DNA from: Myxococcales bacterium 68-20
GTDB lineage: Bacteria; Myxococcota_A; Polyangia; Polyangiales; Polyangiaceae
Assembly (NCBI GenBank): GCA_001899635.1
Contig: MKVQ01000027.1
Coordinates: 124,001-188,000, forward strand
Reading direction: 5' to 3'
Length of the DNA: 64,000 nt
Under the pieces are notes generated by a model. It was not told the DNA's origin. It ran no database searches and was given only the letters and a program-made list of their open reading frames with translations. Positions 1 through 64,000 of this stretch are shown here, piece by piece. Made by a program: the position numbers and the translations under genes. Position 1 is the stretch's first letter; every line of letters starts with the position of its first letter.

Positions 1-3000
1 ACCGGCGAACAACCCGACGGCCGGCCGCTCCGCCAGAGCCGGGCGCAGGACGCCGTGGTCGCCTCGTGCGACGCGACGACGACCGCCGCGTCCGCTGGGT
101 GCAATCTGCAAGTACCGAGGGCGGGCTACTTCATCGTCCGCGCCACCGCCAGCGATCCGCGCAAGAGCACCGTGCGCGCGAGCATGGGCATCTACGGAAC
201 GGAGGACACGCCGACGACGCAGACCGCGTGGGCGTCCGACGATCGGCAGGGCATCAAGCTCGAGGCGAACAAGAAGACGTACGACGTCGGCGAGACCGCC
301 AAGGTGCTCCTCCGCAGCCCCTTCAAGGAGGGCCAGGCGCTCGTCACCGTCGAGCGCAACGGCGTCCTCTGGCGTCAGGTCGTTCCGATCAAGGGGCCGG
401 TCCCCGTCGTGGACGTCCCGATCCGTCCCGAGTTCTACCCGAACGCTTTCGTCAGCGTCGTCGCGGTGCGCGGGCGCATCCAGGCGCCTCCGGCGTCGGG
501 CGCCGATCTCGGCGGTCCCGAGTTCCGCTTCGGCTGGGCCGAGCTCGCCGTGAACCAGGAGGCTCACCGCCTCGACGTGAGCATCACGGATCCGAAGAAG
601 GAGTACCAGCCGGGCGCGACCGTAGAGGCCGACGTCGTCGTCAAGGACAAGGACGGCAAGCCCGTCGAGAGCGCCCTCACGTTCTACGTCGTCGACGAGG
701 GCGTGCTGGCGCTCACGAGCTACGTGACTCCGGACCCGCTCCCCGCGTTCGTGCGCCGGCGCAAGATGTCCGTCTTCACCTTCGACAACCGCGAAGGCCT
801 CGGGCGAATCCTGCCGATGAAGGCAGGCGAGAAGGTCTCTCCGCTCGGCTACGAGTACGCCCTCGCCCGCAACCCGGGCGACGCCTACGACAAGGGCGAC
901 GATGGCGGCGACGGCGGCCTCAAGCGCGCCGACTTCCGCACGACCGCTTTCTTCGAGGCGGGTCGGAAGACGGACAAGGCGGGCAAGGCTCGCTTCTCCT
1001 TCAAGCTGCCCGACAACCTCACCACCTTCCGGATCATGGCGGTGGCCGCCGCCGGCGACGATCGCTTCGGATCGGGCGACTCGCGGATCACGACGAACCG
1101 CCGCCTCATGGCGCGGCCCGCCCTCCCGCGGCTCATGCGCGTCGGCGACGCTCTCGAGGCGAGCGTCGTGGTGTCGTCGAAGGTCGACGAGAAGACGCGC
1201 GACACGTCGCCGATGAAGGTCGACGTCAAGATGAACGCGACCGGGCTCACCCTCGCCGGCCCGAGCACGCGCAGCGTGATGCTGCCGCGCGGCGGGCAGA
1301 TCGAGGTCCGCTTCCCGGTGAAGGCCGAGGCTCCGGGCGAAGCGGTGATCGGGTTCGAGGTACGCTCGGGCGCCGACGTCGATCGCGTCGAGATGAAGCG
1401 CAAGGTGGAGCTGCCCGTCTCGGTCGAGAAGGTCGCCGTCTACGGCGAGACCTCGGGCGAGGCGGCGGTCGGCCTCGGCGATCTCACCTCGATGCGCCGC
1501 GACTACGGCGGCCTCGAGGTCCGCGTCTCGTCGAGCGCGCTCGTCGGCCTCGGCATGACGCTCGACGGTCTCCAGGAGTACCCGTACGGGTGCACCGAGC
1601 AGATCACGAGCAAGATCCTCCCGCTCATCGCGATGATGGATCTCTCGAAGGACGTTCAACCGTCCGGCAACTCGAACGCGATCATCGATGCGGGCGTCGA
1701 GACGCTCCTGAAGCGCCAGAACTACGACGGCGGCTTCGGCTTCTGGGACAAGGGCTCGTCGGAGCCGTGGCTCAGCGCGTACACGCTCCTCGCCGTCGCG
1801 GGCGCGGCGGACAAGAAGCGCTTCGTCCCGCGCGACGTCATCGAGCGCGGGCGCAGCTACCTCACGATGAGCCTCGCGGCCGCGACGCGACGGCTCGCCA
1901 AGATCGAGAGCGACGGAGACGACCTCCCCCGCGCAGCGAACGAGAACGGGAACGGAGCCGACGACGCCGAGAAGCGCGCGAACGAGGAGCTCGCGCGGAA
2001 GATCGACTTCGTCGGCGCGGCGCTGATCGGAGACACCCTCTCCACGCTCGGCGCGCCGAACCCGGGCGCGCTCAACGTCCTCTACGACGCACGCGCAGGA
2101 CAGCGCCTCTTCGGCCAAGCGATGCTCCTCCACGCGATGGCGCGGAGCGACATGAGCGCCGCGCAGATCAAGACGCTCGCAGGCGAGATCGAGTCACGCC
2201 TCCGCGTGGGGCCGAACAGCGTCGACATCGACGAGGACGACTCCCATGCGATGGGCTCCGTCCTCGAGTCAAAGGCACGCACGCTCGCGGTAGTCCTCCG
2301 CGCGCTCCTCGCGGCCGATCCGAAGCACACGCTCGCGCCGCGCATCGCCCGCCGTCTCCTTGCGCTCCGCCAGCAGAACGGCTCCTGGCGGACGACGCAA
2401 GAAGACGGATGGGCGCTGCTCGCCCTGGCCGACTACCGCCGGCTCCAGGAGTCCGGGCAGGGCGCCATGGATGCTCGCACGCTGCTCGGCGGTACGGAGC
2501 TCCTCCAGAGCAGCTTCGCTCGCGGCAGCGCCCGCGAGGACAAGATCTTCGTCTCCGCCGACACGCTCCTCTCGCGAGGGCCGACGCTCTCGTTCGAGGC
2601 CCGCGGCGGTACGCTGTTCTACTCCGCTCAGCTCAAGTACGCGACGACCGCGCTCCCCACGAAGGCACGCGACGAAGGGCTCTTCGTGACGAAGCTCGTC
2701 CGCGGGGTGGCACCGACGGCTGTGAACGAGGCGCTCGCGAGTATCCCGAAGCGAAGCGCCGACGCGGTCAACGCCGGCGAGCTCGTCGTCGTCGACCTGC
2801 TCTTCGAGTCGGCCGAGCCCCGGGACCACATCGTGATCGATGATCCGCTCCCGGCCGGGCTCGAGGCGCTCGACTACGACCTCGATACGACCTCGCATGC
2901 GGGGCGCGACGAGGAGGAGCGGCCGGACGCTCCGAAGGCGACCTTCCTCGGCACGACCTTCCGCAGCGCGAAGGCCCGCCGCGAGGTGCGCGACGATCGC

Positions 3001-3174
3001 GTCGTCAACTACTTCGACAAGATCGAGCCGGGCATGTACCGCGTCCGCTACCTCGCCCGCGCGACATCGATCGGCTCGTTCGTCGTCCCGCCCACACGCA
3101 TCGAGGCGATGTACGCGCCCGAGACCTACGGGCGCACGGCAGCGAGCACGCTCGTCGTCCGCGCGAAGCCCTGA
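1..3174 (+). CDS. alpha-2-macroglobulin family protein, 5' end outside the window
   Basis: The frame is open to the left edge, so the true start lies upstream; at least 1,057 residues are present. Alpha-2-macroglobulins are large envelope proteins that trap attacking proteases after a bait region is cut. The thioester motif is visible as YGCTEQ (CTEQ codons at 1591-1602), the CxEQ form used by active bacterial homologues. It is followed by the helical thioester-domain signature NYDGGFGFW and then a C-terminal beta domain. Upstream MG-type beta domains and segments such as YVVDEGVLALTSY fit the family. The protein ends in a folded domain with no membrane helix. The family is clear; the N-terminus and membrane anchoring cannot be judged. 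Confidence 0.93.
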   Translation, partial: TGEQPDGRPLRQSRAQDAVVASCDATTTAASAGCNLQVPRAGYFIVRATASDPRKSTVRASMGIYGTEDTPTTQTAWASDDRQGIKLEANKKTYDVGETAKVLLRSPFKEGQALVTVERNGVLWRQVVPIKGPVPVVDVPIRPEFYPNAFVSVVAVRGRIQAPPASGADLGGPEFRFGWAELAVNQEAHRLDVSITDPKKEYQPGATVEADVVVKDKDGKPVESALTFYVVDEGVLALTSYVTPDPLPAFVRRRKMSVFTFDNREGLGRILPMKAGEKVSPLGYEYALARNPGDAYDKGDDGGDGGLKRADFRTTAFFEAGRKTDKAGKARFSFKLPDNLTTFRIMAVAAAGDDRFGSGDSRITTNRRLMARPALPRLMRVGDALEASVVVSSKVDEKTRDTSPMKVDVKMNATGLTLAGPSTRSVMLPRGGQIEVRFPVKAEAPGEAVIGFEVRSGADVDRVEMKRKVELPVSVEKVAVYGETSGEAAVGLGDLTSMRRDYGGLEVRVSSSALVGLGMTLDGLQEYPYGCTEQITSKILPLIAMMDLSKDVQPSGNSNAIIDAGVETLLKRQNYDGGFGFWDKGSSEPWLSAYTLLAVAGAADKKRFVPRDVIERGRSYLTMSLAAATRRLAKIESDGDDLPRAANENGNGADDAEKRANEELARKIDFVGAALIGDTLSTLGAPNPGALNVLYDARAGQRLFGQAMLLHAMARSDMSAAQIKTLAGEIESRLRVGPNSVDIDEDDSHAMGSVLESKARTLAVVLRALLAADPKHTLAPRIARRLLALRQQNGSWRTTQEDGWALLALADYRRLQESGQGAMDARTLLGGTELLQSSFARGSAREDKIFVSADTLLSRGPTLSFEARGGTLFYSAQLKYATTALPTKARDEGLFVTKLVRGVAPTAVNEALASIPKRSADAVNAGELVVVDLLFESAEPRDHIVIDDPLPAGLEALDYDLDTTSHAGRDEEERPDAPKATFLGTTFRSAKARREVRDDRVVNYFDKIEPGMYRVRYLARATSIGSFVVPPTRIEAMYAPETYGRTAASTLVVRAKP

Positions 3175-3203
3175 CCTGGGGCGCCCCCCCGCAGCGGCTC
3201 GCC

Positions 3204-3758
3204 TCAAGCCGCGTGCGGGACGACGGTCGTGGCCACGCGGCGAAGCTCGCTGAGGGCACCTGCGAGGAACAGCGAGCCGGAGACCATCGCCTGCAAGCCG
3301 AGCAACCAGGGAAGCGCGACAGTGCCCGGACCGGGCCACCCGACCAGCAGGACGCCCAAGCCGACCGCGGCGATCCCACCCAGCATGACGAGCGCGCTGA
3401 TGTCGTGGCGGTTTGACCAGCGCACATCGCTGACGCCGGTGATGATCGCGCGGATCCCACCGATGAGCCGAACCGGAAGCGTCGCAGGGAACGCCGCCAC
3501 CAACGCTATCGCGACGGCGTCGACGACACTGATGAGCACGAGCGGGCCACGTCGAACTCCCGAAGCTCGAGCTCGCGTCAGCGCGTACACGCCAAGGGCG
3601 CAATCTGCGAGCAGGTAGGCCAGGAAGAGCCCGACGGTCCTCCCGTGCGGCGCCCAAGGGTCCGCCATCAGGATCATGCCGATGACCGCGCCGACGCAGC
3701 CGCGGCCCGCCAGCGCGACCCACAGCCTGACCTCCTGAGGATTGACACTTTCGTTCAT
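3204..3758 (-). CDS. small polytopic membrane protein, HdeD/DUF308-like
   Basis: 184 residues if started at the ATG giving MNESVNPQEV; a longer reading from 3791 adds a Cys-rich tail that looks unnatural. There are about six hydrophobic segments, among them CVGAVIGMILMADPW, VGLFLAYLLADCALGVYAL, SVVDAVAIALVAAFPAT, ALVMLGGIAAVGLGVLLVGW and LLGLQAMVSGSLFLAGAL. Paired short helices with small residues are typical of the HdeD-type DUF308 family, whose best-known member is linked to acid resistance. The gene converges on the macroglobulin gene with only 29 bp between them. The family call rests on topology and composition, and no function can be given from sequence. Confidence 0.7.
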   Translation of the reverse strand: MNESVNPQEVRLWVALAGRGCVGAVIGMILMADPWAPHGRTVGLFLAYLLADCALGVYALTRARASGVRRGPLVLISVVDAVAIALVAAFPATLPVRLIGGIRAIITGVSDVRWSNRHDISALVMLGGIAAVGLGVLLVGWPGPGTVALPWLLGLQAMVSGSLFLAGALSELRRVATTVVPHAA

Positions 3759-3880
3759 GGCGCGCTCCGAGCAGCCGATGCTGCATGGCACGTGCCTCGT
3801 CGGTCCTGCCTGCGGCGCGCTCGTCTACCTGAATGGGTCCCTCCCGCTCGCGGATGAGCGATCTCGGCGGGCCGCCTCGC

Positions 3881-4840
3881 TCAAGGCGCGGCGTTGTCGA
3901 GGGTCACGACCGTCGAGGGTCGGAGCTGCACCAGCACCGGCCGCGATGTCTTGGCATCCGGATCGACGACGATCGCCGCCGGCTCTCGGTCGTCGTCGGC
4001 GTCGTCGTCCTCGTCCCCTGCTCGCACGCCGAGCCGCGACTCGTCGAATGACGGCGCGACGCGAAGGATCGCGTTCGTCGGCGGATAGACGTCGACGCGG
4101 ACGTCGCGGCGGACGCTCCCGTCGGCGCGCTGGATCGTCCGCGTCCGCCGGACGCGATACCCCGGAATGCCGAACGCCTTCAGGTGCGCCTTGTCGTCCG
4201 AGATCGAGCGATCCCGCTCGATCGTACGGGTGAACGGCAGCCGCTCGACGATCTCGGTCCGGAGCGAGACCTCGAGCTTCGTCGCTCCCGGCGCGTCGAT
4301 CCACACCTCGAGAGTGCCCTTCCCTGCCCGCGCGCGGACGATGGCCGGGCTGTCCGACGGATTCCGTAGCTTCAGATCGATCTTCGGAAAGGCCACCGTC
4401 GCGTCGAGCCCCATCCGGATGTACGCGCTCGGCCGCGAGTGCGGAACGCGAACCACGACGTCGAGCCCCGCGAGGAGCGCGGCGGCGTGGAGCGTGGAGG
4501 CAACCTGACAGGCACCGCCTCCGACGCCCTCGGCGATCATCCCGTCGCGGAGCACTAAAGCCTTCGCGTATCCGAATGCGGCGGTCCGCTCACCTACGGC
4601 ATCGTTGAACGAGAAGGTCGCTCCGGGCGCGATCGTCCTTCCGTCGACCGCCTCGGCCGCGAGCTCCACGTTGAACGCACGCGCCTTGTGCTCCGCGTCG
4701 TTCGCATAGGTCGTCGCGAAGCGGCCGAGCGCGGCGCGCCCTCCGCGCTCCCCGGACGGCGTCTCGCCCGCGAACGCAAGGCGCGGGAACGCCGCCACGA
4801 GCGCCCCTATCGCGAGGAGTTGTCGGCGGCGAAGCTTCAC
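3881..4840 (-). CDS. VanW-like exported protein
   Basis: 319 residues from a GTG start. The N-terminus (KLRRRQLLAIGALVAAF) is a signal peptide with an Arg cluster, ending near AFAGE. The central domain matches the VanW family: NAEHKAR-like start (NDAEHKARAFN), GATFSFNDAVGERTA, GGGACQVASTLHAAALLAG and VPHSRPSAYIRMGLDATVA. VanW is named from vancomycin-resistance clusters, but most members lie outside them and their biochemical role is unknown. A C-terminal beta-rich part follows. No vanH/A/X genes are nearby, so this should not be read as a resistance gene. The family call is firm and the function unknown. Confidence 0.88.
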   Translation of the reverse strand: MKLRRRQLLAIGALVAAFPRLAFAGETPSGERGGRAALGRFATTYANDAEHKARAFNVELAAEAVDGRTIAPGATFSFNDAVGERTAAFGYAKALVLRDGMIAEGVGGGACQVASTLHAAALLAGLDVVVRVPHSRPSAYIRMGLDATVAFPKIDLKLRNPSDSPAIVRARAGKGTLEVWIDAPGATKLEVSLRTEIVERLPFTRTIERDRSISDDKAHLKAFGIPGYRVRRTRTIQRADGSVRRDVRVDVYPPTNAILRVAPSFDESRLGVRAGDEDDDADDDREPAAIVVDPDAKTSRPVLVQLRPSTVVTLDNAAP

Positions 4841-6008
4841 GACCCCTCAGGTGTCGCACACCTCGGCCCCCGCGTCACGCGGCGTGCCGGTTCCCTCGGA
4901 GCACGCACCGAGAAGACTCTGTTGCGTTGAGCGTCAAGGCAGATGCCGCGTGAAGGCAATCAGCTGGCGCTTCATTCTCATCCCCGGTCTGCAGGGTGTA
5001 TGCATCGGGCACGAGCCGTCGCCCGCTCAGGTCATCTTCGAGTCGCATCGGGCTCACCGCCACGTCGTCGACGCACCGCGAACGGCACCTTCGCCAAGGG
5101 GCTCCATGACTCGTGCGGCCCGCGACCTCCGCAGCGAAAGCGGACTGCGCCGCGCAACCTCGAGGAGCTTCGGAGCCCGAATGCGCGCTTCTTGATCGTT
5201 TGACGGTGGGGTTCGCTCGCAACGAACCGCGGTCCACGGCTCTGCCGATTGACCTCGGTATCCGCGCGTACGCGCGACCTGACGTGCGAGCCCCGCATCG
5301 CGAGGTCGAGTCGCACACGGAGTGACACGCGCCACGACGTGCCGATGCGAGGCGCCTATCACGATCTCGATTTGCACACGGAGTGACGCGCACCTCGAGC
5401 AGTCCATCATGTTCTCGCGCCGCACACGGAGTGACACGCGACACGGCGTGCGCCTCGAACCGAATTGCACACGGCGTCCCCCGCGCCACGACATTCGGAG
5501 CGAGGCGCCTATCACGCTCTCGAGTTGCATGCGGCGTGACGCGCACCGCAACGTTCGTCGAGCTACCCATCACCATCTCCACTTGCACGCGACATGACGC
5601 GCACCGCGACGTTCGCCTCGAGCTACCGATCACCATCTCCAGCTGCACACGTGTCGCCTCGAGGTGCCCATCACGATCTCGAGTCGCACACTGACGCGCG
5701 CCGCGAGACACCGTCCATGGGCTCATGGCCCCCGAGCGCGGCGCGGCACGTGAATCTCCATGCCGGTGCGCCCAATTCAATGAATCCCGATCGGCGCCAA
5801 CCGCTCCCGCCATATCCGATTACGAATTACGGTTTCACACTTGACGCCCCTTGGGACGTGGCCGGTGCCAAACACGGGAGGTCGCGTCAACCCGGGCGCG
5901 CTGGCAGCCAGTCGGGTCCTCCGTGGCGACCGCGCGCGGAAGACCTCGCGACGTGATCGGAGCGTCGTTCGCCCGCGGACGGGGCCTTCCCGTGAGCCGC
6001 GAAAGTGC
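4841..6008. other. 1.2 kb stretch without a convincing gene
   Basis: Between the VanW-like gene and the broken HNH gene no frame has the codon pattern, start context or recognisable product of a real gene. Open frames here are low-complexity readings of the repeats described separately. The right-hand 300 bp, from about 5710, is more AT-rich than the surroundings and probably carries the old promoter of the HNH gene. Confidence 0.7.
5285..5705. repeat. degenerate intergenic direct repeats
   Basis: At least seven imperfect units of roughly 55-60 bp follow one another. Each has a core like TATCACGATCTCGAGTTGCA, then CACGGAGTGACGCGC, then a variable arm with CGACGTTCGCCTCGAG. Copies differ by substitutions and by loss of whole arms, so the period is irregular. 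A weaker relative appears near 5032-5062. A last unit-like piece, CCCATCACG followed by CGCACGCCGTGACCACGCG, sits just after the broken HNH gene at 6810-6842. The array shows no start codons with ribosome sites and no conserved protein reading. Confidence 0.7.
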
Positions 6009-6802
6009 ATGTTAGAAGCGGTCATGGACAAGCTGGGGGATCTGTCCGACGAGGAGCTGCTCGCGCGTCTGCGCGGGCATATGGGCAGCGGCAACGTCTG
6101 GTGTGCGAAGCTCATCGCGTATCTCGTCGAGGTCGACGAGAGGCGACTCGATCGCATTCACGCGTGCTCATCGATGTGGGACTTCTGCACGCGCAAGCTC
6201 GGAATGAGCGAAGGCGAAGCGCACCGTCGGATCGCAGCTGCTCGGACCGTCCGGCGCTTTCCCCAGGTATTCGGGTACATCGAGCGTGGCGATGTCCACC
6301 TCTGTGCGCTCTACGCGCTGCGGAAACACCTGACGAGCACGAACGTCGACGAGTTGCTCCGCGAAGCGTCCGGCAAGAGCACGCGGGAGGCCGAGAAGAT
6401 GATGGCCGCGCGCTTTCCGCGCCCCGACGTACCGGCGAGCGTCGAGCCCATCTCGCCGCAAGCACTGCTATCGCCGGTATCGCCGGCATCGCCGGTGACC
6501 GTCGCGACGCCATCGCCGATCCATGTCGGGCGCACCTCCGATGCAGCGCCCGCGTGGTCTCTGTCGCCGGCGGCGTCGCCCGCGCCCGGACCTCGGCCGA
6601 GAGTCGAGCCGCTCTCGGGGTCGAGGTATCGCATCGAGCTCACCGTGAGCGGCACGACGAAGGAAACGCTCGACCGCATCAAGGATCTGATGCTCCATCG
6701 CAACCCGAGTGGCGATCTGGAGACCATTCTCGAGCGTCGCTCGCGCTGCTGCTCGCTCGCCTGGAGAAGGTGCTGGTCGACTCGGTTCGGCGTGTCACGT
6801 AG
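6009..6802 (+). pseudogene. HNH endonuclease-type protein, frameshifted and missing the HNH domain
   Basis: The N-terminal half is a good match to the large myxobacterial HNH family: DELLARLRG-like opening, VDERRLDRIHACSSMWDFCT, LGMSEGEAHRRIAAARTVRRFP, then EASGKSTREAEKMMAARFPRP and a Pro/Ala/Ser-rich linker. In intact members a coiled helix and a Cys/His-rich HNH nuclease follow. Here the frame slips by one base near 6733-6740. The expected helix (LALLLARLEKVLVDSVRRV) continues in another frame and stops at 6802. The original frame reads Arg/Cys-rich nonsense to 6833. No HNH residues occur downstream, so nuclease activity is lost. The start may be the ATG at 6009 or at 6024. Confidence 0.85.
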
Positions 6803-6926
6803 AGCCGCCCATCACGCGTGGCGCACGCCGTGACCACGCGACCTCGGCCGCCTCAGCCGAGCACATGGCGCCCCAGCGTTCGGGGCGACGACGAGCGATC
6901 TCGTACGCTGCGCGACTCGAAGCAGC

Positions 6927-7364
6927 TCAGGACGCGCCGCCGGCGCGGAGGTTGATGCCGTATTCGAGATAGCCCTTGAGGCACACCATCATGTGCATCC
7001 ATCCGCCGCAGTTGCCGTAGGACGACTTGACGCCCTTCGCGTCCTCACGCCAGCCCGACTCGCTGATCTGCACCATGGTGCTGTTGGCATCGAGTGACTT
7101 GAAGACCATCTCGACGCGCGTGTCGTAGCCCTCGCCCCCCTCCCATTCGAAGACGATGCGTTCGTCCTCGACCACCTGTCGAACGATGACGTCGTGCTCG
7201 CCGGGCACCTCGGCGAACGTCCACTTCACCGTCGTGCCCTCTACGAGCGGGCCGCTCGCCACCTTGACGAAGTAGCCGCTCAGCTTCTTCGGGTCGATGA
7301 CGGCGTCGAAGACCTCGGCGATCGGCTTCTGGATCTTCAGCTGGACCTGGAACTGAGGCTTCAT
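6927..7364 (-). CDS. SRPBCC / AHSA1-like protein
   Basis: 145 residues with the START/Bet v1-like pattern of the Aha1-C-terminal family: KIQKPIAEVFDAVIDPKKLSG at the start, a central FEWEGGEGYDTRVEMVF strand pair, and a C-terminal helix containing GNCGGWMHMMVCLKGYLE. These small cytosolic proteins form a hydrophobic cavity; many act with an ArsR regulator, but their ligands are mostly unknown. The gene is divergent from an ArsR gene starting 49 bp away, a very common pairing for this family. Regulation by that ArsR through the shared operator is likely. Confidence 0.9.
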   Translation of the reverse strand: MKPQFQVQLKIQKPIAEVFDAVIDPKKLSGYFVKVASGPLVEGTTVKWTFAEVPGEHDVIVRQVVEDERIVFEWEGGEGYDTRVEMVFKSLDANSTMVQISESGWREDAKGVKSSYGNCGGWMHMMVCLKGYLEYGINLRAGGAS

Positions 7365-7396
7365 CGTGCTTCTCCGGCTCGGGTTCGCCGTTAATG

Positions 7397-7414
7397 TGTT
7401 ATAAAGTTATAACA
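7397..7414. promoter_or_regulatory. inverted repeat operator touching the ArsR start codon
   Basis: A perfect 8-bp inverted repeat with a 2-bp centre, TGTTATAA-AG-TTATAACA, lies between the SRPBCC and ArsR genes. Its last base is the A of the ArsR ATG. It stands out as AT-only arms in very GC-rich DNA and has the size and symmetry of an ArsR-family site. Binding here could close both divergent promoters. Confidence 0.75.
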
Positions 7415-7743
7415 TGTCAAGAGCGGAGCACGACGACCTGCTCTTCAAGGCGCTGGCGGACGCTCGGCGCCGCGAGATCCTGGACCTCTTGAAGGACGCT
7501 CCGCGCACCACGGGTGAGCTCTGCGCGCACTTCGCAGGGTCGCTCGATCGATGCACCGTGATGCAGCACATCGGCGTCCTCGAGAAGGCTGACCTCGTCA
7601 TCGCCCGGCGGGAGGGACGGCACCGGTGGAACTACCTGAACGCGGCTCCGTTCAAGGAGATCTACGACCGGTGGATCTCGTCGTACGCCACCGCAGCGGT
7701 CGATCTGCTCGTGAAAATGAAGCGGGACATGGAAGGCAAGTGA
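7414..7743 (+). CDS. ArsR-family transcriptional regulator
   Basis: 109 residues, a normal length for a single winged-helix ArsR protein. The pattern is KALADARRREILDLLKD (helix 1-2), TTGELCAHFAGSLDRCTVMQHIGVLEKADLV (recognition region) and ARREGRHRWNYLNAAPFKEIYDRW (wing and dimer helix). The metal-binding ELCVCDL motif of ArsR/SmtB sensors is absent. It belongs instead to the subgroup paired with SRPBCC proteins. No Shine-Dalgarno sequence precedes the ATG because an AT-rich palindrome occupies that place, so the mRNA may be leaderless. It probably represses itself and the divergent SRPBCC gene. Confidence 0.93.
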   Translation: MSRAEHDDLLFKALADARRREILDLLKDAPRTTGELCAHFAGSLDRCTVMQHIGVLEKADLVIARREGRHRWNYLNAAPFKEIYDRWISSYATAAVDLLVKMKRDMEGK

Positions 7744-7844
7744 ACGATGGGCACCGGTGAGCTCACGCGAGCGGTTCGTTCGTTCCCGTCCGCTGCTCAT
7801 CGAGCCGGCGAGCGGTAGACTCTGCTTCCCCGGCGGCCACGAAC

Positions 7845-8990
7845 GTGTCATCTCCGACCGAGAGCATGGCGGCGCGCGAAACGAGGCCCTGGTATCCGTC
7901 GCTCGACGGCCTCCGATGCCTCGCGATCCTGCCGATCGTCTGGCACCACTCCACGCCGCGGCAGCTCGACGGCCTGCTCGGGCGCGGACCGCTCGGCGTC
8001 GATCTGTTCTTCGTGGTGAGCGGGTTTCTCATCACGAGCCTGCTCTTGCACGAGCGGCGCGCTGCCGGAGGTGTGGCGCTCGGCAGGTTCTGGGCGCGGC
8101 GGAGCCTCCGGATCTTCCCGCTCTACTACCTCGTGCTCGGCGCGTTCGTCGTCCATGCGCTCTTCCTCCGGGTGCCGGGTCCGGCGCGCGATCACTTCCT
8201 TCGCAACCTGCCGTTCTACGCGACGTACACGTCGAACTGGTTCACCCACGGCGCGGTCGATCATCCGATCGTGTTCGCGTTCGCGTGGTCGCTCGCGGCG
8301 GAGGAGCAGTTCTATCTCGTATGGCCGCCGGTCCTTCGCTGGCTTCGCGGAACGCTCGGGCCGGCGCTGGCGATGCTCACGCTGGTCGCGCTCGATCAGG
8401 CCGCGGAGCGCGGCTGGCTCGCGCCGTACCTCGACGAAGGCCTCGCCCTCCGGATGATGCGGAGCATCGCGACGCCGATCGGCCTCGGGGCGCTGCTCGC
8501 GCTCGCAGCGGACGCTCCGATCACGGCGCCGCTCGTGCGTGCGGTCCTCGTGCGGCGGTGGTCGTCCCTCGTCGCGCTCGCGCTCGTCTTCGCCGCGGCG
8601 ACCCTCGCATGGCCGCTCCTCCCGACCCACCTCACGATGACCGCGCTCGTCGGCGCGTGCGCGCTCCGTCGCGATCATGTCCTCGCGCCGCTCTTCGAGA
8701 ACCGGGTCGTCGGGCACATCGGAACGGTCAGCTACGGGATCTATCTCCTCAACGTCCCGGTGGTCGCTGCGTGCAAGCGACTGGTCGGCGAAGAGAGCAC
8801 CGTCCTCCTCTTCGCTGTGTCGACCGTCGCGAGCGTCGCCGTCGCGACCGCCACGTATCGATGGGTCGAGCGCCCGTTCCTCGGGCTCCGCGATCGCTTC
8901 CGCGCCGCGTCCGTTCGCGCGAGCGCGAGCGCGAGCGCAACGGCGCAGGGTCGACACGACGGTCGCTCCGACGACCGCAAAGCGGCATAG
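7845..8990 (+). CDS. acyltransferase 3 family membrane protein (OafA/YrhL-like)
   Basis: 381 residues from GTG at 7845 (an ATG at 7866 is also possible). The opening YPSLDGLRCLAILPIVWHH carries the catalytic-type His in the first membrane helix. It is followed by GVDLFFVVSGFLITSLLL and the FWARRSLRIFPLYYLVL segment, all classic for acyltransferase 3. About ten membrane helices follow, and the cytosolic tail is Arg/Ser/Ala-rich and low in complexity. These proteins transfer acetyl or other acyl groups to cell-surface glycans or lipids. The substrate cannot be inferred, because no glycan cluster adjoins it. It converges on the ATP-grasp gene with 10 bp between. Confidence 0.93.
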   Translation: MSSPTESMAARETRPWYPSLDGLRCLAILPIVWHHSTPRQLDGLLGRGPLGVDLFFVVSGFLITSLLLHERRAAGGVALGRFWARRSLRIFPLYYLVLGAFVVHALFLRVPGPARDHFLRNLPFYATYTSNWFTHGAVDHPIVFAFAWSLAAEEQFYLVWPPVLRWLRGTLGPALAMLTLVALDQAAERGWLAPYLDEGLALRMMRSIATPIGLGALLALAADAPITAPLVRAVLVRRWSSLVALALVFAAATLAWPLLPTHLTMTALVGACALRRDHVLAPLFENRVVGHIGTVSYGIYLLNVPVVAACKRLVGEESTVLLFAVSTVASVAVATATYRWVERPFLGLRDRFRAASVRASASASATAQGRHDGRSDDRKAA

Positions 8991-9000
8991 CCGGCGTGCG

Positions 9001-10221
9001 TCAGCTCACGTAGTGAACCGTCAACGTGTGGATGACGGTGTCGAGCAGCTCGTGCACCTTCTCCGTCGTCTCGGCGCGGACGACGACGTAACCGTCGCCT
9101 TCGTAACTGTCGCTCTTCGGCGCTCCGATCGACGGGAGCTTCGCCTCGACGAGCCACGGAGCGATCGCCTCGTGTGTCTCGCGGACACCGGTCACCGCAG
9201 CCACACGACCACGCCCCAGGCCCCGGATGAAGGCTGTGCCGGCGGCGTACTTTCGCTCCCACGGCGCATCGAGCTCGCCGTCCACGACCGCGCGCGCCCA
9301 CGCGCGATAGACGTCGACGTCGTGGACGAGGCCCGTCATCTGACAGAGCTGGGGTCCCGGCGGACGCTGCGCAATCTCGCCGATCGCGATCGAGCCGTCG
9401 GCTTTCTCGTACCACTCCATGTGGGTCATCCCGTCCTCGAGACCGAGCGCGCGAATCGCCGCGACGCCGAGCTCACGCGCCTTGGCATGGAGCGCAGTGT
9501 CGACCTCGCGCGGCAGCACGCACGCCCACTGGATCCACGGCGTCTCGAGGACCTCGAGCGGGCCCGGGAAGTACTGCCCGAAGGACATGGCCCTCGGGAC
9601 ACCGCCCGTCGTGATCGTCTCGAAGCTGTGCTCGCGGCCGCGGAGCATCTCCTCGGCGAGCAGCGGCGAGCCGGCGCTCGCGCCCATCCCCGAGACCGCG
9701 CGGAGGAGCTCCTCGAGGGTGCTCACACGGAACGTCGCCTTCGCGCCCATCCCTGCCGGCGGCTTGAGCACCATCGGAAAGCCGACCTCCTCGACGAAGG
9801 CATGCGCGTCCTTCTCCGAGGCGATCAGCTTGTGGCGCGCGACCGGGAGCCCCGCCGCTCGGAGCGCGTCCTTCATGAGCGCCTTCTCGCGAAAGAGCTC
9901 CGCGGTCTTCACCGGCGTACCGGCGACGCCGTAGCGCTCCCGCGCCTGGGCGAGCTGCACCATCATCGCCTCGAGGACGCCGAGGATTCGAAACGGCTGG
10001 CCGTGACGGCGGCGGAGCACCTCGACGCCGTCGAGCACGTCCTCGACGGCGAGCGGCTCCGTGACGCGGACCATGTCGTCGTAGAGCTTCGCGTCCTCCC
10101 CCGACGGCGGCGTGTGGACGACCCCGAAGAGGCGCACGTCATCCAGCTTCCTCACGGCGCGGACGAAGCGCATCGTCGGTTCGGTCGGGAACGGCGCGAC
10201 GAAGACGAGGTTCCGGGGCAT
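9001..10221 (-). CDS. ATP-grasp domain protein
   Basis: 406 residues. An N-terminal Rossmann-like domain (NLVFVAPFPTEPTMRFVRAV) is followed by an ATP-grasp fold. FREKALMKDALRAAGLPVARH marks its start, FPMVLKPPAGMGAKATFRV gives the nucleotide-binding Lys and Gly-rich loop, and HMEWYEKADGSIAIGEIAQRPPG gives the Glu/Asn-like metal ligands region. ATP-grasp enzymes join a carboxylate to an amine or thiol through an acyl phosphate. This arrangement resembles stand-alone carboxylate-amine ligases of the carbamoyl-phosphate-synthase-like group. The substrate is unknown. It is followed on the same strand by the hydroquinone reductase gene 77 bp upstream, probably a separate unit. Confidence 0.88.
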   Translation of the reverse strand: MPRNLVFVAPFPTEPTMRFVRAVRKLDDVRLFGVVHTPPSGEDAKLYDDMVRVTEPLAVEDVLDGVEVLRRRHGQPFRILGVLEAMMVQLAQARERYGVAGTPVKTAELFREKALMKDALRAAGLPVARHKLIASEKDAHAFVEEVGFPMVLKPPAGMGAKATFRVSTLEELLRAVSGMGASAGSPLLAEEMLRGREHSFETITTGGVPRAMSFGQYFPGPLEVLETPWIQWACVLPREVDTALHAKARELGVAAIRALGLEDGMTHMEWYEKADGSIAIGEIAQRPPGPQLCQMTGLVHDVDVYRAWARAVVDGELDAPWERKYAAGTAFIRGLGRGRVAAVTGVRETHEAIAPWLVEAKLPSIGAPKSDSYEGDGYVVVRAETTEKVHELLDTVIHTLTVHYVS

Positions 10222-10298
10222 TCGTCGAGGGTCCCCGGCCTCGGATATCTGGTCAACTTACCCGCTCACCGCCAGTGTGGTGCGCGGCGCCCGCCCGA

Positions 10299-11252
10299 CT
10301 ACGATCGAGCGCCGAAGCGCGCTCGATCGTGCGGAGCGTCGTAGTCGATCGTTGGGCCGAGCGGGACGATCCGGTGAGGATTCACCGTGGTCTGGCTCCA
10401 GTAGTAGTGCTCCTTGATGTGGGCGAGCTCGCAGGTCGGCTTCACCGCCGGCATCTGGTAGACGTCGCGGACGAAGCCCCACACGTTCGGGTAGTCCTGC
10501 AGCCGCCGCACGTTCACCTTGAAGTGGCTGTAGTAGACGAGGTCGAAGCGGAGCGACGTCGTGAAGAACGCGACGTCCGCCTCGGTGAAGACGTCACCGC
10601 ACAGGTAGCGCTGCTTGGAGAGCACCCCCTCCAGGCGATCGAGCGTCGCGAACACGTCGCGGCACGCCTCTTCGTAGGCTGCCTGGGAGCCGGCGAACCC
10701 CGCGCGGTAGACGCCGTTGTTGTACGGCTCGTAGATCGCGTCGAGCGTCGCGTCGATCGCGCTCCGGAGCTCGGCGGGCGCGAGCGAGGTCTTGTTCGTC
10801 GCGAGCCCGTCGAAGGGCGCATCGAGCATGCGCATGATCTCGCGGGACTCGTTGTTGACGATGGTGCTCGTCTTCTTGTCCCACAGGATCGGGACGGTGA
10901 CGCGCCCGGTGTACCGAGGCGCAGCCCGGACGTAGAGGTCGCGGAGGAGCTTCGTGTCGAAGAGCGGATCCGTCTCACCGCCGCCGCCGAATCCCCAGCC
11001 GTCATCGCTCATCTTCGGATCGACGATCGTGAGGCCGATCGCGTCCGTGAGGCCGCGCAGCGACCGGACGATCATCGTCCGGTGCGCCCAGGGACAGGCA
11101 TAGGACGCGTACAGGTGATAACGGCCGGGCTCGGCGGCCAAGTCATCGGCACCGACCCGCGAGCGGAACTGTGTCTTCGGGCGCGCGAAAGCACCGCGCG
11201 CGTCGGGCGCGTACCAACCGACCTTCCACTCTCCGTCGACGAGCTGTCCCAT
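10299..11252 (-). CDS. glutathionyl-hydroquinone reductase (xi-class glutathione transferase)
   Basis: 317 residues from the ATG giving MGQLVDGEWKVGWY; longer in-frame readings lack family resemblance. The catalytic motif YASYACPWAHRTMIVRSL contains the CPWAHRT signature of the Ecm4/YqjG/PcpF group. These enzymes reduce glutathionyl-hydroquinones through a Cys-glutathione intermediate. The thioredoxin-like domain continues with IVNNESREIMRML, then the helical C-domain with AYEEACRDVFATLDRLEGVL and LCGDVFTEADVAFFTT. The C-terminal NPHRIVPLGP is also diagnostic. The length is normal. The start is only 30 bp from a divergent methyltransferase gene. Confidence 0.94.
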   Translation of the reverse strand: MGQLVDGEWKVGWYAPDARGAFARPKTQFRSRVGADDLAAEPGRYHLYASYACPWAHRTMIVRSLRGLTDAIGLTIVDPKMSDDGWGFGGGGETDPLFDTKLLRDLYVRAAPRYTGRVTVPILWDKKTSTIVNNESREIMRMLDAPFDGLATNKTSLAPAELRSAIDATLDAIYEPYNNGVYRAGFAGSQAAYEEACRDVFATLDRLEGVLSKQRYLCGDVFTEADVAFFTTSLRFDLVYYSHFKVNVRRLQDYPNVWGFVRDVYQMPAVKPTCELAHIKEHYYWSQTTVNPHRIVPLGPTIDYDAPHDRARFGARS

Positions 11253-11282
11253 GACGCGCGATTTTACGACGAACGAAGCCAG

Positions 11283-12074
11283 ATGCATGCGTTGGCTGCT
11301 AGGATTCCGACGAAATGGAAGCTCGACCGCGAACCGCTCGCGACGCGAAGTGAACCGCACGTGCCGTTGGATCCGTCGAGCCGCGTTCGCCTGAAGCCGA
11401 CCACCGCCCGTCATTTCACGGGCGACACCCTCTTCGATCGCCTCGCGCGCGTCATCTGCGAGGCCAACTGCCTCCCGCGCAAGGAGCTCTACGAGTCGTG
11501 GGAGATCGCGCGACGGACACGGCGCCGCTTCCGGGGCGGACGCGTGGTCGACCTCGCCTGCGGGCACGGCCTCGTCGCCCACCTGATGCTGCTCCTCGAC
11601 GACACCTCGACCGCAGCGCTCTGCGCCGACAAGCGTCTACCGCCGAGCGCGAAGCAGCTGGCGAGCGCGCTCGTCCGCGCGTGGCCGAGGCTCGAGGGTC
11701 GGGTGACCTACGAGGAGCGCCCGGTCGAGGAGGTCGAGCTGCACGAGGATGACGTCGTCGTGTCGACGCACGCGTGCGGAGCGCTCACCGATCTCGTGCT
11801 TGCTCGGGCGGTCGCGGCCCGCGCCCGCGTCGCCGTCCTCCCGTGCTGCCACGACGCGGACACCTGCGATGCAGGGGCGCTCGAGGGTTGGGTCGACATC
11901 TCCCTCGCGATCGACACGACCCGCGCGCGCTGGCTCGCAGCCCAGGGCTACACGGTCCACACCCAGCTCGTCCCGGAGCAGATCACGCCGAAGAACCGTC
12001 TCCTGATGGGAGAACGCGGCGCGTGCGGCGGGTCGGGCGCGTTGGGCGCGTCGGGCGCGAAAACGACGAGATAG
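11283..12074 (+). CDS. class I SAM-dependent methyltransferase (Methyltransf_32-like)
   Basis: About 263 residues if the ATG at 11283 is used; a GTG near 11360 is another possibility and would leave a more normal promoter space. The SAM-binding loop is VVDLACGHGLVAHLMLLL. The later segment VVSTHACGALTDLVLARAV has the HACG-L-TD motif of the Methyltransf_32/METTL25 group, whose members include RNA and protein methylators. A CCHDADTC stretch follows. The tail is low-complexity (GGSGALGASGAK). The substrate is unknown. The gene is divergent from the hydroquinone reductase with a 30-bp gap, so promoters must overlap a gene or one start is misplaced. Confidence 0.82.
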   Translation: MHALAARIPTKWKLDREPLATRSEPHVPLDPSSRVRLKPTTARHFTGDTLFDRLARVICEANCLPRKELYESWEIARRTRRRFRGGRVVDLACGHGLVAHLMLLLDDTSTAALCADKRLPPSAKQLASALVRAWPRLEGRVTYEERPVEEVELHEDDVVVSTHACGALTDLVLARAVAARARVAVLPCCHDADTCDAGALEGWVDISLAIDTTRARWLAAQGYTVHTQLVPEQITPKNRLLMGERGACGGSGALGASGAKTTR

Positions 12075-12119
12075 TTCCGGCGACGCTCCGGCCCTGTATG
12101 ATGCAACGGGGAGCAAATC

Positions 12120-14681
12120 ATGCGCAGAGTCGGACTCGCGATCGCCGGCATTTCATGTTTCATCATGCTCGCCTGGACGGCGGGCTGCGGCGACGACGGA
12201 GGCTCGGTCTTCCAGGGCAACGGAACCGAGGAGGCCGGGACTCCTGGCCCCGGTCCGTTCGGCGACAACGAGGGCGGTGCGGGCGACGGCGGCGGCGGCT
12301 CGCTCGATTGCGACGCCGGCTGCCCGAGCGGCTTCGTCTGCGTCGGAAGCAAGTGCCTCCCCCCGCAGGGCAGCTGCTCGCCGGACGGCGGCGCCTCGTG
12401 CCAGTTCGACACCTATTGCGATCCCAGCACCGGAACCTGCCTCCCGTTCGCCCCGGGCGGGAACAACCCGGCATGCACTCAGCTAGTCGTCCCCGGCAAC
12501 TTCGCCCCGAAGACGAAGTGCGAGTTCCCGACCGCGGTCCCGATCGCCGGCGACCCGTTCCCGAATCACGTCGACGTCCAGACGACGCCGGTCGTCGTGC
12601 GCTTCGGGCCCGCGACGACGTCACCGAGCATCGTCGCGCCGTTCAGCGAGCCGGTGCCGTTCACCGGTTCGCTCGACAACTACACCGAGCACCTCGGCGT
12701 TCTCCGCATCCTGAAGGGCACGGACTGCACGCAAGAGGCCGTGCTCGGAGGTGTCGATCTCGACGGCGACGGCAACGTCGATTGGTTCCGCTCGTCGGCG
12801 GCGGTGGCGGTCGGCGATCTCGATGGTGACGGCTTGCCCGACATCGTCGCGTTCATGTCGAGCGGCCCGGGAACGAACGAGACGTTGATGGCGTTCACGC
12901 GCAAGACCGGCACGTGGCAGCCGCTGTGGGCTACAAAGAAGGCGACGCTCGCGGATGGCGTGACGGTCTTCAAGGCAAACGTCCCGAGCGTCGGAGCGAA
13001 CGGCAAGGGCAACTGGGCGTCGCCGAGCATCCACGACCTCGACGACGACGGCGTGCCCGAGATCATCCGCGAGGGTTGGGTCTTCGACGGCCTCACGGGG
13101 AAGCTCCGGGCCATGCCGCCGGCGACCTACGCAAGCTATCGGCAAGGCATCCATCCAGTGCTCGCGAACCTCGACGACGACGCGAAGATCGAGATGACTA
13201 ACGGCGCCCGCGTCTGGGAGTTCAACGGTGCGACCAATGCGTGGGTCGAGGAGACGTACTACTCGCAGACCCAATCGAGCCCCGCCGGCTGGGCGGCGAT
13301 CGCCGACTTCGATCGCGTCGCCGGCGCGACGCAGGTCCCCGAGATCGCGGTCACGACGATCTCGGGAAACGTGGGCACGCTGATGGTCTTCAAGACCGAC
13401 CACAGCCTCTTCATGGGCATGTCGGTCCCCGTCCCCGGCGGCGGCGGCGGTCCGCCGACGATCGCTGACTTCGACGGCGACGGTCTCCCCGAGATCGGCG
13501 TCGCCGGGCAGGCGTTCTACACGGTCTTCGATCCCGACTGTCAGGCGACGCCGCGCGCCGGCGGCAAGTGCCAGGACCGCACCCATTGCGACCACGTCCC
13601 CGGCGGTGCGTGCCCCGACAAGATCCTCTGGTCTCGCGCGACCCAGGACATCTCGTCGAACGTCACGGGCAGCTCCGTGTTCGACTTCGAAGCGGACGGC
13701 AAGGCCGAGGTCGTCTACGCCGACGAGTGCTTCACCCGCGTGTACTCCGGCACCGACGGCTCCGTTCTCTTCTCGCGCTACCGCTCGTCCTGCACGTGGA
13801 ACGAGAACCCGATCGTCGCAGACGTCGACGGTGACTTCCGTGCCGAGCTCGTGGTGCCTTCCAACACCGCGTGCGGCGCGGTCGGCGTCGGACGCCCCTG
13901 CACCGCTCAGACGGATCCGACGACGACGGTCGACACGCAGTTCGCCGGCCTCCGCTGCCTTGCCAACTCTGACTGCGTCTCGAACATCTGCGACGCCGGC
14001 TATTGCCGGTGCGTGACGAGCGCCGATTGCTGCGGAGACAAGGACGTCACCAAATGCGAGACGTTCGGCACGCGCTGCGCGGCGCCGCCGAACGGGACGC
14101 CTGGGAGCGGCAACACCTGCCGCGCGAACCGGCCGAAGGCCTCGCAAGGCATCCGGGTCTACGAGGACGCTGCCGATCGCTGGGTGCGCTCGCGCATGAT
14201 CTGGAACCAGCACGCGTACGCCGTCACGAACATCAACGAGGACGGCACCGTCCCGAAGACGAGCCTCTGGGCGAAGAACTGGACCGAGCCGAACCTCAAC
14301 AACTTCCGTCAGAACGTGCCGGGCACGCAGAACGCGCTCGACATCGGCGACCTCACCTCGCAAGCGTCGGCGACGCACACGTGCGAGGGCGGCGCGGCGA
14401 TCCTCGCCACGCCGGTCTGCAACCGCGGCACCGCCCCGATCGGCGCAGGGGTCAGCGTCGGCTTCTACGTCGGCACCACGAAGGTGTGCAGCGCAAAGAC
14501 CTCGGGCGTGCTGCAAGTCGGCAAGTGCGAGACCGTCACCTGCAAGTGGGCGTCGCCGCCGGCCAGCGGTCCGGGCGCCGACGTCACCGTCGTCCCGAAC
14601 GACGACAACGCGCTCCAGCAATGTGACCCCGACAACGACAAGGGCCTCGTGAAGGGCGTCTTCTGCAAGGGCGTCAACTGA
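12120..14681 (+). CDS. large FG-GAP/VCBS propeller lipoprotein
   Basis: 853 residues with a good ribosome site (GGGGAG). The signal peptide ends in the lipobox AWTAGC, so it is a predicted lipoprotein. A Cys-rich linker precedes repeated calcium-type FG-GAP blades: GDLDGDGLPDIVAF, HDLDDDGVPEIIRE, ADFDGDGLPEIGVAG, DFEADGKAEVVYAD and ADVDGDFRAELVVPS. These indicate a beta-propeller like integrin alpha chains. A Cys cluster near residues 615-660 and a C-terminal beta domain with paired Cys follow. Proteins of this type are common on myxobacterial surfaces and are often mis-named as integrins. Binding partner unknown. Confidence 0.9.
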   Translation: MRRVGLAIAGISCFIMLAWTAGCGDDGGSVFQGNGTEEAGTPGPGPFGDNEGGAGDGGGGSLDCDAGCPSGFVCVGSKCLPPQGSCSPDGGASCQFDTYCDPSTGTCLPFAPGGNNPACTQLVVPGNFAPKTKCEFPTAVPIAGDPFPNHVDVQTTPVVVRFGPATTSPSIVAPFSEPVPFTGSLDNYTEHLGVLRILKGTDCTQEAVLGGVDLDGDGNVDWFRSSAAVAVGDLDGDGLPDIVAFMSSGPGTNETLMAFTRKTGTWQPLWATKKATLADGVTVFKANVPSVGANGKGNWASPSIHDLDDDGVPEIIREGWVFDGLTGKLRAMPPATYASYRQGIHPVLANLDDDAKIEMTNGARVWEFNGATNAWVEETYYSQTQSSPAGWAAIADFDRVAGATQVPEIAVTTISGNVGTLMVFKTDHSLFMGMSVPVPGGGGGPPTIADFDGDGLPEIGVAGQAFYTVFDPDCQATPRAGGKCQDRTHCDHVPGGACPDKILWSRATQDISSNVTGSSVFDFEADGKAEVVYADECFTRVYSGTDGSVLFSRYRSSCTWNENPIVADVDGDFRAELVVPSNTACGAVGVGRPCTAQTDPTTTVDTQFAGLRCLANSDCVSNICDAGYCRCVTSADCCGDKDVTKCETFGTRCAAPPNGTPGSGNTCRANRPKASQGIRVYEDAADRWVRSRMIWNQHAYAVTNINEDGTVPKTSLWAKNWTEPNLNNFRQNVPGTQNALDIGDLTSQASATHTCEGGAAILATPVCNRGTAPIGAGVSVGFYVGTTKVCSAKTSGVLQVGKCETVTCKWASPPASGPGADVTVVPNDDNALQQCDPDNDKGLVKGVFCKGVN

Positions 14682-14822
14682 CTCCGTCCATCGCACCGGT
14701 CTGCCCCGGCTTGGCAGTGCCATCCTGTGCCGTGAGCGGCTGACGCGATCAGACCTTGCAGCCACTACATCGCGCGAAGCTCGGCGAATCGAGCCCGGCG
14801 TGGCATTTGCTGGGGAACGCTC

Positions 14823-15488
14823 ATGCGTTCTCCGCGGCTGCTGGTCTTGATCGGTGTCACCACTCTCGTCGCGGCGTGCGGCGGCGCCCTCGAGTCGGAG
14901 CCGCTCCCGAGCTCGAACGAGATCGAGGAGGCCTCCGCCTCGCGCGAGCCCTCGACGCCTCCGTCGAGCCAGAGCGTTTCGTCGCCTGATGCGCCCTCCA
15001 GCCGGCAGGCGACGTCGCCCGTCATCCCGCCTGGCGAGGAGCTGCCCACCACGGGCGCGTGCGCCGAGCGCAAGAGCTCTCCGGGACGGATCGGCGGTGC
15101 TGCCCCGGGCATCAAGTGCAGTGTTCGCAACGCCACGACGGAAGCCGGCACGGGCTTCGTGTCGATCGCACCCGTCGAGGGCAACCTGGGCGACGCTGCG
15201 ATGACGGACGGAACACTGCTCCTCCGCTGCGCGACGGCCGACAAGGTGCTCTTCCAGGCAGCCATTCGGTGCTTCGCGGGCAACGGCGACTACACGGTCG
15301 CGCCTGGAGACATCGTCCTCGGAGGCGATCTCTCCGACCGCGCCTGCAGGCTCGCGATCGACATCGACGCCAGCGCGGTCCGCGGCTTCATCGAATGCCC
15401 CAACGCGCCCGAGGATCCCGACAACGTCTTCGCGTCGAGCGGGGCTCCGATCGGGCTCGGCCACTTCGATCTGACGCGAACGTTCTGA
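14823..15488 (+). CDS. lipoprotein with a paralogue at 23232-23825
   Basis: 221 residues with the lipobox TLVAAC, then a Ser/Pro/Glu-rich spacer of about 60 residues and a globular C-domain. That domain (LLRCATADKVLFQAAIRCF, GGDLSDRACRLAIDIDA, GFIECPNAPEDPDNVFASSG) aligns by eye with the C-domain of the lipoprotein at 23232-23825: matching TCSAADEVLLRVTF, PSDRRCQVDLVDD, GVITCDEQPYADSNVFARG. The two conserved Cys probably form a disulfide. The family is not one I recognise. The next gene starts 11 bp downstream, so the two are probably co-transcribed. Confidence 0.82.
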   Translation: MRSPRLLVLIGVTTLVAACGGALESEPLPSSNEIEEASASREPSTPPSSQSVSSPDAPSSRQATSPVIPPGEELPTTGACAERKSSPGRIGGAAPGIKCSVRNATTEAGTGFVSIAPVEGNLGDAAMTDGTLLLRCATADKVLFQAAIRCFAGNGDYTVAPGDIVLGGDLSDRACRLAIDIDASAVRGFIECPNAPEDPDNVFASSGAPIGLGHFDLTRTF

Positions 15489-15499
15489 GGGATCACGGA

Positions 15500-16012
15500 A
15501 TGCGATTGCGATTCTCGAGGCTCGTCGTGATGACGGCAGCGGCCGCCGGAGTCGCCGGCCTCGGCCATGGCTGCGGCGGTGAAGCGGCGCAACGACCGAC
15601 AGTCGAAGTCGAAGCCGATGCCGGCGGGCACGACGCGCAGGTCGATGCCGCCTATACGATGAGCGGTCCCTATCGATGCTGCGCGCCCGGCACCGGCACC
15701 GCATGCTGCACGGACACGAAGGAGGGGATGTGCTTCGAGTACGGCGGCCTCTACGGAGATTGCCGTAAGGCAGGAGAGCAGTACGAGGGCAAGGTCATCT
15801 GCGCTCACTGCTGTCCTGGGCTCACGCGAGGGGCGATCCTCGTGCCCGGCAACCGGGTCCCGTCGTCCGCCGATCAGCTGCCGGAAGGCTGTGACGACGA
15901 GGCCCCGGACAGCCTGGGTGTCTGCATCCAGTGCGGTGACGGCCTCTGCGGACCGGGCGAGAACTTCTGCAACTGCCCCGACGACTGCCCGCGGCCGGCC
16001 GACGCTGGCTGA
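15500..16012 (+). CDS. small Cys-rich lipoprotein
   Basis: 170 residues from the ATG giving MRLRFSRLVVMTAAAAG; the lipobox is GLGHGC. The mature part has about eighteen Cys, arranged as pairs (YRCCAPGTGTACC, CAHCCPG) and a final CGDGLCGPGENFCNCPDDC. That end motif, CGDGxCxxGExxxxCPxDC, is a recurring small Cys knot in myxobacterial surface proteins. The gene follows the preceding lipoprotein by 11 bp, so they probably form an operon. The function is unknown, and a disulfide-stabilised extracellular domain is inferred. Confidence 0.82.
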   Translation: MRLRFSRLVVMTAAAAGVAGLGHGCGGEAAQRPTVEVEADAGGHDAQVDAAYTMSGPYRCCAPGTGTACCTDTKEGMCFEYGGLYGDCRKAGEQYEGKVICAHCCPGLTRGAILVPGNRVPSSADQLPEGCDDEAPDSLGVCIQCGDGLCGPGENFCNCPDDCPRPADAG

Positions 16013-16170
16013 CGACCGTTTGCCTACGGGGCCGCGAAGAGCGGCGGAGCAGACAAGAGGCAGCGTGTTTCACGGTGGGCATCGTCGCGATGCACCGTCA
16101 GGAGAGCGGTTGCCGAAAGGGCATGCGTCGGCCACATCGGGCCGATGCATGCCGAGCCCCCGTCGACAGT

Positions 16171-17265
16171 TCAGGGAGTCTTCGTGACTGTTCCGGGGCG
16201 CGTCGTGATGTCGCCTTGTGCTCCGGCGAAGTTCACGCGAAGCGACGTGAAGGAGGTCGCGGAGGCGGACGCGAGCTCCATCACGATGCCGCCGGACGGC
16301 TGAGAGCCGCCGATCTTCTTCGAGTCGACGAGAAGGCGCGCGCCCGTGGCGCTCGGCTCGAGGATGTCGTCCTGACCGTCCCAGGTGACCGTGAGGTCCT
16401 GCGCGGCGCAGCTCACGCTGCTCTTGCCACGGACGCGCACGGTCCCGGCCGCGGTGACCTCGATGGTGAGCGGATTCGGTTGGCAGGTGTTCTGCTCGGA
16501 GACCGAGGTGTACGTGCCAGCCAGCTGCGCGAAGAGTGAAGGCACCGCCGTGCCGGAGGCGAGCAGGTCGTTGCGAAAGAGGTACTCTGCCGAGAGTCCG
16601 ACGTAGCCACGGATGTGTCCGTCGGGGAAGTACGCCACCGTGATGCGCCGCTTGAGCGACGCGTCAGCGGGTGGATTGGCGAAGTAGTCGTCGATCGCGA
16701 CCTCCTTGCCGCCCGGTGGTGCAAACGGGCGCTTCGCGGTGTCGTCGATCCAGACGACGCACGTACCGTCGCCGCACGACTCGTCGGCAAGCGGCACGGC
16801 GATCGACGTGATGACCGTGCCATCGGTGCGCGTCAGCTTCTGGCCGATCGTGGTGCCGTCGAACGTCACCGAGAGCTTGGCGGGGCCGATGTCCGCGAGC
16901 GTGGGCGCCGCGTGGATGACGACGTCATGCTCACCGACGACGGCCGCGAGGAGCTCGGCGTCGGAGCTCTGCGCCGTAAAAGCGAGCGGCTTGCCCTTCG
17001 GCACCCCACCGCTGAAGGCCGGTGTGGTCGGGCCGGCATCGGGCGGCGTCGAGGCATCGCCCCCGCCGGACGTCGACGTCGGCGTCGGCGCCGGAGTTGC
17101 CCCGGCGTCCGTGCCGTCAGGGGTGGTGTTCGACGAGGGCTCGTCGCCGTCGCAAGCCGGCACCAGAAGCGTGAAGGCGGTCAGGACAGCGAGCGCCGCG
17201 ACGGAGCAGGTGGACGCGCGAAGCCCGAGAGCAAGGCGGGACCAGTTCGAACGAGATACATGCAT
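16171..17265 (-). CDS. lipoprotein of unknown function
   Basis: 364 residues with a long signal peptide ending in LLVPAC. A Thr/Ala/Pro/Gly-rich spacer of about 60 residues with GDEPSSNT and STSGGGDASTPP leads into a beta-rich globular region. Notable segments are KLSVTFDGTTIGQKL, DGTCVVWIDDTAKRPF and RRITVAYFPDGHIRGYVGLS. There are four Cys in the C-domain. No known family is recognised. It converges on the Cys-rich lipoprotein gene. The 195 bp between its start and the LysR gene upstream holds no visible gene and probably its promoter. Confidence 0.78.
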   Translation of the reverse strand: MHVSRSNWSRLALGLRASTCSVAALAVLTAFTLLVPACDGDEPSSNTTPDGTDAGATPAPTPTSTSGGGDASTPPDAGPTTPAFSGGVPKGKPLAFTAQSSDAELLAAVVGEHDVVIHAAPTLADIGPAKLSVTFDGTTIGQKLTRTDGTVITSIAVPLADESCGDGTCVVWIDDTAKRPFAPPGGKEVAIDDYFANPPADASLKRRITVAYFPDGHIRGYVGLSAEYLFRNDLLASGTAVPSLFAQLAGTYTSVSEQNTCQPNPLTIEVTAAGTVRVRGKSSVSCAAQDLTVTWDGQDDILEPSATGARLLVDSKKIGGSQPSGGIVMELASASATSFTSLRVNFAGAQGDITTRPGTVTKTP

Positions 17266-17460
17266 CGTGATTCACCGATACGAGCCCGGCACGCACCGCG
17301 ACAAACGGAAACGAGGCGTACCGCACGTTCATGCGGTGCGACCCGCGAAGGCATGCGCACCTCGGTTCGCCCTCGAGCGCTCGCGCTCCAGCGCCGCGAA
17401 CGACAGCCCGGCGCTCTTCTCGGCTGTCGTCCTCGCTGGAGCCGTGAACGCGATCGCGAT

Positions 17461-18342
17461 TCAGGCGCGTTCGAGCATCTCCAGGAAGGCCTTTGCCGAA
17501 TGGCTCAGCGGGCGCTTCTCGACTCGCACCAGATAGATCTTGCGCTCGAGCTTCAGCTCCTTCACCGGAACCTCCTTGAGAACGCCTTGCCGGAGATCCT
17601 GCTCCGCGCAGAGTCGCGGCAAGAACGCGACTCCCTCCCCCGCCTGCACCATGCGACGGATGCTCTCCACGGTGGGCATCTCGATGTCGGTGTTGAGCGG
17701 GACCTTGGCCTTCTGAAACGCCTTGATCACCGCATCGCGATACGGGCTCGGGACGTTGTGGGCCACGAACGTCTCCATCGCCAGGTCCTTGATCCCGAGC
17801 ATCCTCCGGCTCGCCAGGTGATGGTTCGGTGCCACGAGGAACGAGAGGTGGTCGACGTAGAGGACGCGGGACAGGAAGCGATCGTCGTGGAGGCGATAGC
17901 TCACGACGCCGAAATCGAGATCGCCGGCGAGGAGGCGCTCGGGGATCTCGCCGGAGCGGCTCCGCTGCACCACGAGCTTCACCTTGGGGTACGCACGACG
18001 GAAGCGACCGAGGTGAGGCAAGAGATAGAGCGTCATGCTCTCGTTCGCGCCGATCACGAGCCTGCCCACGGCCTTGTTCCGGAGCTCGGCGAGACGGCTC
18101 AGGAGCTCTTGATGCAAGTTCTCCTGGCGGCGCGCGGCCTCGAACACCACCTTCCCAGCGTCGGTGAGCGCCAGGTCGCGACCGCTCCGGTCGATGAGGG
18201 TCTCGCCGAGCTCGCCCTCGAGACGCTGCACGGCCAGCGAGACAGCCGGCTGCGTGCGAAGGAGCTTCTCCGCCGCACGGGTGAAACTCTTCTCGTTGAC
18301 GACGGTAAGAAAGACGTTGAGCGGAGAGGTGTCGTTCAGCAT
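17461..18342 (-). CDS. LysR-family regulator, likely of the leu operon
   Basis: 293 residues, the usual LysR length. The N-terminal helix-turn-helix is SFTRAAEKLLRTQPAVSLAV followed by QRLEGELGETLIDRSGR. A linker helix and a two-lobed effector domain follow: LVIGANESMTLYLLPHLGRF, LDFGVVSYRL and VQAGEGVAFLPRLCAEQDL. It is transcribed away from leuA across a 125-bp region, the classic layout for a LysR protein controlling its neighbour. In leucine operons such regulators often sense 2-isopropylmalate; whether this one does is inference. It may also control itself negatively from the same region. Confidence 0.93.
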   Translation of the reverse strand: MLNDTSPLNVFLTVVNEKSFTRAAEKLLRTQPAVSLAVQRLEGELGETLIDRSGRDLALTDAGKVVFEAARRQENLHQELLSRLAELRNKAVGRLVIGANESMTLYLLPHLGRFRRAYPKVKLVVQRSRSGEIPERLLAGDLDFGVVSYRLHDDRFLSRVLYVDHLSFLVAPNHHLASRRMLGIKDLAMETFVAHNVPSPYRDAVIKAFQKAKVPLNTDIEMPTVESIRRMVQAGEGVAFLPRLCAEQDLRQGVLKEVPVKELKLERKIYLVRVEKRPLSHSAKAFLEMLERA

Positions 18343-18467
18343 CAGCGTGGCTCCATGAGCCCGGGGTCCGAGCGCATTGAATCAGCAAGTCTTATCGAAC
18401 GACTAGCACTATTGATTGGAGTAATGACCGCATAGCAACGATGGTGGCGCCCTTCCGAAGGGGTTCC
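18343..18467. promoter_or_regulatory. divergent LysR/leuA control region
   Basis: This 125-bp segment is visibly richer in A and T than its surroundings between 18375 and 18435. It contains an interrupted inverted repeat, AATCA at 18380-18384 and TGATT at 18413-18417, that could be part of a LysR site. A ribosome site AAGGGG (18458-18463) precedes the ATG at 18468, which favours that start over the in-frame ATG at 18441. The exact promoters cannot be assigned. Confidence 0.45.
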
Positions 18468-19655
18468 ATGGACCGAGTTCAGATCTTCGATACGACTCTG
18501 CGTGACGGCGAGCAGGCCTGCGGGTGCAGCATGACGGTCCCCGAGAAGCTACGCCTTGCCGCGCAGCTCGAAGCTCTCGGCGTCGACGTGCTCGAAGCAG
18601 GATTCCCAGCGGCCTCGGCCGGCGACTTCGATGCAGTGAGCGGCATTGCTCGGCGCGTGCGCTCGGCCTCCGTTGCCGGGCTCGCGCGGGCGCGGACCGC
18701 CGACATCGAGACGGCCTCGCGCGCGCTCGATGGGGCCGCACGGCCCCGCATCCACACGTTCATCGCGACGAGCTTCATCCACCGGACACGAAAGCTGCGC
18801 CTCAGCCAGCAGGAGGTGCTCGACAGCGCCGTCAACGCGGTGCGCCTCGCCCGCCGCTACGTCGACGACGTGGAGTTCTCCGCGGAGGACGCGACCCGCA
18901 CCGAGCCGGAGTTCTTGTGCGAGGTCGCACGTGCGGTGGTCGAGGCGGGAGCGTCGACGGTGAACGTGCCGGATACCGTGGGGTACGCCATCCCCGTCGA
19001 GTTCGGCGGGCTCGTCGCGCGCGTGGTCGAGGCGGTCGCCGGGCGTGCGGTGGTGAGCGTGCACTGCCACGACGACCTCGGGCTCGCGACCGCGAACAGC
19101 CTCGCCGGCGTGCGCGCCGGCGCCCGGCAGGTGGAGTGCACGGTCAACGGGATCGGCGAACGAGCCGGCAACGCCGCGCTCGAGGAGGTGGTCATGTCTC
19201 TCCGGGTGCGGCAAGACCAGTTCGGGCTCGAGACCGGGATCCGCACGCGAGAGATCTTCGCGAGCAGCCGGATGCTCGCCGAGTGCATCACGTTCGAGCC
19301 GCAACCGAACAAGGCCGTGGTCGGACGCAACGCGTTCGCGCACGAAGCTGGCATCCATCAGGACGGAATGCTGAAGGACCGAGCCACCTACGAGATCATG
19401 GATCCGAAGGACGTCGGCGTCCCCGAGAGCCAGCTCGTGCTCGGAAAGCACAGCGGCCGGCACGCGCTCCGATATCGCGCTTCGGAGCTCGGCTGTCCGC
19501 TCGACGACGGCGCGCTGGAGCGCGCCTACGCAGCGTTCATCGCCCTCGCGGATCGAAAGAAGTGGGTCTCGAACGAGGAGATCCTGAGCCTCGTTCGACG
19601 GGCGGCGCGCGGCGAGGCGAGTGTGAGCCGCGAAGGAATGGAGCGTACGGAGTAG
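18468..19655 (+). CDS. leuA: 2-isopropylmalate synthase lacking the leucine regulatory domain
   Basis: 395 residues. The enzyme condenses acetyl-CoA with 2-oxoisovalerate, the committed step to leucine. Family motifs are clear: [12 protein letters not shown] at the start, the metal-binding [52 protein letters not shown] and [15 protein letters not shown]. Standard LeuA is about 510 residues with a C-terminal dimer domain that binds leucine; here the protein stops after about 395 and that domain is absent. It may therefore escape feedback inhibition. Homocitrate synthase is a similar-length alternative, but the GIHQDGMLK and GKHSGRHA motifs and the leuBCD neighbours favour LeuA. leuB starts 3 bp later. 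Confidence 0.9.
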
Positions 19656-19658
19656 ACC

Positions 19659-20744
19659 ATGCAGCTGAAGATCCTCTCTCTTCCGGGCGACGGAATCGGG
19701 CCCGAGGTGACCGCCGAGGCCGAGAAGGTGCTGGAGTGCGTGGCCACACGCTTCGGCCATCATCTCGAGCTCACGCGCGGACACATCGGCGGCGCCGCGC
19801 TGAAAGCCGAAGGCACGCCGCTGTCGGCAGCCACCAAGCGAGCGGCCTCCGCCGCCGATGCGGTGCTCCTCGGCGCGGTCGGGATGCCCGAATACGATCG
19901 GAACGCTCCCGCGGAGCGTCCGGAGAAAGGGCTGCTCGACCTGCGAAAAGAGCTCGCCGTTTACGCCAACCTGCGCCCCGTCAAGGCGTACCCGAGCCTC
20001 GTGGGCGCATCGCCGCTGAAGGCAGACCGAATCGAGGGGACCGATCTGCTGATCGTGCGCGAGCTCACCGGAGGGCTCTACTTCGGCACCCCACGAGGGA
20101 TCGACGGGAAGCACGCGTTCAACACGATGGCGTACACCGCAGACGAGATCGAGCGAGTGGCCCGCATCGCCTTCGAGCTGGCGAGGAGCCGGCGCGGAAA
20201 GGTCACGAGCGTCGACAAGGCCAACGTCCTCGAGACCTCACAGCTCTGGCGGCAGGTCGTGACCGAGGTCGCACGCGACTACCCCGGAGTCGAGCTCGAG
20301 CACCTGCTCGTGGACAACGCGGCCATGCAGCTCGTCTTGGCCCCGCGCCGCTTCGACGTGCTCCTCACCGAGAACATGTTCGGCGACATCCTGAGCGACG
20401 AGGCCGCGGTGCTCGCAGGCTCGATCGGCGTACTGGCTTCCGCTTCGGTGGGCGCGAGGCGCGAAGACGGCAAGCTGCCCGGCCTGTACGAGCCGATTCA
20501 CGGATCCGCTCCTGCGATCGCGGACAAGGGCGTAGCCAACCCGATCGGAGCCGTCGGGTCCGTCGCGCTGATGCTCGAGTGGAGCTTCGGTCTTCGGGAC
20601 GAGGCCAGAGCAATCGACGCTGCCGTGAGCCGCTGGCTCGACGACGGGCCACTCACGGCGGATCTCGGCGGGACCGCAAGCACGTCGCAAGCGGGCGACG
20701 CGCTCTGCGCTTGGATTCGAACCGCACACCGGACACCGTCATGA
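19659..20744 (+). CDS. leuB: 3-isopropylmalate dehydrogenase
   Basis: 361 residues, a normal length. It oxidatively decarboxylates 3-isopropylmalate to 2-oxoisocaproate with NAD. Family motifs: [18 protein letters not shown] at the N-terminus, [12 protein letters not shown], the substrate segment [47 protein letters not shown] and the metal-binding [19 protein letters not shown]. The NAD-contact region [19 protein letters not shown] is intact. It sits 3 bp after leuA and its stop overlaps the leuC start (ATGA), so translation of the four genes is probably coupled. Confidence 0.96.
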
Positions 20745-22144
20745 CGCAAGCACGAACCCTGTACGATCGACTCTGGGACGATCACCTGGTGGTCGAGCGG
20801 CCGGACGAGCCCGCCCTGGTCTACATCGATCTGCATCTGGTCCACGAGGTCACGAGCCCGCAAGCCTTCGAGGGACTCCGCCGACGCGGCCTCCTCGTAC
20901 GGCGGCCGAACCGAACGGTGGCCACCATCGATCACGCGATCCCGACCCACGATCGCTCGCTCCCGATCGCGGACCGCGTGGCGGCGGGGCAGATCGAACA
21001 ATTGAAGAGAAACTGCACCGACTTCGGCGTACCGCTCCACGGCCCGGGCAGCGGCAGACAAGGCATCGTCCACGTCATCGGGCCCGAGCTCGGGCTCACG
21101 CAGCCTGGCATGACGGTGGTCTGCGGCGACAGCCATACCGCCACGCACGGAGCGTTCGGTGCCCTCGCGTTCGGGATCGGCACCAGCGAGGTCGAGATGG
21201 TGCTGGCCACCCAGTGCCTGTTGCAACGTCGCTCCAAGAACCAGCGAGTGGAGGTCACCGGCCGTCTCCGCGACGGAGTCACGGCCAAGGATCTGATCCT
21301 CGCGCTCATCGCCCGCATCGGCGTCGACGGCGGAGCCGGGACCGTCCTCGAATACACGGGCAGCGCGGTACGCGCGCTCGACATGGAAGCGCGCATGACG
21401 GTCTGCAACATGAGCATCGAGGCCGGCGCACGGGCGGGCATGATCGCTCCTGACGACACGACGTTTCAGTATCTCCACGGGCGACCGTTCGCGCCGTCCG
21501 GTCGAGCGTGGGACGAGGCCCTCGAGCGCTGGCGAACGCTGGTCACCGACGACGGCGCCTCGTTCGACCGCAGCGTCGAGATCGACGGCGACGCGATCGA
21601 ACCGATGATCACGTTCGGCACCAACCCTGCGCAAGCGATCGCGATCGGCGGACGGGTGCCGAGCCCGACCGACGTGCCCGCGGCGGATCGCGAGGCACTG
21701 ACCAAGGCGCTGGCTTACATGGGCATCGAGCCCGCCCGACCGATCCTGGGACACCCGGTGCAAACGGTGTTCATTGGGAGCTGCACGAACGGCCGCCTCT
21801 CGGACCTGCGCGCGGCAGCTTCGGTGCTTCGCGGACGCAAGGTGCATCCCGGCGTGCGAACGCTGGTGGTCCCCGGCTCGGAGGACGTGGGCCGGGCGGC
21901 TGAGGCCGAAGGGCTCGCAGATATCTTCCGCACCGCTGGCGCCGAGTGGCGCGCCCCCGGCTGTTCGATGTGCATCGCGATGAACGGGGACGAGGTCCGG
22001 CCCGGCGAGACCGCCGTCTCCACCAGCAACCGCAACTTCGAAGGGCGTCAGGGCAGAGGGAGCCGGACCCTGCTCGCGAGCCCCCTCACCGCCGCCGCCG
22101 CCGCCGTGACCGGCGCGGTCGCCGACCCACGGACCTTCGCATGA
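20741..22144 (+). CDS. leuC: 3-isopropylmalate dehydratase large subunit
   Basis: 467 residues, the size of the bacterial heterodimeric LeuC. With LeuD it isomerises 2- to 3-isopropylmalate using a 4Fe-4S cluster. The cluster Cys are visible in [14 protein letters not shown] and in GCSMCIAMN, and the aconitase-type motifs [32 protein letters not shown] and [12 protein letters not shown] are intact. The start ATG overlaps the leuB stop and its own stop overlaps the leuD start, both as ATGA. Nothing suggests loss of function. Confidence 0.97.
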
Positions 22145-22713
22145 CACCATTCATCGCGTTCGAGAGCGTCTACGCGCGCCTGCTTCGGAGCCACATCGAC
22201 ACGGACCAGATCATCCCGGCGCGCTTCCTCAAGACGACGTCGCGCGAGGGGCTTGGGCGACACGCCTTCGCCGACTGGCGCTACGAAGAAGGCGGGCAGC
22301 TGCGGCCCGACTTTCCGCTCCATCATCCTTCGGCCCGCGGAGCGACCGTGCTCCTGGCCGGCGAGAATTTCGGCTGCGGGTCATCGCGCGAGCACGCGCC
22401 TTGGGCGCTCCTCGAGATGGGATTCCGTGCCGTGATCGCCCCCTCGTTCGGGGACATCTTCCGTCAGAACGCGCTGAAGAACGGGCTCCTTCCGATCGCC
22501 GTCGACGCGGGCGTGCATGCAGCGCTCGCCGACGCCCCTCCCGACGCGACGGTCGGTGTCGACCTCGGGGTCATTCGCCTGCCCGACGGCCAGCGTGCGT
22601 TCTACCCGATCGACCCGTTCTGGAAGGCCTGCCTCGCCGGAGGAATCGACGAGATCGAATACGTGCTACGGCAGGCGGAGGCGATTGCCGACTTCGAGCA
22701 GGGAGCGCGGTAG
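22141..22713 (+). CDS. leuD: 3-isopropylmalate dehydratase small subunit
   Basis: 190 residues, standard for LeuD, the swivelling domain that completes the active site with LeuC. Motifs: [33 protein letters not shown] and [21 protein letters not shown], then the C-terminal [19 protein letters not shown]. It is the last gene of the operon. A strong hairpin follows at 22752-22784, consistent with transcription ending there. Confidence 0.97.
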
Positions 22714-22751
22714 ACGCACTCGGTCGAATACATCCGTTGCCGATGACGAAG

Positions 22752-22784
22752 CGCGAGGCCCCAGGACGACCTGAGGGCCTCGCG
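22752..22784. terminator. bidirectional hairpin after leuD
   Basis: A perfect 10-bp stem, CGCGAGGCCC pairing with GGGCCTCGCG, encloses a 13-base loop. It lies between leuD and the convergent lipoprotein gene and could end transcription from both sides. There is no T-tract, as is usual at this GC content. Confidence 0.7.
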
Positions 22785-22794
22785 TGGATTCGGC

Positions 22795-23142
22795 TCAGCC
22801 TTCCAGGCTTTCGTCAGGCACTTCCGGCACGCCGGCGTCGACAGGCACTGGCGAAGGCTCCGGCACGCCGGCGTCGACAGGCACTGGCGAAGGCTCCGGC
22901 ACGCTGGCGTCGACAGGCACTGGCAAAGGCTCCGGCACGCTGGCGTCGACAGGCACTGGCGAAGGCTCCGGCACGCTGGCATCGACAGGCTCCTCCGGTA
23001 CGGAGGCATCGACGGGCTCCTCCGGTACGTTCGCGGCCAGAGCAGCGGCAGACGCCCCCTCGTCGCCGTCGAGGTCGAGGCCGCAGGCGAAGGTCGGCAG
23101 AACGAAAACGAACAGAATCGCGATACGGAATGGCATCGTCAT
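22795..23142 (-). CDS. short repeat-only lipoprotein, last gene of module A
   Basis: 115 residues from the ATG giving MTMPFRIAILFVF; the lipobox is LPTFAC. After about 25 residues the mature protein is almost wholly a Pro/Val/Asp repeat with unit PVPVDASVPEPS, encoded by a 36-bp DNA repeat. It then ends at VPDESLEG. The neighbouring lipoprotein at 23232-23825 has one related unit (EPSPSVPVDASIPD) as the spacer before its globular domain. This gene may therefore be a relative that lost its globular part and gained spacer copies. Alternatively it is a cell-wall-spanning stalk. It lies 89 bp after that gene on the same strand. Confidence 0.72.
   Translation of the reverse strand: MTMPFRIAILFVFVLPTFACGLDLDGDEGASAAALAANVPEEPVDASVPEEPVDASVPEPSPVPVDASVPEPLPVPVDASVPEPSPVPVDAGVPEPSPVPVDAGVPEVPDESLEG
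22823..22990. repeat. 36-bp tandem repeat inside the lipoprotein gene
   Basis: Units begin at 22823, 22859, 22895, 22931 and 22967. The first four are full 36-bp copies differing at only a few bases, and the fifth is partial. A shorter related unit (GACGGGCTCCTCCGGTACG type) follows to about 23030. The period is a multiple of three, so copy-number change keeps the reading frame. Confidence 0.9.
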
Positions 23143-23231
23143 GATCGAGAATGGGCACGAGCGCGATTCATCGATCACGACATTTGCCATTTCTCACCGA
23201 CACCACGTCGCACGTCGCACGCGGCGCTCCA

Positions 23232-23825
23232 TTACCGCGGTATCGCGACGAACGACGCCAATCCGCCGGGCTCGCCTCGCGCGAACACGTTCGAGTCCGC
23301 ATATGGCTGTTCGTCGCACGTGATGACGCCGTCGATCGATAGCCAATCGTCGACGAGATCGACCTGACAACGGCGATCCGACGGCACTCCGGCAAGCTCC
23401 AGCGCTCCGACGCGGACATCATGCGGTCCACTGCCGACCGGCGGACCGAACGTCACGCGCAGCAGGACTTCGTCCGCTGCGGAGCAGGTCACCGTCACCA
23501 CGCCCTCCGGTGTCCGTTCGAACTGTGCCGTGTCGCCGGTGACGAGCATGCGGTCGTAGGTCGGCGGTTCCGAGTCGCTCGCCACCTGACCCAGCTTCAC
23601 CGTCTGACAACGCCCCGTGTCGGGGATGCTTGCGTCCACGGGCACCGATGGCGAGGGCTCGTCACCGACCGAAGCGTCGGAGGGCGTGAGCGAGACTCGT
23701 TCTTCGTCGTCGAAGCTGATGGCGCTTCCGCTGCACGCCACCAAGAGCAGCGCGAACGACACGCGGACCGCGCCGCACGGCCTAGGCCTCGTTCCCGAAC
23801 GCCGCTGCCTCGATCGACGGGTCAC
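23232..23825 (-). CDS. lipoprotein of module A, paralogue of 14823-15488
   Basis: 197 residues from a GTG start that overlaps the stop of the TM/TPR gene as GTGA. The lipobox is LLVAC after a basic N-terminus. A spacer with EPSPSVPVDASIPD leads to a C-domain with two Cys pairs. This domain resembles that of the lipoprotein at 14823-15488 in order and spacing (SAADEVLLRV, SDRRCQVDLV, SNVFARGEPGGL). The overlap implies co-translation with the upstream membrane protein, tying this lipoprotein to the sigma unit. Molecular function unknown. Confidence 0.82.
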   Translation of the reverse strand: MTRRSRQRRSGTRPRPCGAVRVSFALLLVACSGSAISFDDEERVSLTPSDASVGDEPSPSVPVDASIPDTGRCQTVKLGQVASDSEPPTYDRMLVTGDTAQFERTPEGVVTVTCSAADEVLLRVTFGPPVGSGPHDVRVGALELAGVPSDRRCQVDLVDDWLSIDGVITCDEQPYADSNVFARGEPGGLASFVAIPR

Positions 23826-24787
23826 GGCGCTCCGTTCGGGCTCTCGAGCAGCGCGCGCATGCGTCGTGCGATCGGGCTCGTGTCGTTTCCACGAAGGTAC
23901 GGCGCGGCGACGCGCTCTGCGGTGCTCCGGTCACCGCGAGCGACGAGCGCCTCGACGCGGACCACGGCGGCTTGGTCGGTCAGCTCGCCTCCGGGGAAGC
24001 GACTCGCATACGCGTCGAGCGCCGCGAGGGCTTCGTCGGGACGAAGGCTCGCCGTCGCCCGCGCCCGGTCGAGGAGCATGACCTGCTCAGCCATCAAAGA
24101 AACGGAGAGTGGCGTCGCCGTGTCCGTAGGAGCGGGCGGTTGCGGAACGTCGGTCGCCGACACGGCAGGCGAGGGCGACGGGATGCTCGGCGTGGTCGTT
24201 CGTTCGAGGCGCGATTCGCTCCGAGGAAGGAGCGCCGAGGTCCCGTGAGCAGATGGTGCACTCGATTCGATGGGCGGCTGCGGCGCTGGCCCGTTCACCG
24301 GCGGTGGCTCGTCCTGCGTGGCCGACTCACGGACCATCGTTCCCGCGGCGCCTTCATCCGCTCGCGCGATGTCCTCGCCAGGGGTTCGTTGGACGATCGC
24401 GACAGGAGCCGGGGCTGTCGTGCTCGAAGGAGCGAGCCTCGCTTCCACGGGAGCGTGGCTCGCCTGCGCGATGACCAACGTCGTTCCGACCGAAGAGATC
24501 GCGAGCGCTCCGACGACGAGCTTGCCGATCGTGCTCGAAAGAAAGGCGGCGCCCTTGGTTGCACTCAGCGCCGTCGTCGTGGCCGTCGCCGTCGTCGCGG
24601 CGCCATTGGCCGCGAGGCCCGCCGCCCCGCTCGCGCTCTTGGCAAGGGTCGTCGCGACGACGGCAGCTCCGACCGTGAGCCCGAGTCGCCCCAGCTCGCG
24701 CTCGAGAGCGTCCGGAGCAGGGCCGTCCATGCGGCCCGCCTCGAGGAGGCTCCGGGGGAACGCGTCGCCGTAGCCGTCGGATTTCAT
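23822..24787 (-). CDS. single-TM protein with C-terminal TPR-like repeats, partner of the module A sigma factor
   Basis: 321 residues from the ATG at 24787, which overlaps the sigma-factor stop as ATGA. A short cytosolic helix (PRSLLEAGRMDGPAPDALER) precedes an Ala/Thr/Gly-rich region and a membrane helix, LVVGALAISSVGTTLVIA. A long Pro/Ala/Ser spacer follows, and then a helical-repeat domain of about 80 residues (LLDRARATASLRPDEALAAL, FPGGELTDQAAVVRVEALVA). Position and topology suggest a membrane anti-sigma or sensor. It has no zinc-binding HxxxCxxC motif. The counterpart in module B has the same order of parts. Confidence 0.8.
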   Translation of the reverse strand: MKSDGYGDAFPRSLLEAGRMDGPAPDALERELGRLGLTVGAAVVATTLAKSASGAAGLAANGAATTATATTTALSATKGAAFLSSTIGKLVVGALAISSVGTTLVIAQASHAPVEARLAPSSTTAPAPVAIVQRTPGEDIARADEGAAGTMVRESATQDEPPPVNGPAPQPPIESSAPSAHGTSALLPRSESRLERTTTPSIPSPSPAVSATDVPQPPAPTDTATPLSVSLMAEQVMLLDRARATASLRPDEALAALDAYASRFPGGELTDQAAVVRVEALVARGDRSTAERVAAPYLRGNDTSPIARRMRALLESPNGAP

Positions 24788-25452
24788 CGGACGCCCTTCT
24801 GCATCGGTCGATCGCTCGCGAGGAGCCGCTGTCGGAGCCGTGCTGCGGCTCGGTCGAATTGTTGCCGGCCACGGCGAAGACGCGAGGCGGCGGTGCCCGC
24901 TGCGATGTTCAACGACTCGGCAATCGCCATCGAGGTCCACCCTTCGAGCTCGTGGAGCACGAACACGATCCGCGTGTCTTCGTCGAGCGCGTCGAGGGCC
25001 TCGTCGAGCAGCGCGCGCGCCTGTTGCTGATCGAGCAGCTCTTCAGGCGAAGGCGCATCGGACACGATGCCTTCCACATCCTCGAGCGGCCCTTCGAATT
25101 TCGCTCGTCGCGCGACGGCACGCCTGAGCTCGGACGCAACACGAACGCAGGTCTGCACGACGAAGGCCTGCTCGCGACCAGGGAGGATGTCGGGGAGCCG
25201 GCGGGTGACGATGTCGAACACGCGCGACACCGCTTCGTCGACGCGTGACTCGGGAACCCCGAACCGTCGCGCGGTGCGCCATACGAGCGCGTGGTGGGCC
25301 ATCACCACCGTGCGGAGCCTCGCAGTCGCCTCCGGCGTGGACGAAAGCGGCGCGCGTGCCTCGTCCAGTGACGCTGGATTCTCGGTCCCACGCGCGTCGT
25401 CGGGATCCGATGCATCCGGGGGAAGCTCGATGAAGGAAGGAGCAGACTGCAT
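24784..25452 (-). CDS. ECF-type RNA polymerase sigma factor, module A
   Basis: 222 residues from ATG at 25452 (a GTG lies one codon earlier). Region 2 is around HHALVWRTARRFGVPESRVDEAVSRVFDIVTR, and region 4 is LLDEALDALDEDTRIVFVLH followed by ELEGWTSMAIAESLNIAAGTAASRLRRGR. A 50-residue acidic N-terminal extension precedes region 2. The sigma factor of module C shares the RALLDE-LDAL and VLHELE stretches almost word for word, so these two are close relatives. It lies 51 bp after the barrel-like gene and overlaps the downstream membrane partner. Its target promoters cannot be deduced. Confidence 0.92.
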   Translation of the reverse strand: MQSAPSFIELPPDASDPDDARGTENPASLDEARAPLSSTPEATARLRTVVMAHHALVWRTARRFGVPESRVDEAVSRVFDIVTRRLPDILPGREQAFVVQTCVRVASELRRAVARRAKFEGPLEDVEGIVSDAPSPEELLDQQQARALLDEALDALDEDTRIVFVLHELEGWTSMAIAESLNIAAGTAASRLRRGRQQFDRAAARLRQRLLASDRPMQKGVR

Positions 25453-25503
25453 CACGGCCGGCGAAGGTCCCCCCCGTCCATGGACTCGAGCGGGCGCGAT
25501 TGA

Positions 25504-26556
25504 TCACGGAATCGGCAGCATCGCTCCGACCGCGAACGAGCCCGCGAACGTTCGAACGGTCTCGAGCGACGGTCCGTCGCTGCGGATGCTGTATCCGAGC
25601 ACCTGAAGGGGTAGAAAGGCCTCCGCTTCGAGCCCGACACCTCCAAGTTCCCAGCGCAGGCGAGCTCCGGGGCCGAGGCCGAACCAGGGCAAGACATGCG
25701 ATTGGCCGTCGTAGCCGATACGCACGATCCCCGGCTCGGCGCGGGCGCACAAGGACGCGCCGTACGGCTTGGCACGGCCGGTGTCGAGGCAAACATCGAG
25801 CGGCACAGTCGCCCAGAAGAGCGCCGCCTGCCCTTTCGCCCCTCGCTCTTCCGCGAGGGCGCCCCGCAAGCCGGCGCGCAGCTCGCCATGCGAGCGGACG
25901 CGCAGCGCGGTCGTGAGCTGAGCACCCGGCAACCAGGACGAAACGACGCCTGGTGTCGAGGTCACGTGCCCTCCGAGCAGGAACCGGGAAGCGTCACCGC
26001 CAATGGCGACGGGCCCCGTTTCGCGCGGGGTCACGTTGGAAGCGGCAGCGATCGGTGCACCGATTGGTGGGGCTGGCGCGGGGCCGGGTGGAGCATCTTC
26101 GATGCGCGTCGACGGCTCAGCTTCGAGCCACGTTGCGGCAACGAGGGAGAGGGCCGACGCGGCGTCTTCGCAAGAGCTGGTCTTCAGTCGTCGCGTCTCG
26201 CGACCCGAGACGCCGTCGAACGAGATCTCCGCTTCGACGGTCTCGGACGGGGGCGAGACGATGAACTGGACACGAAGCGTCGTGCGAGCCTCTTCCACGA
26301 AGCGGACCGGGCGACGGGTACGCTTTGCAACGGCGAGCTCGACGTCCGCCCTGGTGCACCCTTCCGCCGCGCGGTCGGACGCGCTTTCGACATGGACCTC
26401 GAGAGACTCTTGGGGGCTCGCTGCGCCTCGAGAGGAGGCCATGAGGCACGCGAGGTGTACTGCGCCGACGATCGCGCCCCGCACACCGAGCCGTCGGCCG
26501 CGCGACGCGGCGGACGGAGATCCATCGATGCGAGCGATTCCAGACTCGTGACGCAT
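25504..26556 (-). CDS. barrel-like envelope protein with an N-terminal periplasmic domain, module A
   Basis: 350 residues. A signal peptide (AIVGAVHLACLMASSRGAAS) leads to an N-domain of about 110 residues with alternating strands: LEVHVESASDRAAEGCTRAD, TTLRVQFIVSPPSETVEAEISF, and CEDAASALSLVAATWLEAEP. A Pro/Ala linker follows, then about 170 residues of amphipathic beta strands with Gly turns, including PYGASLCARAEPGIVRIGYDG and a hydrophobic end (FAGSFAVGAMLPIP). This looks like a small beta-barrel or beta-sandwich, probably in the outer membrane. The protein at 47856-48950 has the same plan, and the remnant at 41648-42175 matches its C-terminal half. First gene of the unit. Confidence 0.78.
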   Translation of the reverse strand: MRHESGIARIDGSPSAASRGRRLGVRGAIVGAVHLACLMASSRGAASPQESLEVHVESASDRAAEGCTRADVELAVAKRTRRPVRFVEEARTTLRVQFIVSPPSETVEAEISFDGVSGRETRRLKTSSCEDAASALSLVAATWLEAEPSTRIEDAPPGPAPAPPIGAPIAAASNVTPRETGPVAIGGDASRFLLGGHVTSTPGVVSSWLPGAQLTTALRVRSHGELRAGLRGALAEERGAKGQAALFWATVPLDVCLDTGRAKPYGASLCARAEPGIVRIGYDGQSHVLPWFGLGPGARLRWELGGVGLEAEAFLPLQVLGYSIRSDGPSLETVRTFAGSFAVGAMLPIP

Positions 26557-26742
26557 GCTCTCCGGCGAGCCGAGCGCTTGGCTTTCCTCATCGCCCGCGA
26601 TCAGGACTCGCCAAGGCTACCATGCTCTCGTGCATGCGCAGCTCGGCGAGCCCCAACCGCTCGTGACGCGGCGTCGTGGAGCAGAGGAGCCGTCGTCAGG
26701 CTCCTGCAGGTTGCTCGCGGGGAGGACGTTCGCGTCCGCTCG

Positions 26743-27300
26743 TCAGGCGATCTCGATCGTGAGCGTGAAGGTCTCGCTCGGCTTCGCCGTCTTGTCGCCC
26801 GCCTTCTTGTTCACGAACTGGACCTTGTGCTTCTGGCCCGCCTTGAAGAGCGGACCGTTCGTCGTCCACTTGAACTGGTGGCCGTTCGTTCCGGGCGCGA
26901 AGCCGGGGATGACCTCCTCCTTCGGCTTGCCCAGTGTCCGGTCGTTGCTCTCGACCGACCATACGGTGCCCGGATAGTCGGGAAGGAACACGGTGACGCT
27001 GCCGCCGGCAGCGGCCTTGATCGCCTTCTCGGACTCCTTCTTCGGGTCCTTCATCATCAGCACGACGTCCTTCGCGTCGCCGGTGACCATCGACGAGTCC
27101 GACGCGCTCGGCGCCGCTTCGCTCGCGGCCGGAGCAGCCGAAGGCGCCTCTGTCGCCGTCGTGGTCCCGGTCGCACTTGCGACGGGAGCGGCGCTCGCGC
27201 TCGGAGCAGCGCTCGCCGAACCGCTCGAGCCCTCCTTCTTCTCGTCACACGCAACAGCGAGGAGCACGAGGCACACGGCGATGGTTCGGTTCATGTTCAT
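26743..27300 (-). CDS. lipoprotein with Ala/Ser-rich spacer, downstream of the OPT transporter
   Basis: 185 residues with the lipobox LLAVAC. About 60 residues of Ala/Ser/Pro/Thr precede a compact beta-rich C-domain (SVTVFLPDYPGTVWSVESND, GHQFKWTTNGPLFKAGQKHK, ETFTLTIEIA). The C-domain loosely recalls chagasin-type Ig folds but lacks the NPTTG loop, so no inhibitor call is made. It starts 15 bp after the OPT gene on the same strand and is probably co-transcribed. The 186-bp gap to the barrel-like gene of module A likely holds that unit's promoter. Confidence 0.78.
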   Translation of the reverse strand: MNMNRTIAVCLVLLAVACDEKKEGSSGSASAAPSASAAPVASATGTTTATEAPSAAPAASEAAPSASDSSMVTGDAKDVVLMMKDPKKESEKAIKAAAGGSVTVFLPDYPGTVWSVESNDRTLGKPKEEVIPGFAPGTNGHQFKWTTNGPLFKAGQKHKVQFVNKKAGDKTAKPSETFTLTIEIA

Positions 27301-27315
27301 CTTCGGCTTCCTTGG

Positions 27316-29436
<2,121 letters not shown>

Positions 29437-29439
<3 letters not shown>

Positions 29440-29471
29440 CCTCGCGACTCTCTCAAGAAGCCGCGAGGGTG
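29437..29471 (-). promoter_or_regulatory. hairpin holding the OPT start codon
   Basis: On the minus strand a perfect 10-bp stem (CACCCTCGCG with CGCGAGGGTG) encloses a 15-base loop. The last three bases of the 3' arm are the GTG start of the transporter, and the GAGAG ribosome-site-like sequence falls in the loop. It could act as an attenuating terminator after the methyltransferase gene, or as a fold that limits initiation on the transporter mRNA. Confidence 0.6.
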
Positions 29472-29486
29472 TCCACTCGCAGGGCC

Positions 29487-30572
<1,086 letters not shown>

Positions 30573-30732
30573 GCGCGTCTTGTTTAGTGCCACTGTCGCG
30601 GGACCTCCACCGCTTCCTGCCAGGGGGGCCGGTTGATCCACCCGTGGGGTGAGAATCCGTCCTGACTGGAGCCACAAACGGTTGGATTTACTATGGCTGC
30701 GGTAGGCACGGATCGTGGTTGGCCGTCCGCCC

Positions 30733-31497
30733 ATGTGGTCGACTGTCGGCACGAACCGTGGGGCGATGGGGTTCCTGGCCTGCCTGCTCCTCGTGGGCTG
30801 CGCGGAGCCGGGCGCCGAGGACGCCTCCGAGTCCGGGAGCGCCGTCATCGACGAGCAGCAAGACGGACCGCCGACGGAACTGCCGGAAGCGGTCCAGATC
30901 CTCGTCGACAACCGCGCGCAGGACTACTGCACCGGCGTGCTGGTTTCGCCGACACGCGTGCTCACCGCGGCGCACTGCATGGCGGGCACGACGTTCCTCG
31001 TCCGTGCACCACACGCGCCGCTGAAGACAAACGGGCGCCCGCAGGAGAGCAAGGCGCGGAAGGCCGGCTCGGTCACGAGCTCGCGGAACTACAACGAAGA
31101 GGTCTGGAAGGAAGACGCCGCGACGCTCGATCTCGAGACGCCGATCCAGCTCGAGACCTACGCGACCGTGCGCGACGTCGAAGAGCTCGGTGAGAAGACG
31201 CTGCGCGCCGTTGCCGTCGGGCGAAGCGCGGAGAACCGAACCGCGCCCCTCGTGAAGAGCAAGGAGCTCACGGTGAGGAGCGGCACACCGTTCGGGTACA
31301 CGACCGGCCTCGTGAGCCAGTACTACTCGTCCGGCGGAGACTCCGGTGGTCCGCTGTTCCTCGTCGACCCCGAGACGGGCAAGCCCACCCACGTCGTCAT
31401 CGGCATCGAGCGTCAGCCCGATCCTCCGAGCGAGTACTTCACGCGGCTCACTCCCGCCGTGAAGCGCCTCGTCGCGGCCCCGCGACGAGGCAACTGA
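30733..31497 (+). CDS. trypsin-like serine protease lipoprotein
   Basis: 254 residues from the ATG at 30733; an ATG at 30766 is also possible but would leave a signal peptide without a basic residue. The lipobox is LLLVGC. The chymotrypsin-fold triad is visible: His in VLTAAHCMAG, Asp in EDAATLDLETPI, Ser in SSGGDSGGPLFLVD. The mature part is about 235 residues, a single catalytic domain with no extra modules, and there is a short spacer that may serve as a propeptide. A surface-anchored digestive or processing protease is likely. Specificity cannot be read with confidence. Confidence 0.92.
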   Translation: MWSTVGTNRGAMGFLACLLLVGCAEPGAEDASESGSAVIDEQQDGPPTELPEAVQILVDNRAQDYCTGVLVSPTRVLTAAHCMAGTTFLVRAPHAPLKTNGRPQESKARKAGSVTSSRNYNEEVWKEDAATLDLETPIQLETYATVRDVEELGEKTLRAVAVGRSAENRTAPLVKSKELTVRSGTPFGYTTGLVSQYYSSGGDSGGPLFLVDPETGKPTHVVIGIERQPDPPSEYFTRLTPAVKRLVAAPRRGN

Positions 31498-31690
31498 TCT
31501 GCCCGGCCACACGCAATCCCACGTACCGCTCGCACCCCCGACGACTCGCCACCGTTCGTGGTGCGCTCACGCGGACCGCCGATCGTGAGCGGCTGCCCGC
31601 TGGAACCTTCCACGCGGCGCAGGTCGTCGGTCGAGAAGCGGTGACGGATCCGGATTGGCGCGAAGTCGCGCGCGCGATAGCCCATGGGGC

Positions 31691-32209
31691 ATGAGCGGCG
31701 AATCTCTCGGCTACTTGTTGCGGCAGCTCGAAACGGCCTGGATGCTCACGAGCTACCACCTCGACGGCCTGACGACCGACGAGTGCTTGTGGCGCCCGGC
31801 AGCGAAGGGCTTGCACGTGCATCGAGTGGCGGAAGGCTGGCGCGCCGACTGGCCCGATCGCGAGGGCTACGACATCGGGCCGCCGAGCATCGCATGGCTG
31901 ACGTGGCACATCGGGTTCTGGTGGTCGATGGTCCACGATCACTCGTTCGGCGCGGCGACCCTCTCCCGCGAAGACGCGGTCTGGCCCGGAACGGCGGACG
32001 CCGTGCGCGCGTGGCTCGGCCGCCTCCACGGAGACTGGCGCGCGGCGCTCGAGAAGCTCACCGACGAGGACCTGCGATCGGCGGAGCGAACGCGATGGCC
32101 GCTCCCGCCAGATCGCCCGTTCGGAGACGTCATCGCGTGGGCAAACATCGAGCTGATGAAGAACGCCTCGGAGATCGGCTACGCGCGCTTCCTCCACGGC
32201 AGCCGCTGA
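31691..32209 (+). CDS. DinB-family protein
   Basis: 172 residues from the ATG giving MSGESLGYLLRQLE. The four-helix DinB pattern is present: an N-terminal helix with ETAWMLTSYHLDGLTTDECL, the mid-protein IAWLTWHIGFWWSMVHDHSF with the metal-type His, and a C-terminal IELMKNASEIGYARFLHG. In DinB and YfiT proteins three His usually hold a divalent metal; the last His position here is Asn (LMKNASEIG), so the metal site may be incomplete. Some relatives act in thiol-dependent chemistry. The gene stands alone and converges on the Usp gene. Confidence 0.85.
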   Translation: MSGESLGYLLRQLETAWMLTSYHLDGLTTDECLWRPAAKGLHVHRVAEGWRADWPDREGYDIGPPSIAWLTWHIGFWWSMVHDHSFGAATLSREDAVWPGTADAVRAWLGRLHGDWRAALEKLTDEDLRSAERTRWPLPPDRPFGDVIAWANIELMKNASEIGYARFLHGSR

Positions 32210-32233
32210 GCTCCGTGCGGTCGGGGCGAGAGT

Positions 32234-33082
32234 TCAACGCGCTTGCGGGACGACCATGACATCGCCGGGAACGTCGGCGAGCAACTGTTGCGCGATGCTC
32301 CCGAGGAGCAGCTCCGCGACCCTCCCACGCCCGCGCGTTCCGGCGACGACGAGATCGACCCGACCGGTCTGCATCAGCTCGGAGAGAAGAGCTACCGGCG
32401 TGCCGTATTCGCAGAGGAGCGGGACGCGCTGCACGGCCGGCACGGGCGTATCGGCGAGAAACGCCTGGCCGTCGAGACGCGCTTGGTGCTCGGCGCTGCT
32501 GCGGGCCGACATCTTGTCGTCGACGAAGCCTTCGCAGAGCACCTGATAGGCGTGGAACACGCTCAGCCTCGCTGTCGGGTACATCGCCAGCGCGGTCACG
32601 AGCGCTTTGCGAGAGCCTTCGGAGAAATCGCTGGCGACCATCACGTCGCGGTAGGGCCGCCGCGCGCGCGCCTTCACGACGAGCACCGGCACCTTCGAAC
32701 GGCGCACGACGCTCTCGACGGTCGTGCCGAGCAGCACGCGCCCGAGCGTCTCGTCGCGCGCGACGCCGGTCACGATCAGCTCGCACCCGAGCCGTGCAGC
32801 GGTATCGAGAACCAGGGGCGCGGGCTCACCGCGCTCGACGATCACCTCGACGTCGACCATGCCCGGCTCGCTCAGGTCTGCGTAGATCCGCTGCCAGACG
32901 ATCTCTTTCGGTTCGAGCGGACGCCGCCAGGACGGAGCGTCGATCACCGGCGGCGGCGCCTCGAGAGCGTGGCACACGACCAGTCGAGCTTTCCACTCAC
33001 GAGCGAGCTCGGCGGCGCGATCGAGTGCTCGATCACACCGACAGCTGAGATCGGTGGCGAAGAGGATCTTCTCGGGAGGCAT
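32234..33082 (-). CDS. tandem universal stress protein
   Basis: 282 residues from the ATG giving MPPEKILFATDLS; further upstream the frame reads as Arg-rich non-coding sequence. Two Usp domains are joined: the first from ILFATDLSCRCDRALDRAAE to VPVLVVKAR, the second from DVMVASDFSEGSRKALVTAL to GDVMVVPQAR. The ATP-binding loop GTRGRGRVAELLLGS is intact in the second domain, whereas the first has VARDETLGRVLLGT, a weaker match. Tandem Usps bind ATP and help survival under stress; their exact task is usually unknown. The 289 bp upstream contains no gene and probably the promoter. Confidence 0.93.
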   Translation of the reverse strand: MPPEKILFATDLSCRCDRALDRAAELAREWKARLVVCHALEAPPPVIDAPSWRRPLEPKEIVWQRIYADLSEPGMVDVEVIVERGEPAPLVLDTAARLGCELIVTGVARDETLGRVLLGTTVESVVRRSKVPVLVVKARARRPYRDVMVASDFSEGSRKALVTALAMYPTARLSVFHAYQVLCEGFVDDKMSARSSAEHQARLDGQAFLADTPVPAVQRVPLLCEYGTPVALLSELMQTGRVDLVVAGTRGRGRVAELLLGSIAQQLLADVPGDVMVVPQAR

Positions 33083-33371
33083 CCCTGCGCAGAGTGCATC
33101 TCGCGGGCCGGCGGATCTCGAAAAAGCCCCAGCGTGCCGTGCGCGACGCGCGGCCCTCCGTGCGCGCCCGTCGGACGTCCTCGGCGGGGGAAAATCCACC
33201 GGCGTCTCCGTCGAGCTGCTCACGTAGGAGCGGGCGCGGCGCTTCGCTCGACCTCGTGCTTCGGCTCATCGCGAGGCGGCGGCGTGCAAGACCATCCGTC
33301 ACGCGGCTCAGGGCTCCGCAGCGGGGGCGGACTCCGCGGGCCTCAGCGAGCTGCACACGTCTCGTGAGCGC

Positions 33372-34445
33372 TCACGAGAACGAGAGGGCATGCAGCGACT
33401 GACCGCTCGCCACGAAGAGGACACCACGCGCGTCGAGGATCGGCGGCGTGACGAACACGGTCCCCGGAGCCGAGAAGAGCTCGGTCACCCGAACGCGGGA
33501 ATCGATCGCGAGGATCTTCCCGCCGTCGGCGACGAGCACGTGATCGTCGGAGGTGATGCTGATCCCGCCCGTCGGAGCACCGCGACGCTCCCAGACACGT
33601 CTTCCGTCGAGGCCGCGCGCAAGGAGGCCCGTGTCCACGACGAAGACGCGCAGCTTGTTGCCGAGGACTGGCGGTCCGAGCGCACGTCGACCACCGCCGA
33701 TGATGCGCTGGCGACCGATCCCGCCTCCGCTGGCGAGCGGCACCGTCCACAAGACGAGGTCCTCGGATTGCCGAACGACGACGCACGCCGTTCCGGCACC
33801 GTCCATCGCGACGTCGATCGCATCGAAGCTCCCCTCGATCGCGCGCTCGCCGACATGCACACCGCCGCCGTTCACCATGACGACGAGCCCCTTGTGCAAG
33901 GCGGTCTTGGCGTCGGCCGGGAGATCCGCCGAGCGCGTCTCGTCGGGAACGACGACGCCACTGGCGCGATCGAGTCGGACGGTCGCGTCGGTCTTGCCAG
34001 CGTCGAGGCGACGACCGTCCGTGTCGAAGAGCGCCCACCCGTCGGCGCCGGTGACCGCGACGCGATTGCCCGCCGCGAGGACGAACGAAGCACGGAGGGG
34101 CGGACAGACGCCCGCGCATGGCTCTCGTCTCGGCGGACCGAGCGGCATGCGCCACTCCTCCTTCGCGCCGCCCTTCGGTAACGGGACGTCGAGCCGCGAG
34201 CTCCGCTCGTCGCGGACGTACGCCACCGGAACATCACCCGGGCCCGACGTCGCCACGAACGGCTCCGGCTTCGTCTCCTCGTTCGCCGGTACGACCGTCA
34301 CGCTCGACGGACGTTCTGGTTCGCCGGAGTCCGCAAGGCGCCGCTCCCTCACGCGAGGGCTGTTCGCCGACGAGGCGCCGCCACACCCCGCGAACGCACC
34401 CGCGCCGGCGAGCAAGAGGAGAGCGACGATCGCGCGGCGATCCAC
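33372..34445 (-). CDS. PQQ-like beta-propeller lipoprotein
   Basis: 357 residues with the lipobox AFAGC. After a spacer of about 50 residues the protein consists of repeated short beta blades: VLAAGNRVAVTGADGWALFD, GLLARGLDGRRVWERRG, ISITSDDHVLVADGGKILAI and VTPPILDARGVLFVASGQSL. These resemble PQQ-type propellers such as BamB. BamB itself acts in outer-membrane protein assembly, but this gene has no bam neighbours and the blade motifs are loose. A secreted binding scaffold is the safest reading. Confidence 0.82.
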   Translation of the reverse strand: MDRRAIVALLLLAGAGAFAGCGGASSANSPRVRERRLADSGEPERPSSVTVVPANEETKPEPFVATSGPGDVPVAYVRDERSSRLDVPLPKGGAKEEWRMPLGPPRREPCAGVCPPLRASFVLAAGNRVAVTGADGWALFDTDGRRLDAGKTDATVRLDRASGVVVPDETRSADLPADAKTALHKGLVVMVNGGGVHVGERAIEGSFDAIDVAMDGAGTACVVVRQSEDLVLWTVPLASGGGIGRQRIIGGGRRALGPPVLGNKLRVFVVDTGLLARGLDGRRVWERRGAPTGGISITSDDHVLVADGGKILAIDSRVRVTELFSAPGTVFVTPPILDARGVLFVASGQSLHALSFS

Positions 34446-34635
34446 GGGCCCACGTTACCAGCAGGAAGTCGACCGCCGTACGCGGAGAGAACGGTCGAGC
34501 TCGGCCCCGTCGCGATGCAGCGATGCATCGTTGCGGCGATGAGGCCGAGCCACGCAGGCCGCTCGACGCGATCCGGCGATCCGCTATGGTGCGCCGAGAC
34601 ACGATTCGTCTCGCGCGCATCGTACCGACGTTTTC

Positions 34636-35706
34636 ATGCCGTCCATCTTCGATCCGCTCGTCTTCCGCACAGGCCTGTCGGCGCGCAACCAGGTCGTCCT
34701 CGCGCCGCTCACCAACAAGCAGAGCCACGACGACGGCTCGCTCTCCGACGACGAGCTGCGCTGGCTCGTCGCGCGCGCGGCTGGCGGGTTCGGCGTCGTC
34801 ATGACGTGCGCGGCGCATGTCGCGAAGGACGGGCAAGGCTGGCCGGGAGAGCTCGGGATCTTCGACGATGCGCTCCTGCCGGGGCTCGAGCGTCTCGCGA
34901 GCGCGCTCCGCAAGCACGCGGCAGTGTCGATCGTGCAGATCTTCCACGGCGGCATGCGCGCGGATGCGAGCGCGAGCGGCGTCCGTCCGTGGAGCGCGAG
35001 CGAGATCGACGGAGCGAGGGCAGCGACGGAGGCCGACCTCGAGCGCGTCATCGAACAGTTCGGACGAGCCGCCGCGCGCGCTCGGCGAGCGGGCTTCGAT
35101 GGCGTCGAGATCCACGGCGCGCACGGCTACCTCCTGACGCAGTTCCTCAGCGCGACGCAGAACCGGCGCACGGACGGATGGGGCGGCTCGCTCGAGGGCC
35201 GCGCGCGTCTGATCCGCGAGACGATGCGACGCGTGCGGGCGGAGACCGGCCCGGGCTTCGCGGTGGGCGTTCGGCTCTCGCCCGAAGACTTCGGCAACGC
35301 GCGTGGACTCGATCTCGACGAGAGCCTCCAGACGGCGCGCTGGCTCGCAGAGGACGGCGCGGACTTCATCCACGTCTCGCTCTGGGACGCGCATCGCAAC
35401 ACGACGAAGCGTCCGAACGATCACGCCCTGCCGCTCTTCCGTGAGGCGCTGCCTTCCGACGTGAAGGTGCTGGTCGCGGGGAAGATCTGGACGCGCGCCG
35501 AGGCGGAGGGCCAGCTCGACAAGGGCGCCGACGCCGTCGCGCTCGGGCGCTCGGCGATCCTGAATCCGGATTGGCCGCTGCGCGCGCGGACGGACGGCTG
35601 GGAGCCGAAGCGTCCTCCTGCGTCCGTCGAGGAGCTGCACGAGCGCGCGCTGTCGCCACGATTTGCAGAATACATGCGTCAGTGGAAGGGCTTCGTCGCC
35701 CCATGA
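34636..35706 (+). CDS. old-yellow-enzyme family NADH:flavin oxidoreductase
   Basis: 356 residues forming one FMN-binding TIM barrel. Motifs are NQVVLAPLTNKQSHDDGSL at the start, IVQIFHGGMRAD, the active-site pair in GVEIHGAHGYLLTQFLS, NRRTDGWGGSLEGRARL, and the FMN phosphate loop VLVAGKIWTRAEAE with GADAVALGRSAIL. These enzymes reduce activated C=C bonds with NAD(P)H. The Fe-S and FAD/NAD domains of the long 2,4-dienoyl-CoA reductase type are absent. The physiological substrate is unknown. It is divergent from the propeller lipoprotein gene over 190 bp. Confidence 0.95.
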   Translation: MPSIFDPLVFRTGLSARNQVVLAPLTNKQSHDDGSLSDDELRWLVARAAGGFGVVMTCAAHVAKDGQGWPGELGIFDDALLPGLERLASALRKHAAVSIVQIFHGGMRADASASGVRPWSASEIDGARAATEADLERVIEQFGRAAARARRAGFDGVEIHGAHGYLLTQFLSATQNRRTDGWGGSLEGRARLIRETMRRVRAETGPGFAVGVRLSPEDFGNARGLDLDESLQTARWLAEDGADFIHVSLWDAHRNTTKRPNDHALPLFREALPSDVKVLVAGKIWTRAEAEGQLDKGADAVALGRSAILNPDWPLRARTDGWEPKRPPASVEELHERALSPRFAEYMRQWKGFVAP

Positions 35707-35777
35707 CGCGCGCGATCGACCTTTCCGGGGATCGGATCCGCTCGCTCATCCGACCTCGGACGGCCTAGAATCGGCGC

Positions 35778-36329
35778 GTGGGCATGTTCGACCACCTCGC
35801 ACGATGCAGCGACATGAAGACCGAGGACGCCGATGCCGCGTGTGCATCGCGCGAAGCCTTCACCTCATTGCTCCAGCGGCTCGCGCAGGTCTCTGCACCG
35901 AACACGGGAGCTGCCTCGCTCCTCGTGGCGCTCTCACGATTGGCCCGCAGGCCGAGCGAATGGGTGGACGGCGACCTCGCCATCGAGCTCCTCGACGGCG
36001 ACGACTGCACGGTGGTCGACGTGATGACCGACCTCGGTGCCGGAATGCGGGAGCGACTCCTTCAGCCGGTCCGCCTCCGTATCCCCCTCTCCGAGCTCAC
36101 GGACGCGCTGGATGCGGACGCGAGCCACCTCGCCGGCGCGCTCCGGGTGAGCCGCCGCTCCTGGAAGCGCGTCACCTTGGACGCAACCGCGCCGGTACGC
36201 CGGTCTTCGCGGCCTCCGCGCATCTCGGACACCTCGCTCGTCGCCGTCCGCACGCCGTTGCCGAAGCCCACTCCTAAACGCCCATCGGTCACCGACGAGG
36301 CGAGCATCGACGCCGGCTGGGACGAATGA
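35778..36329 (+). CDS. hypothetical protein co-translated with a 2OG oxygenase
   Basis: 183 residues from GTG. No known family is recognised. The first 120 residues are mixed helix and strand, with FTSLLQRLAQVSAPNTGAAS and AIELLDGDDCTVVDVMTDLG, and the tail is basic and disordered (RRSSRPPRISDTS, PLPKPTPKRPS). There is no signal peptide, so it is cytosolic. Its stop overlaps the start of the 2OG oxygenase gene as ATGA, which implies coupled translation and possibly a shared task. Confidence 0.7.
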   Translation: MGMFDHLARCSDMKTEDADAACASREAFTSLLQRLAQVSAPNTGAASLLVALSRLARRPSEWVDGDLAIELLDGDDCTVVDVMTDLGAGMRERLLQPVRLRIPLSELTDALDADASHLAGALRVSRRSWKRVTLDATAPVRRSSRPPRISDTSLVAVRTPLPKPTPKRPSVTDEASIDAGWDE

Positions 36330-37072
36330 GCGCCATCGTCGACGCGAGCTCGGACGCGGGCACGGGCCCGTTCTTCTTCGATCGAACTGCACTGCGCATG
36401 CAAGCGCGTGCGCGCCGAGAGGACTACCTGCGCGCGGAGCCGTTCCCGCATGCAGTCTTCGACGGTTTCCTCGGCGAGCCGACGTCTCGCGCGCTCGCCG
36501 AGCGCTTCCCCGGGCCGTCGCATCCGGGCTGGATGCGGCGCGACTACCGCGAACAATCAGCGCGTCTGGGGCAGCTCCAGCGCACGGGATTCGACGGGGT
36601 CGATCCGATGATCCGTCAGCTTCTCGCCGAGCTCACGGGGATGGCGTTCCTGGACTTCCTCTCCGAGCTCACGAACATCGAGGGGCTCATCCCCGATCCC
36701 CATTTCCGCGGAGCCGGGCCCTCGCTGACGCTGCCCGGCGGACACCTCGCGCTCCACGCGGACTTCAACCGGGACAGGACGCGGCATCTCGCACGCAAGC
36801 TCACGGTCATCTACTACCTCCCGCGCAACTGGGAGCCTGCGTGGGGCGGTGCTCTCGAGCTCTGGGACGCGGGGCGAACACGCTGCGATGCGAGCTATCT
36901 CCCGCTCCGCGATCGGCTCCTCGTGATGGCGCACGGCGATACGCATTGGCACGGGCACCCCGCCCCCCTCGCCTGTCCCGAAGGCGCGTTTCGTGCGTCG
37001 GTGTCGGCGTACTACTTCGTCGCCGCGCCTTCGGCCGACGACGACGACGCCCATGGAGCGATCTGGGCGTAG
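36326..37072 (+). CDS. 2-oxoglutarate/Fe(II)-dependent oxygenase (prolyl-hydroxylase-like)
   Basis: 248 residues. The iron-binding HxD is in GGHLALHADFNRDR, followed by KLTVIYYLPRNWEPAWGGALELWD. The distal His lies in HGDTHWHGHPAPL, and the 2OG-binding Arg is likely in GAFRASVSAYYFV. This arrangement matches the 2OG-Fe(II) oxygenase superfamily 3/prolyl 4-hydroxylase-type proteins found near sugar or peptide-modifying genes. The substrate is unknown. The start overlaps the stop of the upstream hypothetical gene. Confidence 0.9.
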   Translation: MSAIVDASSDAGTGPFFFDRTALRMQARARREDYLRAEPFPHAVFDGFLGEPTSRALAERFPGPSHPGWMRRDYREQSARLGQLQRTGFDGVDPMIRQLLAELTGMAFLDFLSELTNIEGLIPDPHFRGAGPSLTLPGGHLALHADFNRDRTRHLARKLTVIYYLPRNWEPAWGGALELWDAGRTRCDASYLPLRDRLLVMAHGDTHWHGHPAPLACPEGAFRASVSAYYFVAAPSADDDDAHGAIWA

Positions 37073-37166
37073 CGGCAGCCGCCGCGCCCGACGCGGAGAC
37101 AGGTGACGCCGCCACGTCGTCGCTCGTCGACGAGAGAGCGTCCCTCGCGAGCGCTCTCGAAGCGGA

Positions 37167-38777
37167 TCAGAGGCCGCGCATCTCCCACGTGCCGCCGCCG
37201 CTGTCCGCGGCGAAGTAACCCCACGTGCCGGTGAGGTTGCGCTCCGAGACGCTCGCGCGGCGGAGCGAGGCGCGACCCGAGCCCGGCGGAAGGAGCGTGC
37301 CCCAGGTGCACGAGAGCTGAAGACCGCTCTGGTCCTTCACGCAATCGACGCGACCATGCACGCCGTTGTCCTGGAACGTGCACGCGAGCATCGACCCGTT
37401 CTCCGTGCAGCTCATCGGCCCGCGGCTGCTCGAGTAGGTCCCCGAGAGAGAAGCCGCGCCGGACGGTGACGGTGACGGTGACGGTGACGGTGACGGTGAC
37501 GGTGAGGGCGACGGCGCGGGCGGCGCGTTCGCAGGGATGAGGTCCCATTGCCCGCGGCTGTTCGACGAGAAGAAGTCGCCGTAGGTCCCTGCGAGCACGC
37601 CACTCGCCTGACGCTGGAACACCGCGCGCCCCTGACCACCGCCGGTCCAGCCGCAGTCGAGCTGCGCGCCGTTGGCGCCGCAGAACATCGCACCGCCGGG
37701 GTACTGGCAGCTCACCGTGCTCCCGTTCTGCGTGCAGCTCACGTCTCCGCGGCTCGAGCGATAGCTGCCGGCGAATCCGCTGGCCACGGGCTGCGGAGAC
37801 GGCGCGGGACCAGGTGCAGGCGCGGGACCGGGTGCAGGCGCCGGACCAGGCGACGGCGTCGCACCGCCGGCTCCGTAGAGCTCTTCGAGCGCCGCGCGAT
37901 CGCCGGTGGACAGCCCTTCGCGCTGGCCGATCGATGCTCCGGGGATCTTCGGAATGATGGTCGCTTTGCCCGTGCGGCTGAACGCACGGGACGAGTAGTG
38001 CATGATGCTCCCGAAGTCGTACGCACCGATGTCCTGGCCGCGGCCATCACGCTTGTCGAACTGACTCCGATACGACGGGCTGATCTCGTCCCATGCGATG
38101 GTGATGAACCCATCGCGATCGCCTCGCGACTGCTCGTGATAGAAGCCCGCCGCGTGCAGCACCTCGTGCACGATGCTGCCCTGCCCGCAGTCGGCGACCT
38201 CGATCTCCTGCGCACCGCCGATTCGACCTAGGTACGAGCTGCAGCCGCTGCCTTCTCCACTGTCACGGAAGACGACGTAGTCGCGGTCCGAGGCGGTGCG
38301 CGGTCGGAGCTTCAACGGTGTCGTGTTCATGTGCTGGACCGCCCAGTTGATGAAGCCGATCGTCGCGGGCTTCACCGAGGCGTCCACGGCGTAGGGGATC
38401 ATCGAGCCCGGCCAGAAGTGCTCGCGGTTCGCGAGGGCGACCGCAGACCTGACGTTGGTCGCGCCACCGCGCGGGAGCGCAAAACGAAGCGGGACTTCGT
38501 TCGCCGGCCCGAGGAGGATGTCGCCCTCCATGATCGCCATCCCGTTCACGACGTCGTAGCTCACGAGCTGCTGTGTCGTGCTCCCGGGAAGAAACAGAGG
38601 CGCACGCAGGTGCTGCCGCGGAGCCGCCGGGCGATGGCTCTCCATCGCGACAGGCATGGGAGCTGGGTGGCTACCGGCAGGCGCGCCGGTTTGCTGCGAG
38701 AAGTAGCAGCCGCCAAGGAGCATGCACGGTGCGAGCAGGCCGAAGCGCGCGCGCGCGGAACGTCGAAGAGCCTCCAT
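37167..38777 (-). CDS. astacin-family metalloprotease lipoprotein with two C-terminal repeats
   Basis: 536 residues with the lipobox LLGGC. The astacin zinc site is HEVLHAAGFYHEQSR near residues 204-216, and the Met-turn is SIMHYSS near 257, so the M12A catalytic domain is complete. A Pro/Ala/Gly linker leads to a domain of about 80 residues (SSRGDVSCTQNGSTVSCQY ... GTYGDFFSSNSRGQW). A (PS)n linker then leads to a second copy (SSRGPMSCTENGSMLACTF ... GTWGYFAADSGGGTW). The repeated Cys-rich domain probably binds polymers or cell walls. The anchoring suggests a surface protease used in predation or matrix turnover. Confidence 0.94.
   Translation of the reverse strand: MEALRRSARARFGLLAPCMLLGGCYFSQQTGAPAGSHPAPMPVAMESHRPAAPRQHLRAPLFLPGSTTQQLVSYDVVNGMAIMEGDILLGPANEVPLRFALPRGGATNVRSAVALANREHFWPGSMIPYAVDASVKPATIGFINWAVQHMNTTPLKLRPRTASDRDYVVFRDSGEGSGCSSYLGRIGGAQEIEVADCGQGSIVHEVLHAAGFYHEQSRGDRDGFITIAWDEISPSYRSQFDKRDGRGQDIGAYDFGSIMHYSSRAFSRTGKATIIPKIPGASIGQREGLSTGDRAALEELYGAGGATPSPGPAPAPGPAPAPGPAPSPQPVASGFAGSYRSSRGDVSCTQNGSTVSCQYPGGAMFCGANGAQLDCGWTGGGQGRAVFQRQASGVLAGTYGDFFSSNSRGQWDLIPANAPPAPSPSPSPSPSPSPSPSPSGAASLSGTYSSSRGPMSCTENGSMLACTFQDNGVHGRVDCVKDQSGLQLSCTWGTLLPPGSGRASLRRASVSERNLTGTWGYFAADSGGGTWEMRGL
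37462..37503. repeat. hexanucleotide repeat coding the Pro-Ser linker
   Basis: Seven perfect copies of GACGGT in a row encode the (Pro-Ser)n linker between the two C-terminal domains of the astacin. Near-copies continue to about 37515. Slippage by whole units would lengthen or shorten the linker without breaking the frame. Confidence 0.93.
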
Positions 38778-38890
38778 CGAAGCAAACTATGGCATGGCAC
38801 GCGCGCCCGAGCGTTTGCTTTCGACGCGCGCTGCGAAACGCGACGCATCGCGAAGCACGCATCGAGCTGCATGTGAGGTAGCCTCGGTGC

Positions 38891-39358
38891 ATGCGACGAG
38901 CGACGGTTCATGTGCTCACGACGTTCCTGCTCTTCTCCGGCTCAGCTCTCTCCGGCGGATGCGAGCCGAGCACGCCCCCCGCGGCGCCCACGGCGGCGAG
39001 CTCCGAACGGCCGAGCTCGTCCGACGAGACGACGGCACACGACGCCACCACGGCATCACCGGCCGACGGAGCCGACGCTGGGCAGAGCACCCGGACCTTC
39101 TTCGTTCGCGAGACCTTTGCAGCCTGCGATGGCGAGGGCCCGATGAAATGCATGCAGGTCCGCGAGTCGGAGAAGGGCGAGTGGGAGCTCTTCTACGGTC
39201 GCATCGAAGGCTTCACGTACGAGGAGGGCAACAAGTACCAGCTCCGCGTCGAGGTCCGTGAGAATCCGAACCCGCCTGCCGGCGGCTCGTCCCTGCGCTA
39301 TCGCCTCGTCGAGATCCTCTCGAAGGAGAAGGTCGCGTCGGCCACGAAGGGCCCATGA
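38891..39358 (+). CDS. DUF4377-domain lipoprotein
   Basis: 155 residues with the lipobox LSGGC and a Ser/Thr/Ala-rich spacer of about 45 residues. The C-domain has the hallmark of DUF4377: GEGPMKCMQVRESEKGEWEL, then FYGRIEGFTYEEGNKYQLRV and a final LRYRLVEILSKEKVA. DUF4377 domains often accompany META-domain or heat-stress proteins, and their function is unknown. A 113-bp region separates it from the divergent astacin gene, so the two may share control. Confidence 0.88.
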   Translation: MRRATVHVLTTFLLFSGSALSGGCEPSTPPAAPTAASSERPSSSDETTAHDATTASPADGADAGQSTRTFFVRETFAACDGEGPMKCMQVRESEKGEWELFYGRIEGFTYEEGNKYQLRVEVRENPNPPAGGSSLRYRLVEILSKEKVASATKGP

Positions 39359-39445
39359 TCCTCACGCGCGCCGGACGCGAGACGACGCCACGCGCTCGAC
39401 GAGAGCGACTCCACCCGCTGGCCGGCTGCTAGCATCGAGCACTGG

Positions 39446-40396
39446 ATGCCCCGCACGCTTCTCTCGATCGCGCTCCTCGCCTGCGCTGCGACGAGCGGAT
39501 GTTCCCCCTCGTCCACCAATGGCAAGTCCGCGCCGGCGCCGGCGCCGGCATCGCCCGACGACGATCGCGACGCGGCCGCGAGCGCGGACGGCGCCGTGTC
39601 GAGCTGTCCAGTCGCGGGCAAGGGCGTCGTCGCTGGGACGGTCACGCATCCGGCCCTGCTCGAGGCGTCCGGCCTCACGGCGAGCACGCTCACCCCAGGC
39701 GTGCTCTGGACGCACAACGACTCCGGTGACAGCGCGCGAATCTTCGCGCTCCGTGCCGACGCGACGCTCGCTGCGGAGGTGAAGGTTGCAGGCGCCGACG
39801 CGAACGACTGGGAAGCGATCGCGGCAGGTCCGTTCGAGGGAGCGCCGGCGCTCTACATCGGAGACATCGGCGACAACCCGAAGTCGCGCGCCAGCGTCAC
39901 GATCTACATCGTGCGAGAGCCGTCACTCACGCCACCACCGACGAGCGTGACCGTCGCGAAGCGGCTCGATCTCACGTACGAGGACGGCCCGCACGACGCC
40001 GAAGCGCTGCTCGTCGATCCCACGGACGGCACCATCGTGATCGCCACGAAGAACCTGAACGGCAAGAGCGGCATCTACGTGGCCGACACGAGGCGATCGG
40101 TCCTCACGCTCGCGACGACACTCGATGGCCTGCCGTGGGTCACCGACGGATCGGTGTCGAAGGACGGCCGGCTCGTCGCGCTGCGGACCTACGGCACCGC
40201 CTTCGTATGGATGCGCGCGCCGGGGACCACTTTGGTCGACGCGCTCCAGGGGACGCGTTGCCCGCTCTCGCTCGAAGGCGAGCCCCAGGGCGAGGCCATC
40301 GCGCTCGCGAACGACGGAAGCTCGTACTTCACGCTCTCGGAGAAGAAGGACCAGCCGCTCTGGTCGTTCACGCTCACGCCGCCGACGCCGCGCTGA
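39446..40396 (+). CDS. beta-propeller lipoprotein
   Basis: 316 residues with the lipobox ATSGC. A spacer of about 40 residues leads to a propeller-like domain: HPALLEASGLTASTLTPGVL, LWTHNDSGDSARIFALRADA, ANDWEAIAAGPF, LYIGDIGDNPKSR and GPHDAEALLVDPTDGTIVIA. The motif with NDSGD, DWEAIA and GDIGDN is shared by a family of secreted six-bladed propellers of unknown activity, sometimes called esterase-like or PE-PGRS-like. The acidic loops suggest metal binding. The gene is followed by the GACGCC repeat and a Rieske gene. Confidence 0.82.
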   Translation: MPRTLLSIALLACAATSGCSPSSTNGKSAPAPAPASPDDDRDAAASADGAVSSCPVAGKGVVAGTVTHPALLEASGLTASTLTPGVLWTHNDSGDSARIFALRADATLAAEVKVAGADANDWEAIAAGPFEGAPALYIGDIGDNPKSRASVTIYIVREPSLTPPPTSVTVAKRLDLTYEDGPHDAEALLVDPTDGTIVIATKNLNGKSGIYVADTRRSVLTLATTLDGLPWVTDGSVSKDGRLVALRTYGTAFVWMRAPGTTLVDALQGTRCPLSLEGEPQGEAIALANDGSSYFTLSEKKDQPLWSFTLTPPTPR

Positions 40397-40402
40397 TCCC
40401 CA

Positions 40403-40467
<65 letters not shown>

Positions 40468-40489
40468 AGTGGAGTAACATCCCGCGCTC

Positions 40490-41644
40490 ATGGTCGAACG
40501 CCGTGGCCGTCCGTTGACACACGCCGAGGTCGAGCCCGTGCTCGCACCGCTCGCGCAGGCCCGGCCGTTTCCTGCACGCGCGTTCGTCGACGAAGAGGTC
40601 TTCGCGTTCGAAGTGGCTTCCATCTTCGGCCGCGCGTGGATCTGCGTCGGACGCGTGGACGAGGTGGACCTTCCCGGGCAGTGGATTCGCGAGAGCGTCG
40701 CCGGCGAACCGATCCTCGTGGTTCGAGGCCCCGACCTCCGCCTCCGCGCCTTCTTCGACGTCTGCCGCCATCGCGGAGCGTCGCTCGTCGGTCGGGAGCC
40801 GTGTGGTCGCGACGCGCGCCTCGAGTGCCCGTACCACGGCTGGACCTACGAGCTCGACGGCCGACTCGCCGCCGCGCCCTTCGCGCCTCCGCGCTTCGAT
40901 CGCACAGCACATGGCCTGCGCGAGGTGCGGGTCGATCTCTGGAGAGGCTTCGTGTTCGTCTGCCTCGACGACGACACGCCGGCGCTCGTCGACTGGCTCG
41001 GCGAGCCGCCCCCTTGGCTGACGGAGCACACGCTCGGCGCCCTCCGTCGCGCGCGACGAACGACGTACGAGGTGAACGCGAACTGGAAGCTCCTCGTCGA
41101 GAACTTCCAGGAGTCGCATCACTTCACTCGTGTCCACCGCGCGCTCGAGCGCCTCACACCTGCGCGAGAGGCGCGCTCGTGGCTCGGCAACGGCCCGTGG
41201 CTCGGCGGAACGATGGAGATCGCGGACGCGGAGACGGTGTCGATCAACGGCTCACGCCACGGGCGGCCGCTCATCGTGCGAGCCGATGTGGAGGGCGCAC
41301 GTCCGCGCGTGTTCGACGCGATGCTCTTCCCCGGGCTCCTCACGAGCCTGCAGCCGGACTACCTGCTCACTTACCGGCTGACGCCGCTCACGCCCGCCCG
41401 TACCCGCGTCACCGCGGACGTCTACCTCCATCCAGCCGCGTTCGCGGTGGAGGCCGAGCCACGCGACGTCTTCGACTTCTGGGATCGCGTGAACCCCGAG
41501 GACAAGGCGATCTGCGAGGACCAGCATGCCAACACGTCCTCGCGCGCCTTCGCTCCGGCCTGTTACGCCGTCGTCGAGGAAGGGGTGCACGCGTTCGATC
41601 GGATGGTCGCTGCGGCACACCGCGACGCGCGCAGCGTCGAGTGA
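40490..41644 (+). CDS. Rieske-type aromatic-ring-hydroxylating oxygenase alpha subunit
   Basis: 384 residues. The Rieske 2Fe-2S motif is complete (CRHRGASLVGREPC start, second pair in LECPYHGWTYELDG). The mononuclear-iron site is NWKLLVENFQESHHFTRVH, with the facial His pair. The C-domain is of the SRPBCC type. Such enzymes hydroxylate or demethylate aromatic and quaternary amine substrates and need a reductase. No ferredoxin, reductase or beta-subunit gene is nearby. The layout is closest to choline-monooxygenase-like or phenylpropionate-type alpha subunits. Substrate unknown. Confidence 0.94.
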   Translation: MVERRGRPLTHAEVEPVLAPLAQARPFPARAFVDEEVFAFEVASIFGRAWICVGRVDEVDLPGQWIRESVAGEPILVVRGPDLRLRAFFDVCRHRGASLVGREPCGRDARLECPYHGWTYELDGRLAAAPFAPPRFDRTAHGLREVRVDLWRGFVFVCLDDDTPALVDWLGEPPPWLTEHTLGALRRARRTTYEVNANWKLLVENFQESHHFTRVHRALERLTPAREARSWLGNGPWLGGTMEIADAETVSINGSRHGRPLIVRADVEGARPRVFDAMLFPGLLTSLQPDYLLTYRLTPLTPARTRVTADVYLHPAAFAVEAEPRDVFDFWDRVNPEDKAICEDQHANTSSRAFAPACYAVVEEGVHAFDRMVAAAHRDARSVE

Positions 41645-41647
41645 TGA

Positions 41648-42175
41648 GTCGGACGCTTCCGTTCTCCATCGTCCGCCACCTCTCGAACCTACCGAGCTGA
41701 ATGGCTTCGAAGCGATGCTCCGAGAGCTCGGCTAGCGAGCGGCCGGCTCGAATGGCCGAGCTCGAACGCCTCTGCGGTCGCGGTCGCGGGCACCTCGACG
41801 CTCACGAGCACGTCGCCGCTGGGTGCTCTCGCGCTTCGGTGGCAGGCGATCGACACCAGGTTCTGCCCGGTCGCGCTCTCGATCGCGAGCGGCGCCGTGG
41901 TGCGCCCGTGCGCGGGCTTGGAGATCGGCTCGCTTCGCGGCGAGGGCGTGGCGATCGACAACGCGCGAAGAAACGATGCCCTCTCGGTCGCGCTCGCGCT
42001 CGCGCTCTCGGGACAGATCGACATCGCGCTCTGGTCCAGGCTCGCGCTCGTGATCGACGTGGGCACCGCTTCACCGTTCACGCGGTCTCCTTTGAGCTAC
42101 AGCTTCGGTACGCCAGCATTCGAAACGCCCGCTGTGGGTGGACGTTTCGGGCTCACTCTCGCGCTCCGTCTGTAG
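41648..42175 (+). pseudogene. 5'-truncated barrel-like protein, remnant of module C
   Basis: The frame ending at 42175 is open back to a stop at 41645-41647, just after the Rieske gene, but has no good start codon. It encodes about 175 residues that match the C-terminal half of the barrel-like proteins of modules A and B. ALRWQAIDTRFCPVALSIAS and VVRPCAGLEIGSLRGEGV correspond to ALFWATVPLDVCLDTGRAK and LCARAEPGIVRIGYDG of module A. The C-terminus, SYSFGTPAFETPAVGGRFG, recalls the module B end. Signal peptide and N-domain are missing. An internal GTG start at 41897 would yield only 92 residues. Confidence 0.75.
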
Positions 42176-42259
42176 CTCGAGCGCAAAGACCGAATCATTC
42201 GTGATCAAGAAATCTCGCTCGAGTGATCTCCAGCGCAAGTCGCGGCGATTGCCCGTGTT

Positions 42260-42847
42260 GTGACTGCAGCACTACAGAAGGCGGACCTGCCTCCTGAGTC
42301 ACGCACCTACCCGATCGCGCGGATGGACCGTCTGGCGTCTCTCTTCGAGACCCACGCGGCTTTCGTCGCGCGCGCGCTCCGACGTCTAGGGATACCGGAT
42401 CGGGACGTCGAGGACGGACTCCAGGAGGTCTTTCTCATCGCTCAGTCGAAGCTCGATGCAATCGAGGCCGGTAAGGAGAAGTCGTTCCTCTTCGGCATCG
42501 CGCGCCGTCGTGCGTCGACACTGCGAAGGTCGCTCGACCGTGCCTCACGGCGCAACGAGCTGTCACTCAACGACATCGAGACGAGCGAGCCACCGCCGGA
42601 CAGCGCCGAGTGGACCGAGCAACGACGTGCTCGCGCCTTGCTCGACGAAGTGCTGGACGCACTGCCGCTGGACCTACGCACCGTGCTCGTTCTTCACGAG
42701 CTCGAAGAGATGGAATCCGCCGAGATCGCCGAGATGCTCGGGATCCCGACCGGAACCGTCGCGTCGCGCCTCCGCCGCGCACGCGAGAAGTTCGAAATCG
42801 AAGCTGACCGTATGCGAGCGCGGCTCGCCATCGAGGATGAGCGATGA
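42260..42847 (+). CDS. ECF-type RNA polymerase sigma factor, module C
   Basis: 195 residues from GTG; an ATG at 42323 (MDRLASLFETH) is an alternative. Region 2 is FVARALRRLGIPDRDVEDGLQEVFLIA and region 4 is RALLDEVLDALPLDLRTVLV followed by HELEEMESAEIAEMLGIPTG. It is closely related to the module A sigma factor and shares the RALLDE and LHELE segments. The stop overlaps the next gene as ATGA. The gene is intact although its upstream barrel gene is broken, so either it is still used or it has been released from control. Confidence 0.92.
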   Translation: MTAALQKADLPPESRTYPIARMDRLASLFETHAAFVARALRRLGIPDRDVEDGLQEVFLIAQSKLDAIEAGKEKSFLFGIARRRASTLRRSLDRASRRNELSLNDIETSEPPPDSAEWTEQRRARALLDEVLDALPLDLRTVLVLHELEEMESAEIAEMLGIPTGTVASRLRRAREKFEIEADRMRARLAIEDER

Positions 42848-43374
42848 ACCGCTACAGGCACGACCCCAATGCTCCGAGCCATCTACGAAGGCTCATGGAG
42901 TCTGCGGGCGGGGACGACCTGGACGCGCGGGCCCGGCGTCGGGTAGCCGAACGCCTCGGGATCATGCCGATGGCGATCCCGCCGGCCAAGTCGGACCTCG
43001 ATCCGATCCGGCGATCGAGCTCGTTGGTGTACATCGGGACGATCACGCTCGCGGCGCTGGCGCTGTTCGGCGGCGGCGCGGGATACGTCGAGCGGACGGA
43101 CGCGGGGCCAGCGCCCACGCGCGCAGCGAGCACGAGCGCCTTGCCGGTGGCGACGTCGGTCGAGCCGTCGTCGGTGGTCATGCCACTGTCCACGACACAC
43201 GCCAACTCGGTTCCAATCGGCTCGATCGTCTTCACCTCCGAAGGCTCCGTCATGCGCGTCGACCTCCAGGGCGCCAAGCCTACGGACGACTGCGTCCGGG
43301 TCGCGCCATCGAAGGCGCACGTCCAACCCTTCGCCGCCCCCACGTTCAGCACGCGCGTGACCGTGCGCCCGTGA
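42844..43374 (+). CDS. single-TM partner of the module C sigma factor, without TPR
   Basis: 176 residues. The N-terminal cytosolic part (LRRLMESAGGDDLDARARRR then VAERLGI) matches the PRSLLEAGRMDGPAPDALER plus LGRLGL part of the module A partner. One membrane helix follows (SLVYIGTITLAALALFGGGAG) and then about 95 residues of Ser/Thr/Ala-rich outer sequence with one Cys. The TPR-like domain found in modules A and B is absent; the protein ends where that domain would begin. No TPR remnant is obvious in the 213 bp that follow. It is probably an anti-sigma-type protein or a decayed one. Confidence 0.75.
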   Translation: MNRYRHDPNAPSHLRRLMESAGGDDLDARARRRVAERLGIMPMAIPPAKSDLDPIRRSSSLVYIGTITLAALALFGGGAGYVERTDAGPAPTRAASTSALPVATSVEPSSVVMPLSTTHANSVPIGSIVFTSEGSVMRVDLQGAKPTDDCVRVAPSKAHVQPFAAPTFSTRVTVRP

Positions 43375-43587
43375 GGAGCGTCACGACGCCGGCACCGTTT
43401 CGGCTCTGAAGCTGCGCGCCCGCGGAGCGCGCGACGACGAGTGCTCGATCGAGGCTGGACTCGCCGAGGGAGCGCGTGCTCGTCGCTCGGCGCCACGGTG
43501 GCAACGTGCTACGCCACCGGCGGAAGACATGTTCGCGTTCGATCGGACACGCGCGGCGCGCCACCGCGACGCTCGTGAGGCAGAGCG

Positions 43588-44409
43588 ATGAGCCGCCTCT
43601 GCGGGATCTGGGGGCGGCCGTACGTCGATCTATCCGAGCTCGTGGGCACCTCGTCCTTCGAGGCGATCGACGAGGAGATCGTCTGCGCCCTGCCCCGCGT
43701 CGAGGCCTCGTACACGGGCGGCAGCTTGAAATGGATGGGCGTCACCGCGCCGTGGGTGAACGCAGATCCGTACGCGGACTACATGCAGGTGATCGAGAGC
43801 TTCTCGCGCGAGGAGCTCGTCCGCTTCGTCTCGTACGGAAAGGAGCCCGAGGGCTTCGACCCTGACGCGCCCGAAAAGCACGCCTTCGGCGACGAGACCG
43901 ACAACCCGCTCTCGCGCGAGCAGATGCTGTACTTGAAGTACCGCTACGGGGTCTATTTCCCCTGGAAGGTCTGCTACCACCTCCTCGAGAACGATCGCTG
44001 GGAGGACAAGCACTCCGGCGAAGGCAAGGACTTCACCGAGGAGGCGCGGCGCCTCTTCCCGCGGACGGTCGCCTTCATCGAGACGCTGCCATTCGAGGAG
44101 ATCGGCCGCTGCGTCCTCTTCGGGATCGAGGCCAACGACCACGCCCCCGCGCATCGTGACTCCGAGCCTGGCAAGGCGCTCACGATCGCGCAGTCGATCT
44201 CGTTCGACCCGCGCGGGAACAAGCGCTTCTACGTGTGCGATCCGAGCGGCGAGAACAAGACCGTCGTCGAGACACCGATCTACTGGTTCAACGACATGGA
44301 CTACCACGGCGTCGAGCCCGACCCGTTCTTCCGCTACTCCATCCGCGTCGACGGCGTCTTCGAGAGCAGCTTCGTCGAGCGCATGCGCGCCGCCCGACGC
44401 TCGACGTGA
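43588..44409 (+). CDS. 2OG-oxygenase-like (double-stranded beta-helix) protein, copy 1
   Basis: 273 residues, no signal peptide. It has a close paralogue at 61609-62439: both share ASYTGGS, DNPLSREQMLYLKYR / TELPLSRRQMLWLKFR, then VYFPWKV and a near-identical end, FFRYSIRVDGVFE. The likely iron ligands are HRD in FGIEANDHAPAHRDSEPGKA and the His in YWFNDMDYHGVEPDPF, with Arg of FFRYSIRV binding 2-oxoglutarate. The pattern is that of aspartyl/asparaginyl-hydroxylase-like folds, but I do not recognise the exact family. The gene stands alone between module C and a histone-like gene. Confidence 0.78.
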   Translation: MSRLCGIWGRPYVDLSELVGTSSFEAIDEEIVCALPRVEASYTGGSLKWMGVTAPWVNADPYADYMQVIESFSREELVRFVSYGKEPEGFDPDAPEKHAFGDETDNPLSREQMLYLKYRYGVYFPWKVCYHLLENDRWEDKHSGEGKDFTEEARRLFPRTVAFIETLPFEEIGRCVLFGIEANDHAPAHRDSEPGKALTIAQSISFDPRGNKRFYVCDPSGENKTVVETPIYWFNDMDYHGVEPDPFFRYSIRVDGVFESSFVERMRAARRST

Positions 44410-44481
44410 TCGAGCAAGACGACGAGCGTACCTTCGCGCAGCGTCGTTTCGGGGTATAGACCACCTCGAAAGCCAAGCTCC

Positions 44482-45126
44482 GTGTCGAGCACCATCTCAA
44501 ACCCGAAAGCCACGTCGATGTCCAAGCCGAAGCCTGCCTCCAAGACCAAGTCGAAGTTGAAGTCGAAGTCCGCGCCCGCCCCCAAGGCGAAGGCGAAGGT
44601 CGCACCGAAGGCGAAGGCGAAGGCGAAGGTCGCACCGAAGGCGAAGACCGCACCGAAGACGAAGGCGAAGACCGCGCCGAAGGCGAAGGCGAAGACCGCG
44701 CCGAAGGCGAAGGCGAAGACCGCGCCGAAGGCGAAGGCGAAGGTCGCACCGAAGGCGAAGACCGCACCGAAGACGAAGGCGAAGCGGAACCTGACGGAGA
44801 ATGCTCTGGGCGAGCTCGAGCAGTTGCTCGGACCGACCCTCCGCGCCTATGCGGAGGAGGAAGCGAGCATCCTGCAGCGCGCCAGCCAGCACCCGAAGCT
44901 CGGAGCGCGGTTCGTGGAGGAGATGGCGCAGAGCGATGCCGCCATCCCGAAGAAGTACCGAGCGCCGTTCCACGAAGCGATGGCGGGCGTGAACGTCGCC
45001 GCCCGCGCCACGGCAGTCGTGAAGCGGATGGAGAAGTACTGGGGAAGACGCCTCGACGCGGAGACGAAGGAGAGCATTCGCGCCGACGTCGCGGCGATGT
45101 ACCGAGGTGATGCCTCGCCGGAGTGA
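44482..45126 (+). CDS. histone H1-like Lys/Ala/Pro-rich protein with a C-terminal helical domain
   Basis: 214 residues from GTG, or 202 from the ATG at 44518 (MSKPKPASKTKSK). The first 105 residues are a repeat of Lys, Ala, Pro and Thr (APKAKAKTAPKAKAKTAPK type), as in eukaryotic H1 tails and bacterial Hc1/AlgP-like proteins that bind DNA by charge. The last 105 residues form an acidic, helical globular part (LGELEQLLGPTLRAYAEEEA, VNVAARATAVVKRMEKYWG) that I do not recognise. It is likely a nucleoid-associated protein, with the globular part acting in oligomerisation or partner binding. Confidence 0.82.
   Translation: MSSTISNPKATSMSKPKPASKTKSKLKSKSAPAPKAKAKVAPKAKAKAKVAPKAKTAPKTKAKTAPKAKAKTAPKAKAKTAPKAKAKVAPKAKTAPKTKAKRNLTENALGELEQLLGPTLRAYAEEEASILQRASQHPKLGARFVEEMAQSDAAIPKKYRAPFHEAMAGVNVAARATAVVKRMEKYWGRRLDAETKESIRADVAAMYRGDASPE
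44581..44786. repeat. AAG/GCC-rich tandem repeat coding the basic tail
   Basis: Nested 12- and 24-bp units such as GCGAAGGCGAAG followed by ACCGCGCCGAAG repeat about nine times, with three nearly identical 24-bp copies between 44668 and 44741. The unit length keeps the frame, so the tail can grow or shrink without loss of the protein. Confidence 0.88.
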
Positions 45127-45437
45127 CGCACGCCATGCTGTCCGCCGGGCTTCGCGCAGACGAGGACGGCGGACGGTCGCCCCCCGGCGCACGGCGTGAT
45201 TCTCGTCGAGTCGAGCCGAGTGGCCACGTTCGGCCATCACACGAGACCGCGCGACCGGATCGCGGTCTCGTGCACCGCCTGTCAGGACGATCCTGCGGCG
45301 TGACCGATGGCACAATGTGGCCCAGGCCCCGAACGACCGCGCCTTCAAATCGAGCGAGCAGGCGCATCGTCACCTGCGGTCCGTTGCATGCATTGGAGGC
45401 CGCTCGCACGGCTACGAAGTCAGCGACGGAGGTCGGA
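45127..45437. other. 311-bp gap before the DUF3160 gene
   Basis: No coding frame is convincing here. It holds the hairpin described separately and presumably the promoter of the DUF3160 gene, whose ribosome site GGAGG lies 6-10 bp before its ATG. Confidence 0.6.
45240..45272. terminator. perfect 12-bp hairpin after the histone-like gene
   Basis: CACGAGACCGCG pairs perfectly with CGCGGTCTCGTG around a 9-base loop. It lies 114 bp after the histone-like gene and 166 bp before the next start, fitting a terminator. It lacks a T-tract, so a role as an operator cannot be ruled out. Confidence 0.65.
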
Positions 45438-47663
45438 ATGGAACGGCTGCGGAGGTCCCTCGGGGTGGTGGCGATGCTGCTCGGCGTCGCGTCTGGATGT
45501 GACTCGAGCCCTGCGCGGAGGCCGGTGGATCCCGGCGTCGCCGTGACGACGACCATCTCGGCAGAGCGGCAGCGGGAGCTGGACGAGCTCCAGGCGCAGC
45601 TCGACGCGGTGAAGGACCTGGATGCGGCCGGCTTCGCTGCGAAGTACGCAGTGCCGTTCACGACGACGCTGGGCTACGACCCGCTCACCGCCAACGGCCT
45701 CGATCGGATCAAGACGTCGAGCTTCGCGCTCAGCGCGAACGAGGAGGCCGCGCTCGGAGCGAGGGGATTCGTCACCACCGATCGCAAGCGCTTCCCGAGC
45801 TTCATCTACGGCTACCAGAGCATCTATACGGACGATCTGCCGGTCTACGTGTCGGCGGATTCGATCCTCTATGCGGTGCACGAGTCCTTCGACGAGGTCT
45901 TGAAGGCCCTCGAGCAGTCGGTCCTTCGCTCGAAGCTCCAGCGCCTCCTCGGCAGCATGCGCACTGCGCTCACGGCCGGAGCCGCAACGGGGATCTCCGC
46001 GGCTGCGCGGGCCGACACCGACTTGTACCTCTCCGTGGCCGCCAGCCTGCTCGCGGGCAAGCTCGAGGCGCCGGTCGCGGGCGGTGATGCCGGTCTGGCG
46101 AAGGAGCTGTACGCGAAGGCGACCGCCGCCTCCGGAGCGAAGGTGGTCGTGCTCTTCGGCGTCGATCGCGAGGTCGATTTCTCACAGTTCGAGCCGCGCG
46201 GTCACTACACGGACACCGAAGAGCTCAAGACCTACTTCCGCGCGATGATGTGGCTTGGCCGCATCGATCTACGCCTGCTCGAGACGCAGCCGGACCACAC
46301 GCAGGTGTTCCGTCGCAAGCAGCTCGAGGCCGCCTACGTGCTGCGAGCGCTGATGAACGACGCGGCGGTGGCAGACTGGAAGAGCATCGACTCGACGATC
46401 GGCGGGTTCGTCGGCGAGCCCGACAACATGACCCTGCCGCAGCTCGACGCGCTGCTCGCCGACCTGAAGATCGGTGACGCCACCCAGCTCGCGACGCTGT
46501 CCGACGCGACGATCGCCCAGGCGATCGTGAACGGCGGCTACGGCGCGCAACGGATCTCGAGCCACATCATGGTGAACGGGCTGGGCAGCGGGACGATGCC
46601 GCTCTCGAGCACGTTCCTTCTCATGGGCCAGCGCTACGTCCTCGACAGCCACGTCTTCTCCAACGTGGTCTACGACCGCGTCGCGCGCGGCGAAGTGAAG
46701 CGCATGATGCCGAACCCGCTCGATGTCGGCTTCGCGGCGCTGAAGAACGATCAGGCGGGGCTCTTGCTCGGCGCAGAGCTCGAACGCTACCGCTACGCGC
46801 CGGACCTCGCATCGATGCGCATCGTCGCCGAGGCCCACCCGAAGGAGTTCTGGCAGGCGAACCTCTACAACGAGTGGCTGTCGATGCTGCGGGCGCTCTC
46901 GCCGACGCCGGACGTCGCGAACCCGACCGCGGTCGGGCTGCCGCGCGTCGCCGGAACGGAGGCCTGGGGGCGGCGACTCCTCAACACGCAGCTCGCGTCG
47001 TGGGCGGAGCTCCGGCACGACACGATCCTGTACGCGAAGCAGTCGTATACCGGCGGCGCGGCATGTGAATACCCGGACGCGTACGTCGATCCGTATCCCG
47101 AGCTCTTCACGAGGCTCGCGGGCTTCGCCTCGCACGGAGCCACCCTGATGGCGGAGCTGAAGCTTCCGGACGAGGACCTCGTGAGGATGGTCACCGCGTA
47201 CTTCGAGCAGGTGCGCAGCGTGGCCGCGACGCTCGAAGCGATGGCGAAGAACCAGCGCACAGGCGCTCCTCACTCCGCCGAGCAGCTCGCGTTCATCAAC
47301 CAGCTCACGTTCGAGAACGGATGCGGCACGCCGACCTTCGACGGCTGGTACGCCAAGCTGTTCTTCGCCAAGGACGCCGCCGTCGAGCTCGACCCGGTCG
47401 TGGCCGACGTCCACACACAGCCAACCGACGAGGTCGGGACTCGGGTCGGCAAGGTCCTCCACGTCGGGACGGGCATGCCCCGCACGATGGTCGTCACCGT
47501 CGAGAGCTGCTCCGGTCCGCGCGCCTACGTCGGCCTCGTCTCGAGCTACCACGAGCGCATCACGGAGAACTTCAAGCGTTTGACCGACGAGCTCTGGGCG
47601 GAAGAGATCCGCAAGGCGCCCCCGCCCGACGTCGACTGGCTGAAGGACCTCATCCAGCGCTGA
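45438..47663 (+). CDS. DUF3160 lipoprotein
   Basis: 741 residues from the ATG preceded by GGAGG; the lipobox is VASGC. The DUF3160 pattern runs across most of the protein: LPVYVSADSILYAVHESFDE, YFRAMMWLGRIDLRLLE, LPLSSTFLLMGQRYVLDSHV, ELRHDTILYAKQSYTGGAAC and GYVEPYP-like DAYVDPYPELFTRL. The domain is largely helical with a buried core, is widespread in Myxococcota and Planctomycetes, and has no known activity. A conserved motif with RHDTILYAKQS suggests a ligand site. Not in an evident operon. Confidence 0.9.
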   Translation: MERLRRSLGVVAMLLGVASGCDSSPARRPVDPGVAVTTTISAERQRELDELQAQLDAVKDLDAAGFAAKYAVPFTTTLGYDPLTANGLDRIKTSSFALSANEEAALGARGFVTTDRKRFPSFIYGYQSIYTDDLPVYVSADSILYAVHESFDEVLKALEQSVLRSKLQRLLGSMRTALTAGAATGISAAARADTDLYLSVAASLLAGKLEAPVAGGDAGLAKELYAKATAASGAKVVVLFGVDREVDFSQFEPRGHYTDTEELKTYFRAMMWLGRIDLRLLETQPDHTQVFRRKQLEAAYVLRALMNDAAVADWKSIDSTIGGFVGEPDNMTLPQLDALLADLKIGDATQLATLSDATIAQAIVNGGYGAQRISSHIMVNGLGSGTMPLSSTFLLMGQRYVLDSHVFSNVVYDRVARGEVKRMMPNPLDVGFAALKNDQAGLLLGAELERYRYAPDLASMRIVAEAHPKEFWQANLYNEWLSMLRALSPTPDVANPTAVGLPRVAGTEAWGRRLLNTQLASWAELRHDTILYAKQSYTGGAACEYPDAYVDPYPELFTRLAGFASHGATLMAELKLPDEDLVRMVTAYFEQVRSVAATLEAMAKNQRTGAPHSAEQLAFINQLTFENGCGTPTFDGWYAKLFFAKDAAVELDPVVADVHTQPTDEVGTRVGKVLHVGTGMPRTMVVTVESCSGPRAYVGLVSSYHERITENFKRLTDELWAEEIRKAPPPDVDWLKDLIQR

Positions 47664-47855
47664 CCCCGCGTCGATGCGCCCGTCGCGGTCGTACGCAGGC
47701 ATGGCGCATACGGCCGAGCTTGTCTTCCTAACGACGGCGCACGCCAGGAAGCGTCCAGCTCGAACATGAGACGGTGACGCACGCGCACCATCGCTCGCGG
47801 CGCGCGCGAGACCGATGGACGTCGGCTCAATCGAAGCCGAACTCACCTAGAATGC

Positions 47856-48950
47856 GTGGGCTTGGCCAGGCTGGTAGCGGCATGCGTGCTCATCGTGCTC
47901 GCGCTCTTCTGCCGCGAGTCGGCCGCCGAGGAGCGCGTGGCGCTCATCGTTCGCGTCGCCGGGACGCCGGTCGACGCGTTCGTCGAGCGGATTCGTGGGC
48001 AGGTGAGCGATCTGCCGATCGGCATTCGCACCGTCGAGCTCGACGCTCGCGCGGACGAGCGGGCACGGGCGGCCCTTCGACTGGGGCGCGAAGGAGGCGC
48101 GATCGCCGTCGTGTGGCTCGAGCCAGTCGAGCACGGGGCGCTCCTCGTCCGTGTCACCGCGTCGGAGTCGGGCGAGCACCTCGTTCGCCGTCTCGACGCG
48201 CCGACCGATCGCGCCGAGACGGCGACGTCGGAGCGGCTCGAGACCGCGGCCGTCGTCGTGCGAGCCACGCTCGAGGCTCTCCTCGAGACCGGGAGGATCG
48301 GCCCGCCTTCCCGGGCCGTGGAGCCCCCGCCGCCGCCCGAAAGCGCCGCCCCGAGCCCGCGACCGCCGCGAACGGCGCCGGGCCCCGCGCCGCCTGTCCG
48401 AAGTTCGCCGTCCATCACTTCACGCGCAGCGCTCGGGTGGCTTGCCGTCATCGACGGACAAACGACGGCCGGACTCCACGGTCCGCTCGCACGGCTCGAC
48501 CTCCGCCGGAAACACGTCGGGATCGGTCTGCAAGGAGCGCTCTCGCTGCCCGCGACGATCGACGACGGCGCCGTGCAGCTCCGTCTCGTGCGCGCGTCGC
48601 TCGGCGCCGATGCCGTCGTCGCATGGCCGCTCGGCCGCACGCTCACGATCGAAGGACACGTCGGCGGAGGGATCGCGTCGTTCCATCGCTCGACGGCGTC
48701 GCGTCCGGCGGCGGGCGTCGTCGGCACGCCCGAGCAGACGGCATTCACGGCGGAGCTTACGAGCGACGTCGTGCTCTCGATCGAGCCGCTCCCGGCGCTG
48801 CCGGCGCTTCGAGTCGTCGTGGCAGCGGGGGCCGCCCTCCTCCTCGCACCACCGCGCTACGACTTCATGACGACACGGGGGATCGCGCCGGGGCCGGCGC
48901 TCTGGCCGGTCCAACCACGCTTCACGGCTGGGCTTGGCTGGGTTTTCTGA
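47856..48950 (+). CDS. barrel-like envelope protein with an N-terminal periplasmic domain, module B
   Basis: 364 residues from GTG, with a signal peptide (VAACVLIVLALFCRESAAEE). The N-domain of about 130 residues has the same strand-helix plan as module A: VALIVRVAGTPVDAFVERIR, AIAVVWLEPVEHGALLVRVT and a closing helix ETAAVVVRATLEALLETG. A Pro-rich linker leads to about 180 residues of amphipathic strands (LDLRRKHVGIGLQGALSLPA, RTLTIEGHVGGGIASFHRS) ending in the aromatic-tipped FTAGLGWVF, typical of outer-membrane barrels. First gene of the largest of the three modules; the sigma gene follows after 72 bp. Confidence 0.78.
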   Translation: MGLARLVAACVLIVLALFCRESAAEERVALIVRVAGTPVDAFVERIRGQVSDLPIGIRTVELDARADERARAALRLGREGGAIAVVWLEPVEHGALLVRVTASESGEHLVRRLDAPTDRAETATSERLETAAVVVRATLEALLETGRIGPPSRAVEPPPPPESAAPSPRPPRTAPGPAPPVRSSPSITSRAALGWLAVIDGQTTAGLHGPLARLDLRRKHVGIGLQGALSLPATIDDGAVQLRLVRASLGADAVVAWPLGRTLTIEGHVGGGIASFHRSTASRPAAGVVGTPEQTAFTAELTSDVVLSIEPLPALPALRVVVAAGAALLLAPPRYDFMTTRGIAPGPALWPVQPRFTAGLGWVF

Positions 48951-49022
48951 CGAAAGTGCGTTTCGCCTGAACCCGAATCCGCCACCTCCGCGCACTTGGT
49001 ATGGCGGACAGACGAGTCTCGC

Positions 49023-49655
49023 ATGGTCGCGGCGAATCGAGCGTACATCGGCATGACGAGCGCGGAGGCCCCGAAGAGGAGCGTCGCCGCGGAGCCGCTC
49101 GCCGATGACTACGAGGCAGAGATCCGAGGAGCCGCCGCGGGCGATCGCGCGCTCACCGAGGCGCTCTTCCAGCGCCTACTACCGCGTATCCGTAACCTCG
49201 TCCGCTACCTGACGTCGGCCGACGCGGAGGCGCAGGACATCGCCCAGGAGGCCGCGCTCGCGGTCCTGCTCGGGCTGTCCGGCTACCGGGGTGACGGGTC
49301 CTTCCACGGGTGGGTCGACCGCATCGTCGTGCGCATCACGCTCGCGCGCAGGCGTCGCTCCCGAACCCTCGCCGCTCGGTCCGACGATGCTCGCGACGTC
49401 GACGAGGCCCACGAAGCCGTGAGCGCCACGCCGTTCGACGAGCGCTATGCCGCCCGCCGGAGACTGGTCCTCTTGTTCGATCAATTGCCGATCGAGCAGC
49501 GAGACGTGCTCGTGCTTCACCACGTGCTCGACATGACGGCCTCGGAGATCGGGGACCAGCTCGGCGTCTCCCCGGAGACCGTTCGCACTCGCTTGCGGCG
49601 CGCAAAGGCGCGGCTCCGAAGCCTCGTGGAGGAAGGGACTGGAGGATCGTCGTGA
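49023..49655 (+). CDS. ECF-type RNA polymerase sigma factor, module B
   Basis: 210 residues from ATG at 49023; an upstream TTG at 48996 or an ATG at 49053 are possible. Region 2 is LVRYLTSADAEAQDIAQEAALAVL with GYRGDGSFHGWVDRIVVR, and region 4 is FDQLPIEQRDVLVLHHVLDM then TASEIGDQLGVSPETVRTRL. It is less similar to the other two sigma factors here than they are to each other. Its stop overlaps the start of the TM/TPR gene as GTGA. Confidence 0.92.
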   Translation: MVAANRAYIGMTSAEAPKRSVAAEPLADDYEAEIRGAAAGDRALTEALFQRLLPRIRNLVRYLTSADAEAQDIAQEAALAVLLGLSGYRGDGSFHGWVDRIVVRITLARRRRSRTLAARSDDARDVDEAHEAVSATPFDERYAARRRLVLLFDQLPIEQRDVLVLHHVLDMTASEIGDQLGVSPETVRTRLRRAKARLRSLVEEGTGGSS

Positions 49656-50542
49656 GCATCGAAGACGCCGACGTAGATGCACTCCTCGAGATGGCGAAGC
49701 TCGACGGCGACAGCGGCCCCGCCCGGCCGCTCGACCGGACCGCACTGGCTCGAGAGGTCGCCGGCCTGGTCGAACGACGGGACGCGGTGCTGCGCGCACG
49801 CGGAAAGTGGTACGCCGGCGCGACCATCGGCGGGCTCGTGATCGGTGCGAGCCTCGTCGCGACGCTCGCCCTCGGACAGGCACCGACGCCGGGCGACGTC
49901 GCGCCGGGCGTCGAAGCCCCCCTCGCCGCTCATCCGACCGTACCGGCTCCACTCGAGGAGATCTCGGCCGCGCCGGAGATCGCCACGGCTCGTGCGACCG
50001 AGCTCGAAGCGGTCGACGTGGCGGCCTTGCCCTCCGTCATCGCCAGCGTCCGGACGAGCCCCGCGAGCGCTCCCCCCGCTCCGGCGTCGTTGCCCTCGCG
50101 GAGCGACGTCGAGGAAGTCGAAGACCTGCTCCGAACCGCGAATCGTCTACGCGCCGACAAGAGCTGGGCGGAGGCTGCTCGGACCTACGAACGCGTGATC
50201 GAGAGGTACGAGAGCTCCGGTCAGGCGTATCCGGCGATGCTGGCGGCGGCAGCGCTGCGGCTCGAGCGGCTGAGCGATCCTTCCGGCGCGCTGCGTCTCT
50301 ATCAACGCGCGCTCCGCACCCGTCCGACGGGCTCGCTCACCGAAGAGGCGAGCTTCGGTGAGGCTCGCTCGCACCGCGCGCTCGGACAGAGCGATGCCGA
50401 ACGCTCCGCGCTCCAGCGATTCGTGTCGAGCCACCCGTCGAGCTGGCGCGCCGACCAGGCCCGCGCCCGACTTCGCGAGCTCGGCGACGGCTCTGGCCGG
50501 GAGAGCACGCCGGTCGATCACACGTCGACGTCCGATCGGTGA
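49652..50542 (+). CDS. single-TM protein with TPR repeats, partner of the module B sigma factor
   Basis: 296 residues from GTG overlapping the sigma stop. A cytosolic N-terminus (VDALLEMAKLDGDSGPARP, then LDRTALAREVAGLVERR) precedes one membrane helix, AGATIGGLVIGASLVATLAL. A Pro/Ala spacer follows and then at least three TPR-like units: VEDLLRTANRLRADKSWAEA, YPAMLAAAALRLERLSDPSG and EEASFGEARSHRALGQSDAE. TPR domains bind other proteins, so the outer part may touch the barrel or the lipoproteins of the unit while the inner part holds the sigma factor. No known anti-sigma fold is recognised. Confidence 0.82.
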   Translation: MSIEDADVDALLEMAKLDGDSGPARPLDRTALAREVAGLVERRDAVLRARGKWYAGATIGGLVIGASLVATLALGQAPTPGDVAPGVEAPLAAHPTVPAPLEEISAAPEIATARATELEAVDVAALPSVIASVRTSPASAPPAPASLPSRSDVEEVEDLLRTANRLRADKSWAEAARTYERVIERYESSGQAYPAMLAAAALRLERLSDPSGALRLYQRALRTRPTGSLTEEASFGEARSHRALGQSDAERSALQRFVSSHPSSWRADQARARLRELGDGSGRESTPVDHTSTSDR

Positions 50543-50617
50543 ACCCGATCCGGCCTCGCCTTCTCTCTTGATTGGCGTCGGGCGCATTCCACCCAACAGA
50601 GCTCGGAGTTCCTCACC

Positions 50618-51757
50618 ATGAGATTGTTTCGCGTTGCGGTCGGCTCGGTCGTCGCCGCTGCCATTGCCGCGACGGCGTGCGTAACGGAGCAGAGGGACAT
50701 CGCCGCTGTGGTCGATGCAGGCCCCCCCGTGTCGTTCGTCGACCAGGACGCAAGCCGGGACGCTGCACTCGACGCGGAGTCCGTGGCGATGTGCCCGGTG
50801 ACGACGTGCACGTTCCCGTCGGCGACGTGCCCTTCGTCGAGGTTCCCCTGCGACGTCGACCTGAGGAACGACAACGAGAACTGCGGTGGCTGCGGGATTC
50901 GTTGCGGCGGCGACAATATCAACAACAGCAAATGGACCTGCATAGAAGGTCAATGCGTATTCAGCTGTGCCCATGGGTACGGAAATTGTGACGACAACCC
51001 GACCAACGGTTGCGAAACCGTTCTCTCGCGGGACACGAGCAATTGCGGAAGTTGCGGGAGAGAATGCGGAGAGAACGAGGATTGCCAATTCGGCGGTTGC
51101 ATCGACGTGTGCAAGGCCCAAGCTCTACCGGACAGGTGTCCCGGCGGTTGCACGAACCTGAAAACGGACGATGAAAACTGCGGGACCTGCGGCACGGTTT
51201 GCGACAAACGCCCGGGGTCTTTGCCCAACACGTACCTCGGATGCGTTGACGGGAAGTGCGACGAGCCAAAATGCAATCCGTTTTGGGGCGATTGCAACCG
51301 TGACCGGGAGGACGGCTGCGAAGCCTCCCTGACTACAAACGACAACTGCGCCCGGTGCGGAGTCGCGTGCACCGATGGCAATACGTGTGGCGTCGACAAG
51401 AACCAGATCCTCCGCTGCATCTGCGACGTCGGCGAAACGCTCTGCGACACCCTCGTTTTCAATGAGTGCGTAAGGCTCGACGACGATCCTCTGAACTGCG
51501 GCCGATGCGGCTACGTTTGCCCTGGATCCGGTCGTCCGCATTTCGTACCCACATGTGCAATGGGGGTCTGCGACGGTAAGTGCGAGAACGGCTACGCCGA
51601 CTGCGACGGGATCAGCGAGACCGGCTGCGAGACCGATACGCGCGTCGACAATCGCAACTGCGGCTCTTGCGGAAATGCGTGCGCGCCCAATCAGGTCTGC
51701 TCCGCGGGAGAATGCCTCGTCGCTCCCTGCGATTCGGAAGGACCCCTCGCCAAATGA
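50618..51757 (+). CDS. Cys-rich repeat lipoprotein, module B
   Basis: 379 residues with the lipobox AATAC. The mature protein carries about fifty Cys in tandem units of the type NENCGGCGIRC ... C.EGQCVFSC, SNCGSCGRECGENEDC, ENCGTCGTVCDKR, LNCGRCGYVCPG and NCGSCGNACAPNQVC. These NCGxCGxxC repeats are a hallmark of Myxococcota surface proteins and are often mis-named as tryptophan synthase alpha chain in databases. They form rigid disulfide-linked rods. First gene after the TM/TPR gene (75 bp gap), and its stop overlaps the next start as ATGA. Confidence 0.9.
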   Translation: MRLFRVAVGSVVAAAIAATACVTEQRDIAAVVDAGPPVSFVDQDASRDAALDAESVAMCPVTTCTFPSATCPSSRFPCDVDLRNDNENCGGCGIRCGGDNINNSKWTCIEGQCVFSCAHGYGNCDDNPTNGCETVLSRDTSNCGSCGRECGENEDCQFGGCIDVCKAQALPDRCPGGCTNLKTDDENCGTCGTVCDKRPGSLPNTYLGCVDGKCDEPKCNPFWGDCNRDREDGCEASLTTNDNCARCGVACTDGNTCGVDKNQILRCICDVGETLCDTLVFNECVRLDDDPLNCGRCGYVCPGSGRPHFVPTCAMGVCDGKCENGYADCDGISETGCETDTRVDNRNCGSCGNACAPNQVCSAGECLVAPCDSEGPLAK

Positions 51758-52908
51758 TTCTCCACTCATCCCGTACGAAGCCTCGTTCCGCTGTCGTCGT
51801 GTTCGCGGCCTTGCTCGGCCCGCTCTCCGGGGCGGTCCTTGCGGGCTCCGGGTGCGCCGTCTCGAACGACCCGAACGGTGCCGCCATCGAGCCCGACGGC
51901 GGCATCGTCATCCCCATGTCCGACTCCGGCGACGAAGCATCCCTCGCCGACGCGGGCGCCGACGCCATAGAGGGAGATTCGCTGAGCCTCCCGTGCGCCG
52001 CCGGACGTGTCTGCCGCGTCGAAACACCCCTCACGATCGGTTCCGTCGCTTCGCTGAGCGGGCGCTCGAAGGACGATGTCTGGGCGTCCGCGTCGCGCGG
52101 TGGGGTGATGCGCTGGGATGGCCGGCAGTGGGCGGCTCTCGAATCGACCATCACCGAGACGCTTTCGAGCCTCTACCTCACCGCCGACGAGACTTGGGGC
52201 GTTGGAGGAGTGCTGGCCTTGCGCCGTCGCATCGATGGAAGCAGCGTCAAGACGGTCCAAGCGAGCATATACACTCTTACGCTATCGGGGATTGCCGTGC
52301 TCGCAAACGGCGATATCTACCTGAGCTACATGCAGCCGTACCTGTCCGGCGTCACCGCGCCCGGCGTCCTCGCGAAGCTCATGAGCTTCGACGCCCCCCT
52401 GATGATCGAATTCGCGCCCGACCCGGTACTCGCTGCCACCAACCAGGCAAAGCAGCTGCCTTTCCGCGCTCTGTTCCACGTGCCCGACGAGGCGCTCTGG
52501 CTCGTCGGCGATAACGCCGCCATCGCCCGCTATCCGATATCGCCTTCTCTCGGCACCGGCGTCGTGATGCCCGTCGCCTCGCAAGCCGATCTGTTCGCTG
52601 CGTGGGGACAAGGCGATCAGCTCTGGGCCGCGGGGAGCGGCGGCACGATCCTCCATTTCGACGGAACGGATTGGAACGAGGAGGAGACCGGTACCAGGGC
52701 GACGCTCCGTGCGATCTTCGGCTTCGCTCCGAACGATGTCTGGGCAGCCGGTGACGAAGGAACGGTCTTGCACTTCGACGGCGAGCGCTGGTCGAAGATC
52801 GAAATGGGCAACTATCGCCGCCCCCTCCGAGCCATCTGGGGAGCTGCTCCCGACGACGTATGGTTCGGCGGAGAGCTCGGCATGTTTCATTGGGGAGCCC
52901 TTCCATGA
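51754..52908 (+). CDS. propeller lipoprotein with W-x-x-G-x-x-G-x-x-L-H-F-D-G repeats, module B
   Basis: 384 residues with the lipobox AGSGC and an Asp/Ser-rich spacer. The C-domain has repeated blades: DDVWASASRGGVMRWDGRQW, DQLWAAGSGGTILHFDGTDW, NDVWAAGDEGTVLHFDGERW and DDVWFGGELGMFHWG. These DVWAxGxxGxxxHFDGxxW repeats are common in myxobacterial type I-like propellers (BNR/Kelch-like). The gene overlaps both neighbours by ATGA, so translation is coupled to the Cys-rich gene and the next propeller. The next gene product is a diverged paralogue. Confidence 0.88.
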   Translation: MILHSSRTKPRSAVVVFAALLGPLSGAVLAGSGCAVSNDPNGAAIEPDGGIVIPMSDSGDEASLADAGADAIEGDSLSLPCAAGRVCRVETPLTIGSVASLSGRSKDDVWASASRGGVMRWDGRQWAALESTITETLSSLYLTADETWGVGGVLALRRRIDGSSVKTVQASIYTLTLSGIAVLANGDIYLSYMQPYLSGVTAPGVLAKLMSFDAPLMIEFAPDPVLAATNQAKQLPFRALFHVPDEALWLVGDNAAIARYPISPSLGTGVVMPVASQADLFAAWGQGDQLWAAGSGGTILHFDGTDWNEEETGTRATLRAIFGFAPNDVWAAGDEGTVLHFDGERWSKIEMGNYRRPLRAIWGAAPDDVWFGGELGMFHWGALP

Positions 52909-54092
52909 GATCCGTCACGCTCGCATGCACAGGCCTCGTCGTGCTCGTCGCCTGTGCGACGGCCGGACAAGACGACGGTGCCGCTCCCCCTGGCCATACG
53001 AATACCGATGGGGGCGCCGAAGACAGCGGAGCTCCCATCGCCGACGCCGGACCGGACGACGCCGATGCGCCGAGTGTTCCGGACGCGGAGCGACCGCTCG
53101 CGTGCGGCCCCACCGGGATGTGTGAGACGAGGCTCCCGACGTCGGACCTCGGCGAGCCGCTCTCGCTGCGCGGCGTCTGGGTCGTCGCGTCGAACGATGT
53201 TTGGAGCGTGAGCGCCCAAGGGCTCATCGTGCACTACGACGGAACGAGCTGGACGACGTCCCATCGGGCGAACCGTGCGCTCTACAGCATCTGGGGAACG
53301 GCCACCGACGTATGGGCCGGCGGCGAGCAGGGCCTTCTGCTTCATCGGAGCGCCGGTGGCAGCTGGACGCGGGTCGAGACGGGCCACCTACAGCCGATCC
53401 GCTCCATCTACGGGAACAGCCCGAGTGATGTCTGGTTCACCGGCCGTCTCGGCGCTCTCGACCATTTCGACGGCGCGAAGCTGACGAGCTTCTCCACCGG
53501 TCTTCCCGAGCTTCACATCACGACGATCTTTGGACGTCCTGGTTTCGAGGTTTACGCTGCCGGCTATGTCGAAGGGCAGATGAACGACTGGGCGGTGTTC
53601 CAGGACGAGCCATACGTTTTCGAGCTCTCCTCCACGGCGATTTCGCCGTTCAACACGTCACTGACCAGTAACCTCGCATTCGTTCCGGTCGCCGGCGTCG
53701 CGATCAATGCCACCGACGATGCTCCTCGGGTCGCTCTGTTTGGATACGAGCACCACTATGGAATGTTCATCTCCAGGTACTCCGCCTTCGGCAGAGATAC
53801 TCCCGCGGTCATCGACTACACGATGGAGCCCCCGGTCGGCGCTGCCCCGGGACAAGAACCACCCCTTTTGCTTCCGCCTCCGACCCATCTAGCGTGGGGC
53901 AATGCGTGGAACGACATCCGCATCATGCAGACAGTCGACCGTATCGTGCGATGGGATGGGACTACCTTCAGGCGGGAACCGATCAATATGGGATACAGCT
54001 TCATTCCGAGCCCCGTATTCGGCATTCACGGCAATTCCGAGCACATGTGGATCGTTGGTGATGGCTTTGCTCTAAAGGGGGCCACACAGTGA
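52905..54092 (+). CDS. second propeller lipoprotein, paralogue of the preceding gene
   Basis: 395 residues with the lipobox VLVAC. After an Asp/Gly-rich spacer come blades such as NDVWSVSAQGLIVHYDGTSW, TDVWAGGEQGLLLHRSAGGS and SDVWFTGRLGALDHFDGAKL, like those of 51754-52908. The second half (from about residue 210) keeps propeller spacing but loses the motif, with FEVYAAGYVEGQMNDWAVFQ and NDIRIMQTVDRIVRWDGTTF. The start overlaps the previous stop (ATGA) and the stop overlaps the next start (GTGA). Function unknown; a binding or adhesive surface is likely. Confidence 0.87.
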   Translation: MRSVTLACTGLVVLVACATAGQDDGAAPPGHTNTDGGAEDSGAPIADAGPDDADAPSVPDAERPLACGPTGMCETRLPTSDLGEPLSLRGVWVVASNDVWSVSAQGLIVHYDGTSWTTSHRANRALYSIWGTATDVWAGGEQGLLLHRSAGGSWTRVETGHLQPIRSIYGNSPSDVWFTGRLGALDHFDGAKLTSFSTGLPELHITTIFGRPGFEVYAAGYVEGQMNDWAVFQDEPYVFELSSTAISPFNTSLTSNLAFVPVAGVAINATDDAPRVALFGYEHHYGMFISRYSAFGRDTPAVIDYTMEPPVGAAPGQEPPLLLPPPTHLAWGNAWNDIRIMQTVDRIVRWDGTTFRREPINMGYSFIPSPVFGIHGNSEHMWIVGDGFALKGATQ

Positions 54093-55441
54093 TTCATCGA
54101 ACGCTACCTCGTCGGATGGTCGGGTCTTGTGCGTGCGGTCTTCTTGGCGCCGCGCTTCTAACGGCATGTTCTTCGCCGGGCGAGACGCTCGCCAGCACGA
54201 GGGAGACCGATGCAGGGGACGCGGGAGCCGTTCAGCCGAGCGACGTGGTCGACGCTGGCGAGGACGCCACGCGGTCGCCGCCGCCGCCCTACGACTTCGC
54301 GGTCAAGTGCACCGAAAGCCCGTGCGTTACTCGAATCGCCGCGAGCGGCGGCAAGCACGCCTGCGCCCTTCTCCAGGACGGCACCGTTCGGTGCTGGGGG
54401 GCCAATGTGTCCGGACAGCTCGGGGCCGGCGCGAGCGACGCGCGCCCAGCCCCCGATTACGACGCCACACCGCGGCGGGTCGTCGGAGTTTCGAACGCAA
54501 CGAACGTGGCTGCGGCGGGCCAAGGGGTCTCGGGCAGCTCGTGCGTGGTCTCGGGCGCAGGTGAGGTCGCCTGCTTCGGCTCCAACGCGTGGGGACAGCT
54601 TGGTCGTGCTTCTGCCCCGTCGAACGGTCCTCACCCCGATCCGACCGTCATCGACGGCCTTCGGGCGAAATCCGTGACGCTCGCGGGCAAGTTCGCCCTG
54701 GCCGTCGGAACCGACGATCGCCTCTGGTCGTGGGGCATGAACGACTCCTTTCAACTCGCTCGGCAGCTCGAAGACCCGCCCGCGGGACCTTCGAGCCCGC
54801 CGGCTCATGCCGACAGAATCTCGAGCTCCGTGCGTGGGTGCGCAGGCGCGGAGAACAGTGGCTTCGCTCTCGCCGACAACGGCGACCTCTTGTCCTGGGG
54901 AGGCGGCACCGCCGAGCAGCTCGGCCGAACGAGCTCGCTCCATCCGGACCCCATCCCGGCGCCGATCGTGCTCCCGGGCGTAACGAGCGTGACCGCAGGG
55001 ACGACGCATGCCTGCGCGCTGAGTCACGGAAGCGTCCACTGCTGGGGCGGACAGAACGAGCACGGTCAGCTCGGTACGCGCCTTCGCGCTCAGGAGATGC
55101 TTCCAGCGCGCGTCGCCTTGCCGGACGACGTCCATCCGGTCGCCGTGGCCGCCGGTGGGGATACCACCTGCGCCATCGCGGCGACGGGCGAGCTCTATTG
55201 CTGGGGCGCGAACCGCGCCGGACAGGTCGGAGTCGCGACGCGTCAGGATCAGTCGACTCCTACGCGCATAGCGGGCCTCACGGAGCAGGTGGTGGGCGTC
55301 GCGCTGATGGATGAAGCCGTCTGCGCGCTGCTTCGCAGTGGCTCGGTGGCGTGCTGGGGAGACAACTTCTTCGGTCAGCTCGGGCGGGGGAGCGTCGACA
55401 CGGATATTCATCTAGAAGCGGCGCCGGTCGTATTTCAGTAA
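54089..55441 (+). CDS. RCC1-repeat propeller lipoprotein, module B
   Basis: 450 residues from GTG; the lipobox is LLTAC. Seven RCC1-like blades are visible: HACALLQDGTVRCWGANVSG, CVVSGAGEVACFGSNAWGQL, RLWSWGMNDSFQLA, LADNGDLLSWGGGTAEQLG, HACALSHGSVHCWGGQNEHG, CAIAATGELYCWGANRAGQV and CALLRSGSVACWGDNFFGQL. A full seven-bladed propeller is expected, with Cys pairs that fit an oxidised location. RCC1 folds serve as interaction platforms, and secreted bacterial ones are of unknown role. The next gene begins 24 bp after the stop. Confidence 0.93.
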   Translation: MIHRTLPRRMVGSCACGLLGAALLTACSSPGETLASTRETDAGDAGAVQPSDVVDAGEDATRSPPPPYDFAVKCTESPCVTRIAASGGKHACALLQDGTVRCWGANVSGQLGAGASDARPAPDYDATPRRVVGVSNATNVAAAGQGVSGSSCVVSGAGEVACFGSNAWGQLGRASAPSNGPHPDPTVIDGLRAKSVTLAGKFALAVGTDDRLWSWGMNDSFQLARQLEDPPAGPSSPPAHADRISSSVRGCAGAENSGFALADNGDLLSWGGGTAEQLGRTSSLHPDPIPAPIVLPGVTSVTAGTTHACALSHGSVHCWGGQNEHGQLGTRLRAQEMLPARVALPDDVHPVAVAAGGDTTCAIAATGELYCWGANRAGQVGVATRQDQSTPTRIAGLTEQVVGVALMDEAVCALLRSGSVACWGDNFFGQLGRGSVDTDIHLEAAPVVFQ

Positions 55442-55465
55442 TTGGATGGAGTGAGGAAGGTTCTC

Positions 55466-57265
55466 ATGCGTAGATCCATGATCGCTCTGCTTCTCGTCTC
55501 GGCCGTGTGGGTAGGTTGCTCGTCCGGGCGCGAGGGCTGGAAGAAGAACGACTCGCAGACGTTCGCGCCGCCCGACGCCGGCGGCGAGGTCGACGCCTCC
55601 TGTTCCGGGGTCTCTTGCTCGCGCGACCTCCGCTCCGTGGTCGATTGCAGGGGAGACCTCGTCGAGGAATGCGCAGCGGACCTGGCGTGCGGGAACGGCA
55701 AGTGCGTCGCCCCGTGCACCGCTGCGGCGCTCAACGAAGGCTCCGTGGGTTGCTCCTTTGCGATCCCGGGCATCATCAGCAGGGAGATCGATGGTGGTAG
55801 TTGTTATGCATTCTTCGTTGCGAACAACTGGACGTCGCCTGCCACCCTACGCCTCGAGTACCAAGGGGAGGAGAAGTCGCTCGATGGCGCCGTATGGTTG
55901 CCATCCGTCGAAAACGGCGTCGTGAAGCACACGAAAATCGACGGACCGATCCCCCCAGGCAGCGGAGCGGTGGTCTTCCTTGCTGCAGAGGACCGTTCGG
56001 GGACGAAGAACTGGGTCGGGTGTCCCGAGGGCGTCAAGCCGATCTTCGATAAGCCGCTCGCTGTGTTCGGAACGGGCATCGGTCACGCGATGTTCGTCGG
56101 TGCGGACGTTCCCGTGTCGATGTATGCGCTCTACCCCTACGGAGGCGCCCCAAGCGTCTTTCCGAGCGCAACGTTGCTCTTACCGACGACATCGTTTGGA
56201 ACGAATTATATTTTGATGAGCTCTTGGGGCGGGAAAGGCGATCTCTTCGGCAAGGGAGTCCTGTCGCACCCAGGAACGAACAAGACTCAACCCGGGCAAC
56301 CTACGATCCAGATCGTCGCGCTCGAGGACGATACGTCGATCGATCTCCTTCCGAGGGTCGACGTCCTCGGCGGTCCGGGCATCCCCGCAGGGCCGCGGGG
56401 CGAGGTCACGAACTACCGATTGCAGCGCGGAGAGGTCTGGCAGCTCACACAAGGGAACGAGCTCGCCGGCTCCGTCATCGAGACGAGCAAGCCGGTCGGG
56501 GTCTTTGGTGGACAGACCGCCATGAACGTGCCGGCCGATATCGGGTATGCCGACGCGGACAACAGTCAGATCCCGCCCGTCTCGGCCTGGGGACGTGAAT
56601 ACGCCGTCCTCCCCGCGCCCAACCGCACTGCTCTGATGTCCCGCGGGACCCTGAAGGAACGTGACCTGAGCCCGATTCGTCTCCTCGCCGCCGCCAACGA
56701 CACCCAGCTCGTCTACGAGCCGTCGCGCCCCGATGGCGCTCCCGCACGGCTCGAGGCAGGACAGCTCGCGGTCTTCTTTGCGCACGAGCCGTTCATCGTT
56801 CGGAGTCAGGACACCGACCACCCCTTCCTCGCCGTGGCCCTCATGACCGGCGCGGATGGCTCGACGTCCTTCATGGGCGATCCGGAGACCGCGTTGGCGA
56901 TCCCGACCGATCAGTGGCTCGACACCTACGGGTTCTTCTCGGACTTCACCTACAGCTCCAGCTCGATCTTCGTCACACGCCGAAAAGTGAACGGCGCGTT
57001 CCGCGACGTCACCCTCGACTGCGCTGGCGTCCTCACCGGATGGAAGCCCATCTCGGATGACTACGAATGGACGTACGCCGAGCTCACCCGCTACGGCGAG
57101 CCGCAGAAGTACGCCGCGACCGCGTGCACCGACGGTGCGCATCGAATCCATAGCGAAGGGCCGTTCTCGCTCACGGTCTGGGGCATGTCGACCTGCGCGA
57201 GCTACGCGTATCCGGGCGGCATGGGGCTCCGTCGCATCTCCGAGCTGAACGTGCCCGTGCACTGA
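55466..57265 (+). CDS. IgGFc-binding-type lipoprotein, last gene of module B
   Basis: 599 residues from the ATG with GAGGAAGG upstream; the lipobox is VWVGC. An N-terminal Cys-rich stretch (CSGVSCSRDLRSVVDCRGD) is followed by the IgGFc-binding N-terminal-type domain: SCYAFFVANNWTSPATLRLE, AVFGTGIGHAMFVGADVPVS, ALYPYGGAPSVFPSATLLLP and KPVGVFGGQTAMNVPADIGY. The family is named from a mammalian mucin-like protein. Bacterial members are cell-surface proteins, often with Cys-rich modules, that probably bind matrix polymers. The gene ends the five-lipoprotein run. Confidence 0.87.
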   Translation: MRRSMIALLLVSAVWVGCSSGREGWKKNDSQTFAPPDAGGEVDASCSGVSCSRDLRSVVDCRGDLVEECAADLACGNGKCVAPCTAAALNEGSVGCSFAIPGIISREIDGGSCYAFFVANNWTSPATLRLEYQGEEKSLDGAVWLPSVENGVVKHTKIDGPIPPGSGAVVFLAAEDRSGTKNWVGCPEGVKPIFDKPLAVFGTGIGHAMFVGADVPVSMYALYPYGGAPSVFPSATLLLPTTSFGTNYILMSSWGGKGDLFGKGVLSHPGTNKTQPGQPTIQIVALEDDTSIDLLPRVDVLGGPGIPAGPRGEVTNYRLQRGEVWQLTQGNELAGSVIETSKPVGVFGGQTAMNVPADIGYADADNSQIPPVSAWGREYAVLPAPNRTALMSRGTLKERDLSPIRLLAAANDTQLVYEPSRPDGAPARLEAGQLAVFFAHEPFIVRSQDTDHPFLAVALMTGADGSTSFMGDPETALAIPTDQWLDTYGFFSDFTYSSSSIFVTRRKVNGAFRDVTLDCAGVLTGWKPISDDYEWTYAELTRYGEPQKYAATACTDGAHRIHSEGPFSLTVWGMSTCASYAYPGGMGLRRISELNVPVH

Positions 57266-57327
57266 AGCCCCTGAAGCGAGACATCACGGCGCGGCGACGC
57301 GCGTAGCAACGCGGCGTAAGCGACCGG

Positions 57328-58278
57328 CTAGCACCCTTCATTCACGGCGCCGTTGCAGTTATCGTCCGTCGGGGTGGAACAGTTCTCGGCGGCGGCGGGT
57401 CGTACCTCCCCCACGCATGCACCGAACCCAGTTCCCTGCGCGTTGCACGTCCTCACGCCCGCCTTGCACACGCCGACCCCCGCCGTGCCCGCCGGGCCCG
57501 AGTAGCAGCTCGCAGTCGAGTTTGGCCGACACACGCAGCCGTCGCCGCCTTCGTTCGTCTGCCCGTCGCAGTCGTCGTCCTCCGGCGTGTTGCACGTCTC
57601 CGGCTGCGGAAGGACCTCGCCGACGCAGGGGCCATAGGCGGTCCCTTGCTCGTTGCAAGTCTTCGAGCCCGCCTTGCACAGGCCGACCCCCGCCGTTCCC
57701 GCCGGGCCCGAGTAGCAGCTCTCGGTCGAGCTTGGCAGGCACACGCAGCCGTCACCGCCCTCGTTGACTTGCCCGTCGCAGTCGTCGTCCTCCGGCGTGT
57801 TGCACGTCTCCGGCTGCGGAAGGACCTCGCCGACGCAGGGGCCGTAAGCGGTCCCTTGCTCGTTGCACGTCTTCGTGCCCCCTTTGCACGAGCCCACGCC
57901 CTCGGTGCCGGCAGCGCCTGTGTAACAGCTCGCGGTGGCCTTGGGCACGCACCCGCAACCTTCGCCCGACTCGTTGACCTGCCCGTTGCAATTGTCGTCG
58001 ACGGGGCTGTTGCAGGTCTCGGGGATCGCCAACACCTCCCCCTCGCAGGGCCCGTAGCCGCTGCCGTCGGCAAGGCAGGTCATCGTGCCCGCTTTGCAGC
58101 GCCCCACGTCCCTCGTGGCTTCTGCACCGGTGTAGCAGGACGCTTTCGCGCCTGCGACGCACGCGGTGGGGGTGGTGCCCGCATCGCCCGTGTTCGCGTC
58201 GCCGGCGTCCGACTCACCACACGCGGCGATCGACAACGCAAGGACGCTCCACGACAGCGACGTCGAAAGAATGCGCAT
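57328..58278 (-). CDS. lipoprotein with four MopE-like repeats
   Basis: 316 residues with the lipobox SIAAC. Four tandem units of about 63 residues follow. Each has CYTGxxGTxGVGxCKxG, TCNEQGTAYGPCVGEV and ETCNTPEDDDCDGQVNEGGD, with two to three Asp-rich DDDCDGxxNE loops like those of MopE and other putative metal-binding proteins. The two middle repeats are nearly identical in DNA as well, so recent duplication is likely. Calcium or copper binding is inferred from the motif. It converges on module B and lies next to the diiron gene on the same strand with 40 bp between. Confidence 0.92.
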   Translation of the reverse strand: MRILSTSLSWSVLALSIAACGESDAGDANTGDAGTTPTACVAGAKASCYTGAEATRDVGRCKAGTMTCLADGSGYGPCEGEVLAIPETCNSPVDDNCNGQVNESGEGCGCVPKATASCYTGAAGTEGVGSCKGGTKTCNEQGTAYGPCVGEVLPQPETCNTPEDDDCDGQVNEGGDGCVCLPSSTESCYSGPAGTAGVGLCKAGSKTCNEQGTAYGPCVGEVLPQPETCNTPEDDDCDGQTNEGGDGCVCRPNSTASCYSGPAGTAGVGVCKAGVRTCNAQGTGFGACVGEVRPAAAENCSTPTDDNCNGAVNEGC

Positions 58279-58318
58279 TCGAACGACAGTACGCGGTTCC
58301 CGCGCGCGCGGGCATCCC

Positions 58319-59284
58319 TCAGTCGTGATGCTTCGCCTCGAGGGCCTCGGCGGCGAGGTCCTCGAACGACATCTTCGCGGCCCTGGAGAGCTCCTCCTCG
58401 GACGCGAGGCGCTCGATGAGCTCGGGCTCGGTCCCGACGATGCTCGCGATGACCCCCTTCATGCGCTTGCCCGCGCGCGGGTGGTTGTAGACGTCCATCA
58501 TCGTGTTCCAGAACTTCGCGAGCGGGAGCTCACCGATACCGGGCTTCGCGCCGAGGAGCTGCATCCGCTTGAACGCCTCGCGGAGCCGGACGCCCGTCGG
58601 GTCGACGCGCGACATCGGAGCGAAGAAGACATCACGGAAGAACGGGCGGCCCCAGCGCGTCATCGTGGCGAACGCGCGGGCTCCGGCGGCCTGTTCCGCG
58701 AGGCTCTTCCGAGGAGCGTCCCGCCGGCGGGCGCGATACTCCTCCGACGCGTAGTAGCCGACCATGTAGTAGTCGATCGCGATGTGGCGTGACTCATCGC
58801 GATTGATCAGCTCCATCGCCTGCGCGGAGAGCGGGTCGTCGACGAAGTCGTTGATCGATCGCAAGAGGGCGATATCGAGCACGAGCTCGCCCGACGTGAT
58901 GTACGCGTTGGCGACGTCGTCCGAGAGGTGCCGGATCGCGTCGACGAAGGCCGGGAAGAAGCGCTCGAGGCTCGTGCTCGTGCGGTACACCTTCAGCCGT
59001 CGGACGTCGTAGTGATCCGCGAGCATCTGGGCGACATGCGAGTGGCGCATCTCGTCGACGACGAACGTCCCGAAGATCGCCTTCAGCACGGGGTCGGTCG
59101 CGCGACGCTCCTGCTCGACGAAGAGCGCACCGGCGAGCCGCTCGATCTGCGCCATGTCGGTGAAGTACTGGACGACGTTCATCTCGTCCTCGGGCGACAT
59201 CGGGCGCGGACGACGGCTGAAGTCGAGATCGCCGACCTTCCATTGCCCTTCATGGCACATCCGGAGCATGCGCTGGAGGTCCAT
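58319..59284 (-). CDS. diiron ferritin-like/AurF-like oxygenase
   Basis: 321 residues from the ATG giving MDLQRMLRMCHEGQW. A four-helix diiron pattern is visible: a Glu in QIERLAGALFVEQERRATDP, an ExxH in FVVDEMRHSHVAQMLADHYD, and a second ExxH in INRDESRHIAIDYYMVGYYA. The spacing resembles AurF-type N-oxygenases and related ferritin-like oxidases, and the helix length exceeds that of ferritin. The substrate is unknown. It is the third gene of a minus-strand set after the DUF350 and glutathionylspermidine-synthase-like genes (115 bp gap), so it may oxidise their product. Confidence 0.78.
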   Translation of the reverse strand: MDLQRMLRMCHEGQWKVGDLDFSRRPRPMSPEDEMNVVQYFTDMAQIERLAGALFVEQERRATDPVLKAIFGTFVVDEMRHSHVAQMLADHYDVRRLKVYRTSTSLERFFPAFVDAIRHLSDDVANAYITSGELVLDIALLRSINDFVDDPLSAQAMELINRDESRHIAIDYYMVGYYASEEYRARRRDAPRKSLAEQAAGARAFATMTRWGRPFFRDVFFAPMSRVDPTGVRLREAFKRMQLLGAKPGIGELPLAKFWNTMMDVYNHPRAGKRMKGVIASIVGTEPELIERLASEEELSRAAKMSFEDLAAEALEAKHHD

Positions 59285-59399
59285 CGGTCGCTCGATTCTA
59301 CGACGTGACCGTCCCGATGTCCGGCCGAGCACGCTCGCTCGTCGCTCGCTGCGGCGGACGCGCGCGATCGCTGGCTCGCGCCGACGCTGTGACTGCGAC

Positions 59400-60653
59400 C
59401 TATCGACCTTCGACGAGGACGGGAGCGCTGAGCGCGTGATCGTCGGTGGGCCCGACCTGCACGCGCGCATAGAGCCCGCATGCCTGTCCTGCGACGAGGA
59501 AGACGCCGTGGTTCACGATCGATCCGGCGTCGTCGATCGCCTTCGCCTGGAAGAAGCGCTGCGCGACCCAACGGCCGGGGCGCGCGTGCGCGAGCGAGGC
59601 CTTCCAGATCTCGTCGGTGACGTGACGGCCGACGATGACCTCGTCCCCCTCGGCGCCGTAGTCGCTCTTGAGCACCCAGTCCTCGCGCTGCACCGCGAGC
59701 TGCTCCTCGTGCATCGTCTCGAGCCGGGCCGTCACCGGGATGTGGCGCTGGATGATCTCCTGCGACCGCGGCGAGAATCGATGGATCTGCTCCCAGAAAA
59801 ACGCCATTGCGCGCTTGTTCTGGGGGAGGACGGCGCCGAACGGATTCACGACCGTGGAGCGTCCCGCAGCCATGCCCGAGAACACCGCATGGAGCGCTCC
59901 CGTCAGCGGCTCGGAGTCCGCCACAGCGTCGTCGTCCCAGACGCTCTGGCGCTCGCCCCACCAGTCGGTCTTGTAATGACGGAGGATCGCCCCGACCGGC
60001 GTGTCGAAGAGCAGCGTCCCGCGCTCGTCGCTCGCGAGGTTGTAGGGCGAGCCGAGGACCACGTCGCGACCGCGTGACTCGAACCACTTCTTGTAGAGCC
60101 GCACGAGGGAGAGGTCCTCGGTGAACTCCGTCGGGTAGACGAGGCCGATCGACCGCGGAGCGTCCGGCTCGAGGTCGCGCACGCAGAGCGTCTCGACCAA
60201 GGCGACGAAGCGCTCCTCGAGCTCGCGGTTCGGATCGACCAGCCCGGCCCGCGGCGGCGTCTCCGAGGCGAGCGCGCCGAGGACGACCGCCTCGGCCTCG
60301 CCGGTGGGCGTATCGCAGTTGATCTCGGTGAACGCGAGCCCCTCTTCCGTGACGAAGACATCCGCCCGCGCGATCCCGTGCCAGTGAGGCTGCGACGCGG
60401 TCCACATCGCCTTCTGGACCGGCGTCATCATGAAGAAGTCGTCGAGGAGCCGCGGCTCGTCGACGACGATGAGGCACATCTCGTTGTAGACTGCAGCGAC
60501 CTCCTCGGAGGCGCGGTAGAGCTCGCGCTCGAGCCGTGCGCTCACGATGATCGGCTCCTCCCCAAACCGCGGAGCACCGTCGATCCACGGATCGGAGAGG
60601 ATGCCGCTCGCGACGATGCGGCGTGCGAAGGCGTCGTAGCCGTCGGTCGTCAT
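59400..60653 (-). CDS. glutathionylspermidine-synthase-like ATP-grasp (YjfC-type)
   Basis: 417 residues from the ATG giving MTTDGYDAFARR. The C-terminal half has the glutathionylspermidine synthase pattern: RADVFVTEEGLAFTEINCDT, DWVLKSDYGAEGDEVIVGRH and RWVAQRFFQAKAIDDAGS, with the Glu/Asn metal ligands and the Lys of an ATP-grasp. Full Gsp enzymes also have an amidase domain, absent here. Single-domain relatives such as YjfC have no proven glutathione substrate. The DUF350 gene 25 bp upstream recreates the pairing seen with YjfL/YjfC. An amide bond to a polyamine-like amine is the likely chemistry. Confidence 0.87.
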   Translation of the reverse strand: MTTDGYDAFARRIVASGILSDPWIDGAPRFGEEPIIVSARLERELYRASEEVAAVYNEMCLIVVDEPRLLDDFFMMTPVQKAMWTASQPHWHGIARADVFVTEEGLAFTEINCDTPTGEAEAVVLGALASETPPRAGLVDPNRELEERFVALVETLCVRDLEPDAPRSIGLVYPTEFTEDLSLVRLYKKWFESRGRDVVLGSPYNLASDERGTLLFDTPVGAILRHYKTDWWGERQSVWDDDAVADSEPLTGALHAVFSGMAAGRSTVVNPFGAVLPQNKRAMAFFWEQIHRFSPRSQEIIQRHIPVTARLETMHEEQLAVQREDWVLKSDYGAEGDEVIVGRHVTDEIWKASLAHARPGRWVAQRFFQAKAIDDAGSIVNHGVFLVAGQACGLYARVQVGPTDDHALSAPVLVEGR

Positions 60654-60678
60654 CGGATTGGCTCCTCGCGCACGACGT

Positions 60679-61527
60679 TCAGGCGAGGCGGGCGATGGAG
60701 AGCGCCGTCGCGACGTAGGTGACCGCCTCGAGCACGCCGATGCCCTCGCTCCGCTGGAGGGCGATGCCGTCGTCGAGCGGACCGCCGCGCAGCTTGAGCG
60801 GCGCACGGAGGAGGAGCATCTGCACGAACACCTGACGCACCGGGTAGAGCGCCAAGGCGCAGGCGAGCACGCCGGCGTAGCCCTTCAGCGAGGTCTCCCA
60901 TCCCGTGAACTCGCCCTCCGTCGCGCGGGCGATGATGATCGCGAGCGCGATCACCGCTCCGGCGTAGCTCAGCGCCGCGGCGAGGTTCTCTCCGGCGATC
61001 TGCTCGGCGTCGTCGTAGGTGGTCAACGCGCGGAACAGCGATACGAACACGTGGAGCGTGACCTGCCCGAGAACGAAGAACGCGACGGAGATGGCGAGCT
61101 CCTGCACGTCACTGCCTGCCATCGCGCGCGAGGTGATGATGCCGGTCGCCACGTAGTGCGCGCCGGCGGCGAGCCCGGCAGCGGTGTTGCCTCGCGCGAT
61201 CTCCGCGGGCAGGCGCGAATGGAGGAGCAGACGGACGCCGAAGTGGCCGGTGATCGCGATGAGCAGGACGCCCGCCACACCGAACGCACCGACCCAGGTG
61301 GCGTCGCGCAGGATGTCGTCGCCTTTCACTGCCGTCTTCACCGCGTTCGAGGCGACGAGGAAGATCGCGGTGACCTGCCCGACGCCGAGGAGGCGCTCCG
61401 CGGAGTTGCCCTTCGTGAGCTCGGCAGCGAGGGAGCGCCTCCCGACGAGGAAGAGCACCAGCATCACGAGTGTGGTCGCGGCGCCGAAACACACCATGTA
61501 GAGCGGCTTGACGTCGACGTCGTCCAT
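60679..61527 (-). CDS. DUF350 membrane protein (YjfL-type), duplicated domain
   Basis: 282 residues with about eight membrane helices. Two DUF350-like halves are visible: FLVGRRSLAAELTKGNSAER with VGQVTAIFLVASNAV, and LLLHSRLPAEIARGNTAAGL with AAGAHYVATGIITSRAM. The second half repeats the pattern with DDAEQIAGENLAAALSYAG. DUF350 proteins (YjfL, UPF0719) lie beside YjfC-type ligases in many bacteria, and their activity is unknown. It is the first gene of the minus-strand set and is divergent from the 2OG-like gene with 81 bp between, so the two strands may share a promoter region. Confidence 0.88.
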   Translation of the reverse strand: MDDVDVKPLYMVCFGAATTLVMLVLFLVGRRSLAAELTKGNSAERLLGVGQVTAIFLVASNAVKTAVKGDDILRDATWVGAFGVAGVLLIAITGHFGVRLLLHSRLPAEIARGNTAAGLAAGAHYVATGIITSRAMAGSDVQELAISVAFFVLGQVTLHVFVSLFRALTTYDDAEQIAGENLAAALSYAGAVIALAIIIARATEGEFTGWETSLKGYAGVLACALALYPVRQVFVQMLLLRAPLKLRGGPLDDGIALQRSEGIGVLEAVTYVATALSIARLA

Positions 61528-61608
61528 ACGCCCGCGAAGCTACCGGCGGCGCGGGACTCCGTCCACTGCGGCTTGTCACGGGCCACGTGCTCCGGTACGC
61601 ACTCGAGG

Positions 61609-62439
61609 GTGGCGCTTCGAGGCATCTTTCCCGGTGCACCCCTGCCCTACGTCCCGCTCGAGCGCTTCATCGACACGAGCGCTCTCGACGCCATCCACGA
61701 GGAGGTCTGCCTGGCGCTGACCCAGGTAGCGATCGACTACACGGGCGGAAGCCATCGCTCGATGGGGATCATGCCTCCGTCGCGCACGGCCGAGGCTTAC
61801 GTCGACTACGGCGAGGCGATCCGCAGCCTCTCGCCCGACGCGTTCGAGACGTTCCGCTCTCTCGCCGACGATCCGAGCGCGATCGATCGGCAGCACTCGA
61901 ACGAGCTCCGGTTCGGCGAGGAGACGGAGCTGCCGCTCTCCCGCCGCCAGATGCTGTGGCTCAAGTTCCGCCAGAAGGTCTACTTCCCCTGGAAGGCCTA
62001 CGTGGAGCTCATCCCCAACCGTTACTGGGACGAGAAGTCGAGCGCCGAAGGCAAGGACTTCACCCGTCTGGCGAAGACGTTCTTTCCGAAGACGATCGCC
62101 TTCGCGAAGAGCCTTCCCTTCCTCCACATCGGCCGCTGTAACGTGATGGGGCTCGAGGCGAACGACCACGGCACGGTCCACCGCGACGGCGATCCGGACG
62201 AGCAAGAGGCGCCCGACCATTTCATCACCGTCTGCCCCGCGGGGGACAAGCGGCTCTTCCTCTGGGACGAGGAGAAGCAGCGGAAGACGCCCGTCGAGGG
62301 ACGGGCGTACTGGTTCAACGATCACGACTTCCACGGGGTCGACGCCGATCCGTTCTTCCGGTACTCCATCCGAGTCGACGGGGTGTTCCGTCCCGACTTC
62401 CTCGAGACGCTTCGACGCGAGAGCCGGATCGAATCGTGA
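61609..62439 (+). CDS. 2OG-oxygenase-like (double-stranded beta-helix) protein, copy 2
   Basis: 276 residues from the GTG that aligns with the ATG of the paralogue at 43588-44409; longer frames upstream do not resemble protein. Likely iron ligands are HRD in GLEANDHGTVHRDGDPDEQ and the His of YWFNDHDFHGVDADPFFRY, with the Arg of RYSIRVDG for 2-oxoglutarate. Other shared stretches are DYTGGS, LSRRQMLWLKFRQKVYFPWK and DEKSSAEGKDFTRL. The stop overlaps the next start as GTGA, which ties it to the anchored protein that follows. Confidence 0.8.
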   Translation: MALRGIFPGAPLPYVPLERFIDTSALDAIHEEVCLALTQVAIDYTGGSHRSMGIMPPSRTAEAYVDYGEAIRSLSPDAFETFRSLADDPSAIDRQHSNELRFGEETELPLSRRQMLWLKFRQKVYFPWKAYVELIPNRYWDEKSSAEGKDFTRLAKTFFPKTIAFAKSLPFLHIGRCNVMGLEANDHGTVHRDGDPDEQEAPDHFITVCPAGDKRLFLWDEEKQRKTPVEGRAYWFNDHDFHGVDADPFFRYSIRVDGVFRPDFLETLRRESRIES

Positions 62440-63809
62440 CGAACAAGCAGGCCCAGCCTCCGGCGACGTTCACGAGGCAGGAGATCGTCGACAAGCCTGG
62501 CATCATCGGCGCGCGCTGGTGGCAAGAGAGCATCGCCGTGCCGCGCCGCCAGGCGATGACGGGCCTCCTCGCGCTCGGAGGCGTCGTTGCCGCGATGGCG
62601 ACGATCGGTACGTGTGCCGTCGTCGCAGCGAGAGACTCCGAGCCGGAGGTCGCCTTCCAGCCGCGCGGGGCGCTCGACATGCAGAAGGAGTACGGCTGGA
62701 GCTTCGGCGCCACCGGAGAGTCGCTCGTCTTCGACGGCAAGTCGACGCAGGCGTTCGACCGCGCCGCGCTCGCGCGGATGCCGGACGATCTCGCACCGGC
62801 GGAGGCGAGCCACGCACCGTACTTCGTCCCCACCCTCTTCCAGTCGCCGAAGGCCCTGCCGAAATCGACGCCTCAGGGCGAGAGCGGGAGCGCTCCCTTC
62901 GCGCCGCTCGAAGACGCGCTCGTCCCGATCGCCACACCCGGCATGGAGACCGCGTTCGAGCAAGGCAGGGCGCTCGCGTCTCTCCTCGAACAGGACCCGC
63001 GCGCGCAGAACGCCACCGTCGTGGTGGACCTCCCCGGCCCGGAGGCGGTCGCGTTCGCGGCCGGCGCATCGGGCGTCCTCGATCCGGTCTTCCTGTTCGA
63101 CAACTGGCCTCACCCGCGCGGCGTCGTCCCGGCGCATCTCACGCTCGCGGCAGCGACGTACTACCAGCCGCTCTTCGTGAAGGCGAAGACCGCGCGGCAG
63201 AGCAGCGGAAGGCACGCGCGACCGATGTTCGTCCTCGATCGGAAGCGGCTCGCTTCCTATACCGACGACGCATCGCAGTTCGACAACCGCCACACCGCCC
63301 GCCTCCCGAGCGCCGCCAACCTCATCGCGCTCGGCACGAAGACGCTCCTCTACGTCGGCCCCAACGCCGTCGATCGCCAGGAGCTCGACGATCTCGTGGA
63401 CGACTTCGCCGCGTACACGCAGGCGCAGATCGCGCTCGAGCTCTTGCCCGCCACGGCGTTCGATCGCGAGCGTGATTCCGCGGGCGCGCCGAACGCGGCG
63501 GGAGGCACGACGGACTGGAACGGCCCCTATTTCTACGGCGGCTCGCGAGCAGCGCATTCGACCTTCTGGACGCACTGGTCAGCACCGGAGAACGGCCCCT
63601 GGACGAACCAGCTGACCGCCTATCAACCGACGCCTCGCGTGACGCCGTTTTCGAGCGGAACGCCGACCTCGAGCGCGCCTCGGACGCGCCCGGTAGGCTT
63701 CGGCACCGTACCGGTGGCGGTCGCCGTGGGCACGGGCGTCATCCTCGGCGCGAGGCTCAGTCGAAGCGGATCGTGGAACCGCACGACCGGAACGAGCTCG
63801 GGGAGCTGA
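62436..63809 (+). CDS. membrane-anchored protein of unknown function
   Basis: 457 residues from GTG. One membrane helix near residues 42-66 (MTGLLALGGVVAAMATIGTC) follows a cytosolic N-terminus with GIIGARWWQES. The outer part begins with PRGALDMQKEYGWSFGATGE and contains ATVVVDLPGPEAVAFAAGAS, DNWPHPRGVVPAHLTLAAAT, SAANLIALGTKTLLYVGPNA, then a Ser/Thr/Pro-rich C-terminal 60 residues. No known family is recognised, though the alternating strand/helix order suggests an alpha/beta fold. The overlap with the 2OG-like gene suggests a joint function. Confidence 0.75.
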   Translation: MTNKQAQPPATFTRQEIVDKPGIIGARWWQESIAVPRRQAMTGLLALGGVVAAMATIGTCAVVAARDSEPEVAFQPRGALDMQKEYGWSFGATGESLVFDGKSTQAFDRAALARMPDDLAPAEASHAPYFVPTLFQSPKALPKSTPQGESGSAPFAPLEDALVPIATPGMETAFEQGRALASLLEQDPRAQNATVVVDLPGPEAVAFAAGASGVLDPVFLFDNWPHPRGVVPAHLTLAAATYYQPLFVKAKTARQSSGRHARPMFVLDRKRLASYTDDASQFDNRHTARLPSAANLIALGTKTLLYVGPNAVDRQELDDLVDDFAAYTQAQIALELLPATAFDRERDSAGAPNAAGGTTDWNGPYFYGGSRAAHSTFWTHWSAPENGPWTNQLTAYQPTPRVTPFSSGTPTSSAPRTRPVGFGTVPVAVAVGTGVILGARLSRSGSWNRTTGTSSGS

Positions 63810-63815
63810 TCGCTC

Positions 63816-64000
63816 ATGAGCAGCTCCATCTTCTCGATCGAAGTCGCCGCTCGCCTCGACCGCGCGCCGAACCTCTTGCCGCTGCTCCGGAGCGCGATCG
63901 TCGAACAGCCGCAGGCCATCGGCCTGCATCAGAAGTGGTTGCTCTACAAGCGCGCCAGCGATGCACTGCTCGGCCATCTCGGGCTCATCGAGCGCGGCTG
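63816..64000 (+). CDS. start of a gene cut by the right window edge
   Basis: An ATG 6 bp after the anchored-protein gene opens a frame that stays open to the end of the window, giving 61 residues (SSSIFSIEVAARLDRAPNLL, then QPQAIGLHQKWLLYKRASDA). The codon pattern is good and helical, cytosolic sequence is predicted. It is probably the third gene of the plus-strand set with the 2OG-like and anchored proteins. Too little is present to name a family. Confidence 0.65.
   Translation, partial: MSSSIFSIEVAARLDRAPNLLPLLRSAIVEQPQAIGLHQKWLLYKRASDALLGHLGLIERG

Follow-up and report, generated by a model that had tools for sequence, protein, structure and literature searches.

A chain of five lipoprotein genes is the second half of a repeated operon whose regulatory and lipoprotein halves have been swapped between copies

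Five consecutive lipoprotein genes, g1 to g5, lie close together on one strand in a 64,000-nucleotide stretch of DNA from Myxococcales bacterium 68-20 (the window). Do such genes encode a single surface complex, as an earlier note on this DNA proposed from their overlapping frames, and what controls them? The chain itself, described in that note as having three 4-bp start/stop overlaps and one 24-bp gap, was confirmed from the open reading frames and the sequence. The overlaps are ATGA at 51754-51757, ATGA at 52905-52908, and GTGA at 54089-54092, while the gap separates the g4 TAA at 55439-55441 from the g5 ATG at 55466. An in-frame TTG is present at 55442, inside the gap. The sigma pair said to precede the chain is present as S and T and moreover belongs to the same unit, which begins at 47856, upstream of the span covered by the note, with O, S, and T preceding g1 (Table 1). 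The lipoprotein chain is the second half (the body) of a repeated eight-gene operon, O-S-T-g1-g5, behind a head made up of O, S, and T. The barrel gene and sigma pair within the unit, its more than 100-fold repetition, and the reassortment of heads and bodies go beyond the earlier note.

Table 1. Features of the window copy of the operon (positions are those of the window)
Feature	Position	Strand	Description
O	47856-48950	+	Predicted outer-membrane beta-barrel, with a signal peptide, an alpha/beta domain, and a Pro-rich linker; opens the head
S	49023-49655	+	ECF sigma factor; could instead start at an in-frame TTG at 48996
T	49652-50542	+	Proposed anti-sigma factor; one TM segment, with a short N-tail, a Pro-rich stretch, and TPR repeats
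g1	50618-51757	+	Cys-rich lipoprotein; ORF call and Pfam Stig1
g2	51754-52908	+	Propeller-like lipoprotein; PSII_BNR 8e-4; ATGA overlap with g1
g3	52905-54092	+	Propeller-like lipoprotein; tectonin 2 profile match; ATGA overlap with g2
g4	54089-55441	+	RCC1-type propeller lipoprotein; GTGA overlap with g3
g5	55466-57265	+	IgGFc-binding-type (PF17517) lipoprotein, all-beta; no overlap with g4 here
Body block	50789-57261	+	76% DNA identity to nearest paralog body, C48:247k

The 11.9-Mb Labilithrix-type genome holds 119 complete g1-g5 sets, of which 112 have an upstream ECF sigma gene; these 112 operons account for 8.9% of the genome. Open frames above the length set were found for g2 to g5 in all 119 sets and for g1 in 118, and dN/dS values of 0.38 to 0.50 across 14 close pairs indicate purifying selection. 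The median distance from the T stop to the g1 start is 16 nt in 89 cassettes, 23 of the 112 having no callable g1 start and being left out. There were 141 g5 matches; 22 of these, including 12 solitary ones, did not close a full g1-g5 series and were set aside. The fetched copy list excludes the weakest partial matches, and one further candidate search scored 150 of 443 candidates. Co-occurrence of the five genes elsewhere, which the earlier note had suggested checking, held strongly: besides the 119 sets here, the same architecture was found in a second genome of the genus (G003) and on named Labilithrix MAG contigs. Among the candidates scored (150 of 205 in the organism's own genome and at most 19 per genome in the cross-genome comparison), copies per genome within the genus ranged from 0 to 133. 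A plasmid collection yielded one distant partial match to the cassette, and our literature search found no description of the operon family.

Each window translation begins with a signal-peptide-like N terminus that, judged by eye, ends in Cys (ATAC in g1, GSGC in g2, LVAC in g3, LTAC in g4, and WVGC in g5), with g2 and g5 atypical at -3. By a pattern rule, lipoboxes were recognized in 75 (g1), 80 (g2), 78 (g3), 84 (g4), and 89 (g5) of the 119 sets. The Cys-rich, RCC1, and IgGFc-binding-type assignments previously given to g1, g4, and g5 all agree with Pfam matches. The g1 protein matched PF04885 (Stig1; 6.6e-7) at 30.1 bits, above the Pfam cutoff of 24.1, and scored 80.9 bits against NCBIfam NF041328 (MXAN_6577-like Cys-rich), below the cutoff of 100; Cys occupies 43 of the 59 invariant columns in an alignment of 23 g1 sequences. 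The g2 match to YCF48/BNR was weak and under the Pfam cutoff. For g3, a Pfam scan returned no domain match, and a profile of its relatives matched the propeller lectin tectonin 2 (1.1e-5) over 67 positions. RCC1 matched seven stretches of g4 (5e-45; UVR8, 6e-37), and g5 matched PF17517 IgGFc_binding (5e-85) with 285.8 bits against a gathering score of 25.6. The AF2 model of g5 is all-beta (pLDDT 84.8, pTM 0.86). Its best 50 Foldseek matches had query-normalized TM scores of at most about 0.13 and a best target-normalized score of 0.45 (a 116-residue chain), and a second structural comparison gave a best Z of 7.9 for 1nc7_D (rmsd 4.0, 101 aligned) and 6.1 for the Sgo0707 adhesin domain (rmsd 3.3, 98 aligned). 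Since these scores are low, we claim no fold for g5; a sequence search of solved structures found no relative. Singly, the body proteins thus belong to or resemble the PF17517, RCC1, STIG1/MXAN_6577-like Cys-rich, and tectonin-like propeller families. In loci fetched from Sorangium, Polyangium, Nannocystis, and Minicystis, g5-type genes lacked adjoining relatives of g1, the propeller genes, or g4, unlike in the cassettes here.

The O profile matched the window copy at C27:171871-172947 (1.3e-39). A low-confidence AF2 model of O (pLDDT 64.6, pTM 0.44) has eight long strands within residues 186 to 363, and residues 182 to 364 aligned to outer-membrane barrels (best Z 10.5, rmsd 3.3, 162 aligned); Foldseek returned nothing with an E value below 0.001. 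Window O had no Pfam match, and no TonB-receptor Pfam match was obtained for 24 O proteins scanned. S matched Sigma70_r4_2 (1.4e-15), Sigma70_r2 (5.2e-10), and TIGR02937 (7.5e-25), and its window copy overlaps T by GTGA. Window T matched TPR_6 (4e-7), and 15 T sequences gave mainly TPR and YfiO matches in Pfam, with no anti-sigma domain and no FecR. A T-position open frame is present in all 112 cassettes with S, with an NTGA S/T overlap in 85 and a KD TM score of at least 1.6 in 93; the 10 frames without a TM segment and the 9 marginal ones are possibly wrong frames and were retained in the distance comparison, whereas 6 of 20 candidates were excluded from one T alignment for lack of a TM segment. 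As outlined in PMC5411451, FecA/FecR/FecI cell-surface signalling offers a likeness on two points: an ECF sigma gene adjoining that of a single-pass membrane protein with a short N-tail and a larger C-terminal part, and a gene for an outer-membrane barrel that also has an alpha/beta domain at its N terminus and a long linker. By predicted topology, S does have a one-TM neighbor with an N-tail and a periplasmic part, and the O gene, a barrel gene by its low-confidence model, lies ahead of S in 99 of 112 cassettes. The systems differ on three points: O, a 364-residue protein, is predicted to form a small barrel of about 8 strands, as against the 22 strands of a TonB-dependent receptor; T carries TPR repeats and gave no FecR match; and the output here is five lipoproteins. 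No g1 lies downstream of 31 of 137 O loci (from a search that scored 150 of 450 candidates); heads are therefore not tied to lipoprotein output.

Are the overlaps a property of the family? In-frame starts within an NTGA overlap were counted in the 119 sets and compared with the expectation for a random downstream frame. The g1/g2 (115 of 119; 38.7 expected) and g2/g3 (116; 39.3 expected) overlaps are conserved, and the g4/g5 overlap less so (86; 29.7 expected). The g3/g4 overlap occurred in 40 sets, about the chance level of 33.0, and the one in the window is therefore no family feature. The proposed coupling is thus not general across the whole chain.

Head and body genes were compared in the 112 cassettes, leaving out the 7 bodies without S. 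Distances among body genes were correlated with rho of 0.69 to 0.83 and those of S and T with 0.36, whereas S or T versus body gave 0.00 to 0.10. O sided with the head (O-S 0.50, O-T 0.30, O-body -0.07 to -0.01). Supported splits told the same story, with 37 to 47 in common within the body, 21 between S and T, and 1 between S or T and any body tree. Wherever a pair reached 75% identity in one body gene, its remaining four body genes were all at least 55% identical (g2, 24/24 pairs; g3, 22/22; g4, 29/29; g5, 35/35). The body has stayed together as a block, which fits a single assembly, and the idea of one complex is in this respect partly supported. Heads and bodies have independent histories. 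In 17 pairs with a mean g2-g5 identity of at least 0.80, S identity was 0.23 to 0.39 and T identity 0.18 to 0.37, and among 39 pairs of bodies at least 70% identical, S was at least 50% identical in 1. In the nearest paralog of the window body (C48:247k), S and T share no more than 19% and 22% identity with their window counterparts; one close body pair has retained its head (C40:484k/C48:540k, S 0.72). Nearest neighbors of head and body agreed in 2 to 7 of 112 cassettes, with about 1 expected, and 49 pairs with close S (at least 0.6) had a median body identity of 0.46 versus 0.31 over all pairs, so pairing is not fully random.

The edges of the block are similar from pair to pair. The blastn block shared by the window and its nearest paralog spans positions -968 to 5504, counted from the g1 stop. 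In eight body pairs inspected, DNA homology begins 943 to 1090 nt ahead of the g1 stop codon; at the other end it reaches to within 14 nt of the g5 stop codon in seven pairs and to 87 nt beyond that codon in one. The highest DNA identity among ten aligned body pairs was 87.9%. The correlation switches from head to body near residue 50 of g1, the first ~50 codons tracking the head and the rest the body; the g1 signal peptide diverges with O, S, and T, and the proximal g1 tail also sides with the head. We do not claim the g1 tail as a contact for T: the whole tail tracks the body over T (0.29 versus 0.11), since the distal portion is itself part of the body. G003 holds both intact and mosaic cassettes. 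In one cross-species pair (L151/C42:251k), S is 89% identical and g2-g5 are 79 to 87% identical; S is therefore not simply faster. In a G003 mosaic (L153), the head resembles C6:136k and the body C16:410k. These results indicate that copies of the operon have exchanged their regulatory and lipoprotein halves in the course of evolution.

A gapped-word search for a shared bipartite promoter upstream of O in 99 cassettes found nothing convincing. TAGNCT, a possible -10 element, lies in the 220 nt next to O in 16 cassettes of the 99 and farther upstream in 1 (1.8 expected); a control word, CAGNCT, occurs in 6 near O and 10 far from it. GNTAG/TAGNCT is a weak lead as a promoter element. In the window, CTAGAAT lies too near the called O start to be claimed. 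No sigma-70-type promoter was found in 47500-57600, where 0.9 was expected.

We favor, with a probability of roughly 0.6, a reading in which each five-lipoprotein assembly is the output of a private head for envelope signalling and bodies have moved blockwise under other heads. The head would consist of an outer-membrane barrel with an N-terminal alpha/beta domain (O), an ECF sigma factor (S), and a single-pass TPR protein acting as the proposed anti-sigma factor (T). A cue sensed by O, the putative receptor, would pass to T and free S, which would then transcribe its own operon, probably as a single transcript. The g1-g5 proteins would probably assemble from a Cys-stapled scaffold, propellers, and an adhesin-like protein into an exposed, ligand-binding structure on the cell surface, and each body would be displayed solely under its own cue. 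The block moved in evolution would start directly behind the signal-peptide codons of g1 and end at the stop of g5. Polysaccharide utilization loci likewise occur in many copies per Bacteroides genome. Those with ECF sigma/anti-sigma pairs offer a likeness, many having, in the account of PMC3243724, their own regulator pair and surface lipoproteins. They differ in that a Pfam scan of the window operon gave no SusC, SusD, or carbohydrate enzyme matches and that head and body reassort in the cassettes here.

The dependence could also run the other way, with the five lipoproteins serving as the sensor for the adjoining sigma pair, T reading ligand binding outside, and each body co-adapted to its own head. 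Head and body do adjoin on the same strand with short gaps, their types show a weak broad association, and the part of g1 that sides with the head, its signal peptide and proximal tail, could be a T contact surface. The uncorrelated head-body distances and the close bodies found under unrelated S and T make this unlikely. Antigenic or phase variation, in which bodies would serve as a variant reservoir that feeds expressed sites by recombination within a lineage, would account for the many copies and for blockwise moves with similar boundaries; we consider it very improbable, since a sigma gene of its own accompanies each of 112 of the 119 bodies, unlike a few expression sites with silent copies, dN/dS is below 1, and the closest body pair has a mean g2-g5 identity of 0.88, so there are no recent copies.

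A plain lineage-specific amplification, with lipoproteins held together by linkage, heads as mere neighbors, and no special logic, would suit the range of copy number within the genus, and overlaps are common in operons, that of g3/g4 being at chance. Set against this are the order and composition kept in 119 sets with long open frames, the purifying selection in the close pairs, and the regular presence of S and of the S/T overlap, which leave it improbable. The reading of private heads driving exchangeable bodies may be taken a step further, as a tentative possibility: the family would be a combinatorial interface of more than 100 private outer-membrane-to-sigma channels and more than 100 five-lipoprotein assemblies, in which a fixed plug point at the g1 N terminus places any body under any channel and cue-to-structure wiring evolves.

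The swapped halves point to a broad repertoire of cell-envelope structures that can be rewired, every one with a switch of its own. This single operon family takes up almost a tenth of a 12-Mb genome, and its 112 sigma/partner sets with swapped outputs in one cell are a natural experiment in sigma orthogonality and regulatory rewiring. The family also opens the surface role of the lipoproteins to testing and may account, in this clade at least, for some of the excess of sigma factors in large myxobacterial genomes.

The earlier note had claimed five consecutive lipoprotein genes (g1 to g5, the body) in a chain with overlapping frames. All five open reading frames (ORFs) and their junctions were confirmed, with ATGA, ATGA and GTGA overlaps followed by a 24-bp gap, and Pfam backed the Cys-rich (STIG1-like), RCC1 propeller and IgGFc-binding assignments. 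For the two propellers claimed for g2 and g3, Pfam signal was nearly absent, but a profile of g3 relatives matched the propeller lectin tectonin 2. Upstream lies the head: O (predicted outer-membrane barrel), S (ECF sigma) and T (putative anti-sigma). The gene preceding O sits 192 nt away, O-S spacing is 45 to 72 nt depending on the S start chosen, and T-g1 spacing is 75 nt. The similar ORFs flanking the operon have common motifs, e.g., YTGGS and FRYSIRVDGVF.

Features of the window (positions in nucleotides)
Feature	Position	Strand	Remark
O	47856-48950	+	upstream of g1-g5, same direction
S	49023-49655	+	
T	49652-50542	+	GTGA overlap with S
g1-g5	50618-57265	+	body
Second head, whole	23822-26556	-	O-S-T-like, without five-lipoprotein body
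Second head, O	25504-26556	-	
Second head, sigma	24784-25455	-	
Second head, T-like	23822-24940	-	
Small lipoprotein-like ORF	23232-23825		next after second head
Third head-like group, whole	41759-43374	+	also without body
Third group, partial O-profile match	41759-42172	+	
Third group, sigma-like ORF	42260-42847	+	
Third group, short ORF	42844-43374	+	
Cys-rich repeat protein	57328-58278	-	MopE-type metal-binding motifs; convergent with chain end
Similar ORFs flanking operon	43588-44409 and within 60658-62439	+	

A g5 search of the organism's own genome (draft assembly, 52 contigs; completeness 98.4, contamination 4.2) gave 144 matches, fragments counted. Up to 20 kb was taken around the copies (135 stretches), which merged with the window into 102 segments (2.37 Mb). 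Iterative profiles run on these segments matched g1 127 times, g4 138, g5 141 and S 129 times, and the g2/g3 propeller type (P) 253 times. Complete g1-P-P-g4-g5 series ended in 119 of the 141 g5 matches, spread over 35 contigs, and S lay upstream of 112. All 112 of these cassettes (head plus body) have an ORF in the T position, with a clear transmembrane segment in 93, and O was found in 99. With a median length of 9.5 kb, their operons together occupy 1.06 Mb, or 8.9% of the genome. A domain search of the genome found at least 150 region-4 sigma matches; the accessible part of PMC3696898 reports 109 sigma factors for Sorangium So0157-2. An additional RCC1-like gene follows g5 in some cassettes (loci L169, L170 and L174; own-genome contigs C21 and C42), and in the C21/C42 pair it is homologous together with the body.

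Pairwise protein distances across the 112 cassettes separated head from body. Distances correlated at 0.69 to 0.83 among g1 to g5 and at 0.36 between S and T, but values for S or T against each of the five body genes were 0.00 to 0.10. For O, the correlation was 0.50 to S and 0.30 to T and was lacking for the body. Nearest neighbors agreed in 53 to 68 of 112 cassettes within the body, 45 for S-T, and 2 to 7 for S or T versus body, and FastTree trees had 37 to 47, 21 and 1 (head-body) common supported splits, respectively. In the 17 pairs with mean g2-g5 identity of at least 0.80, identity was 0.23 to 0.39 for S and 0.18 to 0.37 for T. For pairs in which one body gene reached 75% identity, the remaining four all had 55% or more in every case (g2, 24/24; g3, 22/22; g4, 29/29; g5, 35/35), and S reached 55% in none. 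The window cassette fits this two-module pattern because its nearest body (C48:247k, 72%; S 19%, T 22%) and nearest head (C48:69k, S 44%, T 39%; body 29%) belong to different cassettes. Saturation was rejected as the cause of the discord: in an intact cross-species pair (L151/C42:251k), S and body are conserved to the same degree. Pairing is not wholly random; bodies of S-close pairs have a median identity of 0.46 versus 0.31 for all pairs, and one close body pair retains its head. A broken g5 remnant with a stop (G000:C48:255579-255988; L013:15086-15483) lies downstream of the cassette that is closest to the window's by body.

Ten cassette pairs were inspected at the DNA level, eight picked as body pairs and two as head-close. 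Homology of the body pairs starts 943 to 1,090 nt upstream of the g1 stop. In seven of them it ends at most 14 nt from the g5 stop, and in the eighth it runs 87 nt beyond; one of those seven also shares a second homologous block farther downstream, which includes an RCC1-like gene. One head-close pair is homologous from upstream of O into g1 and divergent afterwards; the other is alignable over its whole length. In 89 of the 112 cassettes, correlation over the first ~50 residues of g1 was with the head (0.08 to 0.17) rather than the body (-0.01 to 0.03); over the remainder it was with the body (0.2 to 0.62) and not the head. Identity of the g1 signal peptide was 28% in 68 head-close pairs, 15% in 21 body-close pairs and 15% overall. 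The exact switch point falls in the g1 tail beyond the lipobox Cys, and the distal tail already tracks the body. In the 89 cassettes, a short hydrophobic strand and a PSFxxPDAG-like motif are frequent in this tail; T frequently carries SVxxLPS.

Twenty loci of the same-genus genome G003 were examined, and 15 were matched gene by gene to own-genome cassettes, with classes read by hand. In nine (L150, L151, L152, L155, L156, L157, L161, L166 and L167), S, T (where matched) and body led to one and the same cassette, or nearly so; T had no useful match in L156 and L161, and the best g2 match of L161 was another cassette. Head and body had different best partners in five (L153, L148, L149, L159 and L160), and L154 kept its head with a body roughly equidistant from several cassettes. 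Only L153 is clean among the five mosaics. Among the blocks listed from a noisy alignment, its body matches C16:410k at 85 to 92% (2440-9231) and its head matches C6:136k (9416-11788; head DNA 72% in another alignment). Either the head or the body could be the part that moved. Alignable DNA starts near the O start in all eight pairs displayed.

The coupling claimed for the whole chain was examined in 119 sets by scoring in-frame starts within NTGA overlaps against a random downstream frame. Counts were 115 (expected, 38.7) for g1/g2, 116 (39.3) for g2/g3, 40 (33.0) for g3/g4 and 86 (29.7) for g4/g5. Therefore, two junctions are nearly always coupled and g4/g5 often, but g3/g4 is not above chance. 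S/T overlapped in 85 of 112.

Twelve genomes of the genus were searched with the g1 profile (E 1e-40). Among the matches listed, the own genome had at least 133, G003 39 and G006 12; four others had 4, 3, 2 and 1, and five had 0. In a 115-genome sample of the order, which contains neither G003 nor G006 (both would have matched), strong matches among those listed were confined to the own genome, with two marginal single matches elsewhere. Among 80 loci from named genomes, the cassette or a contig-limited part occurs in Labilithrix MAGs ACE_MYX5, MYX7, MYX8 and RYN_370 and in Polyangiaceae bin bin.255 and ACE_MYX12. In the same scan, relatives of g1, the propellers and g4 were absent beside g5-type genes of Sorangium, Polyangium, Nannocystis and Minicystis, and other S or T matches lie near some of these loci. 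Listings and abstract openings in the literature yielded no description of the cassette.

Among the O matches listed, 31 of 137 loci have no g1 downstream; heads therefore occur with other outputs as well, or by themselves.

In an alignment of 23 g1 proteins, 43 of 59 invariant columns are Cys. The g5 model is good (pLDDT, 84.8; pTM, 0.86); it had no confident match among solved folds and weak matches to, among others, adhesin and pilin domains. The O model, of low overall confidence, has an alpha/beta domain, a linker and a barrel, the last aligning nearly exclusively with outer-membrane barrels. T has a short N-terminal tail and a transmembrane segment, followed by LP[SNDATG] in 87 of 112; some of 15 sequences have TPR matches.

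O, S and T would form a putative surface-signaling head of predicted receptor, ECF sigma and putative anti-sigma partner. With its co-diverging barrel, ECF sigma and single-pass partner, this head resembles cell-surface signaling as outlined in the accessible part of PMC5411451, but a small predicted barrel replaces the TonB receptor. Head and body may form one transcript, with g1 to g5 a putative surface complex; promoter evidence upstream of O is thin. The dN/dS ratios of 14 close pairs (0.38 to 0.50) indicate, at the sequence level, that bodies remain under purifying selection. Given this selection and the movement of bodies under unrelated heads, the body is best seen as a probable output rather than a partner read by T. 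Glycans or surfaces are candidate targets of the assembly, given that its parts are tectonin-like, RCC1-type and possibly adhesin-like.
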